Source: Methanolobus sp. (GTDB taxonomy: Archaea > Halobacteriota > Methanosarcinia > Methanosarcinales > Methanosarcinaceae). From it: a stretch of 64,000 nt of DNA. The stretch is taken from the NCBI RefSeq assembly GCF_016278365.1, contig NZ_JADQBZ010000003.1, positions 1-64,000 on the forward strand, given 5' to 3'. The notes under the pieces are model-generated. The model saw only the letters and a list, made by a program, of their open reading frames with translations, was not told where the DNA came from and did no database searches. The first letter of the stretch is position 1; each line of letters starts with the position of its first letter. Below are positions 1 to 64,000 of the stretch, one piece after another. Position numbers and translations under genes: made by a program.

Positions 1-477
1 ACGCGAGTCTTCGGGAACTACGGATCGCTGCCAGCTCACTTATTCTATCACTTTTCTTTTTGTATTGTTATGAGCACTGTGACCCTAGGTTATGTTTATT
101 TGATTTTGCTGTTGTTATGTTCAGACAGTGGTGCTTTTGCACCATCCTGATGCTTTCTGGTTAATTGAGGTTAAGTGTGTAAATTAATGAAGCTCCTGCA
201 TTACCCGGTCAGCTCAAGAATGTAATATAGATCCCTTCATCTGATCCAGTCTTCAAAACAGATTGGCCCTGATAAGGTCCTTTTATGTCGCAGTCCGCAT
301 GGATAATGTCTTTAATCACTAATCCATACAAAATAGTCAATGAAACATTTCAGATACCCCCGGCTGCAGTTCATAAAAATCTGCGCTACAATAGCATATT
401 TCGGGATGGGGCCTATATTCAATAGTCACAGAGGGATTAAACAAATGGAAAATTATGATTGTTAACATCTTAAAAGT
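1..477. other. Intergenic region at left edge, no gene found
   Basis: I see no convincing coding frame here. The first 40 bases are G+C-rich and followed by a T-rich stretch, as at the 3' end of a gene or structured RNA lying to the left, but I cannot identify it. A perfect six-base-pair hairpin with a TTTT loop lies at 129-144 (TGGTGC/GCACCA). The rest is unremarkable spacer leading to the 3' end of the minus-strand tRNA. Confidence 0.5.
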
Positions 478-548
478 GGACTCGGCGGGATTTGAACCCG
501 CGGCCTTTACGTTGCGAACGTAACGATCTACCCCTGATCTACAAGCCC
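478..548 (-). tRNA. tRNA-Ala (anticodon CGC)
   Basis: The minus strand folds into a full 71-base cloverleaf. The acceptor stem is GGGCTTG/CGAGTCC and contains G3:U70, the main identity element for alanyl-tRNA synthetase. The D stem is GATC/GATC. The anticodon stem TTACG/CGTAA encloses loop TTCGCAA, giving anticodon CGC, which reads GCG. The T stem GCGGG/CCCGC encloses TTCAAAT. The 3' CCA is not encoded, and no intron is visible. Confidence 0.96.
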
Positions 549-586
549 AAAAATAATAAATATTAAAAAAATAAAAAAGTAATAAC

Positions 587-856
587 TTATACTGGTCTGC
601 CGACTTCAGTGACCGTTACACTCTCGACGCCTTCGACAGCTGCAAGGGCCTCTTCGACCTGCTCGGTGCCGCCTTCAAGATCGCCTACAAGAACTACCAT
701 CATTATGGCTTTCAGGCCAAAGGCAATGGGGTCTTCCTTTGAGGTGCCAAATTGTGCACCTTCAGGCAAGGCTGCGACCAGCTTATCTTTGAGCGCTTTA
801 AGGTCGGTGTCCACGGATACCGGCATGATCCTGATAGTTGCTGCTACATCTCCCAT
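587..856 (-). CDS. ef1B: Translation elongation factor 1-beta (aEF-1B)
   Basis: This is the 89-residue archaeal EF-1beta, the guanine-nucleotide exchange factor that recharges EF-1alpha (EF-Tu equivalent) with GTP in the cytoplasm. It is a single alpha-beta sandwich domain with the typical C-terminal part where GLKAIMMVVLV forms a core strand. An in-frame GTG lies nine bases further upstream, but the ATG at 856 is preferred because a GAGGTGA ribosome-binding site sits five bases before it and because the protein then begins MGDVAATIRIMP, as in homologues. It follows the zinc micro-protein gene, whose stop overlaps this ribosome-binding site, so the two are translated from one message. Confidence 0.93.
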   Translation of the reverse strand: MGDVAATIRIMPVSVDTDLKALKDKLVAALPEGAQFGTSKEDPIAFGLKAIMMVVLVGDLEGGTEQVEEALAAVEGVESVTVTEVGRPV

Positions 857-866
857 CAAATTCACC

Positions 867-1034
867 TCACGGGCCTACAAAGCCGCATTTAGGGCATGTA
901 TATGGATTGCTCTGCTGTCTGCAGCTTTTACATCTTCCAAGCTCCTTGCCACACACCGGACAAGGGAAGCGTGCAAATCCGACCTCTACAAGTCTTTTAT
1001 TGCATGCAGTACAATTCTCAACTTTGTTTACCAT
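867..1034 (-). CDS. 55-residue zinc-finger micro-protein with four CxxC pairs
   Basis: This short gene encodes 55 residues with four zinc knuckles: C8/C11, C25/C28 (FPCPVCG), C35/C38 and C47/C50 ([11 protein letters not shown]). The layout matches the small archaeal zinc-finger family represented by Haloferax HVO_2753, commonly encoded next to EF-1beta and thought to bind two zinc ions; the molecular partner is not established. An AGGAG ribosome-binding site lies before the ATG, and the stop is fused to the ribosome-binding site of the EF-1beta gene downstream, indicating translational coupling. It was recognised by its motif pattern and neighbourhood. Confidence 0.9.
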
Positions 1035-1123
1035 TTAAACTCTCCTTTAAGCGTGATATCTGATCAATATAATACTGAAAAATTCAGCATGTCGATGATT
1101 TCAGTACATAAGCGGTATGTAAT

Positions 1124-1765
1124 TTAAATATTCCCCTTGATGTAAGTCCCCACGATATCTTTTCCAACAACAGCATCAATGACTCTCTCCGGATGCTTGC
1201 CATTGACTATAAGACAATCCATATTGTTTTCCTGAAGGAACAAAGACAGCGCTGCATCAAGACAAGTGGCTCCCATTTTCAGGACATCGTCTGCAGTCAG
1301 GAACTGCTGTACGACATCTTCGGCATATATTCCGTCCACATCTGTCACTTTCACAAAAGATGGGGCTCCAAATTGTTTAGCTATCCATGCAGCAATAGTG
1401 TCAGCGGTAACATCCCACGAATGTGGCAATTCATCCTTATCCTTAAGTATCCTGTAAGGGAGCAGCATGGTAACCCCGAAGGGAATGGACTCTAATGAAT
1501 CTGCAATGTTTATCCCGGTCTTATCCTGAATATAATATGCATATTGTTCCATTGCAAGGATGGCCATCCAATGAGCTGCATCATCTTTTATACTGTATTT
1601 TTCACAGACTGAGCGGACAGTATTCGCAAAAAGGCCGCCTCCGGGTATTATAAGGATGGATATACACTCTTTGTCACCGCACGATCCAAAGCGTGCTATT
1701 AATGCATTCATGACAGGTAGTGCATCTTCCATGAGACTTCCTCCTAACTTCACGACAACTCTCAT
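1124..1765 (-). CDS. mfnE: Methanofuran biosynthesis kinase MfnE (amino-acid-kinase fold)
   Basis: This 213-residue protein has the amino-acid-kinase fold, starting with VVKLGGSLM (Lys5/Gly-Gly) for the phosphate and carrying IIPGGG at about residues 39-44 and KVTDVDGIY near residue 140. In methanogens this family member is MfnE, which phosphorylates 5-(aminomethyl)furan-3-yl-methyl phosphate to the diphosphate used to build methanofuran, the first C1 carrier of methanogenesis. The assignment rests on the fold plus adjacency to mfnF and mfnD. It is the last gene of the mfnD-mfnF-mfnE set, nine bases after mfnF, with a GAGG ribosome-binding site. Confidence 0.85.
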   Translation of the reverse strand: MRVVVKLGGSLMEDALPVMNALIARFGSCGDKECISILIIPGGGLFANTVRSVCEKYSIKDDAAHWMAILAMEQYAYYIQDKTGINIADSLESIPFGVTMLLPYRILKDKDELPHSWDVTADTIAAWIAKQFGAPSFVKVTDVDGIYAEDVVQQFLTADDVLKMGATCLDAALSLFLQENNMDCLIVNGKHPERVIDAVVGKDIVGTYIKGNI

Positions 1766-1774
1766 AATATTCCT

Positions 1775-2773
1775 CTATCTTTCTTTTTTATCTTGTGGAG
1801 TTGAAGCATCCGCCTCGAACATTCTTGCAGCCGCATATGCCGGAAATACCTTTGAGATTTCCTCTCCCCAGCGTTGTGCAACTGATATGCATTCAAATCC
1901 AAGCCTCTTTGCAGCTGCACGTATAAGGAACTCTCCCAATCCGGCTGACACTATCGTAGAGAGCTTATTCTTTTCAGCAACCTGGGCGATCGCTTCACTT
2001 AGCAGGGTCACCTGTTTCTCCCTTATCTGTTCTGCTATGCGGTATATTTCATCAGGGGAGATTTCCGTGAGGTCAGCACAGACAACTCTCGCAATCCTCC
2101 TCATTGCATCTGTCTTGCTCTTACCTGCTCCGTCGGCGGTCTCACATGTGTATATCTCCTCCGAGATATCCCCCAGCAAGAGGTAAACGTCAGCAGTTGT
2201 CGCGAAAAGTTCAGAGGATACCCGGCATTTACCGACAGCCATTTCCAGGCTGTCTGCCAGATATGCCAGATTCGTCCTCAGTACACCTGCATAAACCAGT
2301 TCACTGCGAACAAGCCTTAAAAAGTCACTGAGTCCGGCCGTGTGTTTTCCGGCTTTTATGGGTATAATATCACTAGTGGTGCTTCCCATGTCAACGAAGA
2401 TGCAATCTCCGATCTCTGAACCAATAAGATTGGCTGAAGCCGCCCAATTGGCAGCGGCCAGTTTACGCAGATCTCCGGAGTCATCGTAAAAATGTCCGTT
2501 ACTGTCAATATATCGGATATCGCAGTTAAATGCTTGCTCAACGGACTCTATAATGAATTTGATTCCTGCTATCTTGTCCTCAAAGCAGTCGGCAAGTTCT
2601 CCGGTCATAACAACACTCACTCTGTCAGGGTTGTGTTTCTCAGCTATTTCTTCCAGAGCTTCGGGAAGTCTTGTATCCTTCCACAAGGGTACATAGTGTA
2701 GTTCAATTATCTCACCGTCAGCAGAAGCGATCTTAGTGTTCGCACCACCAATATCTATCCCGATTGTTTTCAT
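1775..2773 (-). CDS. mfnF: Methanofuran biosynthesis condensing enzyme MfnF
   Basis: This 332-residue protein belongs to the ASKHA/hydantoinase-like group formerly called H4MPT-linked C1-transfer protein. The phosphate-1 motif GIDIGGANTK is at residues 5-14 and a second motif DMGSTTSD at 128-135. MfnF joins the furan diphosphate made by MfnE to the gamma-glutamyl-tyramine moiety made by MfnD, giving the core of methanofuran. Its ATG overlaps the TGA of mfnD (ATGA), so the genes are translationally coupled. Its length and motifs look complete. Confidence 0.86.
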   Translation of the reverse strand: MKTIGIDIGGANTKIASADGEIIELHYVPLWKDTRLPEALEEIAEKHNPDRVSVVMTGELADCFEDKIAGIKFIIESVEQAFNCDIRYIDSNGHFYDDSGDLRKLAAANWAASANLIGSEIGDCIFVDMGSTTSDIIPIKAGKHTAGLSDFLRLVRSELVYAGVLRTNLAYLADSLEMAVGKCRVSSELFATTADVYLLLGDISEEIYTCETADGAGKSKTDAMRRIARVVCADLTEISPDEIYRIAEQIREKQVTLLSEAIAQVAEKNKLSTIVSAGLGEFLIRAAAKRLGFECISVAQRWGEEISKVFPAYAAARMFEADASTPQDKKER

Positions 2774-3690
2774 AAAATGTCCTCAAAGTCATCTTTCGTG
2801 AACGAGAATTCTCCTTCAGTGCTGACTGCATCAGGCAGTTCTCCTGAAGCATTCTTCAGCAGGAGTTCTCCTATCTCTGTTTTGAGTGTTCTGGCCAGCC
2901 CGTAAATGGCAGTTGTCGGCCGTGGATTCACGTCAATAACATATGGTTCTTTACCATACACTATATCTACTCCGATATAACCATTGCATCCCAGAACTTT
3001 TGCGGTTCTGGAAGCAACATTGAACAATTCCTGTTCGTATCCTGTCCTGAAAGGCACGATGTTGCCTTTGTAGACTACAGATGAACCCGGTTTATTGCAA
3101 TTCATTTCAATATGTTGCTTATTCACACTGAGTGGAAGGAATTTTTTGCCACTGATCATGCTTACACTCAGGTGTTCACCTTCAATATATTCGGTAGCGA
3201 TGAATCCTTCTTCCGTTTTGCTGGAAAAAGCTATCCTCACTCCCTCGGATGCACAACCGAACCTGGGCTTGATAACATATGTGCCTTCAATTCCACTCTC
3301 TATCAGACGGGGCACCTTGATGTAACAGGATTGCAGTATCCGGGTGCATTCAAGCTTATCCGCACAAATACTTGCTGACTTCGCAGAGCATCCAAGATTT
3401 AATGTATTCATCTCAATGATCTTCGAAAACTCTGCCAGCATTTCGTCAGGACCTATCACAAGCCCTGCATCAGAGCATAGTGCTTCTCTTCCGAGTACCT
3501 CTGTAAAGTCTTCTGCACTGGAACTGACTGCTCTACCGTTCTGGAGTACGGGTCCCGCTGAAAGATACGTGACATCATGCCCCGTTCTTGAGAAACTGTC
3601 TACCAGTGTCTTCAGCATGGCTCCTCCTTCATTCAGGAGGGGGCCATCAACCCCTGTTCCTACCGCATACTCTGCCAGCAGTATCTTCAT
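2770..3690 (-). CDS. mfnD: Tyramine--L-glutamate ligase MfnD (ATP-grasp)
   Basis: This ATP-grasp enzyme of about 306 residues joins glutamate to tyramine in an early step of methanofuran synthesis. Visible ATP-grasp features are the central YVIKPRFGCASEGV segment, EYIEGEHLSVS, and the metal-binding VIDVNPRPTTA near the C-terminus. The frame can be extended to a TTG six bases upstream, but the ATG at 3690 giving MKILLAEYAVGTG is the better start; no clear ribosome-binding site is seen, so the message may be leaderless. It is the first gene of the minus-strand mfnD-mfnF-mfnE set. Confidence 0.87.
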   Translation of the reverse strand: MKILLAEYAVGTGVDGPLLNEGGAMLKTLVDSFSRTGHDVTYLSAGPVLQNGRAVSSSAEDFTEVLGREALCSDAGLVIGPDEMLAEFSKIIEMNTLNLGCSAKSASICADKLECTRILQSCYIKVPRLIESGIEGTYVIKPRFGCASEGVRIAFSSKTEEGFIATEYIEGEHLSVSMISGKKFLPLSVNKQHIEMNCNKPGSSVVYKGNIVPFRTGYEQELFNVASRTAKVLGCNGYIGVDIVYGKEPYVIDVNPRPTTAIYGLARTLKTEIGELLLKNASGELPDAVSTEGEFSFTKDDFEDIL

Positions 3691-3778
3691 GTTCAATGCA
3701 AGTGCATTATTTGATATATCATTTGCTATTGTTTATTGCAGTTGGCACAATTGTTTAAAAATAAATATATAGTATCAA

Positions 3779-4210
3779 GTGAATTACACGTCAGGGATGA
3801 ACATGGAATTGGACATTGATAATCCGTTTGTACAAGCACTGGCAGTTTCTACTGTAATGGCGCTCTTTATGATAAGTGTGGCACTTGGCATCATGGATAT
3901 GGCATCCAGCAAGACCACGCCTGTTCCGATGGCCATCCGGTTGTTTATCTTTGCCATCATCTTCATTGCCGGCTCTGTCTTTTTTGAAAATCGCGGGGCA
4001 GACTATATAGGTTCCATGGCAGGAGGGGCCATTGCGTCTTTTATCGCTACCTTCTCAGCGACTGCGTTTCTAACGGGCCTGGTGCATGCGTGGAATGGAG
4101 GCATCCATACGCTCTGGTGGGAACAGATACTATCGGCACTCGCGGTCTGCATGGTTGCCAGCATGTTCATAATCAGGTTTTTGCAACATAAGTTGCAATC
4201 ATCTTATTAA
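3779..4210 (+). CDS. Conserved four-helix membrane protein of unknown function
   Basis: The product is up to 143 residues with four clear hydrophobic spans at about residues 20-42, 52-69, 77-101 and 117-136. I do not recognise a named family. The annotated start is a GTG, and ATG codons at residue 7 or 9 are equally possible. It is divergent from mfnD and lies upstream of grpE, but the gap and the separate promoter of grpE argue against a shared operon. The glycine-rich DYIGSMAGGAIASF stretch in span three suggests close helix packing. Confidence 0.6.
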   Translation: MNYTSGMNMELDIDNPFVQALAVSTVMALFMISVALGIMDMASSKTTPVPMAIRLFIFAIIFIAGSVFFENRGADYIGSMAGGAIASFIATFSATAFLTGLVHAWNGGIHTLWWEQILSALAVCMVASMFIIRFLQHKLQSSY

Positions 4211-4281
4211 CTTCGGTGACATATCTTTTATGGGTGTCATTGGGTGTTACCACTAAAAACCTTGGCCTGATGGGAAATCTA

Positions 4282-4289
4282 TTTATAGA
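4282..4289 (+). promoter_or_regulatory. Probable TATA box of grpE
   Basis: TTTATAGA lies about 62 bases before the preferred grpE start. With the usual spacing of about 25 bases this would give a leader of roughly 35 bases, long enough to include the GGAG ribosome-binding site. It is the best A+T-rich promoter-like block in this gap. Confidence 0.4.
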
Positions 4290-4350
4290 ACTTCAAACAA
4301 TGGTTAACTCAAATGCGCATAACTGTGCATTAAATAGCGGAGATATTGAG

Positions 4351-4863
4351 ATGGATAAAGGATCTGAGAATTGTGATGACCCTGGTTCAGAGGCAACAAG
4401 TGCTGAAAACCAGCAGGAGGATGAAACTGCACAGCTTCGTGAGAAATTATTGAGACTCACCGCGGAATTTGATAATTTCAGGAAACGAAGCGTAAGGGAA
4501 AGAGAAGAGTACCGCAAGTTTGCAGTTGAACAAATCATCACAGAATTGCTAGAGGTATATGACAACTTCGAGCGTGCACTAGCATCTGCAAAACAGACCG
4601 ATAATGTGGAATCCGTCGTCAAGGGTGTGGATATGGTATTCAGGCAGTTTGCCTCTATACTCGAGAAGGAAGGCCTCCAGCAGATAGAATGCCATGGCGC
4701 TGAATTCGACCCTCATCTTCATGAGGCTATTATGCACGTTGAGCATCCTGAGCATAAAGATAATACTATCTTGAATGTGTGTAAGCCCGGATATTACCTG
4801 CACTCAAAAGTGATCAGGCCGGCAATGGTTACGGTTTCAAAGAAACCGGACACTGATGAGTAA
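4351..4863 (+). CDS. grpE: Nucleotide exchange factor GrpE
   Basis: GrpE releases ADP from DnaK and so drives the Hsp70 folding cycle. The 170-residue product has an acidic N-terminus, a long heptad-rich helix around LREKLLRLTAEFDNFRKR, and the conserved C-terminal beta domain with LEKEGLQQI, FDPHLHEA and GYYLHSKVIRPAMV. The frame is open 45 codons further upstream, but the ATG at 4351 is chosen because GGAG precedes it at good spacing and the protein then has the family's usual length. It is followed by dnaK and dnaJ; the gaps of 82 and 91 bases leave room for internal promoters. Confidence 0.95.
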   Translation: MDKGSENCDDPGSEATSAENQQEDETAQLREKLLRLTAEFDNFRKRSVREREEYRKFAVEQIITELLEVYDNFERALASAKQTDNVESVVKGVDMVFRQFASILEKEGLQQIECHGAEFDPHLHEAIMHVEHPEHKDNTILNVCKPGYYLHSKVIRPAMVTVSKKPDTDE

Positions 4864-4945
4864 CAGTACTTTCGGATGCAAGGATTGCTGTCATATAAAA
4901 TAAGAACATAATTGTAACTATAAATAATCGATAAAGAGGTATATT

Positions 4946-6799
4946 ATGGGAAAGATTTTGGGAATCGACCTTGGAACTACAAATTCCTGCATGGCTGTCA
5001 TCGAGGGTGGAGAACCTACTGTTATTCCAAACGCAGAGGGTGGAAGGACTACACCGTCGGTAGTCGCGTTTTCCAAGAAGGGGGAGAAACTGGTAGGACA
5101 AGTTGCAAAGAGACAGCTTATCACAAACTCAGAGAACAGTGTGAGCTCTATTAAGAGGCACATAGGCGAAGCTAATTACAAAGTGACACTCGGCGGTAAG
5201 GACTACACTCCACAGGAAATCTCTGCAATGATCCTGCGTAAACTGAAGGACGATGCAGAAGCCTACCTTGGTGAAACCATCAACGATGCTGTCATCACTG
5301 TACCAGCTTATTTCGATGACTCTCAGAGGCAGGCTACAAAGGATGCCGGAGCCATTGCAGGCTTTAATGTAAAAAGAATCATTAACGAGCCGACTGCAGC
5401 TTCCCTTGCCTACGGTCTCGATAAGGAAGCAGGCGAGCATAAAATAATGGTTTATGACCTCGGAGGAGGTACATTCGATGTATCTGTCCTTGAATTGGGA
5501 GAAGGAGTGTTCGAGGTACTTTCCACAAGTGGTGATACCCACCTTGGAGGGGACGACTTTGACCAGAGGATTGTAAATCACATTGTCAGTGAGTTCAAAA
5601 AGAACGAGGGCATTGATCTTTCCAAAGATAAGGCTGCATTGCAACGTTTGAAAGATGCGGCAGAGAAAGCCAAGATCGAGCTATCCAGCGTCACTTCCAC
5701 AAACATCAACATGCCATTTATCACAGCTGACTCCAACGGGCAGCCAAAGCATATAGATATGGACCTCACAAGGGCCCAGTTCGAGAAGATGATAAGTGAT
5801 CTGCTTGACAAGACCCTCGTAGCTGTTAACAGGGCAATGGACGATGCAAAGCTTAAGCCTAACGACCTTGAGAAGGTATTGCTCATCGGCGGTTCTACAA
5901 GGATACCTGCGGTAACCGAGCTTGTTCGCAAGGCCACAGGTAAAGATCCATATAAGAATATCAATCCGGATGAAGCTGTAGCAGTTGGTGCGGCAGTGCA
6001 GGCAGGAGTTCTCGGCGGAGAGATCCACGATGTGCTATTGCTTGACGTTACACCACTGACCCTGGGTATTGAGACCCTGGGTGGAGTTGCGACACCCCTT
6101 ATCGAAAGGAATACGACTATCCCTACAAGGAAAAGCCAGGTATTCTCTACGGCTGCTGATAGCCAGCCTTCCGTGGAGATCCATGTGCTGCAGGGTGAGA
6201 GGGGAATTGCTTCTGCCAACAAGACTCTTGGAAGGTTCATGCTTGACGGCATTCCACCAGCTCCAAGGGGTCTGCCACAGATAGAGGTTACTTTCGACAT
6301 AGACGCAAACGGTATCCTGCATGTGACTGCAAAAGACCTTGGGACAGGCAAGAAACAGTCTATATCCATCCAGAAGCCCGGAGGACTTTCCGAGGAAGAG
6401 ATTGACCGGATGGTCAAAGATGCGGAGCTCCATGCTGAGGAGGACAAGAAACGCAAGGAAGAGGTGGATGTAAGGAATACCGCCGAATCCCTGATAAATG
6501 CTGCAGAGAAGGCCGTCAAGGAAGCAGGGGATATTGCCACAGATGAGCAGAAGTCCAAGGTAGAGGCAGCTATTGCTGACCTGAAGACCGAACTTGAAGG
6601 CGACAACATTGAAGCTATCGGATCCAAGACCGAGGAGCTCCAGACTGCTGTGTATGACATATCTGCTGCAATGTACAAAAAGGCACAGGAAGAGGCAGCT
6701 GCTGCTGGCTCCCCTGAAGGGGAAGCGGGTCCGGAGAGTTCTCCTGATGAGAATATTGTGGATGCCGACTACGAAGTGGTCGATGAGGATAAAAAGTAA
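4946..6799 (+). CDS. dnaK: Molecular chaperone DnaK (Hsp70)
   Basis: This is a complete 617-residue Hsp70. The N-terminal ATPase domain shows [13 protein letters not shown] at the start, [14 protein letters not shown] near residue 170 and [10 protein letters not shown] near residue 315. The substrate-binding domain contains [13 protein letters not shown], and the C-terminal lid ends in the usual acidic tail ([11 protein letters not shown]). Methanosarcinaceae have the full bacterial-type DnaK-DnaJ-GrpE machine, generally thought to have come from bacteria. A GAGGT ribosome-binding site precedes the ATG. Confidence 0.98.
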
Positions 6800-6890
6800 C
6801 GCCATAGATAACTTCATGTAAGATACTGCGCTCAACAGTATCTTGCATTTTTAATGTTTATTCAGCCTAGTTAATCCACAGGAATCACTT

Positions 6891-8054
6891 ATGTCCACTA
6901 CACGCGATTATTACGAGATACTTGGTGTATCGAAAGAATCAACGGAAGCTGAGATTAAAAAAGAGTACAGAAAGCTTGCGATGAAGTATCACCCGGATAA
7001 GAATAAGGATTCTGATGCTGAAGAGAAGTTCAAGGAAATATCTGAAGCTTATGCAGTACTTTCCGATCCTGAGAAGAAGGAACAGTACGACCGCTTCGGC
7101 CATGCAGGTATCGATAGTCGCTATACCCAGGAGGATATTTTCAGGAACGCTGACTTCGGAGGTTTTGAGGATCTTGGTGACATTCTTGGAAGCATATTCG
7201 GTGGCGGATTCGGAGGGTTCGGGGGATTTGGCGGACAGCAGCAGCGCCGCGGTCCTGTCAGGGGTTCAGATCTGCGCTATGACTTGAACATAACACTCGA
7301 GCAGGCTGCAAACGGAGTGGAAACTACTATTAATGTGCCCCGGGCAGAGGTATGTGAAACTTGTAAGGGGACCGGCGCCAAGCCAGGTACAAGTCCTAAA
7401 ACCTGTTCCAATTGTCGTGGAGCCGGTCAGGTCACTCATGCCAGAGATACTCCGTTTGGACGTTTCATGTCAACAAGCACCTGTAATGTATGCCGTGGTG
7501 CCGGTCAGATAATCGAAGACCCGTGTCCTGCGTGCAGAGGTACTGGCAAACAGAAGAAGGTCCGCAAGATCTCCGTTAAAGTTCCTAAGGGTGCAGATAC
7601 CGGATTGCGATTGAAGATCAGCAAAGAAGGCGAGCAAGGTAGCCCCGGAGCTCCCCCAGGAGATCTGTATGTGGTTCTTCATGTTGAATCGCATCAGTTA
7701 TTTGAGCGCGCAGGTGATGATATATTGTATGAGCTACCCATAACTTTTACCCAGGCAGCACTGGGAGCTGATGTTATGGTGCCGACACTCCACGGTAACG
7801 TCAAGATGAGTATCAAGCCCGGGACTCAGACACATTCTATCCTGCGGCTTAAAGGAAAGGGAATGCCATACCTTCACGGACGTGGCCAGGGTGACCAGCT
7901 TGTAAGGGTTATTATCAAGACACCCACAAGCCTCACGGAAGAGCAAAAAGAACTGCTCAGGAAACTCAATCTCTCGGAAGAGGGAACAAAGACAAAGAAT
8001 CCGAAAGGTGGAAAAGGTATCTTTGATAAAGTAAAAGAAGCCTTTGATACATAA
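6891..8054 (+). CDS. dnaJ: Co-chaperone DnaJ (Hsp40)
   Basis: This class-A J-protein of 387 residues stimulates the ATPase of DnaK. The J domain carries HPD at residues 34-36, a Gly/Phe-rich linker spans about 100-116, and four zinc-binding CxxCxGxG motifs begin at C155, C172, C198 and C212. The C-terminal substrate-binding region follows ([26 protein letters not shown]). All key residues are present. It completes grpE-dnaK-dnaJ. Confidence 0.97.
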
Positions 8055-8158
8055 TCACCTTTCTTTTTTAATCCCTAGGGTAAACTTTAAAAAGCACTGA
8101 TCGCAATAAGCCTTCTTTACGTTTATCGTTATCAATAAATGTTTTACGAAGGAATTTC

Positions 8159-9493
8159 ATGAAAATTGTGATAATCGGTGCCGGTGAAGTCGGCTACCAT
8201 GTTGCTAAAGCCCTTAACCAGGCAAATGATGTTATTGTTATCGATCAGAATGAAGAGGCCTGCCGCCGTGCAGATGAACTGGATGTTCAAGTGATACAGG
8301 GTAACGGTGCAAATGTATCCATTCTCAGCAAGGCTCTGGAAGGTGCAGATCTACTGGCAGCAGTTACAGGTTCTGATGAAGTGAATATCGTTGCCTGCAT
8401 GGCATCAAAACTAGTGTCCAGGGATAAGGATAAGCTAAAGACGGTGGCAAGGGTAAGCAATCCGGACTATATTGATAAACCGGTAGCAAAACGCACAAGG
8501 GTGGGAATCGATACTATGATCTGCCCGGAACTTACACTAGCCTCTGAAATAGCAGAGATCCTTTCGATACCATATGCCATAGGCGCTGAATATTTTGCAG
8601 ATGGCAAGGTGGAAATGATGGAGTTTGCAGTTTCTGACCGTAGTCCGCTTGTGGGGAAAGAACTGCAGGAACTCAATCTGGCCAATTGTTGTATAGTCAG
8701 TGCGCTTTTCAGGGAGTCAGAAGTTATCATACCTCACGGTAAGGATAAGATACAAAAGAACGATCATATCGTGGTAATCGGCAAGCCCGCTGCCATAAAA
8801 GAAGTCCGCGACATGTTTGGTGAAAAGGCGGGAACACGCAGTAAGATCATGATCATTGGCGGTGGTATTGTAGGCTTTTATCTCGCCAAAGTAATTTCCA
8901 ATGGCGAGTTTGATCTAAAAGTGATCGAAACCAGCCGGGAGCGGTCTGAGCAGATAGCTGAAGAACTTCCTGGTGTGCTTGTACTTAACGGGGACGGCAC
9001 CGACATCAACCTTCTCAAAGAGGAAGGAGTTGCTGACATGGATGTTGTCATAGCTGTTACCAACAGTGACGAAAAGAACCTGCTATGTGCTCTCCTTGCC
9101 AAGCAACTTGGGGGCAAGAAGGTTATAGCCAGAGCGGATCGCTCTGATTATGTCTCACTGTTCGAAATGGTAGGCGTGGACAGTGCAGTCAGTCCAAGAC
9201 AGGCAACTGTCAGTGAAATACTTAAACTGACATTTGGAAAGGGAATTGAGTCTGTCACAACCATTGAAGGTGAAAAGGCTGAGATCGTAGAATATACTAC
9301 CTCAAAGAAGTCAAAGATAGTTGGCAAACCGTTGAAAAACGTGAAATTTCCCCCGGGTGCTATTGTAAGCATGGTTGTCCATAAGGGCAATACAGTGGTT
9401 CCTCGTGGAGAATATGTTATAGAGGAAGGCGACAGGGTCGTTGTGTTCGCTCTGCAGTCAGCACATACGGAAGTTGAACACTTTTTTCATTGA
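8159..9493 (+). CDS. trkA: Trk potassium uptake regulator TrkA (two RCK domains)
   Basis: TrkA is the cytoplasmic nucleotide-gated ring that controls the TrkH channel. The 444-residue protein has two tandem RCK units, each with a Rossmann NAD/ATP site: GAGEVGYHVA at residues 7-16 and GGGIVGFYLA near residue 233. Each is followed by a C-terminal RCK_C half. A GAAGGA ribosome-binding site precedes the ATG, and trkH follows after 17 bases, so the pair is an operon. Confidence 0.95.
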   Translation: MKIVIIGAGEVGYHVAKALNQANDVIVIDQNEEACRRADELDVQVIQGNGANVSILSKALEGADLLAAVTGSDEVNIVACMASKLVSRDKDKLKTVARVSNPDYIDKPVAKRTRVGIDTMICPELTLASEIAEILSIPYAIGAEYFADGKVEMMEFAVSDRSPLVGKELQELNLANCCIVSALFRESEVIIPHGKDKIQKNDHIVVIGKPAAIKEVRDMFGEKAGTRSKIMIIGGGIVGFYLAKVISNGEFDLKVIETSRERSEQIAEELPGVLVLNGDGTDINLLKEEGVADMDVVIAVTNSDEKNLLCALLAKQLGGKKVIARADRSDYVSLFEMVGVDSAVSPRQATVSEILKLTFGKGIESVTTIEGEKAEIVEYTTSKKSKIVGKPLKNVKFPPGAIVSMVVHKGNTVVPRGEYVIEEGDRVVVFALQSAHTEVEHFFH

Positions 9494-9510
9494 CTTAGCG
9501 GAGCATCCAG

Positions 9511-10944
9511 GTGAACACGTCAATAATCTTCAATGTATTGGGAGGCCTTCTTCGGTTCCTTGGCCTTGTGATGGTCATACCTTTACTCGTAGCTGTTTAT
9601 TACAGTGATCCTTTGCTGCCTTTTGCAGCGGCTGTGGTCATCACGGGAAGCCTGGGTATTCTACTCTCCAGGCGCTACGGGGCAGAGGGTGAATGGAAGA
9701 TAAAAGAAGGATTTGCCATAGTAGCTTTTGGATGGCTATCTGTAGCTATTTTTGGTGCTATCCCTTATCTGTTTGATGGAATAAGTCCTATAAATGCCTT
9801 TTTTGAATCAATGTCCGGTTTCACAACTACCGGAGCAACAATCCTTCAGGATATAGAATCCCATTCAAAGAGTATACTTTTCTGGCGTAGCATGACCCAA
9901 TGGCTTGGAGGAATGGGCATCATCATGATATTCATTGCCATCCTTCCGAAGCTTGGAGTTGCAGGAAGGCAGCTATTCCGTGCAGAAGCGCCGGGTCCGA
10001 CCGAAGATAAGCTAAAGCCGAGGATAAGAGGGACTGCAAGGATACTCTGGACGGTTTATGTGTTCATTTCTGTTATCGAAGTGGTACTACTGAAACTTGC
10101 GGGAATGTCACTTTATGATGCTGTGACACATACTTTCACAACAATGTCCACAGGCGGCTTTTCTCCATATGGGACCGGTATAGCCGAATTCAACAGCCCC
10201 CTGATAGAAGGGATTATAGTTGTCTTCATGTTCATTGCAGGGGCAAACTTTGCCCTGCACTATCAGGTTTTGTATGTAGATCATAACAGTTTCATAAAGG
10301 ACAATGAGTTCAAGTTCTATACCGCTATTATACTCATAGCGACCACCATTTTAACATTCTCTTTATGGAGAGACATGGGCCAGTCTGTCGAGACTGCCTT
10401 CAGATACGCTATATTCCAGGTCCTTTCCATAATCACCACAACAGGCTACGCCTCTGCGGATTTTGATATATGGAGTGACTCTGCAAGGATCGTGTTGATG
10501 GCTCTTATGTTTATAGGCGGATGTGCGGGATCTACTGCAGGCGGAGTAAAAGTTGTCCGGATCCTGCTCTTATTGAAATATGGGCGAAATGTCCTTTTTA
10601 AATCCCTGCACCCCAAAGCCATAAAACCTGTGAAATACAACGGTAAAGCTGTGCCGGAAAGTATTATGCATTCCATTGTATCCTTTGTTGTCATCTACAT
10701 GATGATATTTGCGATATCGACGGGAATTCTGGCTTTAATGGGAATGGACCTGATAAGTTCCATCACTGCATCTATTGCAACATTGGGCAACATAGGCCCT
10801 GGCTTCAATGCTGTCGGCCCGATGGCTAACTTTGATGTTGTCCCGGACTTGGGAAAACTCCTGCTGATAGCCAATATGTGGATAGGCAGGCTTGAGGTCT
10901 TCACAGTAATAGTGATGCTGACACCCGAGTTCTGGAAAAGATGA
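9511..10944 (+). CDS. trkH: Potassium transporter TrkH/KtrB-type membrane subunit
   Basis: This 477-residue membrane protein is the ion-conducting subunit of the Trk system. The four pore loops with their filter glycines can be read as SGFTTTGAT, TMSTGGFSPYG, SIITTTGYASADF and ATLGNIGPGF. It starts with GTG behind a GGAG ribosome-binding site, directly after trkA. Potassium is the main counter-ion for archaeal osmoadaptation, so this pair probably serves turgor and ion homeostasis. Confidence 0.94.
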   Translation: MNTSIIFNVLGGLLRFLGLVMVIPLLVAVYYSDPLLPFAAAVVITGSLGILLSRRYGAEGEWKIKEGFAIVAFGWLSVAIFGAIPYLFDGISPINAFFESMSGFTTTGATILQDIESHSKSILFWRSMTQWLGGMGIIMIFIAILPKLGVAGRQLFRAEAPGPTEDKLKPRIRGTARILWTVYVFISVIEVVLLKLAGMSLYDAVTHTFTTMSTGGFSPYGTGIAEFNSPLIEGIIVVFMFIAGANFALHYQVLYVDHNSFIKDNEFKFYTAIILIATTILTFSLWRDMGQSVETAFRYAIFQVLSIITTTGYASADFDIWSDSARIVLMALMFIGGCAGSTAGGVKVVRILLLLKYGRNVLFKSLHPKAIKPVKYNGKAVPESIMHSIVSFVVIYMMIFAISTGILALMGMDLISSITASIATLGNIGPGFNAVGPMANFDVVPDLGKLLLIANMWIGRLEVFTVIVMLTPEFWKR

Positions 10945-10974
10945 ACTGCAGATGCTAATTTAAGTAAAAATCAT

Positions 10975-11001
10975 GTTGTCGGCAGTATTCTGCCGATCAA
11001 C
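10975..11001. terminator. Hairpin between convergent trkH and geranylgeranyl reductase
   Basis: TCGGCAG at 10979-10985 pairs perfectly with CTGCCGA at 10990-10996 across a TATT loop, and GTTG/CAAC extends the stem past a single bulged T. It lies exactly between two convergent genes, so it may end transcription from both sides. No long T tract follows, so this remains a structural inference. Confidence 0.5.
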
Positions 11002-12211
11002 GTTCAAAGTCCAGTTCGTATTTGACTACGTTCTTGAACAATACTCTCAGGTCCCATAGAAGTTTCTTGTTCGCTTTGAAAAGAGCATAAAGCAGATCCA
11101 AGAGGCTCATACTAGAGAAATTGACATCCTCAAGTGAGTGTGCAAGAGAGTCGATTTCCTTATCAGAAAAATCGACGAAAATATCTTTGACTATCAGACT
11201 ATTGTCGATATCCATGCCTATTTTATGGCGCCACTTCTTTTCATAGAGTCCCAGTGTTGCTGTTGAAACATCGTTCTTTGAGATTGCTTCAAATGCAACC
11301 TCTCCTGCCATCTTGCCGGCTTCCATGGCGTTAATTATACCACCACCCGTAATGGGGTCAGACTGTCTCGCTGCATCTCCCACAAGCATCAGGCCGTTGG
11401 CAATGGTTCTTTCAATACTGCCACTTACTGGTACTCCACCTACATCAATCTCAAGTATTTTTGCATCAGGATACTTTTTCCCGACAAATTCCTTCAGGTA
11501 ATCGATTGCGTGTTTCTTTCCGGATTTACTCCCCAAGATGCCGATACCTACATTAGCGAGACCTTGTCCTTTTGGGAACACCCATATATACCCGCTGGGA
11601 GCTATCTCGTTGCCCAGGTAGAAATAACAGTAGTTCTGGTCAATAGCCGTGCCACTCATCAGGAACTGGGCGCATGTCTCGATATCTCTCGGTTTCAGTG
11701 ATGTGTCGATACCTGCCCATCTTCCTACTTTTGATTCAATACCATCTGCACCAATAACCACCTTTGAACGGATTTGCTTCTCCTCTCCGAGGTGCATCAG
11801 TTTGACGCCTTTTACAAAACCATCTTCTATGATGAGGCCTGTCGCCCGCGTCTTGACCATGATATCAGCGCCTGCTTTTGCGCTTTCGCAGGCAAGTGCC
11901 CGGTCAAAGAGCTTACGTTCCAGAACGTAGCCGACTTCTCCTCCTGCAATTTCCTCTGCCATCTCTATCATGGAGCCGTCAGGTGAAAAGATCCGCGAAC
12001 CTTTTACGTCGGCACATATCCAGCGGTGGTCAGGTTCAATATGCTTTCGCAACCATACCTTACTGACTCCCTCTGCACACCTTACAGGATCTCCTATTTC
12101 TTGCCTTTTCTCTATCATGAGTACACTAAGGCCTTTCTCAGCTGCAGTTTTGGCAGCAATGGATCCCCCTGGTCCTGCTCCGATCACAATGATATCGTAC
12201 TGGTCTTTCAT
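10997..12211 (-). CDS. Digeranylgeranylglycerophospholipid reductase (geranylgeranyl reductase)
   Basis: This 404-residue flavoprotein hydrogenates the double bonds of archaeal ether-lipid chains. The N-terminal FAD-binding site reads [10 protein letters not shown], followed by GDPVRCAEG, and the second FAD motif [15 protein letters not shown] is in the C-terminal half. Its ATG overlaps the stop of the upstream ferredoxin gene (ATGA). In Methanosarcina acetivorans the orthologous reductase needs the adjacently encoded ferredoxin for full lipid saturation, and the same pair is seen here. Confidence 0.92.
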
Positions 12212-12381
12212 CTGGACACCTCAATGGCTCCTACCGGACATATCTTGGCGCACATACCGCAGCTTGTGCAGTTGTCATCCGCTTCGATCCAAGTTTCGAC
12301 CAATTCAAGCGCACCGGGAGGACACACACTTACACATGCACCACAGTATCCGCATTTGAATTTATTCACCTTGATGGCCAT
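12208..12381 (-). CDS. 2[4Fe-4S] ferredoxin, partner of geranylgeranyl reductase
   Basis: This 57-residue ferredoxin carries two complete cluster motifs: C10/C13/C16 with C20-Pro, and C38/C41/C44 with C48-Pro. An AGGTGA ribosome-binding site stands six bases before the ATG. The stop overlaps the start of the geranylgeranyl reductase gene, which fits the known role of the Methanosarcina orthologue as electron donor to that enzyme. It is a small protein easily missed by length filters. Confidence 0.93.
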
Positions 12382-12507
12382 TTATTATCACCTGTATTAA
12401 TGTAACGTTTTTCATAATATGAATAATATATAAAATATCTTCCGGCATAAATCCGGGATATCGCATGAGTTTATCCTATATAGCGGAAGGGTTACAAATA
12501 CTTTACA

Positions 12508-13140
12508 TTACTGCAACAGTTCAAGCCGGGCTCTGGATTTGCCGTTTCCTTCCATCTCGAATTTGCTATCGACATAGACTTTTGACAGGCCATGCCCATG
12601 AAGCATGATCTCTATTAGGTCATGAGGTTCGTCTATATCGGTGCTCAGCAGGAATGAATCAAATATATGGGTAGATTGCTTCATTTCTTCTGCTATCCTG
12701 CAGTGGTTGAGGAAGCTAGAGTTATAATAACTGACATAGAATTTTCGTGGGTTCCTGATAAAGAGGACATTCGTCCCTCCTCCTTTCCCCGGAACGATTA
12801 CCAGATCCTTATCGGTTGATGTTATCTCTTTTATATGCCCGGGTGATACCAGAGGCAGATCTGCCATTATGATCAGTACAGGTTCACTGATGGTCTCGAG
12901 ATATTGGTTAATGGCTTCATTAAGATCGTGTTCACTGAAAAGGATGTTCGCTCCAAGGTCATTCGGAACACCGTTGCTTGGAGTTGTAAGTATATCGATA
13001 TCGCTGATGCCTGCTCCTCGCAGGCTCCCGACAACATCCCTCAGCATAAGTTCCACAAAATGTTCCCGCTCCCTGACAGATAATGCGGGAGAAAGCCTGG
13101 ATTTTGCATTCTTCTTTTTATAGGGGATGAGTGCTTTCAT
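12508..13140 (-). CDS. cofC: 2-phospho-L-lactate guanylyltransferase CofC
   Basis: CofC activates 2-phospho-L-lactate with GTP during coenzyme F420 synthesis. The protein of about 210 residues begins MKALIPYKKKNAKSRLSP, the nucleotide-binding loop of this family, and continues with ADLPLVSP and GKGGGTNVLF. An ATG six bases upstream is possible, but the ATG at 13140 overlaps the cofH stop as ATGA and fits the family start. It is the last gene of the minus-strand cofG-cofH-cofH-cofC group. Confidence 0.92.
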   Translation of the reverse strand: MKALIPYKKKNAKSRLSPALSVREREHFVELMLRDVVGSLRGAGISDIDILTTPSNGVPNDLGANILFSEHDLNEAINQYLETISEPVLIIMADLPLVSPGHIKEITSTDKDLVIVPGKGGGTNVLFIRNPRKFYVSYYNSSFLNHCRIAEEMKQSTHIFDSFLLSTDIDEPHDLIEIMLHGHGLSKVYVDSKFEMEGNGKSRARLELLQ

Positions 13141-14219
13141 CTGCATTCCTCATAAACGGCATTCCTTCTTTTTGGGGTCCTTCCGCTTTCCCGGATGATC
13201 CATTCAAGCTCACTTGCAGGAGTATATTCTCCGTTGCTGCCTCCGGATGCGGTAGTTATGTGATCTTCCATGAGGGTTCCTCCGAGATCATTGGCACCGC
13301 TAAATAGTGCAACCTGTGCAAGCTTTGTGCCTAATTTCACCCAAGGGGCCTGTATATTCTCAATATGAGTGTTAAGTATGATCCTGGAAATAGCAAACAG
13401 CTGGAGGTCTTCAATACCGCCGGTCATGTACTGGCCTCTTTCCATCATGCTCTCTCCTGTCCTGTTATTGTAAGGCATGAAGGGCATAGGTATGAACTCT
13501 GTGAACTCTCCGGTCTGTTCCTGTATGTCACGTATCAGGAAAATATGCTCCAGTCTTTCTCTGATAGTTTCGACGTGACCGTACATGATGGTTGCGTTGG
13601 TGCGCAGGCCAATTCCATGCGCCGTTGTGATGGTTTCCACCCATTGGCTTGTGCTCAGTTTTCCAGGGCATATTATATTACGCACCCGGTCCACAAGGAT
13701 TTCAGCAGAAGTGCCTGTAAGCGTGCCAAGTCCGCTCTCTTTCAAAAGTATCAATGCTTCTTCAACAGACATTCCTGCCTGGCCTGCAGAATAGAACACT
13801 TCCATAGGAGAAAGGCCATGAATGTTCATTCCCGGATACTCTGAGCTGATAGCTTCAAAAACGTCAAGGTAATAGTCAAGTGTAAGGTCCGGATTGTATC
13901 CTCCCTGCACGCATACCTCTACGGCACCTGTATCATGTGCAAGTTTCACTTCCCGGAGCACCTCATCTCTGGAAAGGATATAGCCTTCGCTCTGCTGGAA
14001 AGCACAGAATCCGCAGTTACCGATGCATCGATTTGTCAGGTAGATGTTCCTGTTGACCACATAAGTTACAGTGTCACCTACTGCATCATATCGTAGGTCA
14101 TTAGCAAAATTGCAGAGGTCAAACGGGTTTGCATCCAGCAGTCTCAGAGCATCCTCATACCCGACTTCTCCGCGGCGGGCATTCTCCATAATATCATCAG
14201 GTAGCAAAGTATTCCTCAT
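13137..14219 (-). CDS. cofH: FO synthase subunit 2 CofH, second tandem copy
   Basis: This 360-residue radical-SAM protein carries CIGNCGFC with cluster cysteines C65, C69 and C72. CofH joins a tyrosine-derived hydroxybenzyl group to the diaminouracil intermediate so that CofG can form the deazaflavin FO, the chromophore of F420. Its ATG overlaps the stop of another complete CofH homologue directly upstream. Both copies keep the radical-SAM cysteines and the conserved PGKL and MYGH motifs. Tandem CofH genes also occur in Methanosarcina. Confidence 0.9.
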   Translation of the reverse strand: MRNTLLPDDIMENARRGEVGYEDALRLLDANPFDLCNFANDLRYDAVGDTVTYVVNRNIYLTNRCIGNCGFCAFQQSEGYILSRDEVLREVKLAHDTGAVEVCVQGGYNPDLTLDYYLDVFEAISSEYPGMNIHGLSPMEVFYSAGQAGMSVEEALILLKESGLGTLTGTSAEILVDRVRNIICPGKLSTSQWVETITTAHGIGLRTNATIMYGHVETIRERLEHIFLIRDIQEQTGEFTEFIPMPFMPYNNRTGESMMERGQYMTGGIEDLQLFAISRIILNTHIENIQAPWVKLGTKLAQVALFSGANDLGGTLMEDHITTASGGSNGEYTPASELEWIIRESGRTPKRRNAVYEECR

Positions 14220-15334
14220 GCAGTCTTTATATTCACTTTTCCAGGGCTGGCTGCATCGAACATTTTAGTGTAGATCGTATTCCTTTGCTTTGGCTGCCTT
14301 CCCGCAGTACGGATAAACCACTCAAACTCCTGTGCTGACATAAATTCTCCATTGGTCGATCCTGCAGAACGGGATATTTTCTCTTCCATGAGGGTTCCGC
14401 CAAGGTCATTGGCACCGCAGAACAAGGCTACCTGGGAAAGTTTCTTGCCTAATTTCACCCAGCTTGACTGGATATTTCTCACATGGGTGTTAAGGATTAT
14501 ACGGGCAAGAGCATACATTTTCAGGTCTTCCATACCGGGAGTGACGTATCTCCCTGACTTTAACATGTCCTCACCTATTTTATTATTGTAAGGCATGAAA
14601 GGTAAAGGCACAAACTCTGTGAATCCACCGGTCTGTTGCTGTATGTCTCTGATAAGTATCATGTGCTCTATCCTTTCTTCCATAGTCTCGATATGCCCGT
14701 ACATCATGGTGGCGGTGGTTGGTATGCCGGTCCTGTGAGCTTTTGTTATTACATCAATCCACTCTGCAGTATTGAGTTTGCCAGGGCATATTATTTTCCT
14801 TACTCTGTCCGAAAGGATTTCTGCCGCGGTTCCTGGCATCGAGTCAAGGCCAGCCTTCTTCAGTTCAAGCAGAACATCATCAATTTCCATGCTGCTCTGT
14901 TTTGCGGCATGGTATACTTCCATGGGCGAAAAGGCATGTGTACTTATGTGAGGGAATCCTTCCTTCACGGATTCAATAATATTGATATAATAATCAAGGT
15001 CCACATCCAGAAGCAGTCCTCCCTGGATGCACACTTCAGTGGCTCCGAGCCTGTCTGCTTCTTCGACTTTCTCCAGTATCTGTTCAGTACTGAGGATGTA
15101 GCCGGAATTATCCTTAAAAGCACAGAATCCGCAGTTACCAATGCATTTATTGGTGAAATTGATATTACGGTTCACAATATAGGTAACGATATCTCCGGCG
15201 GTCTCATAACGTAATCTGTCGGCAAGTTCAAAGAGCTCGAAAGGATGTGCCTGTAAAAGGGAGAGTGCTTCTTCCTTAGTAGTTCTTCCCACAAGAGCAT
15301 TTTCAATTATATCGTCACTGAAAGTAGGTTTCAT
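14216..15334 (-). CDS. cofH: FO synthase subunit 2 CofH, first tandem copy
   Basis: This is the upstream CofH paralogue, 372 residues, with cluster cysteines C64, C68 and C71 in CIGNCGFC. It aligns with the downstream copy along its whole length, including VNRNIN, PGKLNTAEW, MYGHIET and GANDLGGTLMEE. The two overlap by four bases. It could act redundantly, form a pair with the other copy, or have drifted in substrate; sequence alone does not decide this. Confidence 0.9.
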   Translation of the reverse strand: MKPTFSDDIIENALVGRTTKEEALSLLQAHPFELFELADRLRYETAGDIVTYIVNRNINFTNKCIGNCGFCAFKDNSGYILSTEQILEKVEEADRLGATEVCIQGGLLLDVDLDYYINIIESVKEGFPHISTHAFSPMEVYHAAKQSSMEIDDVLLELKKAGLDSMPGTAAEILSDRVRKIICPGKLNTAEWIDVITKAHRTGIPTTATMMYGHIETMEERIEHMILIRDIQQQTGGFTEFVPLPFMPYNNKIGEDMLKSGRYVTPGMEDLKMYALARIILNTHVRNIQSSWVKLGKKLSQVALFCGANDLGGTLMEEKISRSAGSTNGEFMSAQEFEWFIRTAGRQPKQRNTIYTKMFDAASPGKVNIKTA

Positions 15335-15412
15335 GTAGTTCTCCGGTGTGTGCCATGTTCAGGTCAGACACAATTATTCTAATTTATCCCCCTTATACAT
15401 TACAACACCATT

Positions 15413-16399
15413 TCAAACTTTTCGGTATCCTTCTTCATCGGAGAGGGACAGGATAAGGTCTTTTAGCTGGTCGCTGTACCAACCATTCTTTATATATTTT
15501 GGATATATCGGCAGCCTTTCCCGAAGCGGAGTGCCTCTTACCATCTGCATCAATTTTTTAATGTCCGGCCAGTTTGCTTCCGGGTTGATCCAGTCGATAG
15601 TTGTCGGGGATATTCCTCCAAGATCGCATGCTCCGCACTGCATAAGGATGTAAGGATCTGTAAGATTGGGTGCTACCTGTATGATAACATCCTGCGGAAG
15701 GATCTCACTTGCTATCAGCACCGTCTGCATCATTTCCTCGTCACTTGGTGAGGGATAGTCTGCCATCGGCGTATTGGCTTTGGGCATAAAGTTCTGAATG
15801 ATCACTTCCTGAATATGCCCATGCTTTTCGTGCAGTTCTGCTATTGATTGCAGGGAATTTATCCTGTCGTCCAGTGTTTCCCCGATCCCGACAAGTATGC
15901 CCGTGGTAAAAGGGATCCGCAGCTCCCCCGCATAGCTTATTGTCTTTAGCCTGGTTGTGGGATCCTTACCCGGACTGTTATTGTGTGCACTCAGGTCTGC
16001 AGTGGTTTCAAGCATGAGTCCCATACTTGCATTTAAAGGCTTGAGGGTCTCAAGCTCAGTATAGTTGAGGACTCCGGCGTTGGTATGGGGTAGAAGGCCG
16101 ATGTCAATTGCAGTCCTGCACAGGTCGGATACATACTCGAGGGTAGAAGAAAAACCAGTCTCTGAAAGCAATTCCCTGTATCCGGGCACTTCTTCCGCAT
16201 ATTCCCCGAAAGTAAAGAGTACCTCTGTGCATCCTGCTTTTTTTCCATCCGTAAGCAGGGAAATGACCTCTTCCCTGGTCATCAGTTTGGATTCGGGGTC
16301 ATCCGGGCTGCGTCTGAAAGTGCAATATCCACATTCATTTCTGCAGATATTGGTAACCGGTACGAAGACATTGCGGCAAAAAGTTACAAATTCGGGCAT
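15413..16399 (-). CDS. cofG: FO synthase subunit 1 CofG
   Basis: CofG is the 328-residue radical-SAM partner of CofH and completes deazaflavin ring formation in F420 synthesis. The cluster motif CRNECGYC has cysteines C19, C23 and C26. Downstream motifs include FTFGEYAEE, GILVGIGET, NFMPKANTPM and ACDLGGISPTT. It lies 78 bases upstream of the first cofH on the same strand. Confidence 0.94.
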   Translation of the reverse strand: MPEFVTFCRNVFVPVTNICRNECGYCTFRRSPDDPESKLMTREEVISLLTDGKKAGCTEVLFTFGEYAEEVPGYRELLSETGFSSTLEYVSDLCRTAIDIGLLPHTNAGVLNYTELETLKPLNASMGLMLETTADLSAHNNSPGKDPTTRLKTISYAGELRIPFTTGILVGIGETLDDRINSLQSIAELHEKHGHIQEVIIQNFMPKANTPMADYPSPSDEEMMQTVLIASEILPQDVIIQVAPNLTDPYILMQCGACDLGGISPTTIDWINPEANWPDIKKLMQMVRGTPLRERLPIYPKYIKNGWYSDQLKDLILSLSDEEGYRKV

Positions 16400-16482
16400 C
16401 TCTAATCAATGAATACAATAACATCTACATAAGTTTAATTGAATGGGCTGTACCCTGTTAACAGCCACATTCTATCTCATTC

Positions 16483-17766
16483 TTACTCTCCCAATATGTC
16501 CTTCATAGTGTTTTCTACGCCAAGGGCCACACCTTCAACCTCTATGCCCCCCTTACCTTTCGCACCATCCCCGACAACGAACAGATTGCTCACAGGTGTC
16601 CGGTTCTTCAGATCAGCTCCTGAAGGTGCCCTGTTTACCGGCCATTCGTTAGAATAGGACTGTATAAGGAGCACTTCATATTCCCTTCCGGCAAATATAT
16701 CCTGCAGATCCTCAAGCCCGAGCCTTATTTCGGTTTCCAGGTCACCGAGGTCTTTCCAGTGGACGCATTGATGTGCCATCGTCAGGTGCTTTCCGGGTGG
16801 TGCAAGACTCGGATCTACATTAGTGACCTCATTTATTCCATTTACTCTCTTTGAATATGGTGTGAGGAGGACTCCCCCGTGCCCGATGAGGGGTTTTTCA
16901 GATGAAAGGCATATCTTGATTCCGGCAGATGGTTTCAGTTTCTCGGTCATACGAGCATAGTCCTGCAGTTCCTTATCGGAATCAGAGTCCCCAACGAGAG
17001 TCGCGGTGGCCACATGTCCTATATCACTGATAACAAGGTCAGCCTTATGCTCTGTACCATCTGCAATCACTCCTGTTGCTTTCCTGCTGATTGTGATTAT
17101 TTTTGTAACCTCTGAGGATGTGTGTATGATGCCGCCATGTGCACTTATTACTTCAACAAGAGCATCTGTGATGCCCTTACATCCTCCAATGGGTACACCT
17201 GAACCGCCATAGCGGTAAAGGTTCTCTATTATCTCAAAGGCCTCTTCGGCAGGCACATCTGCCGATTTGAGGCTCAGAGCCCAGCCAAAAAATGCATCAG
17301 ATATCCTGTGCGTCCAGTCCTGATCTATGTGTTTCGTACACCACTGTGCAAATGATATTCTTTTCGGAGGATTCTTCCGGGTGGTTATTACATAAAAGAT
17401 AAGTTTTAGACGGTTTATCAGGGAAAAAGGCACTCTAAAGTCCTCGAAAAGAAGGTCCTTATGACCAAATTTGTAGTCTCCATCTCCTCTTTTGCGGGGT
17501 ATCCTTATCATGGCGGAAGGTTTTGAACGGACTATCTCCACATCTGCGCCAACCTCTTTCAATAACCTTGCTAGAGGCCCTGCCGGTCCATGTGGGATCA
17601 TATGAAGTGCACCCGTAGTCAGCTGGAATCCATGGTATGGTATGTTTGTGAACCTGCCTCCGATGATGGGGAGACGCTCAAATACCTCTACATCGTACCC
17701 TTCTCTGGACAATTTAGCTGCGCTCAGTAACCCTCCAAGTCCGGCGCCGATTACAATTACTTTCAT
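16483..17766 (-). CDS. Phytoene-desaturase-like FAD-dependent oxidoreductase
   Basis: This 427-residue flavoprotein belongs to the phytoene desaturase/amine-oxidase superfamily. The FAD dinucleotide site GAGLGGLLSAAKLS is at the N-terminus, followed by FERLPIIGGRF, and the closing motif LFVVGDGAKGKGGIEVEG is near the C-terminus. The true substrate is unknown; an isoprenoid is plausible, since the organism makes saturated isoprenoid lipids and methanophenazine. A small ferredoxin is encoded one base upstream, so it may take electrons from or give them to that ferredoxin. The cof genes follow after 83 bases. Confidence 0.8.
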   Translation of the reverse strand: MKVIVIGAGLGGLLSAAKLSREGYDVEVFERLPIIGGRFTNIPYHGFQLTTGALHMIPHGPAGPLARLLKEVGADVEIVRSKPSAMIRIPRKRGDGDYKFGHKDLLFEDFRVPFSLINRLKLIFYVITTRKNPPKRISFAQWCTKHIDQDWTHRISDAFFGWALSLKSADVPAEEAFEIIENLYRYGGSGVPIGGCKGITDALVEVISAHGGIIHTSSEVTKIITISRKATGVIADGTEHKADLVISDIGHVATATLVGDSDSDKELQDYARMTEKLKPSAGIKICLSSEKPLIGHGGVLLTPYSKRVNGINEVTNVDPSLAPPGKHLTMAHQCVHWKDLGDLETEIRLGLEDLQDIFAGREYEVLLIQSYSNEWPVNRAPSGADLKNRTPVSNLFVVGDGAKGKGGIEVEGVALGVENTMKDILGE

Positions 17767-17767
17767 T

Positions 17768-17923
17768 TTATCCCTCTATTGCCTTAACAGGACAGTAAGC
17801 TGCACAAACACCGCATCCAACGCATTTTTCACCAATTATTGCACTACCTTTCACCAGAATGGCATCAAATTTGCAAAATGTGGCACATTGGCCGCACCCT
17901 ACGCAGTTCTCGTTCACTTTCAT
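17768..17923 (-). CDS. Short 2[4Fe-4S] ferredoxin
   Basis: This 51-residue ferredoxin has cluster ligands C7/C10/C13/C17 and C34/C37/C40/C44. The usual proline after C17 is lysine; C44 keeps it. The frame is open 12 codons further upstream, but GGTGA six bases before the ATG at 17923 marks the start. It is separated by a single base from the desaturase-like gene, so the two are probably one electron-transfer unit, parallel to the ferredoxin/geranylgeranyl-reductase pair at 11-12.4 kb. Confidence 0.9.
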   Translation of the reverse strand: MKVNENCVGCGQCATFCKFDAILVKGSAIIGEKCVGCGVCAAYCPVKAIEG

Positions 17924-18138
17924 GGTCTTCACCGTTTTTTCTTTTATTAAATAACTCAATTGTAAAAAGTGTTATTGTCTATACTTGTTTATGTCGGGTT
18001 TGCCTGGGAAGAGCATTCTTTGCCTTTAGAGTTGTAGAAAAGGTCAGAATTACGTATTTACTTTTGCATCTCTTTATTTCTTTCATTTTAAGCACAAAAA
18101 CAGAAAAATATATTATTAACATTGGGTATTTAATCTCT

Positions 18139-18594
18139 ATGGATGAGGTAGATATTGCTATATTAGAACGTCTCTCCGAGAACTGCCGAATGCACAGCAC
18201 TGTGATAGCGAATGATCTTGGTGTGGCTACTTCCACTGTGCATAAAAGAATAGATAAGCTTCACAGCTCAGGGATCATTAAAGAATTCACCATCAGGGTA
18301 GACCCTGCGGTAGTAGGATTCAATATAACAACTTTTATAGGGATAAATATCGAACCGACAAAAAGGACAAGTGTGATAGAAAGTTTGAAAATTATCGAAG
18401 ATGTGCTTGAAATCTATGAGCTGCTTGAGCCTTATGATCTGCTTTTAAAAGTGCAGACTTTTGATGTGCACACTCTCAAAGAAAACGTGTTAAACAATAT
18501 AGCTGGCATAGACGGCATAAAAAAATCATACAGCATCCTGACAACCAAATGCCATAAGGAGCGCTCACTTTCTATACGCAAGAAAGATGTGTGA
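18139..18594 (+). CDS. Lrp/AsnC-family transcriptional regulator
   Basis: The 151-residue protein has the N-terminal helix-turn-helix of Lrp/AsnC regulators (MDEVDIAILERLSENCR, then VIANDLGVATSTVHKRIDKL) and a C-terminal RAM-like ligand and assembly domain. The frame is open far upstream, but the ATG at 18139 gives the canonical family start and follows an A+T-rich promoter block (AAAATATATTATT) at about 18104-18116, so the leader is very short. It is divergent from the ferredoxin gene and may regulate it or the downstream gene. Confidence 0.88.
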   Translation: MDEVDIAILERLSENCRMHSTVIANDLGVATSTVHKRIDKLHSSGIIKEFTIRVDPAVVGFNITTFIGINIEPTKRTSVIESLKIIEDVLEIYELLEPYDLLLKVQTFDVHTLKENVLNNIAGIDGIKKSYSILTTKCHKERSLSIRKKDV

Positions 18595-18600
18595 ATCAGA

Positions 18601-18620
18601 TATCATGAATAATCATGATA
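18601..18620. promoter_or_regulatory. Perfect palindrome TATCATGA-N4-TCATGATA
   Basis: Two eight-base arms match perfectly around an ATAA centre, seven bases after the Lrp-type gene and 54 bases before the next start. A TATA-like CATTTATAG lies just downstream at about 18634-18642. The position and symmetry fit a binding site for a dimeric regulator, most simply the neighbouring Lrp-type protein. A weak terminator is the alternative, but no T tract follows. Confidence 0.45.
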
Positions 18621-18673
18621 GTTGCCCGGAACTCATTTATAGTTGTATGTGATACTTTCATTTTGGTGATCAA

Positions 18674-19099
18674 ATGAAAGAAGAAGTGGTCCGGGTAGTG
18701 TGTAGAGATAACGGTGAACTTGTCTGCAAGATGGTCAAGGCAGCAACTTATGAATTTACACTTGCTACACGTGCTAAATGGGAAATGGTTATCTGCGATG
18801 AGGACGCTGACGTCCGTGCCGGGGAATTCAAAAGGCTGAATATCAAGGAAATCTATCTGGAGCCGGATATGGTTGCTATGCCCTGCACCTTCACTCACCA
18901 TGCTGTTGTCTCGCTGATGAAAGTGGGCACAAAAGGCGGTGCGAAGCCGGTGGATAACGAGCGAATAATCACTTATGCCTACATCCTGGGCCAGGAGACC
19001 GGCGAGGTCAGGAAAGGCGACCTGCTGGCGGTACTCAACATATTTCCAATAATGTTCACCAGGGAAGCCATGACGCCTAAGGAAGTACACGGACCTTAA
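18674..19099 (+). CDS. DUF22-like conserved archaeal protein
   Basis: This 141-residue soluble protein ends in GDLLAVLNIFPIMFTREA, which I associate with the DUF22 family of methanogens; its function is unknown. There is no signal peptide or membrane span. The next gene starts 14 bases downstream behind a strong AAGGAGGTG ribosome-binding site, so the two are likely co-transcribed. Confidence 0.6.
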   Translation: MKEEVVRVVCRDNGELVCKMVKAATYEFTLATRAKWEMVICDEDADVRAGEFKRLNIKEIYLEPDMVAMPCTFTHHAVVSLMKVGTKGGAKPVDNERIITYAYILGQETGEVRKGDLLAVLNIFPIMFTREAMTPKEVHGP

Positions 19100-19113
19100 G
19101 GAGGTGGCAGAGT

Positions 19114-19620
19114 ATGAACACCTGTCTTATATGTGGTGATATGCAGGATGCCAGGCATTATGCAGGTTACGATATATGCACTTCATGTGCCGATGTCATG
19201 GAAGATGTCATGGGCGAGTATTTTGTAAGGACTATATGGAGAAGCGAGCCAAAGGCTCACGAAGGCTACCTGAGTTACCTTGACCGCACGACCAGATACA
19301 TCTCGGATTATAAGAAACTCACAAAAAGATCCGGCCAGTACACAATGGATATCAGTAGCAGGATTCCGGATGCCATGCAAAGCAATACCGGCCATCCTTC
19401 CAGACAGCGCTACTTTGAGTATATGCAGAAGGTCCTCGACTGGCTTGCAAAGAAGCCTGAGTTTTATCATTATTATTTTAAAGAATACTATGTCTGTCCG
19501 TCATGCGGTTCGTCGATATTTGAAAAGTACGTTCGGCATAACATTGGTGAGTGGCTTGTGGTCTCATGTTCTAATTGTGATACTGTGATCAAGAAATACT
19601 ACTCCCCAAAACAGGCCTGA
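19114..19620 (+). CDS. Protein with N- and C-terminal zinc-ribbon halves
   Basis: The 168-residue product has C4/C7 and C22/C25 at the N-terminus and a second CxxC pair set near the C-terminus (CPSCGSSIF and CSNCD). The basic, tyrosine-rich middle has no recognised domain. The paired zinc knuckles suggest nucleic-acid or protein binding. A strong ribosome-binding site fixes the ATG. It is in an apparent operon with the DUF22-like gene, and a clean terminator follows. Confidence 0.65.
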   Translation: MNTCLICGDMQDARHYAGYDICTSCADVMEDVMGEYFVRTIWRSEPKAHEGYLSYLDRTTRYISDYKKLTKRSGQYTMDISSRIPDAMQSNTGHPSRQRYFEYMQKVLDWLAKKPEFYHYYFKEYYVCPSCGSSIFEKYVRHNIGEWLVVSCSNCDTVIKKYYSPKQA

Positions 19621-19644
19621 GTCGCACCTTGTCCGAATCCTGGC

Positions 19645-19679
19645 AATAACCTTACTTGCCACAAGGTTATTCCCTTTTT
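19645..19679 (+). terminator. Intrinsic-type terminator after the zinc-ribbon gene
   Basis: AATAACCTT at 19645-19653 pairs perfectly with AAGGTTATT at 19663-19671, followed by a C/T-rich tract ending in runs of T. It begins 25 bases after the stop codon. Confidence 0.7.
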
Positions 19680-19837
19680 CTTTTTTACTCTTCTCTCTGA
19701 AAATTGCATGGTGTTGCAGCCTGATTTTGCATTTTCCAACTCTGGTTACAGTTCAAGCACTGCTTTCTGAAAAACCTATTTTTTCGAGAATTAACTTCAG
19801 TATTTTACATCGTTCTTTCACTTATTAAATAGGAGAA

Positions 19838-20265
19838 ATGAATGATAAAAATTGCAGCAGAATCTGGAAAGCATCAAAGACAGGGCCAGCGATCTTGAGC
19901 GTGTCTATCGGGAAAGGACAGCGCAGATTCCCTCCGATATCATCGAGATATTTCTGGTCCGTGACACACTAGGTACCAGAGTACTCCAAATCATCACTGT
20001 CGGGATCAGTCGTGAATCATTGGAAAGAATGCGCTCTTCAAGTGTCAAGCCCGACGGATGTGCATATATTCGAGGCAGTGAAGACAACACCGACACTGTC
20101 GATTTTCGATGTTGTTGTCCATCGGAAACACACATGATTACAGAGGGTTTTATGTTTATATTCTATTCTTATGGCCGTAGTATTCCATATCGGCGTTTCC
20201 TCTTTTTTTTCAAGTTGTTTTTTGTAAATACTTCCATAAATATTTCCTTTGTCGGGACGACTTGA
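19838..20265 (+). pseudogene. Possible frameshifted small gene
   Basis: An ATG at 19838 with a perfect AGGAGAA ribosome-binding site starts a short frame. The more protein-like frame begins one base out of register at 19852 (LQQNLESIKDRASDLERV, then SDIIEIFLVRDTLGTRV). A one-base change in the run of five A at 19847-19851 would join them. The far part of the frame, after about residue 95, becomes hydrophobic and low in plausibility. It is either a decayed gene, a sequencing error at the A run, or a gene starting at TTG. I do not recognise a family. Confidence 0.35.
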
Positions 20266-20441
20266 AAACGGTCACCATAAAAGTTCGGCTTTTCCGGGAG
20301 TGGCTCTTTGAAGCCCTAGAACCTGAATTGCCACAATTTAAATATGATGAATTATTATCAAGTAGTAGTCAACTCGGTCTATTGAAAAATATGTCAACAG
20401 ATATGTTTTGTTTCATTAAGGTTGTCAATATACGCATATAG
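20262..20441 (+). other. Open frame of 59 codons upstream of fpoA, doubtful gene
   Basis: A TTG-initiated frame (KTVTIKVRLFREWLFEALE at its start) overlaps the previous stop as TTGA. Its amino-acid make-up looks protein-like, but there is no ribosome-binding site and no recognised family. It may be a further fragment of the same decayed locus. Confidence 0.2.
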
Positions 20442-20462
20442 AAAAAATCACACGGAAGGTGT

Positions 20463-20508
20463 TTTATACCTATAATATCTCTACGTAATAACTATCAGGA
20501 GAATCGTT
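20463..20508 (+). promoter_or_regulatory. Probable fpo promoter and leader
   Basis: TTTATACC at 20463-20470 is the best TATA-like block before fpoA. It would place the transcript start near 20490, leaving a short leader with AGGAG seven bases before the fpoA ATG. A second weaker block, GCATATAG, lies near 20434. Confidence 0.4.
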
Positions 20509-20898
20509 ATGTCTGGAATAATCGATATAAGTAACATAATATACAGTTACATACCGGTTGCAATCATCCTTGTTGTAGCACTCATGATGCCTCCTCTGAC
20601 TATGTTCCTTGTTAAATCTTTAAGTCCAAGGAGCAAAGCGGCGGCAAAATACGATACCTACGAGGCTGGTTCCGTTCCTATCGGGGATGCAAGGATACAG
20701 TTCAATGTCGAATATTATCTTTATGCAATTGCTTTTGTTTTATTTGATATAGAAGTCCTGTTCCTTTATCCGTGGGCCATGATCTTCCAGGGTCACGGAA
20801 TCACTGAGATAGCAACCGTTGAAATGCTGGTCTTTATTTTTGTAGTATTGTTTGGTTATGTGTACCTGTTGAAGAAGGAGGCACTCAAGTGGCAGTAG
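20509..20898 (+). CDS. fpoA: F420H2 dehydrogenase subunit FpoA
   Basis: This 129-residue membrane subunit is homologous to NuoA/ND3. It shows three membrane spans and the conserved loop YEAGSVPIGDARIQFNVEYY between spans one and two. The fpo complex oxidises reduced F420, passes electrons to methanophenazine and pumps protons. It is the first gene of a 13-frame operon, and its end overlaps fpoB by ten bases. Confidence 0.95.
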   Translation: MSGIIDISNIIYSYIPVAIILVVALMMPPLTMFLVKSLSPRSKAAAKYDTYEAGSVPIGDARIQFNVEYYLYAIAFVLFDIEVLFLYPWAMIFQGHGITEIATVEMLVFIFVVLFGYVYLLKKEALKWQ

Positions 20899-21416
20899 AG
20901 CAATCCGATTATGAGGAAGTCCCCGGTGTAATACTGACTGACCGTAACGCGATCAGCGACTTCCTGAAGACTACTAAGGCTCAGGATGTTCTCAACTGGG
21001 GCAGGAAGAATTCACTATGGTTCATGGTGAACGCAATGGGATGCTGTGGTGTAGAGTTGCTCTCCACAGGTATGGCACATTATGATACCGATCGCTTTGG
21101 TATAATCCCAAGGAACTCTCCAAGGCATGCAGATGTGCTCATTATCAGCGGGTATGTAACTAAGAAATATCTGCCAGCATTGAAGAAGATATGGGACCAG
21201 ATGCCTTCACCAAAATGGGTCATAGCCTTTGGGGATTGTGCCATCAGTGGAGGCCCTTTCTACGAATCTTACAGCACCCGGCAGAATGTAGACGAGATCT
21301 TCCCGGTCGATGTTTTCGTGCCAGGTTGTCCTCCAAGGTGTGAAGCCTTGATCCAGGCGTTCTTTGAGCTGCAGAAAAAGATCGAAGCAAAGCAGGATAG
21401 AGGCACGGAGTATTGA
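20889..21416 (+). CDS. fpoB: F420H2 dehydrogenase subunit FpoB
   Basis: This 175-residue protein is homologous to NuoB and carries the terminal N2-type 4Fe-4S cluster. The ligands are visible as the adjacent C52 and C53 in MGCCGVELL, C117 in FGDCAISGG and C147 in VPGCPPRCEA. It starts with GTG behind GAAGGAGG, inside the end of fpoA. Confidence 0.96.
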   Translation: MAVEQSDYEEVPGVILTDRNAISDFLKTTKAQDVLNWGRKNSLWFMVNAMGCCGVELLSTGMAHYDTDRFGIIPRNSPRHADVLIISGYVTKKYLPALKKIWDQMPSPKWVIAFGDCAISGGPFYESYSTRQNVDEIFPVDVFVPGCPPRCEALIQAFFELQKKIEAKQDRGTEY

Positions 21417-21425
21417 GGTGATTCA

Positions 21426-21902
21426 ATGGATGCTAATACAATGATAGATTCACTTTCAACCCAGTTCCCGGATGCTATCTATGATACAAAAGTGGAATCC
21501 AAGATAAGGATCATTGCCAAGGTAAAGCCTGAAATCGTAACGGATGTATGCAAATATCTTAAGGAAAACCTGTCTTTCGGGCATCTTTGCTGTGAATTCG
21601 GCGTTGATTACCCCGGCAGGAATGAGATTGAAGTTGTATACATTATAGGCTCTTATGATCATTCGGTAGTACTTACCCTAAAGGCAATCCTTCCAAGAGA
21701 CAATCCAGAGATAGAGTCTGTTGTACCTGTCTTCTGGAATGCCAACTGGTATGAGAGAGAGACATACGAACTGTTCGGTGTGAAGTACCTTAATCACCCG
21801 GACCTGAAGCCTCTTGTGCTTCCGGAAGATATGCTTGGCGAATGGCCTCTCAGGAAAGACTATAAAGGCTTCCCAAATAAAGCAGCTAAGAACCTGGTGT
21901 GA
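21426..21902 (+). CDS. fpoC: F420H2 dehydrogenase subunit FpoC
   Basis: This 158-residue peripheral subunit is homologous to NuoC. The signature WYERETYELFGVKYLNHPDL is split across its centre and ends in WPLRKDYKGFP. It sits between fpoB and fpoD with nine-base gaps, and a GAGGTGA ribosome-binding site precedes it. Confidence 0.94.
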   Translation: MDANTMIDSLSTQFPDAIYDTKVESKIRIIAKVKPEIVTDVCKYLKENLSFGHLCCEFGVDYPGRNEIEVVYIIGSYDHSVVLTLKAILPRDNPEIESVVPVFWNANWYERETYELFGVKYLNHPDLKPLVLPEDMLGEWPLRKDYKGFPNKAAKNLV

Positions 21903-21911
21903 GGATTTATT

Positions 21912-23036
21912 ATGGACGAAAAAGTTGGACCTTCTGAAATGATAGTACACCTTGGACCGCAGCACCCCATGATGCCTGGGCCATTCAGGCTTAACGCTAA
22001 ACTGAGGGGTGAGACGGTTGTGGATTCTGAGGTGGAGATGGGCTGGATCCATAAAGGGATCGAAAAGATACTTGAAAACAAGACATACCTCCAGGGCATA
22101 ACAATTGTTGACAGGATATGCTACCTTGCGGCATTAACTAACGAGGAAGCGTACGTTGGATGTGTTGAGAAACTTGCAGGTATCGAAGTACCTCCGAGAG
22201 CACAGTATATTCGTGTTATAATGGAAGAGCTTTCCAGGATACAGAGTCATCTGCTCGGCATGGGAGAGTATGCTTCCTTTGTTGGTTTTGTGAGCATGTT
22301 CATGTACACGATCAGGGACCGAGAAGATGTAATGACTTTGATGGACTCTGTTACCGGGGCACGTGTAACACATAGTTTCCTGCGCTTTGGCGGTGTGAAG
22401 GACGACCTGCCCGAAGGGTTCAAGGATGATGTGAAGCGTGTTTTCGCGAGCCTGAGGAAAGCTGTCGATTCCTACGAAGAATTGTATAGTTCGGATGAGA
22501 TTTACAAATCAAGGACAGTGGGTATCGGTGTGCTTACTGCGGAAGTGGCAAAGGATATCGGAGTTTCCGGTCCGCCTCTAAGAGCAACAGGGGTTGCTTT
22601 TGACATACGCAGGGATGAACCCTATCTTGTATATCCTGACCTGGATTTCAAGGTATGCGTTCAGAAAGCTGGTGATGTCTACGCAAGAGTGCAGGTACGT
22701 CTCGATGAGATGCGTGAGAGCATGTACATCATTGAACAGTGCCTTGATCAGATTCCCGATGGACCCTTATTCCCGGAGGGAACAGCCTATGGCCGCAGGA
22801 CACCGGTTATGAGAGTGCCTGCCGGAGAGGTGTTTCACCGTGTGGAGGATCCAAGAGGCGAAATGGGATTCTACATGATATCTGACGGTTCTGACAAACC
22901 TTACCGGGTGAAGATCAGAGGTCCGGTATACCCCACTTTACAGGGACTGCCCCCTCTGATCAAGGGAGTCAAGGTCGCCGACATCGTGGCAATTGCCGGA
23001 AGTATGGACACATGTACAAGTGAGGTTGACAGGTGA
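21912..23036 (+). CDS. fpoD: F420H2 dehydrogenase subunit FpoD
   Basis: This 374-residue subunit is homologous to NuoD, the 49-kDa subunit that with FpoB forms the quinone-type (here methanophenazine) site. Conserved stretches include HLGPQHPMMPGPFRL at the N-terminus, GWIHKGIEK, and ending with IAGSMDTCTSEVDR. It overlaps or abuts fpoH. Confidence 0.96.
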   Translation: MDEKVGPSEMIVHLGPQHPMMPGPFRLNAKLRGETVVDSEVEMGWIHKGIEKILENKTYLQGITIVDRICYLAALTNEEAYVGCVEKLAGIEVPPRAQYIRVIMEELSRIQSHLLGMGEYASFVGFVSMFMYTIRDREDVMTLMDSVTGARVTHSFLRFGGVKDDLPEGFKDDVKRVFASLRKAVDSYEELYSSDEIYKSRTVGIGVLTAEVAKDIGVSGPPLRATGVAFDIRRDEPYLVYPDLDFKVCVQKAGDVYARVQVRLDEMRESMYIIEQCLDQIPDGPLFPEGTAYGRRTPVMRVPAGEVFHRVEDPRGEMGFYMISDGSDKPYRVKIRGPVYPTLQGLPPLIKGVKVADIVAIAGSMDTCTSEVDR

Positions 23037-23041
23037 GCACT

Positions 23042-24067
23042 ATGGAATTACCGGAAATCCTATTCAATCCTCTTGTAAGAGGTATTATCGGCATTTGCCT
23101 GATGAGTGCCATATTCCTTGGTGCTATGGCCGCTGTCTGGTTCGAGCGTAAATTATCAGCCGACATCCAGCAGAGATATGGTCCGATGAGGACAGGTCCT
23201 CACGGATTACTGCAACTGGTGGCAGATGCCATCAAGCTGTTCACTAAAGAAGACATTATACCCAAAAACGCGGACCGTTTGCTTTTCGTTGCAGCACCTA
23301 TTATGATGATGGGTTCTGTCTTCCTTGTGCTTGTTGCTATTCCTTTTGGCGCGATAATCATCAATGGTAACACTTATCCGATAGCTGCTACCGAGATGGA
23401 CATCAGCATATTGTACATCGAAGCTGTATCTGCTATCTCCATCATCGGTATCTTCATGGTTGCATATAGTTCCAACAATAAGTATTCCCTTCTTGGTGCA
23501 TTCAGGAATTTTGCACGTATGATCGGATACGAGGTTCCGCTGGGTATCAGTATCGTCAGTGTCGCTATCATGGCAGGTTCACTGAACATCGTGGAAATAG
23601 CGCAGGCTCAGCACCCTCTGTGGTTTGTTTTCAAGCAGCCCATCGGATTTATCGTGTTCTTCATTGCACTTATGGCTGACATGGGACGTCTTCCCTTTGA
23701 CCAGAACGAGTCCGAGGAAGAGCTCATTGCAGGATGGATCACTGAGTACACTGGTATGAGATTCGGTCTTGGATTCTTTGCAGAATACATCCACCTTATC
23801 CTGGGTTCAATGCTTGTTGTGCTGCTTTTCCTTGGCGGCTGGAACTTGCCTGCAGTGTTGACTTCCAACACTATCCTTGGAATAATCCTTCCGACGGTTT
23901 TCTTCCTGCTGAAGGTTATTCTGGTGATGTTGTTCATCATAATGCTCAGGTGGGCTGTCCCAAGGTTCAGGATCGACCAGGTAGTAGACATTAGCTGGAA
24001 AAAGCTGCTCCCCTTAGCCCTTCTCAACCTGGGATGGGTAATTGCACTTGGACTGCTGGGAGTGTGA
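23042..24067 (+). CDS. fpoH: F420H2 dehydrogenase subunit FpoH
   Basis: This subunit of about 341 residues with eight membrane spans is homologous to NuoH/ND1 and connects the peripheral arm to the proton pumps. It carries WFERKLSADIQQRYGP, ADAIKLFTKED and DMGRLPFDQNESEEELIAG. A GTG at 23033 overlapping the fpoD stop is a possible start. The ATG at 23042 is preferred because AGGTGA stands five bases before it and the protein then starts MELPEILFNPLV. Confidence 0.94.
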   Translation: MELPEILFNPLVRGIIGICLMSAIFLGAMAAVWFERKLSADIQQRYGPMRTGPHGLLQLVADAIKLFTKEDIIPKNADRLLFVAAPIMMMGSVFLVLVAIPFGAIIINGNTYPIAATEMDISILYIEAVSAISIIGIFMVAYSSNNKYSLLGAFRNFARMIGYEVPLGISIVSVAIMAGSLNIVEIAQAQHPLWFVFKQPIGFIVFFIALMADMGRLPFDQNESEEELIAGWITEYTGMRFGLGFFAEYIHLILGSMLVVLLFLGGWNLPAVLTSNTILGIILPTVFFLLKVILVMLFIIMLRWAVPRFRIDQVVDISWKKLLPLALLNLGWVIALGLLGV

Positions 24068-24072
24068 AAAAA

Positions 24073-24516
24073 ATGGTTATCAAGAATATCATTAGAGCCG
24101 TTAAGAACATCTATTTCGGCCCCACGGTAACAAGGATGTGTCCGGAAGTACCCACAAAACTTTCAGACAGGTTCAGAGGTCTGCAGAAGCTTGATAAAAG
24201 CAAATGCATAGGCTGTGGAATATGTGCAAACACATGTCCGAATAATGCTATAAAAATCGTAAAGGCTAGAGTAAGTCCCACAAGTGACAAAAAGAGATGG
24301 TTCCCTTCAATAGATATCGGACACTGTCTCTTCTGTGGTCTCTGTATTGACCAGTGTCCTCAAGAGGCATTGGAAAACAGCAAGGTGTACCTGACAGGTA
24401 TAATCCGCTACGATCACTGTGACCTCCTCTTTACGCCTGATATGCTGGCAAGAGAAGTTGATATCAATGCTGAGAAAGAAGCAGGCAAGGAGGTGAGCAG
24501 ATGGACACCTCAATAG
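24073..24516 (+). CDS. fpoI: F420H2 dehydrogenase subunit FpoI
   Basis: This 147-residue iron-sulfur subunit is homologous to NuoI. Its two 4Fe-4S clusters are bound by C45/C48/C51/C55 and C85/C88/C91/C95. The frame extends 13 codons upstream into fpoH, but the ATG at 24073 is the family start. Its 3' end overlaps the first half of fpoJ by 16 bases. Confidence 0.95.
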   Translation: MVIKNIIRAVKNIYFGPTVTRMCPEVPTKLSDRFRGLQKLDKSKCIGCGICANTCPNNAIKIVKARVSPTSDKKRWFPSIDIGHCLFCGLCIDQCPQEALENSKVYLTGIIRYDHCDLLFTPDMLAREVDINAEKEAGKEVSRWTPQ

Positions 24517-24779
24517 GCACGATACTACATCTGGCTGTCTTTGCAATACTGGCAATGGCAGCAATCATGTTCTCGTTGTTCGTAGTGACCGCAAAGGATG
24601 TTGTCAGAGCGGCACTGTCTTTAGTATTTGCTATGTTCGTCATTGCAGGTCTGTACATCCTGCTCAATGCCCAGTTCCTTGGTGTCGTCCAGGTGCTGGT
24701 CTATATAGGAGCTATTGGAGTACTCATACTGTTTGCTGTGATGCTCACGAAAAAGGAGTTTGGTACAGATGCTGAATAA
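24501..24779 (+). CDS. fpoJ: F420H2 dehydrogenase subunit FpoJ, N-terminal half
   Basis: This 92-residue protein corresponds to the first three membrane spans of NuoJ/ND6 and contains the conserved VQVLVYIGAIGVLILFAVML helix. A strong AAGGAGGTG ribosome-binding site inside fpoI marks its ATG. The rest of NuoJ is encoded by the next, overlapping gene; such a split J is usual in Methanosarcinaceae. Confidence 0.92.
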   Translation: MDTSIGTILHLAVFAILAMAAIMFSLFVVTAKDVVRAALSLVFAMFVIAGLYILLNAQFLGVVQVLVYIGAIGVLILFAVMLTKKEFGTDAE

Positions 24780-25071
24780 ACAGTTTACAATAATGCAGAT
24801 CATCACTTCAGTATACAGGTACTTCAAGCCACGTATTCTGGGAATGATCGTTGCATTCCTGTTCCTGGCTATTGTGATGGTCTCTGTCATCGGGACCAGC
24901 TGGCCCATAGTTGATCAGTTGCCGCAGAACCTGGAAGACCCGAGTAATATTGAAGGTATCGGACTGTTGATATTCACTCAGTTTGTCGTACCTTTTGAGA
25001 TACTTTCCATCGTGCTGCTTTCAGCAATGATCGGTGCTATCTATATTGCAAAAGGGGAGGCTGGCAAATGA
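24769..25071 (+). CDS. fpoJ: F420H2 dehydrogenase subunit FpoJ, C-terminal half
   Basis: This 100-residue protein carries the remaining two spans of NuoJ ([16 protein letters not shown] and [20 protein letters not shown]). The ATG at 24769 lies 11 bases inside the previous gene, with GGAG upstream; a TTG at 24760 is less likely. Its stop overlaps the fpoK start as ATGA. Confidence 0.88.
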
Positions 25072-25370
25072 TCCCTGTCGAACTCTACATTGGACTTTCT
25101 GTTGTCATATTCTCAATAGGCCTTTACGGCTTCATGACACAGCGCAATGGAGTCAGGATGCTGATGTGTGTGGAACTCATGTTAAACTCTGCAAACATCA
25201 ACCTTGTGGCATTCTCAAGCTACCATGGGAACCTTACGGGACAGGTATTTGTTCTGTATGTGATCGCACTGGCGGCTGCAGAGGCTGTAGTAGGCTTTGC
25301 CATACTGATGTCCATCTTTAGAATGAAGGACATGATCGATCTTGATAAAATAAACATCCTGAGGTGGTAA
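25068..25370 (+). CDS. fpoK: F420H2 dehydrogenase subunit FpoK
   Basis: This 100-residue subunit is homologous to NuoK/ND4L, with three spans. The conserved glutamates in [18 protein letters not shown] and [14 protein letters not shown] are present; they belong to the proton pathway in complex I. Confidence 0.95.
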
Positions 25371-25374
25371 AAAA

Positions 25375-27387
25375 ATGGCAGTAGGCGATTATGCGTTCCT
25401 AATACCACTCTTACCCGCACTGGCTTTTGTGCTCACCTTCTTCCTTGGGAAGAAGCTGCCAAATGGCGGTGCGATCATACCTATCGTAGCAATTGCTACA
25501 TCTTTCGTTATCTCCCTATTGATCACATTAGGCCTGCTTCAGAATCCTGAGCAGGTGATAAACCAGTCAGTTACCTGGTTTGCAATGCTTAACCTCGGAA
25601 TACTTGTGGACCCGCTTGCTGCGGTCATGCTGACAATGGTTACATTTGTCAGCCTGCTCATCCACATCTATTCAACAGGTTATATGTCACATGACAGAGC
25701 CCAATACAGGTACTTTGCAGAGACTTCACTGTTCACGGCTTCAATGCTGAGCCTGATCATTTCAGATAACATCCTGCAGCTCTTCATATCATGGGAACTT
25801 GTGGGCCTGTGCTCATACCTGCTTATCGGGTTCTGGTATCAGAAACCTGCAGCTGCAAGTGCAGCCAAGAAGGCTTTCCTGACCACCAGGATAGGCGATG
25901 TGATGTTCCTTGCAGGTATCGTTGTGCTTTTCTCTGACCTGTTCCGGTTATACAACGGTTCCATTCCTGAAGGTGTATTCATACTGAAGTTCGATGAGAT
26001 CTTCAGTCAGATCCCGCAGCTTGCTGCAATGAGTACGCCTGTTCTCGGATTCCAGGTGAACCACTTAACTCTGATAACACTGCTGTTCTTTGGCGGTGCG
26101 ATCGGTAAGTCCGGGCAGTTCCCCTTGCATGTATGGCTTCCTGATGCAATGGAAGGTCCGACAACAGTTTCGGCCCTCATACACGCTGCGACCATGGTTA
26201 CAGCTGGTGTCTATCTGGTTGCAAGGACATTTCCTATGTTCATGGCAGCTCCAGACTCACTTATGGTAGTAGCCTACCTGGGTGCTTTCACAGCTATTTT
26301 CGCAGCAACCATGGGTCTCGTTATGAACGACATGAAGCGTGTGCTTGCGTATTCCACTATAAGCCAGCTTGGGTACATGATGCTGGGACTTGGTGTGGGT
26401 GCGGCCATAGGCGCTGAGGCCGTAGGCATTTCAATGTTCCACCTCATCAACCACGCATTCTTCAAAGCTCTGCTCTTCCTGTGTGCAGGCAGTGTGATCC
26501 ACGCAGTGGGAACCCACGATATGAGGCAGCTCGGAGGCGTTGCAAAAGTAATGCCGATAACAGCAGCAACGATGATCATTGGAGCCCTGGCACTTGCCGG
26601 CATTGGTATCCCGGACACCTCCATTGGTTTCAGTGGCTTTTTCAGTAAGGATGCTATCATAGAGGCAGCATATCTCTTCGGTGAGAATGGTGGTGGCTGG
26701 GCGTTGTATGCACTTTCAATTGCAGCAGCCCTGCTGACGTCTATCTATATCTTCAGGTTGATCTTCATGACCTTCTTCGGCAAGCCACGCACTGCATACG
26801 GCGGTCATGAGGCCCATGTCTCCATGACTATCCCTCTTTCCATACTTGCGATCCTTGCACTGGTATTCGGTGCTCTTACCATGGAAAGGTTCAACACTTT
26901 TGTCAGCGAGACCTTCGTCAACAATTTTGTACATATGGACATCCCGGGGCTTGCAGAACTTGGAGGATACCACCTTGCATCACATGCCGGACATGAGCCA
27001 CTCATAATACTCTGGCTTCCTGTGATTGTCGGAGTTGCAGGTTTGCTCATTGCCTACCTGATATATGGCCTGAAGGTCGTCAACATGGACAAGCTCGTCT
27101 CGAGGAACAACCCCATCTACAAACTCCTCTACAACAGGTACTACCAGAACGCTATCCTCACAAACTTCCTTTCAGTAAAGGTTGTCTATGAGGGACTCGC
27201 TTTTGCAGGACGTGCTGTTGACACAGGGTTTGACTGGGTCGTCAACTGGATCGGCGACGTCACTATGGATACAGGTGACGCTCTGCGCCAGCTACAGACG
27301 GGCGTTGTACAAAACTATGCAATGGTCGTAATTACAGGAGTAAGCCTCCTCGTAATTCTTATTACAGTGGTCATGGAGGTACTCTGA
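25375..27387 (+). CDS. fpoL: F420H2 dehydrogenase subunit FpoL
   Basis: This 670-residue antiporter-like subunit is homologous to NuoL/ND5. It has the family core ISWELVGLCSYLLIGFW, the lysine-bearing pump helix region PDAMEGPTTVSALIHAATM and a long C-terminal extension that in complex I forms the lateral helix. The stop A overlaps the first A of fpoM. Confidence 0.96.
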   Translation: MAVGDYAFLIPLLPALAFVLTFFLGKKLPNGGAIIPIVAIATSFVISLLITLGLLQNPEQVINQSVTWFAMLNLGILVDPLAAVMLTMVTFVSLLIHIYSTGYMSHDRAQYRYFAETSLFTASMLSLIISDNILQLFISWELVGLCSYLLIGFWYQKPAAASAAKKAFLTTRIGDVMFLAGIVVLFSDLFRLYNGSIPEGVFILKFDEIFSQIPQLAAMSTPVLGFQVNHLTLITLLFFGGAIGKSGQFPLHVWLPDAMEGPTTVSALIHAATMVTAGVYLVARTFPMFMAAPDSLMVVAYLGAFTAIFAATMGLVMNDMKRVLAYSTISQLGYMMLGLGVGAAIGAEAVGISMFHLINHAFFKALLFLCAGSVIHAVGTHDMRQLGGVAKVMPITAATMIIGALALAGIGIPDTSIGFSGFFSKDAIIEAAYLFGENGGGWALYALSIAAALLTSIYIFRLIFMTFFGKPRTAYGGHEAHVSMTIPLSILAILALVFGALTMERFNTFVSETFVNNFVHMDIPGLAELGGYHLASHAGHEPLIILWLPVIVGVAGLLIAYLIYGLKVVNMDKLVSRNNPIYKLLYNRYYQNAILTNFLSVKVVYEGLAFAGRAVDTGFDWVVNWIGDVTMDTGDALRQLQTGVVQNYAMVVITGVSLLVILITVVMEVL

Positions 27388-28868
27388 TGTTATTATCACT
27401 GATAGTGCTCATACCTCTGATATTCGCAGTATTGACACTACTCACAAAAACAAGAGAACAGGCAAGAGCAATGGCCCTGGTTGCCACTGTATCTGTCCTG
27501 TTGCTCACAATATACACGTACTTCAATTTTGATAGTACGACAGCCGCAACGCAATTCGAAGAATTTTACTCATGGGTACCTTCCCTGGGCATAAGCTACC
27601 ACCTGGGAATTGATGGAATATCCCTTCCATTGATACTTCTCAATGCAATAGTTATGCCGCTGCTCATTCTCTTCACATGGAATGACGACAGGAAAGCACC
27701 TAACAGGTTCTATTCCCTCATACTGATAACACAGGGTGCTGTTCTTGGTGTGTTCTGTGCACTGGACTTCTTCCTGTTCTACGTATTCTGGGAACTGACA
27801 CTTATACCGCTCTTCTTCATGGTGAGTATATGGGGCGGTCCAAAGAAACACTACGCTTCGATCAAGTTCTTCATCTACACCCATGTAGCATCACTTGTAA
27901 TGCTTCTGGGCATATTCGGCCTGTACTTTGCAGCATGGGAAACAACCGGAACACCGAGCCTTAGCATTCCGCACCTGCTCGCTCAGTTCCAGTTCATAGA
28001 ATCCGGGATTACAAGGGACCTGATATTCCTTGCACTGCTGTTTGGTTTCATAGTCAAGCTGCCAGTGTTCCCGTTCCATTCCTGGCTACCGGATGCATAC
28101 ACAGAAGCGCCTACCGCAGGAAGCGTGCTCTTTGTACTGCTTAAGATCGGAGGATACGGTATCTTCAAGATAATGCTTCCACTGCTACCATTCACAGCAT
28201 CACCAAACCTGATGATAACGATAATGGGAGCTCTTGGTGCAGTCAGCATCCTGTATGGCGCTTTCCTTGCGCTCGCGCAGAAGGATCTCAAGAGGATGGT
28301 TGCTTACTCAAGCCTTAGCCACATGGGCTATGTCACATTGGGTGCAGCCGGTCTTGTGTCTCTCTCCGTTTCAGGTGCGATGTTCCAGCAGTTTTCCCAC
28401 GGACTGATCATGAGCATAATGTTCATGTCATGCGGTGTTATCAATAAGGCTACAGGCACAAGGATCATCAACGAGCTTGGAGGTCTTGCACAGAGAATGC
28501 CAAAACTGGCTGTCATCATGGTGCTTACATTCATGGCATCACTGGGACTTCCGGGACTAACCGGTTTTATCGCCGAGTTCTCTGTGCTTGCAGGCAGCTT
28601 TGTGAACCTGCAGGGCTATGTGGTGATCGCATTGATGGCAATAGTCATAACTGCAGCATACCACCTGTGGGCTCTTCAAAGGGCTATGTTTGGTGTCTAC
28701 AAAGAAAAACTGGGTAACGTGGTCGATATCAATGGGTACCAGACACTCGCAATGGGTGTTATTGCCATACTGATCTTGTACTTCGGACTCAATCCAAGCC
28801 CGGTGCTTGATATGATGTTAACGAATTCAGAACATATAATTGGCCTGATGGCCGGCATGGGGGTGTAA
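27387..28868 (+). CDS. fpoM: F420H2 dehydrogenase subunit FpoM
   Basis: This 493-residue antiporter-like proton pump subunit is homologous to NuoM/ND4. Signature segments include FYVFWELTLIPLFFMVSIWG, SWLPDAYTEAPTAGSV and DLKRMVAYSSLSHMGYV. It is complete and tightly packed between fpoL and fpoN. Confidence 0.96.
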   Translation: MLLSLIVLIPLIFAVLTLLTKTREQARAMALVATVSVLLLTIYTYFNFDSTTAATQFEEFYSWVPSLGISYHLGIDGISLPLILLNAIVMPLLILFTWNDDRKAPNRFYSLILITQGAVLGVFCALDFFLFYVFWELTLIPLFFMVSIWGGPKKHYASIKFFIYTHVASLVMLLGIFGLYFAAWETTGTPSLSIPHLLAQFQFIESGITRDLIFLALLFGFIVKLPVFPFHSWLPDAYTEAPTAGSVLFVLLKIGGYGIFKIMLPLLPFTASPNLMITIMGALGAVSILYGAFLALAQKDLKRMVAYSSLSHMGYVTLGAAGLVSLSVSGAMFQQFSHGLIMSIMFMSCGVINKATGTRIINELGGLAQRMPKLAVIMVLTFMASLGLPGLTGFIAEFSVLAGSFVNLQGYVVIALMAIVITAAYHLWALQRAMFGVYKEKLGNVVDINGYQTLAMGVIAILILYFGLNPSPVLDMMLTNSEHIIGLMAGMGV

Positions 28869-28871
28869 AAA

Positions 28872-30323
28872 ATGGATCTTATGCTTTTTGCACCTGAAAT
28901 AACGATGGTTGCCACAGGCCTGGCTGTACTGCTCATAGGCCTGTTCCTTCCTGTAGACTCCAAGAAGGTACTGGGTTACCTTGCAAGTCTTGGTATCATT
29001 GCAGCGCTATACTTAACTATAGTAAGCCTTGGAACAAATACACTGGCCTTCTACGATACGTTATCTGTTGACGCTCTCTCACAGTTCTTCAAGATAGTGT
29101 TCCTTGTAGTGGCTCTGCTCTTTTCCATAGCATCCATCAAGTACACCGAAGGTAGTGCTCATGTAGAGGAATTCTATGTGCTGGCCATATTTGCCACTAT
29201 AGGGATGATGCTAGTGGCATCCGCCAATGACCTTATGGTGCTTTTCGTGGCATTTGAGCTTGCAAGTATCTCAACCTACGCACTCGCAGGCTTTGAGAAG
29301 AAGAACCCGCAGTCTCTTGAAGCTGCAATGAAGTACTTCCTTATAGGTTCCCTCTCAGGTGCATTGATGCTCTTTGGTATCACCTTCCTCTATGGTGTTA
29401 CGGGAACAACAAGCATACCTGGTATCGCAGACAGTGGAGCAGCTATTGCAGCAAGCCCCATCGGGATCATCGCTGTGGTGCTTCTGATCGCGGGCATGGG
29501 TTTCAAGATAGCTCTTGCGCCTTTCCATATGTGGGCACCTGACACATATCAGGGTGCGCCTTCACTTGTATCTGCCCTGCTCGCAGCGGGATCCAAGAAG
29601 ATGGGTATTGTGGCAGCCTTCAAGGTTTTCATAGTTGCCCTTATAGCACTCCAGGTACAATGGCAGATAGCATTCGCCGTCCTTGCAGTCATAACAATGA
29701 CACTCGGAAACGTAGCGGCCCTTTCCCAGACAAGTGTCAAGAGAATGCTTGCATACTCTTCACTTGCACAGGCCGGTTACATCACAATGGCATTTGTTGT
29801 CCTCACGCCAATGGCACTTGGCGGTGGCATACTCTATGCACTGTCTCACGGCTTCATGAAGGCCGGAGCTTTCATAGCAACAGCTGCTGTCGTCTACATG
29901 GTGCTCTCTGAGAACAAGGATACAAAAGATCCGGACCATATTGACAACTTCAAAGGCCTTGGGCAGAGAATGCCTGTCACTGCGCTCTCCATGACGATAT
30001 TTGTGTTTGCGCTGGCAGGCATACCGCTTACAGCAGGTTACATGAGCAAGTTTGTCTTATTTTCCTCGACCATCCAGGCAGGGTTTGCATGGCTTGCAGT
30101 CATAGCTATAATTAACAGTGCCATATCATTGTTCTATTATGCCAAGATCGTGAAATATATGTACTTCCTGCCTACCGAGGGAACAAAAGTATCAGAACCG
30201 CTTCCATATACCATTGCCCTTGTTGTGGCTGTAATTGGTGTGCTTGCGATTGGCTTCTGGCCTGAGCCCTTTATCTACTGGGCAATGGAAGCTGGAAAAG
30301 TATTACTTGCAGGAGGAATTTAA
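28872..30323 (+). CDS. fpoN: F420H2 dehydrogenase subunit FpoN
   Basis: This 483-residue antiporter-like subunit is homologous to NuoN/ND2. It contains FVAFELASISTYALAGF, APFHMWAPDTYQGAPS and SVKRMLAYSSLAQAGYI. It is the third of the three proton-pumping subunits L, M and N. fpoO starts directly after its stop. Confidence 0.96.
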   Translation: MDLMLFAPEITMVATGLAVLLIGLFLPVDSKKVLGYLASLGIIAALYLTIVSLGTNTLAFYDTLSVDALSQFFKIVFLVVALLFSIASIKYTEGSAHVEEFYVLAIFATIGMMLVASANDLMVLFVAFELASISTYALAGFEKKNPQSLEAAMKYFLIGSLSGALMLFGITFLYGVTGTTSIPGIADSGAAIAASPIGIIAVVLLIAGMGFKIALAPFHMWAPDTYQGAPSLVSALLAAGSKKMGIVAAFKVFIVALIALQVQWQIAFAVLAVITMTLGNVAALSQTSVKRMLAYSSLAQAGYITMAFVVLTPMALGGGILYALSHGFMKAGAFIATAAVVYMVLSENKDTKDPDHIDNFKGLGQRMPVTALSMTIFVFALAGIPLTAGYMSKFVLFSSTIQAGFAWLAVIAIINSAISLFYYAKIVKYMYFLPTEGTKVSEPLPYTIALVVAVIGVLAIGFWPEPFIYWAMEAGKVLLAGGI

Positions 30324-30707
30324 ATGGCAGACTGTGATCTCTGTGGAGTAGCCCTCCCGACACTTATCCCTGTTAAGGTGTACAAACCTAAGTTCGCTCA
30401 GTCCTATCCTCAGGGCATGTGGCAGGGTCTTTGCGACCAATGTGTAGGTGCCGCAATAATAGCAAGCGAGGAGCATGCCAGGACCGGCACATGCGGAACT
30501 GTCGGTACATGTCAACTGTGTGGCTCCATTGAGCGCCTGTATGATGTACCTATTATCAGGCCCTCTTTTTCCAAGGGTTCAGAGAAGGATACTGCTTATC
30601 TCTGTAAGAGATGCCTCACCTCCATAGGGCAGGCCAAAGCAGAATGGGACCACGATAAGGCTACACACTCGCATGAACATATAACAACCAAACATACGGA
30701 CCACTAA
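30324..30707 (+). CDS. fpoO: F420H2 dehydrogenase subunit FpoO
   Basis: FpoO is a 127-residue soluble subunit found in the methanogen complex but not in bacterial complex I. It has several paired cysteines (CDLCGVALP at the start, CDQCVG, CQLCGS and CKRCL) suited to an iron-sulfur centre or zinc, and a histidine-rich tail. It ends the operon; the F420-oxidising subunit FpoF is not in this window, as expected. Confidence 0.9.
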   Translation: MADCDLCGVALPTLIPVKVYKPKFAQSYPQGMWQGLCDQCVGAAIIASEEHARTGTCGTVGTCQLCGSIERLYDVPIIRPSFSKGSEKDTAYLCKRCLTSIGQAKAEWDHDKATHSHEHITTKHTDH

Positions 30708-30721
30708 ACCAAGTAAAGTAA

Positions 30722-30755
30722 GACCGGTGTCATACCGGTCTATGATTCTTTTTCT
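30722..30755 (+). terminator. Terminator of the fpo operon
   Basis: GACCGGT and ACCGGTC pair perfectly around a GTCAT loop (30722-30740), and a T-rich stretch with a run of T follows at about 30748-30753. It lies 15 bases after the fpoO stop. Confidence 0.8.
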
Positions 30756-30862
30756 TCATTTCCGGCTTCTTTTTGACGGGTTACTACACTGTTGTTACTA
30801 TGCGGAAACCATGTTTTGTCATATCAAAACAGTTTACTCGGAGAATAAAACCTCCGCTACTC

Positions 30863-30900
30863 TAAAAAAAGAATATCGAAAGCGGGCATGGCTCGCTTTC
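30863..30900 (-). terminator. Terminator after the third DUF2795 gene
   Basis: On the minus strand GAAAGCGAGC pairs with GCCCGCTTTC around a CAT loop (30878-30900), ten base pairs with one G-T pair, followed by GATATTCTTTTTTT. It begins 25 bases after the stop at 30926, which supports that frame being a real or recently real gene. Confidence 0.7.
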
Positions 30901-30925
30901 TTGACTTGCTGGAAGTTCTTAAGGA

Positions 30926-31195
30926 TTATTGCTTTTTCCAGCTCTCCATGTCTCTATCTATCTTTTCAATGTCCTCTTCAAGTCTTTCCGGGACTTCTGC
31001 CTCAGATCTGCTTTCACTAAAAGCTCTTTTGATATCTGCGGGACTCATATATTGTTTGTCAGGAATATCCTGCAGATCAGAAACTATATTCTCTGAAGCA
31101 TTATGGCTCCTTGCATAATCAAGAATATCCTTTTTTGCTTTTGGATACTCTATGTCTTCTAGTGCTTCCTGTATTGCAGTTGGATTGCTTCTCAG
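30926..31195 (-). CDS. DUF2795-domain protein, copy with CTG in place of the start codon
   Basis: The frame encodes about 89 residues (RSNPTAIQEALEDIEYPKAK, DLQDIPDKQYMSPADIKRAF) with a clear DUF2795 domain and a charged tail. At the position where the intact paralogue has ATG this copy has CTG, 12 bases after the conserved GGGGGAG ribosome-binding site, and TGA lies in frame just upstream. Either CTG is used or the start has been lost. A strong terminator follows the stop. DUF2795 proteins are small and their role is unknown. Confidence 0.6.
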   Translation of the reverse strand: MRSNPTAIQEALEDIEYPKAKKDILDYARSHNASENIVSDLQDIPDKQYMSPADIKRAFSESRSEAEVPERLEEDIEKIDRDMESWKKQ

Positions 31196-31210
31196 ATTTC
31201 ACTCCCCCTT

Positions 31211-31514
31211 TTATGGAATTACCTTTAATACTATGTCTGTAGCGTATAAATAAATACTTGAATTTAATGTCCCAATAAAAATAATACCTATTACTTTGAA
31301 TATTGCCTGTTGAATGAATTTTAAAACGCTTGATCCAAATTCTTTGCTAATCTCCTCAAAATGCATGTATGCTTTATCGGGAGTGTTCTGCAGATTAGAG
31401 ATTATACTATCGGAAGCATTGTGTAGTTTAACATAGTCAACAATTGCATGTTTCCTCATTGGATAGTTCATGCCCCTTAATACTTCTTCTATGCAGCTGC
31501 ATTACTTTTTACAT
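31211..31514 (-). pseudogene. Degraded DUF2795 paralogue
   Basis: The frame from 31471 down reads MNYPMRKHAIVDYVKLHNAS, then NLQNTPDKAYMHFEEISKEF, matching the DUF2795 domain of its neighbours. Upstream the expected start region carries the conserved GGGAAGTGA-ATATG, but the second codon is TAA and two single-base deletions separate it from the rest (SNAA and IEEVLRG are in different frames). The C-terminal part has changed into a hydrophobic segment (FKVIGIIFIGTLNSSIYLYA). It could still be expressed from the internal ATG at 31471. Confidence 0.6.
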
Positions 31515-31676
31515 ATTCACTTCCCTCTCCTTTAGAGGAATTAAACCCCATTAATAAAATGTGGGTAGATTGCATAAATAACTACTTTTATAAAAAATAA
31601 AATATAACATATTTTCTCTGCTAGAGGGTATTGATATCACGTATCGCAGCTAAAAGATTTAAATAAACCTATGACC

Positions 31677-31937
31677 CTATTTTGTTCCTCTTTCATTTCT
31701 TGGAAACTGTTCATCTTCCCTGAAAGACTCCCTGACCGATTCAGACTTTCGCCCTTCATCGAATTCATTTCTGATATCCCTGGAACTCTCATACCTCCTG
31801 TCCGAGATCTCTTGCAGATCTGACATCATATCTCCTGCAAAATGATGACTTTTTGCATAGTCTAAAATGTCTTCTTTCCTTTTCGGATAACCTGCATCTC
31901 TAAGTGCTGCCTCAATTGCTGCTGGATTTGTTTGCAT
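31677..31937 (-). CDS. DUF2795-domain small protein, intact copy
   Basis: The 86-residue product starts MQTNPAAIEAALRDAGYPKR and has the DUF2795 pattern (KxDILDYAKSHHF, then SDLQEISDRRYESSRDIRNEF), followed by a highly charged tail. GGGGAGTG precedes the ATG. Three homologous copies stand in tandem on this strand; this is the only one with an undamaged start. No molecular function is known for the domain. Confidence 0.75.
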   Translation of the reverse strand: MQTNPAAIEAALRDAGYPKRKEDILDYAKSHHFAGDMMSDLQEISDRRYESSRDIRNEFDEGRKSESVRESFREDEQFPRNERGTK

Positions 31938-32108
31938 ATTTCACTCCCCTGTTTGAAAGGTGCTACCCCAAATAGTATTGTTGAACACAGGTATAAATAT
32001 GTACTTGGGTAAATTGTTGAAACACCACCTCTCACTTTCAAGTGTGCAACTATGATTCCTAGATTTGTTTCTTATGGCTGAAATAAAAACAGTAGCATAA
32101 TTAATACT

Positions 32109-32816
32109 ATGCCAGCTGGGAACATAGAACCTTTTGACTTAGGTCGTATACTTTTTGCTTCCACTCCTGCAGGCTACCTACTTGAAGTTGCTTTCAGGAC
32201 AGTGGTTATATTCATTGTATCCCTCATTTTTATGAGACTGCTGGGGCGAAGGGCAGTGGAGCAGTTAACACCCTTTGATCTTTTGATCATTATTGCTCTT
32301 GGGTCTGCAATGGGAGATCCAATGTTCTATCCAGAAGTATCTCTTCTGTGGGGCACTATTGTGATGATGACTGCTGTTGCACTTTTCCAGATACAGGATT
32401 TTCTGATGAAGAAAAGCTCCAGGTATGAAGATATCACTCAGGGCACACCTGTAAAGGTCATAGAGAATGGTATCATCGATAGAGATAGATTCGACAGGAC
32501 AACCACAACAAAAGATGAACTTCTGCTAATGCTTCGAAAGCAGGGTATCAGGCACATGGGGGAGCTTGAAAAAGTATACCTTGAAAGGGATGGAGGCCTG
32601 AGTATTTACAAGCTGGAAAAGGATAAACAGCAGCCCGGATTAACAGTAATACCCCTTGAAGTTCCCGGACATCCAAAACATTATCTGAGTGGTACGAAAG
32701 TGCCCAGGTCAGCCTATTATTCATGTTTTGGTACAGGAGAAACAAGACGATTCAGTGAAGGAGAGACTTTCCCTAATTGTCGCGAAAATGAATGGGTAGA
32801 GTTCATTGAACCTTAA
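32109..32816 (+). CDS. YetF/DUF421 membrane protein with degenerate zinc-ribbon tail
   Basis: The 235-residue protein has three N-terminal membrane spans (about 24-42, 58-72, 80-95) and the DUF421 core LGRRAVEQLTPFDLLIII with GSAMGDPMF, as in YetF-like proteins. The soluble part contains VIENGIIDRDRF and the typical DELLLMLRKQGI. The C-terminal 40 residues resemble a small zinc ribbon (PRSAYYSC, GETRRFSEGETFPNC) but two of the four expected cysteines are missing. Function is unknown. Confidence 0.78.
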   Translation: MPAGNIEPFDLGRILFASTPAGYLLEVAFRTVVIFIVSLIFMRLLGRRAVEQLTPFDLLIIIALGSAMGDPMFYPEVSLLWGTIVMMTAVALFQIQDFLMKKSSRYEDITQGTPVKVIENGIIDRDRFDRTTTTKDELLLMLRKQGIRHMGELEKVYLERDGGLSIYKLEKDKQQPGLTVIPLEVPGHPKHYLSGTKVPRSAYYSCFGTGETRRFSEGETFPNCRENEWVEFIEP

Positions 32817-32874
32817 CAACAGGCTTTTTCCAGTGTAAACGCATATTATTGAACAGCTTGCTTTAACAGGTTTA

Positions 32875-33633
32875 TTATTTCTCTTCCTGTAAAAGACCGT
32901 TGAGCTTATCAGAGAGGTCCTTGATCTCCTGGCTTAATACTTTCATATCCTTTGACTGTGATTCTTTATCCTTTCCTATAAGAACACTTGCAAGTGCCGC
33001 AGTTATATATCCGAAGATGGCAAAAGCATAAAGGGACAACAGAAAAGTAAGTATCCTTCCCTCATTGGTCACTGGCCAGTACTGGCTGCCTATTGTGGTC
33101 ATTATCATACTGGTCCACCACAGGGCATCTCCGTACGAGTCAAAATGGGGATACTCAAAGCTATACATTCCCGCTGCTCCAAGCAGAGTTATAAGAGTTG
33201 TAAGGGCCATCACGTATCCCATTCCTCTTCTTTTCATAGTGTTCCTGACTACCTTCAGGCTTCTGTTAAATGAGGAGATCAGCCGGGCAAGATTAAATGA
33301 CTGACCCACCCGCACTACTTTTATTATCCTGGATGCTCTGAACAGTTTGAGGATGCGCAATGGGGGCAGAAGTAGTGATATTCCTGATAACCAGTTATTT
33401 CTCAGGTAAGCTCTTCTCCGGGGGGCAATGTACAGTTCTATGATAAAATCAACTATGAATATTGCCCATATAACACTGCTGAGCGTTTGCAGGAAAGGTG
33501 GCAGTCCGTAAGACAGATCTATTATTATGAGAATCAGCCAGATAACGGATAAGAATATCAGAGGCTTATCAAGTGTTTCATTAATCTGGTAAAGTATCTC
33601 TTCCCGTTCCTGGTCAAATTGTCCTTTATCCAT
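32875..33633 (-). CDS. Voltage-gated-channel-like K+ channel with unusual filter
   Basis: This protein of about 252 residues has the six-helix layout of the voltage-gated ion channel family. An S4-like basic segment (LRILKLFRASRIIKVVRVG) precedes the pore. The filter region reads MTTIGSQYWPV, where potassium channels have TVGYG, so the Tyr-Gly pair is Ser-Gln. A C-terminal coiled coil (about 215-250) probably assembles subunits. The frame extends 35 codons upstream of the chosen ATG at 33633, but MDKGQFDQEREE is the better N-terminus. Confidence 0.75.
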   Translation of the reverse strand: MDKGQFDQEREEILYQINETLDKPLIFLSVIWLILIIIDLSYGLPPFLQTLSSVIWAIFIVDFIIELYIAPRRRAYLRNNWLSGISLLLPPLRILKLFRASRIIKVVRVGQSFNLARLISSFNRSLKVVRNTMKRRGMGYVMALTTLITLLGAAGMYSFEYPHFDSYGDALWWTSMIMTTIGSQYWPVTNEGRILTFLLSLYAFAIFGYITAALASVLIGKDKESQSKDMKVLSQEIKDLSDKLNGLLQEEK

Positions 33634-34193
33634 AAGGAATTCTCTTTTATCTATGATATGCAATACTATCAAGAACTGCATTTGTAAAAAGCATTGGGAA
33701 AAAGCAGTTCTGTTTTGAACAAGTGATACGTGAGTCACTGGTAACTACATCGGCAGTAACATTTCTATGTCGATGACCAAGACAGAGAAGCAAATTATCC
33801 AAGGTTTTATCGAAAATGACAGAGGAAATTAGAAGCTGAACAGCAGAAACTGGCAAGAAGGAAGTCCTGACCCTTTAGAGTCCGGGGTAGTTCACTATCT
33901 TTCTTTCTAAAACATTGCTATGTACGATCATTATAGTATTTGGATACAATTTTTCAGGAATAAGAGAATATACAATCGGGCTATTAAATTTAGGCCATAG
34001 TTATTACTTCTCAATATTGAGAAAAGTGGCTGGATTTCATAAGCAGTCTTTTATATTAGAAATTATACTTTGGATATAGTTGAAAGAAGGAAGTGAATTT
34101 TCATTAGGCAATGGGTCCTGCCCAATTATAGTGCCTATGCCAGATTTTCTAAATGACCTTTCCGAATTCGGTAGATACAGCCAAAGATAGAAC
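33634..34193. other. Divergent intergenic region, no gene found
   Basis: This gap separates the minus-strand channel gene from the plus-strand antiporter gene. It is A+T-rich. I see only very short frames, one of which (from about 33765) begins MSMTKTEKQIIQGFIEN and stops after about 21 codons, probably a scrap. Promoters for both genes should lie here, but none is clear enough to mark. Confidence 0.4.
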
Positions 34194-36221
34194 ATGTTCC
34201 CGGCAATTCCTATTACTGACCCTATTCTTATATTTGCTCTTTCAATGCTTATCTTCCTCGTGGCTCCTCTGCTATTGAAGTTATTCAGAATGCCGGGGAT
34301 GGTAGGTATCATAATAGTTGGTGCTCTGATCGGACCCAATGCATTATATATACTCGAGCGTAACGATACGATCATACTTCTTGGGGAAATTGGCCTTGTT
34401 TACTTGATGTTCATAGCCGGGCTGGAAATAAACATAAATAAGTTCATCGAAAAGCTTGACAGAAGCCTGGTATTTGGTATCCTGTCATTCCTGATCCCGC
34501 AGATAGCAGGTACGTTTGTTGGGTATTATTTATTTGGCCTCTCCTTCCCTGCAGCCCTTCTATTTGCTTCTGTTTTTGCCTCACATACCCTGCTTGCATA
34601 TCCCGTCATCAAGAGACTTGGTATAGTTAACAACGAAGCTATCGCGGCAGCTGTTGGCGGTACGATACTTACCGACACTCTGGCACTCATGGTCCTTGCG
34701 GTGGTGGTGTCTTCTATGGAAGGCAATCTGGACATGTCTTTCTGGATAGAGCTGGGAGCCGGGCTTGGCCTGTTCTTTGCAGGTTCCTGGTTCATTGTGC
34801 CACGCATTGCCAGGTGGTTCTTCAGTAAGCTCACAGAAGAGAGTTACTTCGAGTTCCTCTTCGTGCTGGCTGTTGCCTTTGTGATTGCATATTTTGCCGA
34901 GGTGGCGGGTGTGGAACCTATCATCGGCGCATTTTTTGCCGGACTTTTGCTCAACCGTCTGATCCCAAACAGCAGTCCTCTCATGAACAGGATCGAGTTT
35001 GTCGGGAATGCGCTCTTCATACCTTTTTTCCTGCTGTCAGTGGGCATGCTGGTGAATGCACGTGCATTTATAGAAGGAGGGAACCATCTCATGATGGCAC
35101 TGTGGCTGATCGGCCTTGTGCTCATCACAAAACTGGCAGCTGCATGGATAACCGGCAGGATCTATGGTTATGGTAATGATCAGGTGATGAGCATGTTCGG
35201 ACTGTCAGTAGGCCAGGCGGCTGCAGCGCTTGCAATTGTTCTTATCGGTTTTGAAGCAGGGCTTTTTGGACATGATATGATAAATGCCGTAGTAATGATG
35301 ATTCTTGTCATCGCGATAATAAGTCCTCACATCGTTGAAAAGTATGGAGCGAGGGTTTCCCTTGCAGAACAAGCAACATATGGTCTTGCCGAAGCAGCAC
35401 CTCGTGTGCTGGTGTCCTTTTCAATACACTCTGCCTATAAACAGCTATTACTGGACCTGGCCCTGATGATCCGGGACAGGAAATCTGATGAGCCATTGCA
35501 TGTAATTTCAGTTGTAAAACGCGATGATGGCAACTCTGAAAAAAAGGTTGCAGAGGCTGAAAGAATGCTGCGGGAAACTACAACCTATGCAGCCTGCGCC
35601 CAAGTGCCGGTCCTTACTCATGTACGCCTCAATTACAACATCGCTTCCGGGATAATGAGGGCGGTTCTTGAGAACAGGATATCTACTGTTGTGATGGGAT
35701 GGGATGGCGTACATGCTCCCAAGGAAAGCGTGATAGGTTCGATTATCGACCAGTTCCTCCGGGGAACTGAAAAATTGGTGCTCGTCTCGCTGATAAGGCA
35801 TCCTCTCTGTAATACAAAAGAGATAACTATGATAATACCGACCGGTATCGACCACAATGCCGGATTCTATCCAATAGTGGATGCAGTGAGGAGGGTATCT
35901 GAAGGTACATCTGCACCAGTAAAAGCATTGGTAGTAAGAGATGATGTCGTAATATATGAGAAGATATTCAAAAGAGTAAGTCCTGACATTGCCATCAGGT
36001 TTGAAAGTCTTAGTAGCTGGAGCGATCTCATCAACATGCTACATTCAAGAGAATGGTCCAGGGATGAGCTGATTATCAGTGCCAATGCCCGAAGAGATAC
36101 TCCCGGCTGGCATCCGGTGCTACAGACACTACCAAAGCGGATTTCCTCTTTCTTTGAAGGAAACTTGCTCATGGCCTACCCACCCACTGAAGAAAGAGCA
36201 GATGATATGGAGTTCTTTTGA
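34194..36221 (+). CDS. CPA2-family cation/proton antiporter with C-terminal UspA-like domain
   Basis: The 675-residue protein has about 12 membrane spans in the N-terminal 390 residues typical of Kef/NapA-type antiporters. Core motifs include LVYLMFIAGLEI, AVGGTILTDTLALM and FAEVAGVEPIIGAFFAGLL. The remaining 285 residues are soluble and look like universal-stress-protein domains. The ion specificity cannot be read from the sequence. Confidence 0.88.
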   Translation: MFPAIPITDPILIFALSMLIFLVAPLLLKLFRMPGMVGIIIVGALIGPNALYILERNDTIILLGEIGLVYLMFIAGLEININKFIEKLDRSLVFGILSFLIPQIAGTFVGYYLFGLSFPAALLFASVFASHTLLAYPVIKRLGIVNNEAIAAAVGGTILTDTLALMVLAVVVSSMEGNLDMSFWIELGAGLGLFFAGSWFIVPRIARWFFSKLTEESYFEFLFVLAVAFVIAYFAEVAGVEPIIGAFFAGLLLNRLIPNSSPLMNRIEFVGNALFIPFFLLSVGMLVNARAFIEGGNHLMMALWLIGLVLITKLAAAWITGRIYGYGNDQVMSMFGLSVGQAAAALAIVLIGFEAGLFGHDMINAVVMMILVIAIISPHIVEKYGARVSLAEQATYGLAEAAPRVLVSFSIHSAYKQLLLDLALMIRDRKSDEPLHVISVVKRDDGNSEKKVAEAERMLRETTTYAACAQVPVLTHVRLNYNIASGIMRAVLENRISTVVMGWDGVHAPKESVIGSIIDQFLRGTEKLVLVSLIRHPLCNTKEITMIIPTGIDHNAGFYPIVDAVRRVSEGTSAPVKALVVRDDVVIYEKIFKRVSPDIAIRFESLSSWSDLINMLHSREWSRDELIISANARRDTPGWHPVLQTLPKRISSFFEGNLLMAYPPTEERADDMEFF

Positions 36222-36297
36222 ATTGAAGAATTAAATGAGTATTTTTTGTATGGAACGCTTAATTATGTTGGATAGACTATAGTATATTGTACATGCT

Positions 36298-37662
36298 ATG
36301 GAACGGATAAATAAACTTAGCAAGCTTTTAAAAGACACTTCCATTAATGCACTTATTGGCTGGATACTGGTGTTATTGCTTTTCCTGACGGGTATAGTGA
36401 ATCTAATGAACGGCAGGTTCACATGGTCCATCCTCTCCTTTTCTGTCATATTGATTATAACATCTCCGGCGCTACTGCTGCGTAAAGCCTCTATTATGCC
36501 TTCCTGGTACCTCATAATACTGGCGATCATGCCACTTGTAGGAAGCACGACTGCTTATCATCTCTTTTTCACAAGCATACCTGTCTATCTCTCAGTTGCG
36601 ACCATCGCACTGCTGCTGGTAGCTGAGATGAGTTGGTTCACTTCTGTGCGTATGCATTACAAGTTCGCTATACTCTTGGTGGCTGCAATAACACTTTCAA
36701 TGTCAGGCCTCTGGCATCTGTTGCACTGGTTGATGGATATCAACTTCGGGACTACATTCCTGCTTGACGGTCGATCACAGGAGGCTATTAATGCCGCGGT
36801 GATGCATGAGTTCATGTATGCCACTGTGACAGGTATTGTCGCAGGGGCTATTTTCGGCTTCTATCTAAGGTCACCCGGGTCTGCAGGCAATGTAAAACTT
36901 CCCCCACAGGGATTATTGAAGACTCCTGAATATCCGGTTTCCAGACCACCTGCCCCTCTCCGCAGGCTGCTTGGCATTTCTGGTAGTAAGCAAAAATTTG
37001 CAACAAGGGTGATGCAGGCAGGTTTGTTCATTTTACTAATCGTAGCACTCTACATTCGGGACTTGCCCACTGCCTTGAATGCAATAGCAGGTATTGCTAT
37101 CACATTTGTGCCTTCTTTCATCACTCGTAAGTACAATATTCCTCTTGACCCCGGACTGACTTTGTGGATCACCCTTGCTATTTTCATGGATGCCCTTGGA
37201 ACTTTTGCATTCTATGAGAACGTCGCCCGATGGGATAATATTACCCACGCCCTTTCAGCTAGTGTAATAGCTGCTGCCGGGTATGCACTTATAAGGGCTA
37301 TCGACATCTATACCGATGAGATCTATATTCCGTCTAAGATGCTGTTTCTTTTCATTCTCCTGTTCGTGCTTGCTACCGGAGTTATCTGGGAAATAATGGA
37401 ATTCCTGACGGATGAGCTAGCTGCAGAACTTGGATACAAGGCTGTGCTGGTTCAGCATGGAATCAACGATACGATGATTGACATGTCTTTCAATTTACTG
37501 GGAGCTATCCTGGCAGCTACATGGGGTGCTGCTTATCTTTCTGATATCTCTTATCGTCTCGCACGCAGGTTCGAGGAGATCTCTGCTAATAATAATTCCA
37601 TTAAAGAGTCTGAAGAGCACCTGCAGGCAAATGTATTTGCGGACAACCTGAATAACAGATAA
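36298..37662 (+). CDS. DUF2238/YjdF-like integral membrane protein
   Basis: The 454-residue protein has about eleven spans and seems to contain two related halves; each half carries a WH/WDNITHA-like helix and a GxxWEIMEF or HEFMYATVTG helix. The C-terminal half (RWDNITHALSAS, GVIWEIMEFLTDEL, DTMIDMSFNLLGA) fits the DUF2238 pattern well. Function is unknown. The ATG at 36298 follows a promoter-like TATAGTATATTG at about 20 bases, so the message may be leaderless. Confidence 0.7.
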   Translation: MERINKLSKLLKDTSINALIGWILVLLLFLTGIVNLMNGRFTWSILSFSVILIITSPALLLRKASIMPSWYLIILAIMPLVGSTTAYHLFFTSIPVYLSVATIALLLVAEMSWFTSVRMHYKFAILLVAAITLSMSGLWHLLHWLMDINFGTTFLLDGRSQEAINAAVMHEFMYATVTGIVAGAIFGFYLRSPGSAGNVKLPPQGLLKTPEYPVSRPPAPLRRLLGISGSKQKFATRVMQAGLFILLIVALYIRDLPTALNAIAGIAITFVPSFITRKYNIPLDPGLTLWITLAIFMDALGTFAFYENVARWDNITHALSASVIAAAGYALIRAIDIYTDEIYIPSKMLFLFILLFVLATGVIWEIMEFLTDELAAELGYKAVLVQHGINDTMIDMSFNLLGAILAATWGAAYLSDISYRLARRFEEISANNNSIKESEEHLQANVFADNLNNR

Positions 37663-37784
37663 CAGGCTTGCTTGTGCTTTCTGGACTTCTCCTTTTTTTC
37701 GAATACAAGTGCCGTAAGGAATAAATATTGCCATTGAGTTATAGCTTTTAATATTTATTAAAAATACTAAAACAAGGATCAGAC

Positions 37785-38105
37785 ATGGAATGGATATATC
37801 TTGTAGTTGCAGGAATGTTTGAGACCGGTTGGGCGGTCGGCATGAAATACAGTGAAGGAATGACCCGATTTTATCCGACGGTGTTTATGGTAATGTGCCT
37901 GGTCATCAGCATGCTCCTGCTGGAAAGATCATTGCGGGTGCTTCCTATAGGTACCGGATATGCTGTCTGGACAGGAATTGGTATTATAGGCACAACCATA
38001 CTTGGAATATACCTTTTTAATGAATCTGCAGATGTGCTCCGTATATTGTGCATCGTCATGATAGCTGCAGGGATAATCGGTCTCAAGATACTCTCTGTGA
38101 ACTAA
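37785..38105 (+). CDS. Small multidrug resistance (SMR) exporter, Gdx/SugE type
   Basis: This 106-residue, four-span protein starts MEWIYLVVAGMFETGWAVGMKYSEG. It has the essential membrane glutamate E13 and the Gdx-type GWAVGMKYSEG loop, which points to guanidinium export rather than broad drug export. It is followed after 61 bases by a GbsR-like regulator gene. No guanidine riboswitch was seen upstream. Confidence 0.88.
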   Translation: MEWIYLVVAGMFETGWAVGMKYSEGMTRFYPTVFMVMCLVISMLLLERSLRVLPIGTGYAVWTGIGIIGTTILGIYLFNESADVLRILCIVMIAAGIIGLKILSVN

Positions 38106-38166
38106 AGGTACAAGCTGGACATACAGGCTCCCAACACCGGAATGATATTCAGGAGGCTTTGTTAAA

Positions 38167-38655
38167 GTGAACGACATCGAGTCACAGATAACAGATATAG
38201 GAATCGAGATATTCAAAGGATATGGTGTGGACGACCTCACGGCGGCGATACTTTCAATACTCAATTTTGAGCCGTATGATATCAGTATGGAAGAGCTTGC
38301 CGAAAGAACGGGCTACAGCCTTGCCTCCATAAGCCTCAAGATGAAGAATATCGAGAACTTCTGGGGAATAAAAAGGATACAGAAGCCCGGTTCAAGAAAG
38401 ATATATTTCCGGATGGAAAAGAATCTCCTGGATGCATTCACCCTTCAGATAAAGAACGGATACGAGGCCGAGCTAAATATTGCCAGAAATAAGATAGCCC
38501 CTCTTATAAACAGGTACATAAAAGAAGTTTCTACTGAAGAAGAACGAAAGAGACTTGCTATTTTTGAAAACTATCAACAACAAATTACAAGTTTCGAAGA
38601 ACTGATTAAGTTCATCTACAACAAAGTAGAACAAATGAAAAAGCATAATAAGTGA
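38167..38655 (+). CDS. GbsR/MarR-type winged-helix transcriptional regulator
   Basis: The 162-residue protein has a winged-helix domain (MEELAERTGYSLASISLKMKNIE) and a C-terminal helical dimerisation part, as in GbsR-type regulators known for osmoprotectant and quaternary-amine genes. A GTG start lies behind AGGAGG. It probably controls the exporter gene just upstream, perhaps from a shared message. Confidence 0.72.
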   Translation: MNDIESQITDIGIEIFKGYGVDDLTAAILSILNFEPYDISMEELAERTGYSLASISLKMKNIENFWGIKRIQKPGSRKIYFRMEKNLLDAFTLQIKNGYEAELNIARNKIAPLINRYIKEVSTEEERKRLAIFENYQQQITSFEELIKFIYNKVEQMKKHNK

Positions 38656-38694
38656 TATGCCTGTTGTGTCCCTCTCTGAAAGTTCGCAACAGAA

Positions 38695-38913
38695 TCAAGC
38701 GTACTCCATACCTTGGTAGGACCTGCAACCAGCATATTTGAAAATGCTGTCACCAACAGCCTGTTTCTTGAGGATGCCATTCATCTTCGTGGTAATATGC
38801 CTGATTTTCTGCATGTCGGATTGGTCTTTCATCTCACCTGGCTTAAGTAGCCCCTGACATCGGTTTGCTATTCTGATGTTTTCATGGCATCGGTTGTGTA
38901 TATTGTCTTCCAT
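38695..38913 (-). CDS. Small protein of unknown function
   Basis: The 72-residue, basic product (MEDNIHNRCHENIRIANRCQ at the start) has four cysteines in all and matches no family I know. A good AAGGAGAG ribosome-binding site eight bases before the ATG makes it a plausible gene. It is convergent with the GbsR-like gene. Confidence 0.5.
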   Translation of the reverse strand: MEDNIHNRCHENIRIANRCQGLLKPGEMKDQSDMQKIRHITTKMNGILKKQAVGDSIFKYAGCRSYQGMEYA

Positions 38914-39128
38914 TGAAATACTCTCCTTATCCGGTTGGGTGCCAATTTAGTGTGGAATATGTGCATGAACAAGTTGCTATAGTGTGCAAATGTATGTCTG
39001 TGCATATATACCTCTAGAAAGCGTGTTGAAAGTATTATAGAAGTAGCTGTGATAATCGCTATTTATATTATAACTGTAATATTACAATTGAGTATTTTTA
39101 AGTCATTTATCTCAGGCGAAGTGTTATT

Positions 39129-39998
39129 GTGAATGTAAAAAAGTGTGAAACTAAAAACTTCCCAGGACTGCGTATAAAGGCTGCGAGGCCAGAGGAGATG
39201 AAGTTTGTCATGGGACTGGCAGAGAAGGAAGGATGGAATCCCGGAATTCATGATGGGGAATGTTTTTACCACGCCGACCCTGAAGGTTTCTTTATTGCTG
39301 AGCTTAATGGAGAGCCAGTTGGCTGCGTATCGGCAGTATCCTACAACTGCTTGTTCGGATTCGTCGGCCTGTTTATCGTAAAACCTGAACATCGCGGAAA
39401 AGGCATCGGTTCAAGCCTCTGGAGCGTTGCTATGGCAAGGCTGGAAGGACAAGTGATGGGGCTTGATGGCGTCCTTGATCAGGAGCCATATTATTCAAAA
39501 CACGGTTTCCATCCATATTACAGGAACATGCGATTTGAAGGCAGGGGAGGCGAAACGATGCCTTCAGGCCTTCTGCCTCTAAGCGATATGCCCTTTGAGG
39601 ATATACTTGTTTATGACAGCAAAGCTTTCTCACAACTGCGTCCGGGGTTTCTTGCAGGCTGGGCAGGTCAGGAAGATTCATCGGCCTTTGCTTCTGTTAA
39701 AGATGGCTGTTTACAGGGCTATGGGATTCTAAGGAAGTGTCGCAGCGGCTATAAAGTAGGACCCCTTTTCGCAGAAGATATATCCGTAGCTGAGAGACTT
39801 TTCCTTGCACTTAGAAGTACTGTACCTGAAAATGAATCTCTATTCCTTGATGTGCCACAACCTAACAAAGATGCCGTCATGATGGCTAACAAGCACGATA
39901 TGTCCGTTTGCTTTGAGACCATACGCATGTACCGGGGCAAAGCGCCTGATATCGATTTAAAAAAGATTTTTGGGGTAACTACTTTTGAACTGGGATGA
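39129..39998 (+). CDS. GNAT-family N-acetyltransferase with second C-terminal domain
   Basis: The first 140 residues are a GNAT domain: the acetyl-CoA loop is visible in IVKPEHRGKGIGSSLW, preceded by EPVGCVSAV. The C-terminal 130 residues resemble the YitH-type second domain (YDSKAF, RPGFLAGWAG, KVGPLFAEDISVAERLFLAL). The substrate is unknown. Translation seems to start with GTG. Confidence 0.83.
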   Translation: MNVKKCETKNFPGLRIKAARPEEMKFVMGLAEKEGWNPGIHDGECFYHADPEGFFIAELNGEPVGCVSAVSYNCLFGFVGLFIVKPEHRGKGIGSSLWSVAMARLEGQVMGLDGVLDQEPYYSKHGFHPYYRNMRFEGRGGETMPSGLLPLSDMPFEDILVYDSKAFSQLRPGFLAGWAGQEDSSAFASVKDGCLQGYGILRKCRSGYKVGPLFAEDISVAERLFLALRSTVPENESLFLDVPQPNKDAVMMANKHDMSVCFETIRMYRGKAPDIDLKKIFGVTTFELG

Positions 39999-40081
39999 CT
40001 GTCCTTATAATAGCCCATATGAAGCATTAAAAAATCTTCACTTGACAAAAGTACCTATGCGATAATCCGGTTGACTGCTCG

Positions 40082-40606
40082 TCAAGTGGCTTCCTTCACT
40101 TTCTTTATCATCTCCCTGCCAAAGGCGTAAAGGTCTTTCGGACTGCGCGATGTCACCAGATTGCCATCGACGACTACTTCCCTGTCCTCTGTCCGGGCAC
40201 CGGCAGCTTTCAGGTCATCGATCACTCCTGGCCATGCTGTGGCTTTCCTTCCGCTGACAACACCTGCCGATATGAGCACCTGGGGACCATGACAGATCGC
40301 AGCTACAGGTTTATTCTGCTTGAAGAAATGTCTCGTAATTTCCAGTGCGCTTTCATCAAGCCTCATCTTTTCAGGCCCTTTACCTCCTGATATTACAAGC
40401 AGGTCGAATTTTGAAGGGTCTATATCCCGGAATGCTGCATCAGCCTCTACAGAGTATCCATGCTTGCCTGTGATATTTCCTTTTTCCATGGATACGATCT
40501 GCGCATCAACTCCTTCTTCTTTCAGTCGGTGGTAAGGATAGATAAGTTCCACATCCTCAAATCCATCTGCTCCAAATACTAATGCTTTCAAAACACCTAC
40601 TCCCAT
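40082..40606 (-). CDS. DJ-1/PfpI-family protein
   Basis: The 174-residue protein has the nucleophile elbow AICHGPQ with the catalytic cysteine followed by histidine, plus the acidic partner in GADGFEDVEL. Members are glyoxalase, deglycase or intracellular-protease-like stress enzymes. The frame starts ATGGGAGTAGGTGTTTTG; the GGAG inside it could serve a TTG at 40591 giving MKALVFGADGFED, which matches the family start better than the ATG. Confidence 0.85.
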   Translation of the reverse strand: MGVGVLKALVFGADGFEDVELIYPYHRLKEEGVDAQIVSMEKGNITGKHGYSVEADAAFRDIDPSKFDLLVISGGKGPEKMRLDESALEITRHFFKQNKPVAAICHGPQVLISAGVVSGRKATAWPGVIDDLKAAGARTEDREVVVDGNLVTSRSPKDLYAFGREMIKKVKEAT

Positions 40607-40924
40607 GTTGGTGCATCATACTCTGGGCGTGGATTATATGTAATTTATGGTATGGGACTACATTGAAGAAGAGAACAGTATGCAGTATTACTTTAATGGT
40701 ATTATCCAGTCGGTGCTGAATAATAGTACTTATCAATGATTTAAGTATCAATAATACTTAGGTTTTTTTATATCTATAGTTCCTAACTTAAATTGTACAG
40801 CTGTGCCTTGAAGAGAAAACACCCCCCTTCCGTGGATGCCTCGCAGTTCAAGCTACATATCACAAGCTATGCATGAATTGGGAGGCATCTGCTTCTTACA
40901 TACAGTAAAGGTGTATTAGAGGAT
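40607..40924. other. Intergenic region with a long hairpin
   Basis: No gene is seen between the DJ-1 gene and the DUF1059 gene. The main feature is the imperfect 55-base hairpin at 40835-40889, described separately. The remainder is A+T-rich. Confidence 0.5.
40835..40889. repeat. 55-base imperfect palindrome / hairpin
   Basis: GATGCCTC (40835-40842) pairs with GAGGCATC (40882-40889). After one G-G mismatch, CAGTTCA pairs with TGAATTG, and further in AGCT faces AGCT. The fold is far more stable than expected in this A+T-rich gap, has no T tract after it and lies about 35 bases downstream (on the minus strand) of the DUF1059 stop, so it could be a terminator, a small RNA or a MITE-like element. 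Confidence 0.5.
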
Positions 40925-41152
40925 TCAGGGTTTTGGCAGGTTGCCGCAGCCGCAGCTCCTTCCAAGGAAGGTTGATACTCTGTGTCTTAGCTGGTGAATT
41001 TCATCATCGGTCATACTTTCCAGCAAATCCTTGTGCTCTTTTTCGATGTGTTCCAGCATGTTCTTCTCAACATCATCCAGATTGTTGCCGATTGCCATGT
41101 AATTGCAATTCGCAATGCCTATATCTCCACATTTCACAAGCCTTATTCTCAT
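40925..41152 (-). CDS. DUF1059-like small protein
   Basis: This 75-residue protein has the DUF1059 pattern: VKCGDIGIANCNYMAIG followed by a HIEKEH helix region. The C-terminus adds a cysteine cluster (RSCGCGNLPKP). The function of DUF1059 proteins is unknown. A GGGGG ribosome-binding site lies 9-10 bases before the ATG. Confidence 0.72.
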   Translation of the reverse strand: MRIRLVKCGDIGIANCNYMAIGNNLDDVEKNMLEHIEKEHKDLLESMTDDEIHQLRHRVSTFLGRSCGCGNLPKP

Positions 41153-41323
41153 AATGTAGCCCCCTATTTACCAGGTTTAAAAGTAATGGAGGTAGATAGA
41201 TATAAAACTAGGTTTTGATCGACATGCTTTTGTCTATTAACTCACCCTGTAAATACGCTTGATGAGTTTGCGGTATAAACCAACATATATAATCTCCCGC
41301 TCCAATCCCATAAAGAGGATTCC

Positions 41324-41434
41324 ATGAAAGTAAGTGACCTGAGATCCACACTGGTAATGAGTGCAAGAGAGGAAGCAGTTTTTAGGAATTTCGATCTTCC
41401 AAGAGATGCCTTCCATCCTACTCTACTCTTATGA
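41324..41434 (+). CDS. Possible 36-residue gene or gene fragment
   Basis: A short frame starts with ATG after AGAGGA and reads MKVSDLRSTLVMSAREEAVF, ending 36 codons later with LLL. An A+T-rich promoter-like ACATATATAAT lies about 40 bases upstream. It looks like the 5' end of a longer gene cut off by TGA, and it stands where the conserved core gives way to the accessory island. Confidence 0.35.
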   Translation: MKVSDLRSTLVMSAREEAVFRNFDLPRDAFHPTLLL

Positions 41435-42738
41435 GGGATGCATTGAAATTAAACAAGATGCAATGGAGCACATAAGAAATTTATTACTACTGATATATGT
41501 AGATGAATAATTATATTTCTAAATTGTCCTGCAATCATTCAATCTTTACAATCCTCTGAAATTGTCCGATAATACCACCTGTGCAATTCGAGGAGTTTCT
41601 GCAGGGTTTTGGAAGGCATCTAAACATATGGCACGCAAAAACAAAAAGTTAAGAGCTAGAATAGACAGACTTGGCCGATTACTGTGGATAATTAAGTAAG
41701 GATGTAAGTTGGGTTAATTATAATTAAGTAAGGTTACAATCTTCTTTTCATAAGTCAATTTATAATTTATCCATAATGTTATTTATACATAACGATTTAC
41801 AGCGTTAACAGTCTAATAGATAGATTTGAGGAAATTGGCTCAAACAATGCATTAGATAGTGGAAAACCAGATATTGCTTTATTTCAAACTTTCAGTATAT
41901 AGCGTTTATATATATAGCTTATAGTACACAAAGACTATAGACTCAAGAAAAAAGTCTAATGCCATTGAATTTACTGTATATATCTGCCTGAAACCAGAGC
42001 TTTTTGAACAAAAAATACATTTATTCTTATAGTATATATGAATATAAATAATTTTAAAAACATTTATCTAACTATAAGCACATTTCGATCCATCTGCAAT
42101 CGGTTAGCAGGACGAAGAGAATGCCATTGATGACCCTGCAGTCATGAGCTCTCTTTCTCCCTACAATAGATTGTGGTGGTAAGTGCGGTCTAATAACCTT
42201 CTATTGTTCATTAAAATTCTCTGAATTTTATTAACATTCCCATAATGCCATTATCAGAAATAGTACTTATAATTTTGACATGGGCTCAGAATGTGGAATG
42301 GTATGATTTACATCCTATGCAGTAAAAAAGAAGGGAAAACTGAAGGGAAATATGAATAATAGAGGAAGAACTTTGCAATTAGAGTGTTAATAATTGCCTT
42401 CTATGCCCTTTCATACCAAACCCATACAATTTCTCTACATTGCCCTCTGGAATGTCGTCAAATCAATTATAGGGGGTTTCTATGGGCATTCTCATGACTA
42501 CCATACATCGAGCAGAGTATATTTTCCCACGGAGGCTTTAATCTCTGGATTTAACGTCCCCTTATATTAATTATAATTATCACGAATGTTGGAATTGAGG
42601 GTCTATGCTTCTGCCATAACATAGTCCAACAACTATTTAAAGATTTTCACAAAAACTATAAATATATCATATTATATTGTTATATTTATATTAGATTTCT
42701 AATATAACAAAGTAATTAAAAAACTCAGAAGTGAAAAA
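41435..42738. other. Long A+T-rich intergenic region at the start of the accessory island
   Basis: No convincing gene lies in these 1.3 kb. A 24-codon frame at about 41627 (MARKNKKLRARIDRLGRL) is too short to judge. AATTAAGTAAGG is repeated near 41690 and 41728. G+C-richer blocks stand out at 42085-42200 (candidate structured RNA) and 42380-42560. The drop in G+C from here on marks the border between the core chromosome and the island. Confidence 0.5.
42090..42179. ncRNA. Candidate structured RNA
   Basis: CCATCTGCAATC (42090-42101) pairs with GATTGTGGTGG (42169-42179) in an eleven-base-pair stem with one bulged T. Inside, GCAGG can pair with CCTGC. The block is clearly richer in G+C than its surroundings, as many archaeal RNA genes are. 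No known RNA class is recognised; a box-C-like TTGATGA is present but no box D, so a C/D guide RNA is not supported. Confidence 0.3.
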
Positions 42739-42891
42739 ATGACAAGAAAAATACAAATTCGCAAACAAACATATTCTTTCACATTAGATCAAAATGTGGT
42801 GCAAGAACTCGATAAAGTTTCTGGAACAACATCAAGATCTGCATGGTTGAATGACTTTCTCCATTCAAACCTATTAAGTGAGACAAACTGA
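42739..42891 (+). CDS. Ribbon-helix-helix (CopG/Arc-like) protein
   Basis: This 50-residue protein has the ribbon-helix-helix layout: a basic beta strand (KIQIRKQTYSFTLD), a helix (QNVVQELDKVSG) and a second helix after TTSRSAW. A GAAGTGA ribosome-binding site precedes the ATG. Such proteins often control plasmid copy number or partition, and it stands 152 bases before the P-loop ATPase gene that looks like a replication protein. Confidence 0.75.
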   Translation: MTRKIQIRKQTYSFTLDQNVVQELDKVSGTTSRSAWLNDFLHSNLLSETN

Positions 42892-43043
42892 ACTGATAAC
42901 TCTGAGAGCGTTCAAATTTAAACTACAATAACACAGTTAGTTAAAATGGAGAGGTTTTTTACAAGCCCTACAAATCTCATATATAAATATCCATTAAGTT
43001 CTAGAAAAGTAAAACGCTCTTAAAAATAAAAAGGTGAAACTAA

Positions 43044-44429
43044 ATGATTCCAAATACAAATAATTTAACTGATAATAAAGCATATAAAGGTTTCGAAGCT
43101 ACTAAAACTACAGATAAAATCGAAAATAACACAGATAGAATAAAGCAAAAAGCACAGCAAATCTTGGAGACCGGAGATGCTTTCAAGTATATTCTTGATA
43201 CTTGGAATAAGTACCATGTTGGAGATAGAAATACAGGAGAAATATGCTTCTGTGCAATCGGGTCAACTTACATATTGAATTCCCGTGGAATCCATGTTAA
43301 GTTGAATGGTCCAAGTGGTAAAGGAAAAAGTGATGCAGCTGATACCGTCAGTGAATTGATACCTCCTTTTAAGCTCAAAGCGACATCTATCTCTCCCAAA
43401 GTTTTATACTATGACAGAACATTAAAAGCAGGAACCTTAATTTGTTCTGATGACATCGAAATAAGTGAACCTATAGCTGAAACTATAAAGAGGTCAACTT
43501 CAAACTACCAGCGGGAAACAAAACATGCGACTCTGAAGACTCAAGAGCTTTTGGAATTATCTATTCCTCCAAGAGTATGCTGGATACTCACATCTGTGGA
43601 TAGTCTTGAAGATGAACAACTCGGGAATAGATTTATTTCTGTAGATATAAACGATACTTTGGAGCAGGATCAACTTGTTTACGATAATATTCTAATCGGA
43701 GAAATGAATAACAAGGATATTATGCAGAGTCCTGAGGATGTTCTTGTGTGCAGGCAAATCTTTGAGATAATTGGCGGTGACGACACAACACCTAAACTAT
43801 ACCAAATCGCTATACCTTTTGCCAAATGTATTGATTTTGTAGACAAAAGCAATAGAAGGAATCCAAAAATATTCTTTGATATTATACGAGCAGTTGCCCT
43901 TTACCATATAAAACAAAGAGAATTATTTAATGATTTTTATCTTGCAACTGTAGATGATTTCAATCGAGCAAAGGAAATCTATGGAAAAGTGGCCCTTAAT
44001 AGGAAAACCAATCTCACAGGTCAAGAATTAAAAGTTCTTAAAATGATGGAACAAAATTCAGGTAGTGATATTGGCTACAGTGAAATCGCTAATTACTTGG
44101 GTGTAAGTGAAACAAGAGCGAAACAAATCGTTAACGGTAAGAAGGGAAATAGTGGTCTTCTCGCTAAAGTGAAAGGTTTCAATGTAATCGATCAAACTCA
44201 ACGTATGGGAGATGAAACTTCAAGCATAGACACATCTATCAAAAAGCTTCTCTTCACATATAATCCAAGATTTGATTTTGAAATGAGTAATTTTGTTTCA
44301 TTAGTAGGATTAGTCGATGAAGCCATCTCTGAATACAAAGCCATCAACAAAGAAAATGTGGAATTAGAAGTGAATATGGATCTTGAGAGTACACATTTCA
44401 GCGAAGAGGGATCATTATCTTCCTCCTAA
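43044..44429 (+). CDS. P-loop ATPase with C-terminal winged helix, probable replication protein of an integrated element
   Basis: The 461-residue protein has a Walker A motif GPSGKGKS at residues 89-96, a Walker B-like LICSDDI at 132-138, a sensor-like WILTSVDS near 180 and an arginine-containing GNRF near 194. The C-terminal part carries a winged helix (LTGQELKVLKMM, then YSEIANYLGVSETRAKQIV). This combination is typical of helicase/initiator proteins of mobile elements. The codon usage is A+T-rich like the island. GGTGA precedes the ATG. Its neighbours are the RHH gene and the origin-like dyad 1.5 kb downstream. Confidence 0.68.
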   Translation: MIPNTNNLTDNKAYKGFEATKTTDKIENNTDRIKQKAQQILETGDAFKYILDTWNKYHVGDRNTGEICFCAIGSTYILNSRGIHVKLNGPSGKGKSDAADTVSELIPPFKLKATSISPKVLYYDRTLKAGTLICSDDIEISEPIAETIKRSTSNYQRETKHATLKTQELLELSIPPRVCWILTSVDSLEDEQLGNRFISVDINDTLEQDQLVYDNILIGEMNNKDIMQSPEDVLVCRQIFEIIGGDDTTPKLYQIAIPFAKCIDFVDKSNRRNPKIFFDIIRAVALYHIKQRELFNDFYLATVDDFNRAKEIYGKVALNRKTNLTGQELKVLKMMEQNSGSDIGYSEIANYLGVSETRAKQIVNGKKGNSGLLAKVKGFNVIDQTQRMGDETSSIDTSIKKLLFTYNPRFDFEMSNFVSLVGLVDEAISEYKAINKENVELEVNMDLESTHFSEEGSLSSS

Positions 44430-44919
44430 CTCTTTTTAATATCAATGCTTATAAGCTCTTAAAGTTCTGTTGCAAAAACAGGAAAACAACTGTATAAATT
44501 ATATGATGTACTGAGAGATAAAATGACATTAAATTAAATTTTGCCAATTTTTTTATAATTTTTTAAGTTCTTTTCTTTATTTTACCTTATTACACGTGGA
44601 TAATATCCTACCCATCCCATTATAAGTTAAAAATCACGATTACCAAACTCATAATCTAAGCATGGTGTGGTAATATCGGCATAATTATCAACTATTTGAT
44701 CTATGTCCTTTCCCATTTTGCAATTCTTTTTACAATCCCTCTGAGTTTTCCCACTCCATCACGCAGATTTCTTGTGTGCCAGTTCATCGATTTTAGAAAA
44801 ATCAAACTTAGTCTTTTAATAAGTGTTTATTTGCATAGTAAAGAATATTAAATAATTTCTTCAGGACTAAGAACCACTATTTAAATTAGTTCCATAGATA
44901 ACTTTGTCTTTTCCTCAAA
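44430..44919. other. A+T-rich intergenic region with coding scraps
   Basis: No intact gene is seen. On the minus strand short frames look like decayed coding sequence, for example 44701-44787 (MNWHTRNLRDGVGKLRGIVK) followed in other frames by DQIVDNYADITT. A run of T at about 44549 could end the ATPase transcript. Confidence 0.35.
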
Positions 44920-45061
44920 TTATAGAGTTAGCTTTTCTAACCTGAACTCAATCTTGTTACCTTTTGTAATAGTTGCTTCTTGAGCAATCTCATAGAGGAT
45001 TCTACTAATGAACTATTTCCCTTGAAATGAGTGAATTTACAGCTTTTTCTGACTTTGCCGC
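44920..45061 (-). pseudogene. C-terminal scrap of an unidentified gene
   Basis: Two adjoining minus-strand frames read AKSEKAVNSLISREIVH and, one frame over, SRILYEIAQEATITKGNK with the stop at 44920. Joined by a one-base change they form a coherent C-terminus, so this looks like a frameshifted relic. No family is recognised. Confidence 0.35.
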
Positions 45062-45070
45062 AAGTCAAAG

Positions 45071-45463
45071 TTAAATATAGTTAAGTATCAATGAAGCCAG
45101 AAAACTTGCAATTAGTCCAAGAACAAAACCAATAATAATGCCTTTATAATATCTGTTATTATTGTACTTTTCAATTTCTATTCTTTCTTTTGTGTCTCCA
45201 ACTAACGGTCTCACATCCGAATAGTACATACTTTCTAATTTTTCTAACTCTATATCATCTACTATAATTAAATCATCTTTTATTTTAGAAATCTGAGCAA
45301 AGATGTCAGAAAATCTTTCGCCTTTTGTTTTTCGTTTCTTTATCTCCAATTCTATATCTTTACATAATTTGAAAATAAGATTTCTCCATTCTGATTTACA
45401 GAAGCATTCTAGATCTTTGACGTCTATTGTGTCTAATCTGTTACTTCTTATTAAAATATGCAA
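45071..45463 (-). CDS. Tail-anchored small protein of unknown function
   Basis: The product is about 130 residues, mostly helical and charged (IELEIKKRKTKGERF, IVDDIELEKLESMYY), with one C-terminal membrane span (GIIIGFVLGLIASFLASLIL). The start at 45463 is a TTG; the same frame stays open upstream to 45583, immediately after the stop of the small basic protein, with coherent sequence (DDVWRFLSNIQSIIKIYEVE) but no standard start codon. The real gene may therefore be longer or broken. Confidence 0.5.
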   Translation of the reverse strand: MHILIRSNRLDTIDVKDLECFCKSEWRNLIFKLCKDIELEIKKRKTKGERFSDIFAQISKIKDDLIIVDDIELEKLESMYYSDVRPLVGDTKERIEIEKYNNNRYYKGIIIGFVLGLIASFLASLILNYI

Positions 45464-45583
45464 TTCATTTTCCTTTTGAGTGATATCTTTCTTATCTTCT
45501 CTAAACTCTACTTCATATATTTTTATAATCGATTGTATATTTGAAAGAAATCTCCAAACATCGTCGTTTTTTGTGGTAATGGC

Positions 45584-45733
45584 TTACCATCCCCACAATG
45601 GCTTTTTAATTCTTCTAATATAATACGCCTTTTCAGATTCACTGTAGTATATTCTATCTCCCTTGCGCCTTACGTTCTCGGCTTCTCTCCGGGTAGTATA
45701 GTATGTCCTTCCGTTTTTTGTGAAAACCGACAT
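45584..45733 (-). CDS. 49-residue basic aromatic small protein
   Basis: The frame encodes MSVFTKNGRTYYTTRREAEN, then RRKGDRIYYSESEKAYYIRR, ending KKPLWGW. It is very basic and rich in tyrosine. I believe similar short proteins occur in other methanogens, but I cannot name a family. No good ribosome-binding site is visible. Its TAA is followed in the same frame by the open sequence leading into the tail-anchored protein. Confidence 0.55.
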   Translation of the reverse strand: MSVFTKNGRTYYTTRREAENVRRKGDRIYYSESEKAYYIRRIKKPLWGW

Positions 45734-46677
45734 ATCATTTTATTGACATTCATTATTTATATTTTTTTCATTTTGATTCTGGGTGTTACCAAATCATCTT
45801 AGTCTATGCGTCTCCTTATGCAACACATACTTGACAAAGTCTCATTCTGCTGCCACTGCAACATAACTCTACAATTTGTCTATATACTAAGGGTTACTGT
45901 GAAATTTAAGAATAATCTCCTTCTAACTTTTATCGTAACCTACCGTAACCTTGAGGGGTGACGGTTAAAACATATACAAGCGGCTCACCATAACCATCGT
46001 AACCCTTTTTGGACATATGAGACAAACAGAGAGATAATTTTTTTAAAAAAAACAAACATAATTAAATAAATAATATATTATATATAAAATAATTTATTGA
46101 TACACTAATATTATATAATATATTAGTTATTGTTTTATTGTGATTCTGGTTGCGGATGCTTCTCTATGTTACCCTGTTTTAGAGTGACGATGGTTACTCT
46201 AAACAATTATATCTCCAAAATTTAGTAAATATCTACATATTTACTTCTAGATTTACAGTCACCCTCCAAGGTTACGGTAGGTTACTGTGGTTACTGTTGG
46301 AGAGTAAGAACGATTCAAATGGACCACTGTAATCATAGTATGTATTCATCTATGAAAAATGCTAATAAAATTTTTACAAATACTTCAAGGAGTATTTGTA
46401 CAAAACATTCATCAAAGCAATAGTATAGTTTTATCTGAGCAAGAAATGTAGACACCCATAGAAAGTTCAAATAACATCCATCACATTGTTGTCGGGGTGT
46501 ATACAACTAAGAAAAAGTGTACGATGTTTTGTACTTGGTACACACAACCCTTTTAATTAAATATTTATAATTAAATTTCCAAAAAATGGTTTCTATGTTT
46601 TGTCGTAAAATATTGCAAAAAGTATTAATATGTTCATAACTGTACTATGAATACTAAAAAATGTGAAATTGATGTGA
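45734..46677. other. Non-coding, repeat-rich region containing an origin-like dyad
   Basis: This 0.94-kb stretch has no gene. It contains GTAACC/GGTTAC repeats arranged symmetrically around an extremely A+T-rich core, described separately, and a perfect ten-base palindrome with a six-base centre at 46375-46400 (TACAAATACT/AGTATTTGTA). Confidence 0.6.
45892..46294. other. Probable replication origin: dyad of GGTTAC repeats around an A+T-rich core
   Basis: A 28-base arm at 45935-45962 is repeated inverted at 46258-46285 with 26 of 28 matches. Each arm contains two GGTTAC units ten bases apart and a GTCACCC unit. More units occur at 45892, 45999, 46192 and 46289, with the GTAACC orientation mainly on the left and GGTTAC on the right. 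The centre (46029-46140) is almost pure A/T and would melt easily. The layout matches an origin with initiator boxes flanking an unwinding element. Confidence 0.6.
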
Positions 46678-47649
46678 ATGGTGCCAGGTTTATTAGATGA
46701 AACTTTATTGAATCATACTTATCCACTCGATTTATTTGAATCGATATTTATTATTGTAGTTTCTCTTTTGTCAGTAGCCCTAATTACAAAAAAGTTTATC
46801 AAAAACGAGCATTTTGAAGATAGGTCAACGAAAGAAAATTTTATAGTTATTTATTCATTTGCTTTCCTATTTTTGTATTTCGCTTTTGCAATTTTCTTAA
46901 AAGAATCTGCGTACTATATCGGATTTACTTTTATCCTGGTGTGCGAAGTTTTATTTTTGCAGTCGCTGAGAGTTTCACGCATTAAAAAGACATCTAGTTA
47001 TCCAGAAAAATATCAGTATAATTCTACAATTGCATTTATTAGTACATCTTTAATCAGTGTATTATATTTACTTTTTATTTTCATTATCGTTGTAAAATCT
47101 AGCTTTTCAATTGACGAAGCTAATGTAAATATTTTTGGGACTCTACTTTTAATTGCTGTCTTTAATACACTATATGGAATTTCTATTGAAGATAATTTAA
47201 CTCAGCATTATCAATTACATGCATATTCTTATTTGTTTATTGTTATTGCAGTTTTTTTAACTATCATGGAAAAATCATGGTTTACAACATCATTTTTTAA
47301 TTTAACTGCATATTTTTTAAGCCTGTTTTCTGCAAAGGAAATATCTCTACATAAAGATAATAAGTTTTATAGCTCGACTTTTAAAGTTATGCTTATTATA
47401 CTTGTTCTAACAGGTTTTATATCTAGTGCATATATATCTTCGTACATACCGATAGTAACTTTCACTGCAATCGGTTTGTTAGTTGTCGCTTCTTTAGTAA
47501 CTTTGAAAGATAAAAAGTATGATGAGACACAGCAGATTTATCTCTTTTGGGTTATTGTTTTGTGTTGTATTATACTTTATTTTCTACTGTCAGGTAAGAT
47601 TTTTATACTTAGTTACTTTTATGATGTTTTTATAGGGCTATTGGCTTAA
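46678..47649 (+). CDS. Multi-pass membrane protein of unknown function
   Basis: The 323-residue product has about ten hydrophobic spans with short polar loops and no recognisable motif. It is very A+T-rich like the rest of the island. The ATG at 46678 is in frame with the whole protein, without a clear ribosome-binding site. Its stop is directly followed by a cas1 tail remnant on the other strand. Confidence 0.5.
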   Translation: MVPGLLDETLLNHTYPLDLFESIFIIVVSLLSVALITKKFIKNEHFEDRSTKENFIVIYSFAFLFLYFAFAIFLKESAYYIGFTFILVCEVLFLQSLRVSRIKKTSSYPEKYQYNSTIAFISTSLISVLYLLFIFIIVVKSSFSIDEANVNIFGTLLLIAVFNTLYGISIEDNLTQHYQLHAYSYLFIVIAVFLTIMEKSWFTTSFFNLTAYFLSLFSAKEISLHKDNKFYSSTFKVMLIILVLTGFISSAYISSYIPIVTFTAIGLLVVASLVTLKDKKYDETQQIYLFWVIVLCCIILYFLLSGKIFILSYFYDVFIGLLA

Positions 47650-47725
47650 ACTGACTTTTTTCCACAACTCCAACCTTTCTTTTACATGAGAATTCAAGGT
47701 AAATGACTTATTAGCTTTGGCATTT
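47634..47725 (-). pseudogene. Remnant of a cas1 C-terminus (second copy)
   Basis: The minus strand encodes NAKANKSFTLNSHVKERLEL followed by WKKVSLSQ and a stop. This matches the last residues of the cas1 pseudogene at 51.6 kb (NAEANMAFTLNAHVKERLEL, then WESI). Everything upstream of this tail is missing. It is therefore a scrap of a second Cas1 integrase gene. Confidence 0.7.
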
Positions 47726-47755
47726 AGAATATTCATAGAAATTGAATCATAAGCG

Positions 47756-47789
47756 ATCCATAAAAAGAATGTGATGATTTTTCATCACA
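47756..47789 (-). terminator. Terminator after the RNase III remnant
   Basis: TGTGATGA and TCATCACA pair perfectly around a four-base loop (47770-47789), and on the minus strand the hairpin is followed by TTCTTTTTA. It lies 28 bases after the stop at 47817. Confidence 0.7.
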
Positions 47790-47816
47790 CAAAAGTGAAA
47801 TTAATATCTCTTGATG

Positions 47817-48239
47817 TTATGAAGGAGTCTTCTTTAAAGATTTAAGATGATTTCTAGCGGCTTCAGCTGCGGCCTTTTTAACTTGTGTTCCTTTTCCCGT
47901 GGACACAAGTGAACCATAACTTTCGAGTCCAACAATGTATTCTTTATCATGATCTGGGCCGTTTTCCTCAATCAGAGAATAATTAACGTTATCTACATCA
48001 TACTTTTCTTGTACTCTACCTTTCGGATTTGAATCTGGCATTTCTCCCAAAGCATTTTCAAGATCAAAGAATTTATTCACAAACTCTTTTGATTTAGAAA
48101 TTCCTTGATCAAGGTAAATTGCCCCTATGAGTGCTTCGATCACATCTGCATATACATCATCAATATTCAGTAGATCTCCATGGATTATATGCTCCTTAAG
48201 GTTAAGTCTACGTGCTACAGGAACTAAACTTTCGTTCAG
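47817..48239 (-). pseudogene. rnc: N-terminally truncated ribonuclease III gene
   Basis: The frame encodes the distal part of the RNase III catalytic domain (ADVIEALIGAIYLDQG, with the catalytic-type Asp/Glu pair) and a complete double-stranded-RNA-binding domain (ENGPDHDKEYIVG, KKAAAEAARNHLKSL). The RNase III signature helix ERLEFLGDAVL that should precede is absent, and a TAG lies in frame before LNESLVPVARRL. An internal GTG at 48143 could give a 108-residue product. The nuclease is presumably inactive. Confidence 0.75.
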
Positions 48240-48431
48240 CTATATGCTTTGTATTGTTTACAACACATGTAATCATTACACAACTCACAAGCCATGCATC
48301 TAGTGAATAGAATACTAATCAAAGAGTATGGCTTTATGTTACCTATAACTTTCAGGTAATGTTCATATTAAAAAGCAGAAAGTGAAGTTCTTTTAAGTTG
48401 GCATACATATCCAAATTAAAAGCAAGTGTAG

Positions 48432-49751
48432 CTATTTCGATTCATTTTGAAGTGCCCATTTCTGTTCTAACAATTGATGTAAGGGAGATGTTTTTAAGTT
48501 TTTGATGAACTCTTCATTCGAAATATACCAGGAACATTTGTAATCAGAATAAGAGATAATATGCTTTTTCTGTAAATATTCAAATATATGTAGCCTGAAG
48601 TTAATACTCTTATATTTAATCTTTTCACATACTCGGTAAGGATTTTCTATATAAACAGGCTTATCGGCAATAAAATCACATATTTTAATAATAGCAGTAT
48701 GTGCAATTTCGGGATTATATAAGCTGAGATCTGTTAAATATTGAATATTGCCTTTCTCTAGTTCCAACTCATTTATTAACTGGTCAATAATTTGCTTTTC
48801 ATTTGCAATATTACTTAATTCACAAGTATTTGACTTGATTTTTAAGGAATCGAGAGGAATTATTGTTTCTTGCTGTATTATCTTTGATATAAACAGTTGG
48901 TTGCATAATTGGATTTCATCTTGGAGCGCATTAAAGAATATTTGCTCTTCAACATCTTTTTGAATTATATTTTCAATATCGGTGTTTATTATTTCTTTTA
49001 TAATCTTGTCTTCATTCTTTTTATCAAAGGCTATCTGTTCCATCCACTGCTCAAATTCAAACAAGCATTGAGGTAATTTCCTTAATCCTTTTCCTTTCAG
49101 CACTTTATCTATGAAATGATCTATAGTGATTTCACAACCATAGCCTTCTTCAAAAGATCCATTGGGAATATAAAGTATGAAATTATCTCCCATATCTAAA
49201 AACAGAGGTTTTTTTGTATTAAGTATCCATTGACGTGCTCGTTTCCAATAATATTTATAAAAAACAATATCTGATTTTGAATCGTACACACGATAAAGAG
49301 TAATATCGATAATGCGTTTACGTGGTTTTTTTAACTTTTCTTCAGGAGCAGGATTCGTAGCATCAAACAACCAGACCATATCACTATAAAAGGTCTCTCT
49401 AGCCTCTATATCTATTTGGCTTATCTTTGAATGTTGAAGTTCAATAACTAGATTCTCTTTATTTTTGATATCTGCTACGTGGCGTATGCCATTTTTTTCA
49501 ATTATAACTTCACAATAATCACTGTGAACTTTCTCTTTCCATCCCAAATGCCAATCCGTTTCTTTGCCATATTCGCTACAAAAGGTGCCTGGTGGATGAG
49601 AGAAATAAGGAATTTTTTGACTGCCGCAGTTATGCCTCAAAGGCCTTTCATTTAATGGGTCACAAAATGGACAAAAAACTTTAATTTGACTCACTTTTAA
49701 AGAAGGAGATGCTTTTACTTTCTGCCCATCAACTGTTTTTGCATAAAGCAT
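48432..49751 (-). CDS. CoiA-like PD-(D/E)XK nuclease-family protein
   Basis: The first 130 residues look like competence protein CoiA. A zinc-like set (C27PFC30, H40NC42, H52, C58) is followed by WHLGWKEKVH, HVADI with D94, and VIELQHSKIS with E104 and Q106, the nuclease core. The following 300 residues are unique and helical. In bacteria CoiA acts in DNA uptake and recombination; related proteins occur in defence islands. In this archaeon the role is unknown. The gene is complete. Confidence 0.7.
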   Translation of the reverse strand: MLYAKTVDGQKVKASPSLKVSQIKVFCPFCDPLNERPLRHNCGSQKIPYFSHPPGTFCSEYGKETDWHLGWKEKVHSDYCEVIIEKNGIRHVADIKNKENLVIELQHSKISQIDIEARETFYSDMVWLFDATNPAPEEKLKKPRKRIIDITLYRVYDSKSDIVFYKYYWKRARQWILNTKKPLFLDMGDNFILYIPNGSFEEGYGCEITIDHFIDKVLKGKGLRKLPQCLFEFEQWMEQIAFDKKNEDKIIKEIINTDIENIIQKDVEEQIFFNALQDEIQLCNQLFISKIIQQETIIPLDSLKIKSNTCELSNIANEKQIIDQLINELELEKGNIQYLTDLSLYNPEIAHTAIIKICDFIADKPVYIENPYRVCEKIKYKSINFRLHIFEYLQKKHIISYSDYKCSWYISNEEFIKNLKTSPLHQLLEQKWALQNESK

Positions 49752-49837
49752 AAACTTGATATGGTAGCTGCATTAGTTAAATTTAACCACCTGATATTTT
49801 TGTTATGTAGAGTATCAATTAAGATTAACATCACCTA

Positions 49838-50024
49838 CTAAAATATGTGTTTGTCATCGATATTAAAAAACCATTTAGAATTGTTGTTACCTTGTTTTAA
49901 CGCTTCGAGAATTTCTCAGAACCATTTTTTATTGATATCATGCACTATAGAAACCTTACTTTTCCTCATTGCCATTAACACAACCTGTTTTTGGGAATTA
50001 AATTTGTTTTCATTAAGGAATCTT
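49838..50024 (-). pseudogene. Decayed coding frame of unknown origin
   Basis: The minus strand reads a hydrophilic sequence (FLNENKFNSQKQVVLMAMRK, DINKKWF, then after TGA at 49916-49918 EILEALKQGNNNSKWFFNI) with a stop at 49838. One stop codon breaks an otherwise coherent frame. No family is recognised. The surrounding gap 49752-50243 holds no other gene. Confidence 0.35.
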
Positions 50025-50243
50025 AACTAGATTAACCGCAGTGAAGATTTCTTAATTATGTTCAAATTGCACTCCCCTCACTATTAGAAGGGGTTATAGG
50101 TAAGGCCAATAAACCGAACTTTAAATAATAATTTATATGTATTTGCAAATGAAAGTGTAAAAAAGCAGAGCTCTTAAAAAATATACTTCTGTATTATTTC
50201 AAAAATAGAAATAAAAAGTATGAGATTTGGAAACTTTTTGTCT

Positions 50244-51545
50244 TCAAATTAACTCATAACATTCATCCCACTCAAAATACATCGATTCAGGTTCAATACT
50301 CCCATAGCCTTTTTCTGCTAAGTAATTACGAACTTTTGTCAATGCATCAGATTGAATATCTTCAATCACATCTTCAATTTCCATCGGATAACAATAATAG
50401 GGGTCAGGATTAGTATATACTTCAAAAAAAGCATTAACATCAAACATATGTTTATCCGAACCATCATTGTAAACGACATTTATATCATCAACATATATCG
50501 CTTGGTTTTCATATTTAACTAGAACAAATGAAACATTTTCAATTTCGGGGATATAATAATTAAAGCTTAAATCAGAAATATCAAATCTAAACTTTGATAA
50601 AATATCCTTTATTTTTTCATTCAAACGTTTTTTGTTCTCATCTCCCAAATTAGAGAATTTTTCCTTACATTTAATTATCGAATTAAGATTAACAGAGATA
50701 GGTTCAGCAAGAATTGAATTTATTTCAGCTTTATTTTCTAGTTCTAAATACGAAATATTAATTGTGTTTATTTTTACAGAAATTGGAACATGTGACTTGT
50801 CAAGAATGTAATTCAAAAATGGTGTGAATTCAATGTCACCCGTTCTTGGATTCTCACTTTTAAAGTCTATTATTTCTATGTCTATTCCGGTCTGTTCTTT
50901 GAATTCAAGGATGGTTTGGTCGGATTTAAAGTCTTTTTGATTGGTAGTCAGGAAAAAAATATGATCCATATCAGGATTACAGTGTGTTTTGACATAATCT
51001 ATTATTGAAAACCAAATTACAGTGTCTTTGAAACCATCATCACCAACTGGGCGATTGTTTTTTTTATCATCAAATTTTGGTTTGAAAGGTAACTCCTTTT
51101 TGATTGATTTATCTATAATTGTAGGAAGATGTTCATTATTGCAGTAAGGGATTATTTCAACACCATACTTTGAAAAGAAGTTAATACCAGCTAATTCAAG
51201 GGTGTGAGATACGGTTTCATCATGAATTTTTTTTAATATATTATGTAATTCTGTTTCTTCAAGATGTTTAATTTGATTTTGAAATTTACTAATTTCTGCT
51301 TTTATGAAATATTCTTTTATAGAATATATCTCATCAACAACTAGTTTTGGAATCAAAATTTTGATAGCTTTGTAACCAGAAAATACTTTATTGAAACCGT
51401 TTCTTAAATATAGCAAATCACGCATCAAAATAATTTCAAAAATGTTGTAGCTAACTTTGTTGCTATAAAATAAGTTAGTGTCTAAAAATAAGTAATAAGA
51501 CTCTATTTTCCTCTCACTAAATTTTTCTGGTGATTTCGTTAACAT
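50244..51545 (-). CDS. PIN-domain protein (DUF4935-like)
   Basis: The N-terminal 230 residues form a PIN ribonuclease domain. The first acidic residue is D22 in LFLDTNLFY, the conserved glutamate is in PKLVVDEIYSIKE, and the third site is GDDGFKDTVIWFSI, followed by HIFFLTTNQKDF. The remaining 200 residues are beta-rich and unassigned. Most PIN proteins are RNases of toxin-antitoxin or defence systems. No antitoxin gene is adjacent, so a stand-alone role is likely. Confidence 0.75.
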   Translation of the reverse strand: MLTKSPEKFSERKIESYYLFLDTNLFYSNKVSYNIFEIILMRDLLYLRNGFNKVFSGYKAIKILIPKLVVDEIYSIKEYFIKAEISKFQNQIKHLEETELHNILKKIHDETVSHTLELAGINFFSKYGVEIIPYCNNEHLPTIIDKSIKKELPFKPKFDDKKNNRPVGDDGFKDTVIWFSIIDYVKTHCNPDMDHIFFLTTNQKDFKSDQTILEFKEQTGIDIEIIDFKSENPRTGDIEFTPFLNYILDKSHVPISVKINTINISYLELENKAEINSILAEPISVNLNSIIKCKEKFSNLGDENKKRLNEKIKDILSKFRFDISDLSFNYYIPEIENVSFVLVKYENQAIYVDDINVVYNDGSDKHMFDVNAFFEVYTNPDPYYCYPMEIEDVIEDIQSDALTKVRNYLAEKGYGSIEPESMYFEWDECYELI

Positions 51546-51604
51546 AAAATAAATAATTAACTTTCTCCTATATATTCTGTTCTAGATGAGAACAAAATAA
51601 CTCA

Positions 51605-52210
51605 TCATATGCTTTCCCACAACTCTAACCTTTCCTTGACATGAGCATTCAAGGTAAACGCCATATTAGCTTCAGCGTTCTTCTTCATGTAATGCAGAGT
51701 ACCCTTTGAAAATCCCATGTTTTCCCAATCAGTATAGGATATGCTTAATATTTTCTGCCTGATATCATCTGAATCCGGTCTTTCAATTGTATATACAGGT
51801 TTGCAGAAATCACCAGACTTTTTCTTTTCAACAAGATACTGAGCAAGCTCCCTAGTCTTCAATAATAGAGCATAACTCCACATTACAGACTGCTTCTGAT
51901 ATGGAATTTTCTTTTTCATCCACTTATTGAACTCTTCAGTTACCTTCTTTGCTCCTGAAGGCTTTAGCCTGAGAGAATAACTTTCAGTCCTGATAAAGTC
52001 CTTATTATTCATTTTTCCTGATTCAATCAGGTTGATAACTGCAAGATCAAAAAAGGAATCTGAAAGGCTCGTGAAGATCATATGCTAAACTGTTCTTGCT
52101 TGGATTCATTTCATGCAAGAACTTGACATGAGAATCAAGACCAACATAGTTAATTACTTTCAGGTATTCAGTTTCAAGCAATTAATAGCCATATTGAGCA
52201 GGCTCTTGAT
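51605..52210 (-). pseudogene. cas1: Frameshifted C-terminal half of CRISPR integrase Cas1
   Basis: Joining three frames gives SLLNMAINCL, EYLKVINYVGLDSHVKFLHE, NPSKNSLAYDLHEPFRFLF and DLAVINLIESGKMNNKDF through LHYMKKNA to the end. This is the catalytic C-terminal domain of Cas1, including the histidine of FLH and the aspartate of the AYDLHE stretch. Frameshifts lie near 52170 and at the run of six A at 52049-52054. The N-terminal lobe is missing, and no cas2 or CRISPR array is nearby. The last frame could give a 158-residue product from 52081. Confidence 0.82.
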
Positions 52211-52318
52211 GTAAAAAAGGCTCAGGAGTTCATTTGAAGAAAAAAACAAAGGAAGGGGACTTAAATTTCAATTCTAAACTAATGAAAACAATTATTAAAA
52301 GTGCAATTTAAATCAAAC

Positions 52319-53104
52319 TTATGAATTTTTCATCAACATCTTTATAATGAAAGTGATTATTGGCATGCATTGGGAGGAATCCTTTAAAAGGTTTTTAATA
52401 ACCTTGAACTTAGAACATAACCACGTTTTTCCTGTTTTTTCCTCATCAAGAATTTCGTCGAGAATGCTGATTATTTCTTCTTTATTATCAGCGTCATCAT
52501 TTTGAACAATTGATTTAATATCCTCTATTGAATCATCAATTGTCGATTTAAGAAATTCAACAATAATTTCATTTTTTTGTTCAATCGATATATTGTTAAT
52601 GTTACTAGTATTGATCACAATACCAGATGGAATGCTTTCTTTTTTAACGGTTTCAAGCTGAAAACTTTCTATATCATATGCACCAATTACATTGGAGATA
52701 TCGTGTACAATAGAAATTTGTATTTTTAAGCTTTTGATAAATAGTTTAAATATAGTTTGGTTTTCAGAAGGGTTTATTTCTTTAGGGATATAACTCAATA
52801 AACCGATGCAGTCTATGATTTTAATGTATTCAGCTTTAAAACAATCTAAATTCGATGGTGCATGCTTTTCAACTACTTTCATAGATTCATTATACCATAA
52901 ATTATACGTATTTCTTAAAATATCTTGTGAATTTGAATAAACGCCTTCTGGGATGCCCCAATAATATACTGATTTTTTGTTTGGTCCAAATGACCTTATG
53001 TCGTTGGAGATATCTAACGTTAAGAAATAATTTTTTGCACTCCTTTCTATCTCCCATGAAGTATCTAAAAGCCTTTTGACTTTATCATCTAGGTGTGAAT
53101 ACAT
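52319..53104 (-). CDS. Protein of unknown function
   Basis: The 261-residue product is helical with an acidic region (STIDDSIEDIKSIVQND, then EEIISILDEILDEEKTGK) and a C-terminal hydrophobic segment (MPIITFIIKMLMKN). It has no motif I recognise. Proteins of this style (AbiTii-like or DNA-damage-type helical bundles) occur in defence islands, but I cannot assign it. It is divergent from the DUF2254-like gene. Confidence 0.55.
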   Translation of the reverse strand: MYSHLDDKVKRLLDTSWEIERSAKNYFLTLDISNDIRSFGPNKKSVYYWGIPEGVYSNSQDILRNTYNLWYNESMKVVEKHAPSNLDCFKAEYIKIIDCIGLLSYIPKEINPSENQTIFKLFIKSLKIQISIVHDISNVIGAYDIESFQLETVKKESIPSGIVINTSNINNISIEQKNEIIVEFLKSTIDDSIEDIKSIVQNDDADNKEEIISILDEILDEEKTGKTWLCSKFKVIKNLLKDSSQCMPIITFIIKMLMKNS

Positions 53105-53379
53105 AACTTTTCTTTTAAGCGTTTTTAGTTATTAATATATTATGTTTAATGCTGCAACTAAGAGCGTACAAAAAATTGAGATAACTATAAATCTTCACTA
53201 TTATGAGGAGATATAGTTAACAAGAAAAAACGGAACTTTCCAATAAAATTATGAATATATATATGTCTGTAATTTTACAAGATATTATATTCCCTATTTC
53301 TTAACCAAGCATGATGAAAATATCTTTAAATACACAGCAGAATAATATATAGTATTACTTCTTTTTTAAAAGAGATTAT

Positions 53380-54915
53380 ATGAACTTAAAATCCTGCTTT
53401 GATAAGTCTTCAATCAAAAAAGTAAACCATAATAAAAGCAAAATACCTTTAAATAGCGAGTTTTATTTTAAAATTGGGAGCTACTTTCTTTTAGCAGGTG
53501 TTTGCATTTTACTCATCCCAATTACATCTAATACTGAATTAATGTTTTCCGATGCAAATAGCGCCCGTTACATGATTAGCACTTTGATTCAAAGTGAAGC
53601 GGCTATTTTTGGAGTTGTTATAACATTAAGTTTGGTTGTAGTCCAACTAAGTGCAAGTTCTTTTTCACCAAGAGTTACAGAGATATTTATGAATTTTAAA
53701 AAAAACCCTGACTTTTACGTGTTAATACTAATTTATTTAGGGGTCATGGTTTATAGTACCTTAATATTAAAAATTATTACCGATGATTTAAATTATGGAC
53801 AAAACTTTGATATTCAAACATGTATTTGGAGTACTTTTTTTCTTGCTTTTTTTGCATTTCTTGCACTTATTATCTACATAAAACGTACAATGAATTTATT
53901 GAAACCACAAAACATCATTAATATCTTATCTGAACACATAACATCTGAAAACCTTGAAGAATATCTTGTTAAAGCCATTGGATACAAAATATTGTTAGAA
54001 CCATCTAGGTTTAAAATAATAACTCATATCAAGTACAAAATAGACTCGTTGAGTTATCTGTTAGGTATTACCAACTATGATAAAGAAGATGATGATCCTC
54101 TTTTGCCATTAGTAGATATAATTCGGGGTTCTTTGATGAAATATGATTATGAAACATCTACAAAGGCACTTAAAACACTCGAAGATAAAATTGTCAATTT
54201 AATTGAAGAAGATGACTTTGATACTTTAAAATACTGCCGATATGCACCTAAAGATGTGGACTATTCTAAAATATCAGTTGGGGCAGCAAACTTCAAAGAA
54301 TATCAACATTATCTAATAAAGAAAATCTACAAAAATATTTTTAATCACTTTGAAAGGATGGGACAATTAGCAATAAAGCATCTTGACTATCACTCATCTA
54401 GAGAAATTATTACAATCATAAGCCATTTAATAAATAAAATTTTGGAAAAAGAAAGTGTAAACGATCAGGCAAAGGCAACAATTAATGAAGGTTTACTTTC
54501 TTTACAAACAATAGGAATAACCGCTTCTGAGAACAATATGAATGATATTGTTACGGATGTTTCAAAAGAGATTCTAGAAATTGGTCATCTTTGTATATCA
54601 CAACAGCTAGGTTCCAATGCACATAAATCTTGTGAGATATTAATTAAATTAAATCCTAACTCTGTCCATACATGGTTATTTGCGGGAGACACAGCTTTTT
54701 TGTTGGAAATGTATACTAACGCAATTAATGCTTTTAAAAAAGCCAACGAAATTGAAGAAACTCCGCAAGCTTACTCCAAATTAAAGAATATTTATAAAAA
54801 ATTAGGGTTTAAGAATGAAGAAGAAGTTGCTTTAAGTGAAGAACTTTCTCTTTTGAAGAAGGAGGCATATAAAACAGACATTTCTTCAATAATTGATGAT
54901 TTAGGTACCAGCTAG
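53380..54915 (+). CDS. DUF2254-like membrane protein with C-terminal TPR
   Basis: The 511-residue protein has four N-terminal spans and the DUF2254 signature: ISTLIQSEAAIFGVVITLSL followed by VVVQLSASSFSPRV. The long cytoplasmic part ends in a tetratricopeptide-like repeat (AGDTAFLLEMYTNAINAFKK, then KLKNIYKKLGF). DUF2254 function is unknown; the fusion to TPR suggests a sensing or scaffolding role. The ATG follows a weak AAAGAG. Confidence 0.65.
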   Translation: MNLKSCFDKSSIKKVNHNKSKIPLNSEFYFKIGSYFLLAGVCILLIPITSNTELMFSDANSARYMISTLIQSEAAIFGVVITLSLVVVQLSASSFSPRVTEIFMNFKKNPDFYVLILIYLGVMVYSTLILKIITDDLNYGQNFDIQTCIWSTFFLAFFAFLALIIYIKRTMNLLKPQNIINILSEHITSENLEEYLVKAIGYKILLEPSRFKIITHIKYKIDSLSYLLGITNYDKEDDDPLLPLVDIIRGSLMKYDYETSTKALKTLEDKIVNLIEEDDFDTLKYCRYAPKDVDYSKISVGAANFKEYQHYLIKKIYKNIFNHFERMGQLAIKHLDYHSSREIITIISHLINKILEKESVNDQAKATINEGLLSLQTIGITASENNMNDIVTDVSKEILEIGHLCISQQLGSNAHKSCEILIKLNPNSVHTWLFAGDTAFLLEMYTNAINAFKKANEIEETPQAYSKLKNIYKKLGFKNEEEVALSEELSLLKKEAYKTDISSIIDDLGTS

Positions 54916-55043
54916 GCATAATCAACCAACCTCTTCACTGCCGGAGTGTTCAAATTCAAATCTCCATTTTCTCTTATCCTTTGCTTAATCCCCTGAAACC
55001 TGCTCCTAGAAACTCCCATAACTTCTGCTTCTGTTTGTGACAT
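54912..55043 (-). pseudogene. Relic with a helix-rich C-terminal tail related to the 57.8-kb fragment
   Basis: The minus-strand frame reads KVLRMSQTEAEVMGVSRSRF, QGIKQRIRENGDLNLNTPAV and KRLVDYA. It aligns without gaps over about 44 residues with the end of the fragment at 57836-58318 and loosely with the Cas1 tail pattern. The rest of the gene is gone. Its stop overlaps the convergent stop of the DUF2254-like gene. Confidence 0.5.
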
Positions 55044-55128
55044 TCTTAGTACCTTTTCCTAATCTCTTGCATATTGATAAATTCCTGAAGTTTCTTATGA
55101 AACCAATTAAACAATAAAATAAATATAT

Positions 55129-55360
55129 TTTTGTCGTTGCCAGTTATTTCAAAATAAGAGATGGCGTTAGATATGTAAACAAAGCATTACTTGTTGTTGC
55201 CGCCGTTAGAGAAAATGGTTACAGAGATATTGGGTTGAAAATAGCTGATAATGAAAAATCGATGTTCCGGGAAGATATTTTGTTGATTTAACAGAGAGAG
55301 GATTAAAGGGTATAAAATTGGTTGTTTCTGATGTCACAAAGGGATTCAGAAAGCAATAGA
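55129..55360 (+). pseudogene. IS256-family transposase, central catalytic fragment
   Basis: Plus-strand frames read FVVASYFKIRDGVRYVNKAL, VAAVRENGYRDIGLKIADNE and, after a frameshift, DLTERGLKGIKLVVSDVTKG. These match the catalytic core of IS256/Mutator-type transposases. The first catalytic aspartate (VDASYFK) is valine here. The piece has no start, no end and at least one frameshift. Confidence 0.75.
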
Positions 55361-55443
55361 TGGGCAGCGTAACTAATTTTCTGTAAAATACAATAGTCCT
55401 GTACCTCTTAGAATAATTGGACAAACTAAGAAGGTACAGAACC

Positions 55444-55599
55444 ATGAATCTATATGACCTTTTAGAAGATTATTTTGTCGATAGTGAAGATGCTGTAAAG
55501 ACTCTTATAACCTGTTTCTTGAACCATGTTATGGAAGTTGAGGCCTTACAGCAATCCGGTGCAGGAAAATATGAAGGCAGTGTCTCACATTTGCTGTAA
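55444..55599 (+). pseudogene. IS256-family transposase, N-terminal fragment
   Basis: ATG at 55444 opens a frame MNLYDLLEDYFVDSEDAVKT followed by CFLNHVMEVEALQQSGAGKY, the typical N-terminus of these transposases, then runs into a stop after 51 codons. It stands downstream of the catalytic fragment, so the two come from different insertions. The preceding bases (about 55396-55440) may be a transposon end. Confidence 0.75.
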
Positions 55600-55622
55600 A
55601 TTCCCTATACCTCTATTTGTTC

Positions 55623-55745
55623 TTATTCTTCCATAGATAAATATCTGTTTCCTGTGATCCATTCTTCATTGATATCTATCAATATTGAGACTTGCAGTCT
55701 CAATAGCGACTCATCATTAGAGAATGCCCCAATGACCTTACTTCT
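55623..55745 (-). pseudogene. IS256-family transposase, C-terminal fragment
   Basis: On the minus strand the frame reads SKVIGAFSNDESLLRLQVSI, LIDINEEWITGNRYLSMEE and a stop, the usual end of archaeal IS256-type transposases. It lies in the opposite orientation to the two neighbouring fragments, so at least two separate insertions decayed here. Confidence 0.75.
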
Positions 55746-55872
55746 CCTTTTGAAACAGTAATCAGATTATGATTTTCAAAAATTCCGAAAATACTAACAA
55801 CCTAAATAAATAGCATAATAATAGCATAATCTAAGAAATGACAAAAAATCTAACAGTCTGCTTTGAATTTAA

Positions 55873-57825
55873 TTATTTACCACAACAGTGCTTATATTTT
55901 TTATTTGAACCACACCAACATCGATTGTTTTTACTCAACCTTCCGGTTTCTAGTTTTTCACGGATAATTTCAGTCGGATTTTTTTTTCTCATCGGTTTTT
56001 CGGCATGGTCGATCTCACCTTGAAGATAAGAATAGTACTTTTCAATACCTGAACTATATCCATGTATCAGTGTAAATTTTGATGGAGGCAGATCACTTGT
56101 TTTTGAAAGTGTACCATGATTCAAAAAATAACCTAGAAAATCAATTTCATCGAGTGAACTGATTTCTCGAGTTTGCTCCAAATTGACTCGCTCTATCAGA
56201 TATTTAATGAAGTCATCTGAATTCTCTAATATTTCAGTTATAATTAACAAATCGTATATGCTTACGGCAAATGGATAATGATTGCCACACAACAGTTCTG
56301 AATCCCATAATTTTACTGTGTTTAGAGAAGTTGAATATTCTTGGAACGATTCTAAAGTGATATTGACAAGAAAAATATGATTGTAGTCTCCTTTTTTGAT
56401 TTTCATGATTTCTTTTTGATTTTTACGATTGCTATCATAGAAAACTACTTGGTCTGAGCTCGAAATATATTTAAGTGCTCTTTTCGACTGCTCAAAAGCA
56501 TCAGTGATATTTTTCTTGAAGTCACCTTTAGATACTGTTAAAATATCCTTCCTTCCAGCAATACTCCGTCTCTTTTTAGCTTTAATTTCTACAAGAAGCA
56601 AATTATCATTGTATGAAACGATTCCATCAATTTCAGGATCTTTATCTTCCTCTTCTTCATTAATGGGATAATAAAGATTCTCATGAATTGTAGCAGTTGG
56701 AAAGATGTTATTCAACAGTTCAAATGATTTTTGTGCAAAATACTTACCTTTTATTTTAGCATAGTTGTTGAACTCTTTTTCAGAAAATAGCGATTCTATA
56801 ATAGGGATAACATTTCTTACAAGATGCGGGGTCAAAAAACAATAGTAATTTCCATCTATAGATATGATTGGTTTTAAATCAGTTTTGCTTTCGTCTAGAG
56901 GTAACGTCCAATGTTTATTGCAACCAAATGTTAAAGACAACAAATTAAGAACATTTTCGTTTATTCTATTATTGACAATTATTTTATAGCTCTCCTTGGA
57001 ACCAATACTCATTACATCTTGTTGGTATTGTTCTAGTAACTCCTCACCGATATAACTTATATACTCATCAATTTGAGTTTTAAGATCATCGGATTCTTCA
57101 AAATTCTCCTTTGCAAATTTAAGAAAATCATCGTGTCTTTCTTTCGATTTGGTTGCTTTATCCTTCATAAAAGCAATTTTTTGCCTTTCGACTTCATCAA
57201 TAGTTTTAAAGTATTCTTCTATTGTGAATCCGTATTTCTTCAAAACTCCTTCTAATCGAGAATCAGAAAATAACTCTAAAGATATTTTCTTATAGTGAAG
57301 AGGGAACGCATCACCCCTGATAAGCAAAAAATTGGTGATTGTTTTATAAAGAATTTTTTTTTCAATTGGGTTTAACGATTCATCTAAGTAATTATCGTAC
57401 AGTAAATAATCACGTAGAGCGTTATGAAAATCATCCAGAATCTCAAGTAACTTCTTAATATATTCATAATTTGAAGTTTCACGATAATATTCATATTTAT
57501 TTTTTAAAATTATATTTTGAACTATCTCAACTTCCAATTGGCTATTAGTAGATTCATATTCACTATATTGTTCTGGATTAACAATCAAATTCTCTGTTGT
57601 AACATACCCTAAAGCATCTAAAGGATTAAAATGATCTAAAATTAATGTCTCTATTTCAGAGAGTAAATTATACATTTTCTGTTTTATTAACGGAAAATCA
57701 ACTATCATCTTTTGCTTTACGTCTTTATTATCATCCTCACTCAAATTAGATTTATAAATTATTGACCGACCTTTTCGTTTTATGGTTATAGGTCCACACT
57801 CTATAACTTCATCATATTTGCTCAT
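55873..57825 (-). CDS. Large protein with PD-(D/E)XK-like core and C-terminal SEC-C zinc motif
   Basis: The 650-residue protein has a helical N-terminal half, a nuclease-like core with PEIDGIV (D400) and LLVEIKAKK (E413, K415) and a C-terminal SEC-C motif with C636, C638, C647 and C648 (CWCGSNKKYKHCCGK). SEC-C motifs bind zinc and contact nucleic acid or protein partners. The combination suggests a DNA- or RNA-targeting enzyme, perhaps for defence. No methylase partner is adjacent. The gene is intact in an area full of relics. Confidence 0.65.
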   Translation of the reverse strand: MSKYDEVIECGPITIKRKGRSIIYKSNLSEDDNKDVKQKMIVDFPLIKQKMYNLLSEIETLILDHFNPLDALGYVTTENLIVNPEQYSEYESTNSQLEVEIVQNIILKNKYEYYRETSNYEYIKKLLEILDDFHNALRDYLLYDNYLDESLNPIEKKILYKTITNFLLIRGDAFPLHYKKISLELFSDSRLEGVLKKYGFTIEEYFKTIDEVERQKIAFMKDKATKSKERHDDFLKFAKENFEESDDLKTQIDEYISYIGEELLEQYQQDVMSIGSKESYKIIVNNRINENVLNLLSLTFGCNKHWTLPLDESKTDLKPIISIDGNYYCFLTPHLVRNVIPIIESLFSEKEFNNYAKIKGKYFAQKSFELLNNIFPTATIHENLYYPINEEEEDKDPEIDGIVSYNDNLLLVEIKAKKRRSIAGRKDILTVSKGDFKKNITDAFEQSKRALKYISSSDQVVFYDSNRKNQKEIMKIKKGDYNHIFLVNITLESFQEYSTSLNTVKLWDSELLCGNHYPFAVSIYDLLIITEILENSDDFIKYLIERVNLEQTREISSLDEIDFLGYFLNHGTLSKTSDLPPSKFTLIHGYSSGIEKYYSYLQGEIDHAEKPMRKKNPTEIIREKLETGRLSKNNRCWCGSNKKYKHCCGK

Positions 57826-57835
57826 AAATTATGAA

Positions 57836-58318
57836 CTAAGATGCACATGTATAAGTATTTTTTGAAATAGTCGAGAAGAAGTTCTCCACCAAAACTTTTA
57901 GCGCCCCCTTCCCATAATTCAGCTTCTTGACTTGCTTTATCTTATCTTTTGTTCTTTTTAGTACTCCTGTCCATAATCCCCATTCTCTTGCGTCCTTAGG
58001 TTCCAGAGAAAGCGCCGATTCATGAAAAGTCTTGAAATCAATATATGTTTCAACTTTATTGCTCTCTAATTCCTGCATTTCAACCTTATTGGCTTCCTTG
58101 CCAATGTACACGCATCCTTTAGGTTTCAGGTGTCTCCTTTGCAGTATTCCAGTATTTCCTTCAAATTTGGCTTCAGGATGATTTATGTATTCAAGGAATA
58201 CGTCACTTAATGGTTTCCAGTACTCTCTTCCAGAAAGTATGTTTCTTATAATGTAGTCTATGACCTCTTTCTCAACTGCTACCTGTAGATTTTTGTTGAA
58301 AGGAGCAATTGGTTTAAT
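57836..58318 (-). pseudogene. N-terminally truncated gene of unknown family
   Basis: The frame is open from 58318 to the stop at 57836 and reads PFNKNLQVAVEKEVIDYIIR, GREYWKPLSDVFLEYINHPE, RRHLKPKGCVYIGKEANKV and finally LSLEPKDAREWGLWTGVLKR with LNYGKGALKVLVENF. It begins directly after a TAG, and its first available start is a GTG at 58111, deep inside conserved-looking sequence, so the 5' part is lost. The C-terminal 44 residues match the relic at 54.9 kb. Confidence 0.55.
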
Positions 58319-58851
58319 CTACTCTTCATATTTGTCATATTTATAAAAGCAAAGTTTTATGTTTTAATTTATATTAACAAGCAAGTATTTAATTTCATTT
58401 ACCATCTAATATTCATTGGTAAAAATGAATTTTTGACTTACATTCCTATAAAATAAAATTCTATTGAAAATAAATTTATTCTGAATAAGCATTCCCTCTA
58501 TATAAGTGTTCTCTTAATTTTTCAGAAAAACTTATATAATATTACTACGTTGCAGAGCCTCTGCAATACGATTATTGAAGGGATACAGATATATAGATTA
58601 AATTCCATGTATAGTTGTACACAAAAATAATGTGTACATAAGATAAATTATTTCAAAATCCCCAGAATTCAAGAAATCAAATAATTTGTAAAAATTATGA
58701 TTATGGACATTAGTTGAAAACATAGACACTTGATAAAATGAAGAAATTAAGCATGGGTTAATTTCCATACTAATTCTTTGCAAAAATAAGGGGATTTGAA
58801 ATGGATTTATTATGATGAAAGTAGAAAATAGAAAATAGAATTGGTGAAAAG
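58319..58851. other. Non-coding region with promoter block and long leader
   Basis: This A+T-rich stretch contains the conserved promoter-like block at 58519-58583, about 270 bases upstream of the small acidic protein gene. No coding frame is seen. If the block is the promoter, the transcript would have an untranslated leader of nearly 300 bases. Confidence 0.5.
58519..58583 (+). promoter_or_regulatory. Conserved promoter-like block, copy A
   Basis: The block reads TTTTCAGAAAAACTTATATA at its start, then carries ACTAC, GCAGAGCCT and GAAGGGA. It matches 61823-61886 in about three quarters of positions. The purine-rich CAGAAAAACTT followed by TATATAA looks like a BRE plus TATA box. The rest of the block lies where the transcript would begin. 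Confidence 0.55.
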
Positions 58852-59094
58852 ATGAATAATTGTAAAAAAGGAATAAATCGCATACGAATAGTGGATTGTA
58901 TTTCAGAAGAAAATGTCGGCCCCATTGCAATGAAAGAGTTTCTGACAGAAGCTTACTACGTTACTGATGCAATGCCGAAAGTTCTTAGTCCAGAAATAAT
59001 CGATAAACTAGAAAATGATGTATATTCCAGTGATGAAATTGAAGCATTGTACTGGTTGGCTACAAAGAGATACGATGCCCTACTAGGATTATAA
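58852..59094 (+). CDS. Small acidic protein, paralogue A
   Basis: The 80-residue product has a variable N-terminus and a conserved 48-residue C-terminal part (EAYYVTDAMPKVLSPEIIDK, then YSSDEIEALYWLATKRYDAL). It is clearly homologous to the protein encoded at 62091-62360. No known domain is recognised; it is predicted all-helical and soluble. GGTGAAAAG precedes the ATG, and a hairpin terminator follows. Confidence 0.68.
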   Translation: MNNCKKGINRIRIVDCISEENVGPIAMKEFLTEAYYVTDAMPKVLSPEIIDKLENDVYSSDEIEALYWLATKRYDALLGL

Positions 59095-59106
59095 TAGGTA
59101 TTGTAG

Positions 59107-59140
59107 AAGGTCACAATCAATATTGATTGATGGCCTTTTT
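59107..59140 (+). terminator. Hairpin terminator after paralogue A
   Basis: AAGGTCA-CAATCA pairs with TGATTG-ATGGCCTT around an ATAT loop, with one bulged A, and is followed by TTT. It lies between convergent genes and could serve both. Confidence 0.7.
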
Positions 59141-59148
59141 CAATATAT

Positions 59149-60120
59149 TTAAAACTTAATCATCTCTCCTTTTTCGGTAACTCCCTTTCCAACTATCACA
59201 ATTCCATCCTCTTTCATCTCCCAGATAGAAAACTGACTCCCATATATCTGATCAGGATTCATTTGCTTTACATGCTGCCTTTCAAATTCTTTATTGCTCT
59301 TCGATAAAAACTCTACTGAATTGCTAGAATACCATTTAACTCCTTTTACCTTCACCGGTACTACATATCCCCATTCCTGAAAGAAATATACATCAAGATA
59401 CATTCTGTTACTCAAATAGTATAATGCTACCTTTTTGCGGTGAATAGCAAGTTGTGATTTTTGATCTTCTCGCACTAGTTTAGATGGATTTACAGGTTCT
59501 GCTTTCTGTTTATTATTGAAAGATTGAGTTTTTTGATTTCGCAATTGCTGCTTCAATCGATTATTTTCTAGGACAACCTCATTATATTTAATTCTCAAGG
59601 TATCATTTTCAGACATTGTTTCGACATAATACTTGTCGTTGACAATAAGATCTTCTTTCTTTTCTTCCATAATATCAATGAGGTGAGTAATCATTCCAAC
59701 GTCTGAATAGTGAGTACCTAGATTGTCATTGACATACTCAATCAATACTTCAGGAGACATCTTCATTCTTTCCTCGGCCAGTTTTTGGAGAAATTCCGGT
59801 TGCTGTTCTATCAATCGTAGCATCTTGTGATGTAGTCCTTCCTCTTTTAATCTCAATCTTCTCTGAGGGTCATCCAAGAATTTCTGGCCACTAGAAGTGA
59901 GTGCATATGTCCTTTTCCTTTGAAATGGATTTGATGATTTTTTTGCATCTCCAGCAAATTTCAAGAATCCCCGCCTCTTAATCATATTGAGGCCACTCCG
60001 GAAGGAGTTATAATTGCCTTTATATTCGATGTGGTTGAAAATATCTCTGCAGGTCACATGACCATCTGCAATAGCAGAACATATCAGGTACTTCAGTTCA
60101 CCACTCCCATAGTTTTTCAT
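59149..60120 (-). CDS. Winged-helix protein with central coiled coil
   Basis: The 323-residue protein begins with a winged-helix domain (LKYLICSAIADGHVTCRDIF, then MIKRRGFLKFAGD and a KRTYALTSSG wing). A coiled coil lies at about residues 165-205 (NDTLRIKYNEVVLENNRLKQ), and the C-terminus is a separate domain of unknown type. It is probably a DNA-binding regulator. GGAG precedes the ATG at good spacing, and a palindromic operator-like site sits at the expected transcript start. Confidence 0.65.
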   Translation of the reverse strand: MKNYGSGELKYLICSAIADGHVTCRDIFNHIEYKGNYNSFRSGLNMIKRRGFLKFAGDAKKSSNPFQRKRTYALTSSGQKFLDDPQRRLRLKEEGLHHKMLRLIEQQPEFLQKLAEERMKMSPEVLIEYVNDNLGTHYSDVGMITHLIDIMEEKKEDLIVNDKYYVETMSENDTLRIKYNEVVLENNRLKQQLRNQKTQSFNNKQKAEPVNPSKLVREDQKSQLAIHRKKVALYYLSNRMYLDVYFFQEWGYVVPVKVKGVKWYSSNSVEFLSKSNKEFERQHVKQMNPDQIYGSQFSIWEMKEDGIVIVGKGVTEKGEMIKF

Positions 60121-60146
60121 TTAATCACTCCAAAAGTTTCTACTAA

Positions 60147-60168
60147 TGTCCACTATTAATTGTGGACA
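60147..60168. promoter_or_regulatory. Operator-like palindrome TGTCCAC-N8-GTGGACA
   Basis: The two seven-base arms are perfectly symmetrical around TATTAATT. Read on the minus strand, the site lies just after the TATA box (AAATTTATATAG) of the winged-helix gene, over the probable transcript start, and 27 bases before the ATG. Such a position is typical of a repressor site, most simply for the gene's own product. Confidence 0.6.
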
Positions 60169-60313
60169 CTATATAAATTTAATTATAAACAAGATTTGAA
60201 AAACAGAATGCTATTGATAGATGTTTCCAGAAAAGGCAAAGTAAAATGTTACTTAATTTCAATGAAATATGTGAAACAGCATTCAGCAATCTAGTTAATA
60301 GACTCCTAAGATT

Positions 60314-60338
60314 CGACAAACTAAAATTAAATTTGTCG
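60314..60338. promoter_or_regulatory. Palindrome CGACAAA-N11-TTTGTCG
   Basis: Perfect seven-base arms lie about 110 bases upstream of the DUF1699 gene. The sequence differs from the TGTCCAC palindrome, so it would bind another factor, or it could be a hairpin of no regulatory role. Confidence 0.35.
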
Positions 60339-60447
60339 TTTATTAAATAGTTAAAGCAGATAAATGGATATCAAATATATTATACCTTTAAATATATTGA
60401 TATATTTTCTATAGAAAAGTAATTTTTTCAATGCCTTGGAGAGAAAA

Positions 60448-60849
60448 ATGAAGATCAGAGTTATAAGTGCAAGAGAAGAGATAAATTCTCTTGGATCAGA
60501 CGAGCAGATAATACATCTTGCATTCAGGCCATCAAATACAGACGTTCTAACTCTTGTATTGAAATGCCCTAACGCTAAAGCTCTCCATGTCCCACATTCC
60601 TATATGAAATCCATTTCGAAATCAACTCAAATGTTCCTTGAAATGAAAGGGATTGCTCTCCTTGAAGGCGATGTATGGGGTCATAGGAAGGACATTAATG
60701 AGTATTCAGAGGTCTCACAGAGCGTTTATGATCGTATTGATCAATACCGGACAGAAGGACTTTCAGATGATGAAATTGAAGTAAAGTTGAGCAGAGAAAC
60801 GAAATGGGGTGCCGATTTTATAAGATTTATATTGAAAAGAAGTAGCTAA
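60448..60849 (+). CDS. DUF1699 family protein
   Basis: The 133-residue protein matches DUF1699, a family largely confined to Methanosarcinales: MKIRVISAREEINSL, IIHLAFRPSNTDVL, KSTQMFLEMKGIALLEGDVW and GHRKDINEY. The C-terminal half resembles a helix-turn-helix (GLSDDEIEVKLSRETKWG). Function is unknown. The frame extends to a TTG upstream, but GGAGAG stands correctly before the ATG at 60448. Confidence 0.85.
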   Translation: MKIRVISAREEINSLGSDEQIIHLAFRPSNTDVLTLVLKCPNAKALHVPHSYMKSISKSTQMFLEMKGIALLEGDVWGHRKDINEYSEVSQSVYDRIDQYRTEGLSDDEIEVKLSRETKWGADFIRFILKRSS

Positions 60850-60899
60850 TGAGGAGTTTCCTAACTCTTCTATTATCTTCTTAAGGGTGTCCAGTATTT

Positions 60900-60991
60900 A
60901 TTCCTACAATAACAACCCCATTCATTTTGTCCCCTCCGTCACCATTAGTGCCGTAGGCACATTCACCAGACAATAAGAACTACCAAAACCT
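60900..60991. repeat. Dispersed repeat, copy 1 (GTGCC hairpin)
   Basis: This copy shares CAATAACAA, ATTCATT, AGTGCCG-AGGCACA, TTCACC-GACAATAAGAA and AAAACCT with the second copy at 61564-61658. The hairpin GTGCC-GTA-GGCAC is at 60948-60960. Confidence 0.55.
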
Positions 60992-61563
60992 CACTCTATA
61001 ATTCTAAATTAATTGAGTTCCAACGCTTTTTTCAAAATCCATTACATGTTATAGAGTAGTTAAAAATATTATGGAATACAATACCCATAGGCTTTGGATA
61101 AAAAGAAAGGTGTCCAAAAACAGAACCCAAGATTAATACCAGTATAAATTGTAACCAAATTTACTACTAAATTGTATTAACTAGGTTGCGTTTCTTTTAA
61201 GCATCATACGTACTTAAGTTTTTTATAAAAAGTGGTGGTTTGACATTGGGTATGTATGCAAATGATAAAGATAAAGCAATTTAACTCATCATGGAACAAG
61301 GATATTCATCATTGAGAAGCTGTAGCAGATGACTGGCAGTATATACTCTTGAGATGGCTCTGGTAAATCTCTATAATTCATTTGAGAGGTTTTTACAGAT
61401 TATTAAGGTGAATGTCTAGCTGAAGGGAATTAAGGCTTACAGGAGAATTATAGGTAATTTACAAGTACTCAATCTTCTCCGTATGAAAAGAGAATGAAGA
61501 AGATCTAAATAGATATTCATGCTACAATGGATACTTGTTCCTACTTTTAAAGCAAATCATATT

Positions 61564-61658
61564 ATTCTATAAGCAATAACAAACATTCATTCTCATGATC
61601 CTCCATCTCCAAGTGCCGAAGGCACAACTTCACCTGACAATAAGAATCAGGAAAACCT
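61564..61658. repeat. Dispersed repeat, copy 2 (GTGCC hairpin)
   Basis: This copy has the same order of blocks as copy 1, with the hairpin GTGCC-GAA-GGCAC at 61613-61625. The stem is unchanged while the loop and flanks have diverged. Confidence 0.55.
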
Positions 61659-61822
61659 ATTTTTATGGTTAGAGTTGTGCCATAGTAGATTTAATTCAAA
61701 TGCCAATTCGTGTCTGGGAATTTTAGGTTGATTAAGCACATAGATGAATCATGGCAAGTTCTGCAAAACTCTCATTGTACATTTAAAATGTAGTACTCGT
61801 AATATATAATCCTTTCTAAAAA

Positions 61823-61886
61823 TTTTCAGAAAAACTTTTATAGTACCACTACTATGGCAAAGCCTATAGATGTCGATTTTAAGGGA
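61823..61886 (+). promoter_or_regulatory. Conserved promoter-like block, copy B
   Basis: The block TTTTCAGAAAAACTTTTATA, followed by ACTAC, GCAAAGCCT and AAGGGA, matches 58519-58583. It lies about 205 bases before the gene of paralogue B. A BRE-like purine run precedes TTTATAG. Confidence 0.55.
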
Positions 61887-62090
61887 AAGTTATTTAAATT
61901 ATTAATGAATCTAGTATAATGTGCAAAAAATAGAAATGCATAAAAAAGAACTTGTTTCACAGTTTAATAATTAGGGTAAATCTGAAAATTAATTAAGAAT
62001 AATGATTTAATTAAATAATTATTGACTTCTGTAATGAAAAACTGTGTCTTGAAATAAGTTCTGCACTTTAAATATAAAAAGAGGTATAAG

Positions 62091-62360
62091 ATGAAACAAA
62101 ACTCAAGTGTGGAAGAACATATAAATGATGCAAGATGCCCAGATTCAACAGTAATGAAATTAGATAATCAAGAAGAGCATTCATGCATATATGCAATGAT
62201 GGATTATTTGGTAGAAACTTACTATAATAGTGATGCGATGAAGAAGGTACTCAGCGGAGAAATAATTGTTAAATTGGAGTGTGGCATGTATTCTGCTGAG
62301 GAGATAAAAATAATGTATGAGTGGGCAACTAGAAAATATGATGCCCTATTAGCTTTGTAA
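62091..62360 (+). CDS. Small acidic protein, paralogue B
   Basis: The 89-residue protein has a longer, different N-terminus than paralogue A but the same C-terminal unit (ETYYNSDAMKKVLSGEIIVK, then YSAEEIKIMYEWATRKYDAL). Matching residues include YY, DAM, KVLS, EII, KLE, YS, EI and the closing KYDALLAL. AGAGGT precedes the ATG. A terminator follows. Function is unknown. Confidence 0.68.
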   Translation: MKQNSSVEEHINDARCPDSTVMKLDNQEEHSCIYAMMDYLVETYYNSDAMKKVLSGEIIVKLECGMYSAEEIKIMYEWATRKYDALLAL

Positions 62361-62372
62361 GGCAGGGTAAAA

Positions 62373-62412
62373 GTCATAAAATCACTATAGATTATGACCT
62401 TTGAATTTTTTT
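62373..62412 (+). terminator. Hairpin terminator after paralogue B
   Basis: GTCATAA (62373-62379) pairs with TTATGAC (62392-62398), followed by a T-rich tract to 62412. It occupies the same place as the hairpin after paralogue A. Confidence 0.6.
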
Positions 62413-62462
62413 AGCAGCTGTGAAGGAATATGATTTCATTCAGTCAACAAACCTGAAATTAA

Positions 62463-64000
62463 TTATTCATTTAGTGCACGTTCAATTAATTTCCCGACAT
62501 AGCCCTTATCATCCTGGAAAAATATGTTATGAGATTCAAAAGTGCTTATATTGGAAGCTCCAAATATAGGTTTAACATCTCTATAAGGTGTCCATGAAAC
62601 TATAAAAGAGCATAAAGATATCTCTCTATCATCAGATTTATCTTTAAGTCTTTTTGTTAACAAAGTGCTTAACTCCTTAATATTTTTATGCAGCATAACT
62701 TTTTCGTCACTAAAGCCTTTTGTCATTCCCATTTTAGTTAATCCCTTCGGGTCTACAAAGATGATATGCTGTTTACTGTCTTTTTTAATCCAAATGACAA
62801 AATCTGGATAATAATTCAATGTTTCAACAAAAAAACCTATTCCTTTTTTAGGTTGATTCCTAAGCACAAATATTTTTACACCTTTTAATGCATCAGGACA
62901 TGATTCAACATATGATCGAAGGTCTTGAATGAATTGTTTTTCTCCAGAGTTCAATCCGGTTGGTTGTAGAGAGTATTTTGTCGACTTTTCTAATTTCTTC
63001 GTGAGTAGTGGTTGATAGAAATGCCTATCAAAATAAACATTATTTACTAAAGAATCTGTTTCGCCAATTAAGAGCTCTTCAATATTGATAGATTGAATCC
63101 TGTCAATTAAATCGGTTTCTACTTCATTAATTATGACTTTAAATTCTTTAAACTCAAAGTTTCCGTGACTATCTTGTAACTCAGCAACATCAAGGTTATT
63201 CTTAGTCCACTTGCTTCGATTGCGATTATAGTATTTCAGTATATACTTTTTCAAAATAGAAATTGTGATCTCTTCTATTTGCCAGAGATCCTCGTACTTC
63301 TTTGGTTCAACGTAATAATCGGGGCATTTAAGAGAGTACACATTTTTCCCCTTTTCCATGATTTCCTTTAACACACCTTTTGAGAAGACTAAGTTACTCC
63401 AACCTTTTTCCATTTTGAAATCAAGTATTTCAAAATAAATACGTGACCAATCTAAAATGTTAAGATATTCTCCCTCAATTACACGAGTCCTGTTTCCGGT
63501 AGTTGCAGATATGCCACCATCATTTTGACTTTCAATAACTTCTATTTTTGGACTAAAATCTACTTCAACAGGATTAATCTGCTCATCATAACATAACTCA
63601 AAGAGCAATTCATCTTTGAATCTCTTTTTCTCAACATCTGGAACAAACAGTTTTTCGTTCAAAAAACTCTCATTTATCTTAATTTTGATTGGATGCTCGA
63701 TGTAGTTTTCTGTTTTCATTCCTTCAGCTTCTAGATAATCCTTGAAATAATCCATATAATTAGCTTCAATACCAAATATGTTAAGAGTTTCAAGCAAAGG
63801 TAAGTCTGCAGGTGGGTAATCATCTATTGATCTACTTCTTTTAAGGGTGTGGTCTTTTCCCTTCAAACGTACTCCTCGTCCAAAGAGCTGAATTATTTGT
63901 GTGCCTTCACTCTTTCCGATGTTGAGTAGTCCCATATTGGAAACTCTCCATGAGTTCCAACCTTCAATAAACTTCTTGGCTCCAATTAGAAGATAAATTT
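62463..64000 (-). CDS. Type III restriction-like helicase-nuclease subunit (5' end outside window)
   Basis: The frame is open to the right edge, so only the last 512 or so codons are present. The part nearest the edge reads LLIGAKKFIEGWNSWRVSNM, GLLNIGKSEGTQIIQLFGRG and VRLKG, which is the end of the superfamily-2 helicase domain with motif VI. The C-terminal portion contains a nuclease-like core (YYPDFVIWIKK and IIFVDPKGL). This is the layout of type III restriction Res subunits and related defence helicases. The methylase, if any, should lie beyond the window, because none is found here. Confidence 0.8.
   Translation of the reverse strand, partial: IYLLIGAKKFIEGWNSWRVSNMGLLNIGKSEGTQIIQLFGRGVRLKGKDHTLKRSRSIDDYPPADLPLLETLNIFGIEANYMDYFKDYLEAEGMKTENYIEHPIKIKINESFLNEKLFVPDVEKKRFKDELLFELCYDEQINPVEVDFSPKIEVIESQNDGGISATTGNRTRVIEGEYLNILDWSRIYFEILDFKMEKGWSNLVFSKGVLKEIMEKGKNVYSLKCPDYYVEPKKYEDLWQIEEITISILKKYILKYYNRNRSKWTKNNLDVAELQDSHGNFEFKEFKVIINEVETDLIDRIQSINIEELLIGETDSLVNNVYFDRHFYQPLLTKKLEKSTKYSLQPTGLNSGEKQFIQDLRSYVESCPDALKGVKIFVLRNQPKKGIGFFVETLNYYPDFVIWIKKDSKQHIIFVDPKGLTKMGMTKGFSDEKVMLHKNIKELSTLLTKRLKDKSDDREISLCSFIVSWTPYRDVKPIFGASNISTFESHNIFFQDDKGYVGKLIERALNE

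Follow-up and report, generated by a model that had tools for sequence, protein, structure and literature searches.

To our knowledge, hardly any replicons of methanogens are well understood, and genetic work in Methanosarcina depends largely on one plasmid. Archaeal origins served by Orc1/Cdc6 consist of inverted ORB boxes around an A/T-rich melting region, placed beside the initiator gene. In the plasmid pRN1, an experimentally required origin lies directly 3′ of the copG-rep operon, and across the pRN1 family this origin conserves its form although its sequence differs from one member to the next (PMC4234260). A further group, arCOG07809, comprises prim-pol/helicase/HTH/Zn-finger proteins of small integrated archaeal elements and was predicted to be a replication protein (Makarova et al. 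2014, PMC4158269). The accessible part of that work presents the protein as a prediction only, describes no origin for it, and places the pRN1 protein in another arCOG (PMC4158269).

Here we analyse a stretch of 64,000 nucleotides (the window) at the start of a 277-kb contig. Within it, a dyad of GGTTAC boxes occupies a 1.2-kb intergenic stretch 3′ of a P-loop ATPase gene (rep), with one ORF between the two. In our view this dyad is most likely an ori, a double-stranded replication origin, belonging to a plasmid-like element of 40.4 kb that is integrated in a Methanolobus-type host. We favor this reading because many relatives of the Rep protein have equivalent dyads, and it is this comparative evidence that we regard as decisive. 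The features of the locus are collected in Table 1.

Table 1. Coordinates of the proposed origin, the rep operon and the island border in the window.
Feature	Position	Strand	Evidence
Left attachment core CCATCC, 6 bp	41413..41418	.	Flank joins in congeners
Integrated element (40,447 bp), portion inside the window	41419..64000	.	GC drop, empty sites, junctions
22-bp near-palindrome TTATATTAGATTTCTAATATAA, a probable operator for RHH control of the rep operon	42686..42707	.	
50-aa ribbon-helix-helix (RHH) protein, directly upstream of rep, CopG-like position	42739..42891	+	RHH_3, sub-threshold
Rep, 461-aa P-loop ATPase, Walker A GPSGKGKS, Walker-B-like LICSDD, C-terminal winged helix	43044..44429	+	
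Rep C-terminal (winged) helix-turn-helix part, presumed box-binding domain	44016..44183	+	Weak matches
GGTTAC box, outer left	45892..45897	+	Box count
Left arm, two GGTTAC boxes 10 bp apart, reverse	45935..45968	-	Direct reading, repeat scan
Inner left half-site, box at 45999	45991..46006	-	Inverted partner of 46181-46196
A/T core, 93% A/T, presumed melting region	46032..46131	.	Composition scan
Inner right half-site, box at 46192	46181..46197	+	Repeat scan, box count
Right arm, two GGTTAC boxes 10 bp apart, forward	46252..46285	+	Direct reading, repeat scan
GGTTAC box, outer right, 9 bp past preceding box	46289..46294	+	Box count

The inverted arms reported in the initial annotation were found again by direct reading: when 45935-45962 (GTAACCTACCGTAACCTTGAGGGGTGAC) is set against 46258-46285 read as its reverse complement, 26 of the 28 bases agree, and the pair lengthens to the 34-nt arms of Table 1 (88% matches), which are separated by 283 nt. 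Within the left arm, GTAACCTACCGTAACC is the exact reverse complement of the right side. The longest exact inverted stretch in the dyad is 19 nt, compared to a maximum of 15 nt when the 1.5-kb dyad region was shuffled 300 times with dinucleotides preserved, and a composition-weighted inverted-repeat scan gave z = 17 for the 2 kb that follow the ATPase gene on its 3′ side. GGTTAC occurs 28 times in the 64 kb; 8 of these occurrences fall inside 45892-46294, a stretch of 403 bp in which 0.13 would be expected (Poisson P ~1.5e-12), and their orientations run + - - - and then + + + + across the dyad, as two opposed arrays with helical spacing. The single boxes that had been noticed outside and inside the arms are likewise present (at 45892, 45999, 46192 and 46289), and a second inverted pair, formed by the inner half-sites, adds to the symmetry of the dyad. 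The centre, previously described as almost pure A/T, has the highest A/T content of any 100 bp in the 40.4-kb island.

Two checks suggested at the outset gave no signal. GC skew along the island does not switch cleanly where the dyad lies, and the GGTTAC double box has no match outside its own genome among 26 congeners and the plasmids searched. In viral contigs the double box has many matches, but these are on unrelated contigs and the pattern is too short to be informative. At one relative locus (L018, genome G026), ~160-180 bp 3′ of rep, GGTTAAGGTAGGTTCA stands between boxes and is near the window arm GGTTACGGTAGGTTAC; this likeness could be either chance or a relic.

The proposal that the dyad belongs to an integrated element is borne out by comparison with congeners. 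From roughly 41 kb to 82 kb the GC content is down to 0.30, from ~0.45 outside, and in three congeners the site is empty, with both flanks joined. The left flank stops at 41418 and the right flank restarts at contig position 81860, with CCATCC as the common core. Together, the flank ends and the exact shared core define an island of 40,447 bp (41419-81865), whose right border lies beyond the window. The ends of the island were searched for a long direct repeat and none was found, the core being just 6 bp. Tyrosine recombinase genes are located at the right end. The insertion target is a gene conserved in the genus (MKVSDLRSTLVMSAREEAVFR...), which is split after ~32 codons into pieces at 41321-41418 of the window and 81866-82319 of contig C5, the 3′ piece restarting at an ATG. 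Because the dyad is inside the island and relatives have an empty site, it belongs to the integrated element. The cargo of the island looks defence-like (window 48432-57825 and contig C5 62463-74422, L021): on contig C5 there are a type III restriction gene (62463-65639) and a modification gene (65636-68623), a UvrD helicase with a PD-(D/E)XK nuclease (68630-71359) and a weak Piwi-domain protein (73007-74422), and the cargo also includes a PIN-domain protein and a NERD/SEC-C protein.

The reading frame and ATPase motifs of Rep are intact. Its ATPase domain has no match in Pfam, PHROG, NCBIfam or solved structures, no primase domain was found in the window Rep, and it matches no nicking-Rep family. 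Weak Pfam HTH matches at the C-terminus recur across the family, and weak wHTH matches were obtained in PDB. An AlphaFold prediction with two sequences had a pLDDT of 34.8, too low for judging the fold, with the HTH part alone being better predicted. The initial annotation had coupled both the ATPase and the RHH genes to the dyad. For the ATPase this holds up, given its homologs with dyads at their 3′ ends. For the RHH protein we prefer another role: since its gene comes with a separate palindrome (42686-42707) in which GGTTAC does not occur, the protein is more likely to be an autoregulator of the rep operon than a box-binder.

Pairwise searches, which are independent of our profiles, identified relatives of the window Rep with E-values down to 3e-63; viral-contig and phage searches yielded none. 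With family profiles that included the window Rep among their seeds, homologs were detected in 31 of the 186 genomes that represent the order, and in 73 of 393 for the phylum. Several of these relatives are fused to a primase, either Prim-Pol PF09250 or NrS-1-type. Another relative is carried, along with many CTTCCT repeats, on an 18,044-bp contig (L089; contig C6 of G151) that consists of two 9.03-kb units joined head to tail as a dimer, its halves being 91.6% identical. The primase fusions and this dimer contig make Rep look like a plasmid replication protein. The dimer contig is likely a free plasmid of the Rep family that uses another primase type. By eye, the ORF upstream in this contig resembles a CHC2-type DnaG primase.

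If the dyad is an origin, relatives of Rep would be expected to have dyads in equivalent positions, even with other boxes. Inverted repeats reached p <= 0.01 against shuffles in 9 of 32 3′ flanks (1 kb each, 2 kb for the window locus) and in 1 of 34 5′ flanks. At the family level, 18 loci gave 12 strong inverted repeats within the 45 kb around the 3′ end of rep and 6 in the other 248 kb (binomial p = 1.4e-6, for a zone that was partly picked post hoc). In another set of 20 loci, most of which belong to different families within the phylum, 8 have a dyad with a score >= 20 at the rep 3′ end, several of them inside the last part of rep. When the zones were fixed beforehand, p <= 0.01 was reached at 7 of 20 gene 3′ ends in fresh loci, one of these seven being a short hairpin and possible terminator, as opposed to none of the 20 5′ flanks and none of the 20 gene 5′ ends; loci that share a genome are only partly independent. 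In the inverted-repeat scan, a majority of the Rep homologs tested gave no significant dyad, which could be due to boxes that are too short or too scattered for the scan, or to another design.

The distance between dyad and gene also varies: in most relatives the dyad is within ~0.7 kb of the rep stop, and in the window it is 1.5 kb 3′ of rep, farther out but still in the wider zone. In G148, whose Rep is the closest to the window Rep (42%), 30-nt arms lie within the 3′ end of rep. The dyad was also seen within the rep coding sequence at L273, L282, L285, L286, L287 and L069. Where this is so, the same DNA would be both code and binding site; the in-gene dyads apparently fall in the tail between the HTH and, in some cases, a C-terminal Zn-finger-like motif.

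Relatives that keep the replication gene and lack the repeats had been named as evidence against an origin. The GGTTAC spelling is indeed absent from the relatives, but many of them have dyads of their own instead. Box sequence differs by element, being GGTTAC in the window, TGGGGAAA in G172, TGGTACA in G111, TGAGAA in G163 (boxes TTCTCACGTA), ATTTTTGA in G025, and TGACAGCA and GTGCAAA in further elements. The layout recurs: in most elements the left array has one orientation and the right array mostly the opposite one, boxes within arrays are often spaced 9-11 bp, and the facing arrays mostly span ~230-350 bp from outer edge to outer edge. Four Methanosarcina-type elements, with Reps 51-64% identical, have a related TTTCCC-type box and some flank similarity, so these four are not independent. 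In the rep 3′ regions of several Methanosarcina-type elements (L066, L073, L075, L076, L081), a second motif bounds the box arrays, with CGCTATC at the left edge and GATAGCG-GTAGACA at the right edge; it is possibly a second protein site.

As a positive control, the same scan recovered the dyad of the host's own orc1/cdc6 locus, an inverted AGAGAGACCCCATGATTTCAAATGGA pair upstream of orc1/cdc6 (L094:5321-5504, contig C12), which is likely the chromosomal origin of the host. No GGTTAC array is present at this dyad. The two orc1/cdc6 genes that score above the family cut-off are found on other contigs rather than on the island. We considered whether the island dyad could itself be an Orc1/Cdc6 (ORB) origin and rejected this, the sequence of the host dyad being different. 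Orc1/Cdc6 origins and the island dyad are alike in layout but differ in box sequence and in gene location. The initial annotation was thus right that the GGTTAC box is not the usual archaeal ORB. Its further suggestion of a new type of initiator needs correcting: a wholly new type it is not, since a family of this kind had been predicted in 2014.

Plasmid centromeres typically combine helically spaced box arrays with RHH proteins, and the dyad could instead be a partition site at which the RHH protein binds the box arrays, in the manner of ParR/ParG, and segregates the element. An RHH gene is present in the same element, and a ParA-like gene occurs in the region of one relative element (L019). 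However, among the island proteins scanned (some small ORFs being left out) there is no ParA or other partition NTPase, and the palindromic operator of the RHH gene itself does not contain GGTTAC. Opposed arrays around the top A/T stretch, tied in many elements to the 3′ ends of rep, suit an origin better, and we consider a centromere improbable. The dyad also lies between divergent ORFs, 45463(-) and 46678(+), for which it might serve as an operator. This we find very hard to credit, given that the arms are more than 380 bp from both start codons, that eight boxes symmetric around an A/T core would be unusual, and that equivalent dyads elsewhere are inside or just after rep and not between divergent genes. 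With ~350 bp, 34-bp inverted ends and an A/T centre, the dyad further resembles a MITE (a small non-autonomous transposable element) or the end of an IS with terminal inverted repeats, an outcome that the initial annotation had regarded as fatal to its proposal. Nevertheless, the arms are single-copy in the genome, with none in 26 congeners and none in plasmids, the boxes extend beyond and within the arms, and no transposase adjoins the arms at their borders, which leaves a transposable element with a negligible likelihood.

A sub-case of the origin reading, rather than an alternative to it, is that the origin is real but dead, the element being permanently integrated. In favor of this, the element sits inside a conserved gene, which it interrupts, and no free copy of it was found in the assembly. 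On the other hand, the reading frame and ATPase motifs of Rep have been kept, recombinase genes are present, and the arms are almost perfect, suggesting recent selection. A dead origin is possible, but it seems to us the unlikely case.

Taking the dyad as an origin, the winged helix of Rep would bind the GGTTAC boxes and two Rep assemblies would form, facing each other. ATP use by Rep could then open the A/T core. Because the window Rep has no primase, we propose that the host primase would then make the primers; in several relatives, this step may fall to the primase domain fused to Rep. The upstream RHH protein would repress the rep operon via the 42686-42707 palindrome, like CopG in pRN1.

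It is tempting to see in these loci an undescribed archaeal origin class, a view for and against which we find the case evenly balanced. In such a class, facing element-specific box arrays ~300 bp apart, often embedded in the 3′ portion of the gene for the initiator, would be read by a P-loop ATPase family without a Pfam or PDB match, with box and initiator specificity co-evolving, in one of the commonest methanogen replicon families. The dyads would supply a cis element for a replication protein family that was predicted in 2014 without one, and they raise the question of how Rep initiators switch their target boxes. With rep and a defined 0.4-kb origin that follow a simple rule in dozens of genomes, there are also candidates for new shuttle vectors.

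Compared to known systems, the locus combines shared and distinct traits. The pC2A-type Methanosarcina plasmid is a native replicon of the same archaeal family as the window host. Its RepA is reportedly a nicking rolling-circle initiator, whereas the window Rep is a P-loop ATPase. The pRN1 family (CopG/orf56 - orf904 RepA) shares with the island a gene order in which an RHH repressor precedes a replication ATPase that ends in a winged helix at its C-terminus, and its origin 3′ of copG-rep gives the gene-origin layout an experimental precedent (PMC4234260). However, pRN1 has as its origin a single uninterrupted stem-loop of 100 nt, while the window has two box arrays ~300 bp apart with an A/T core; a contiguous 100-nt stem-loop is absent 3′ of the window rep, and there is no long hairpin beside rep. 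The proteins differ as well, pRN1 Rep having a prim-pol domain and an SF3 helicase and the window Rep having no primase and an ATPase without a Pfam family. The elements of arCOG07809 are described as small, whereas the window element is 40 kb. Judged by domain architecture, the Rep family may be arCOG07809-like: arCOG07809 shares with it the domain order of primase, P-loop ATPase, HTH and sometimes a C-terminal Zn finger, as well as similar hosts, an integrase nearby and primase-less variants (PMC4158269).
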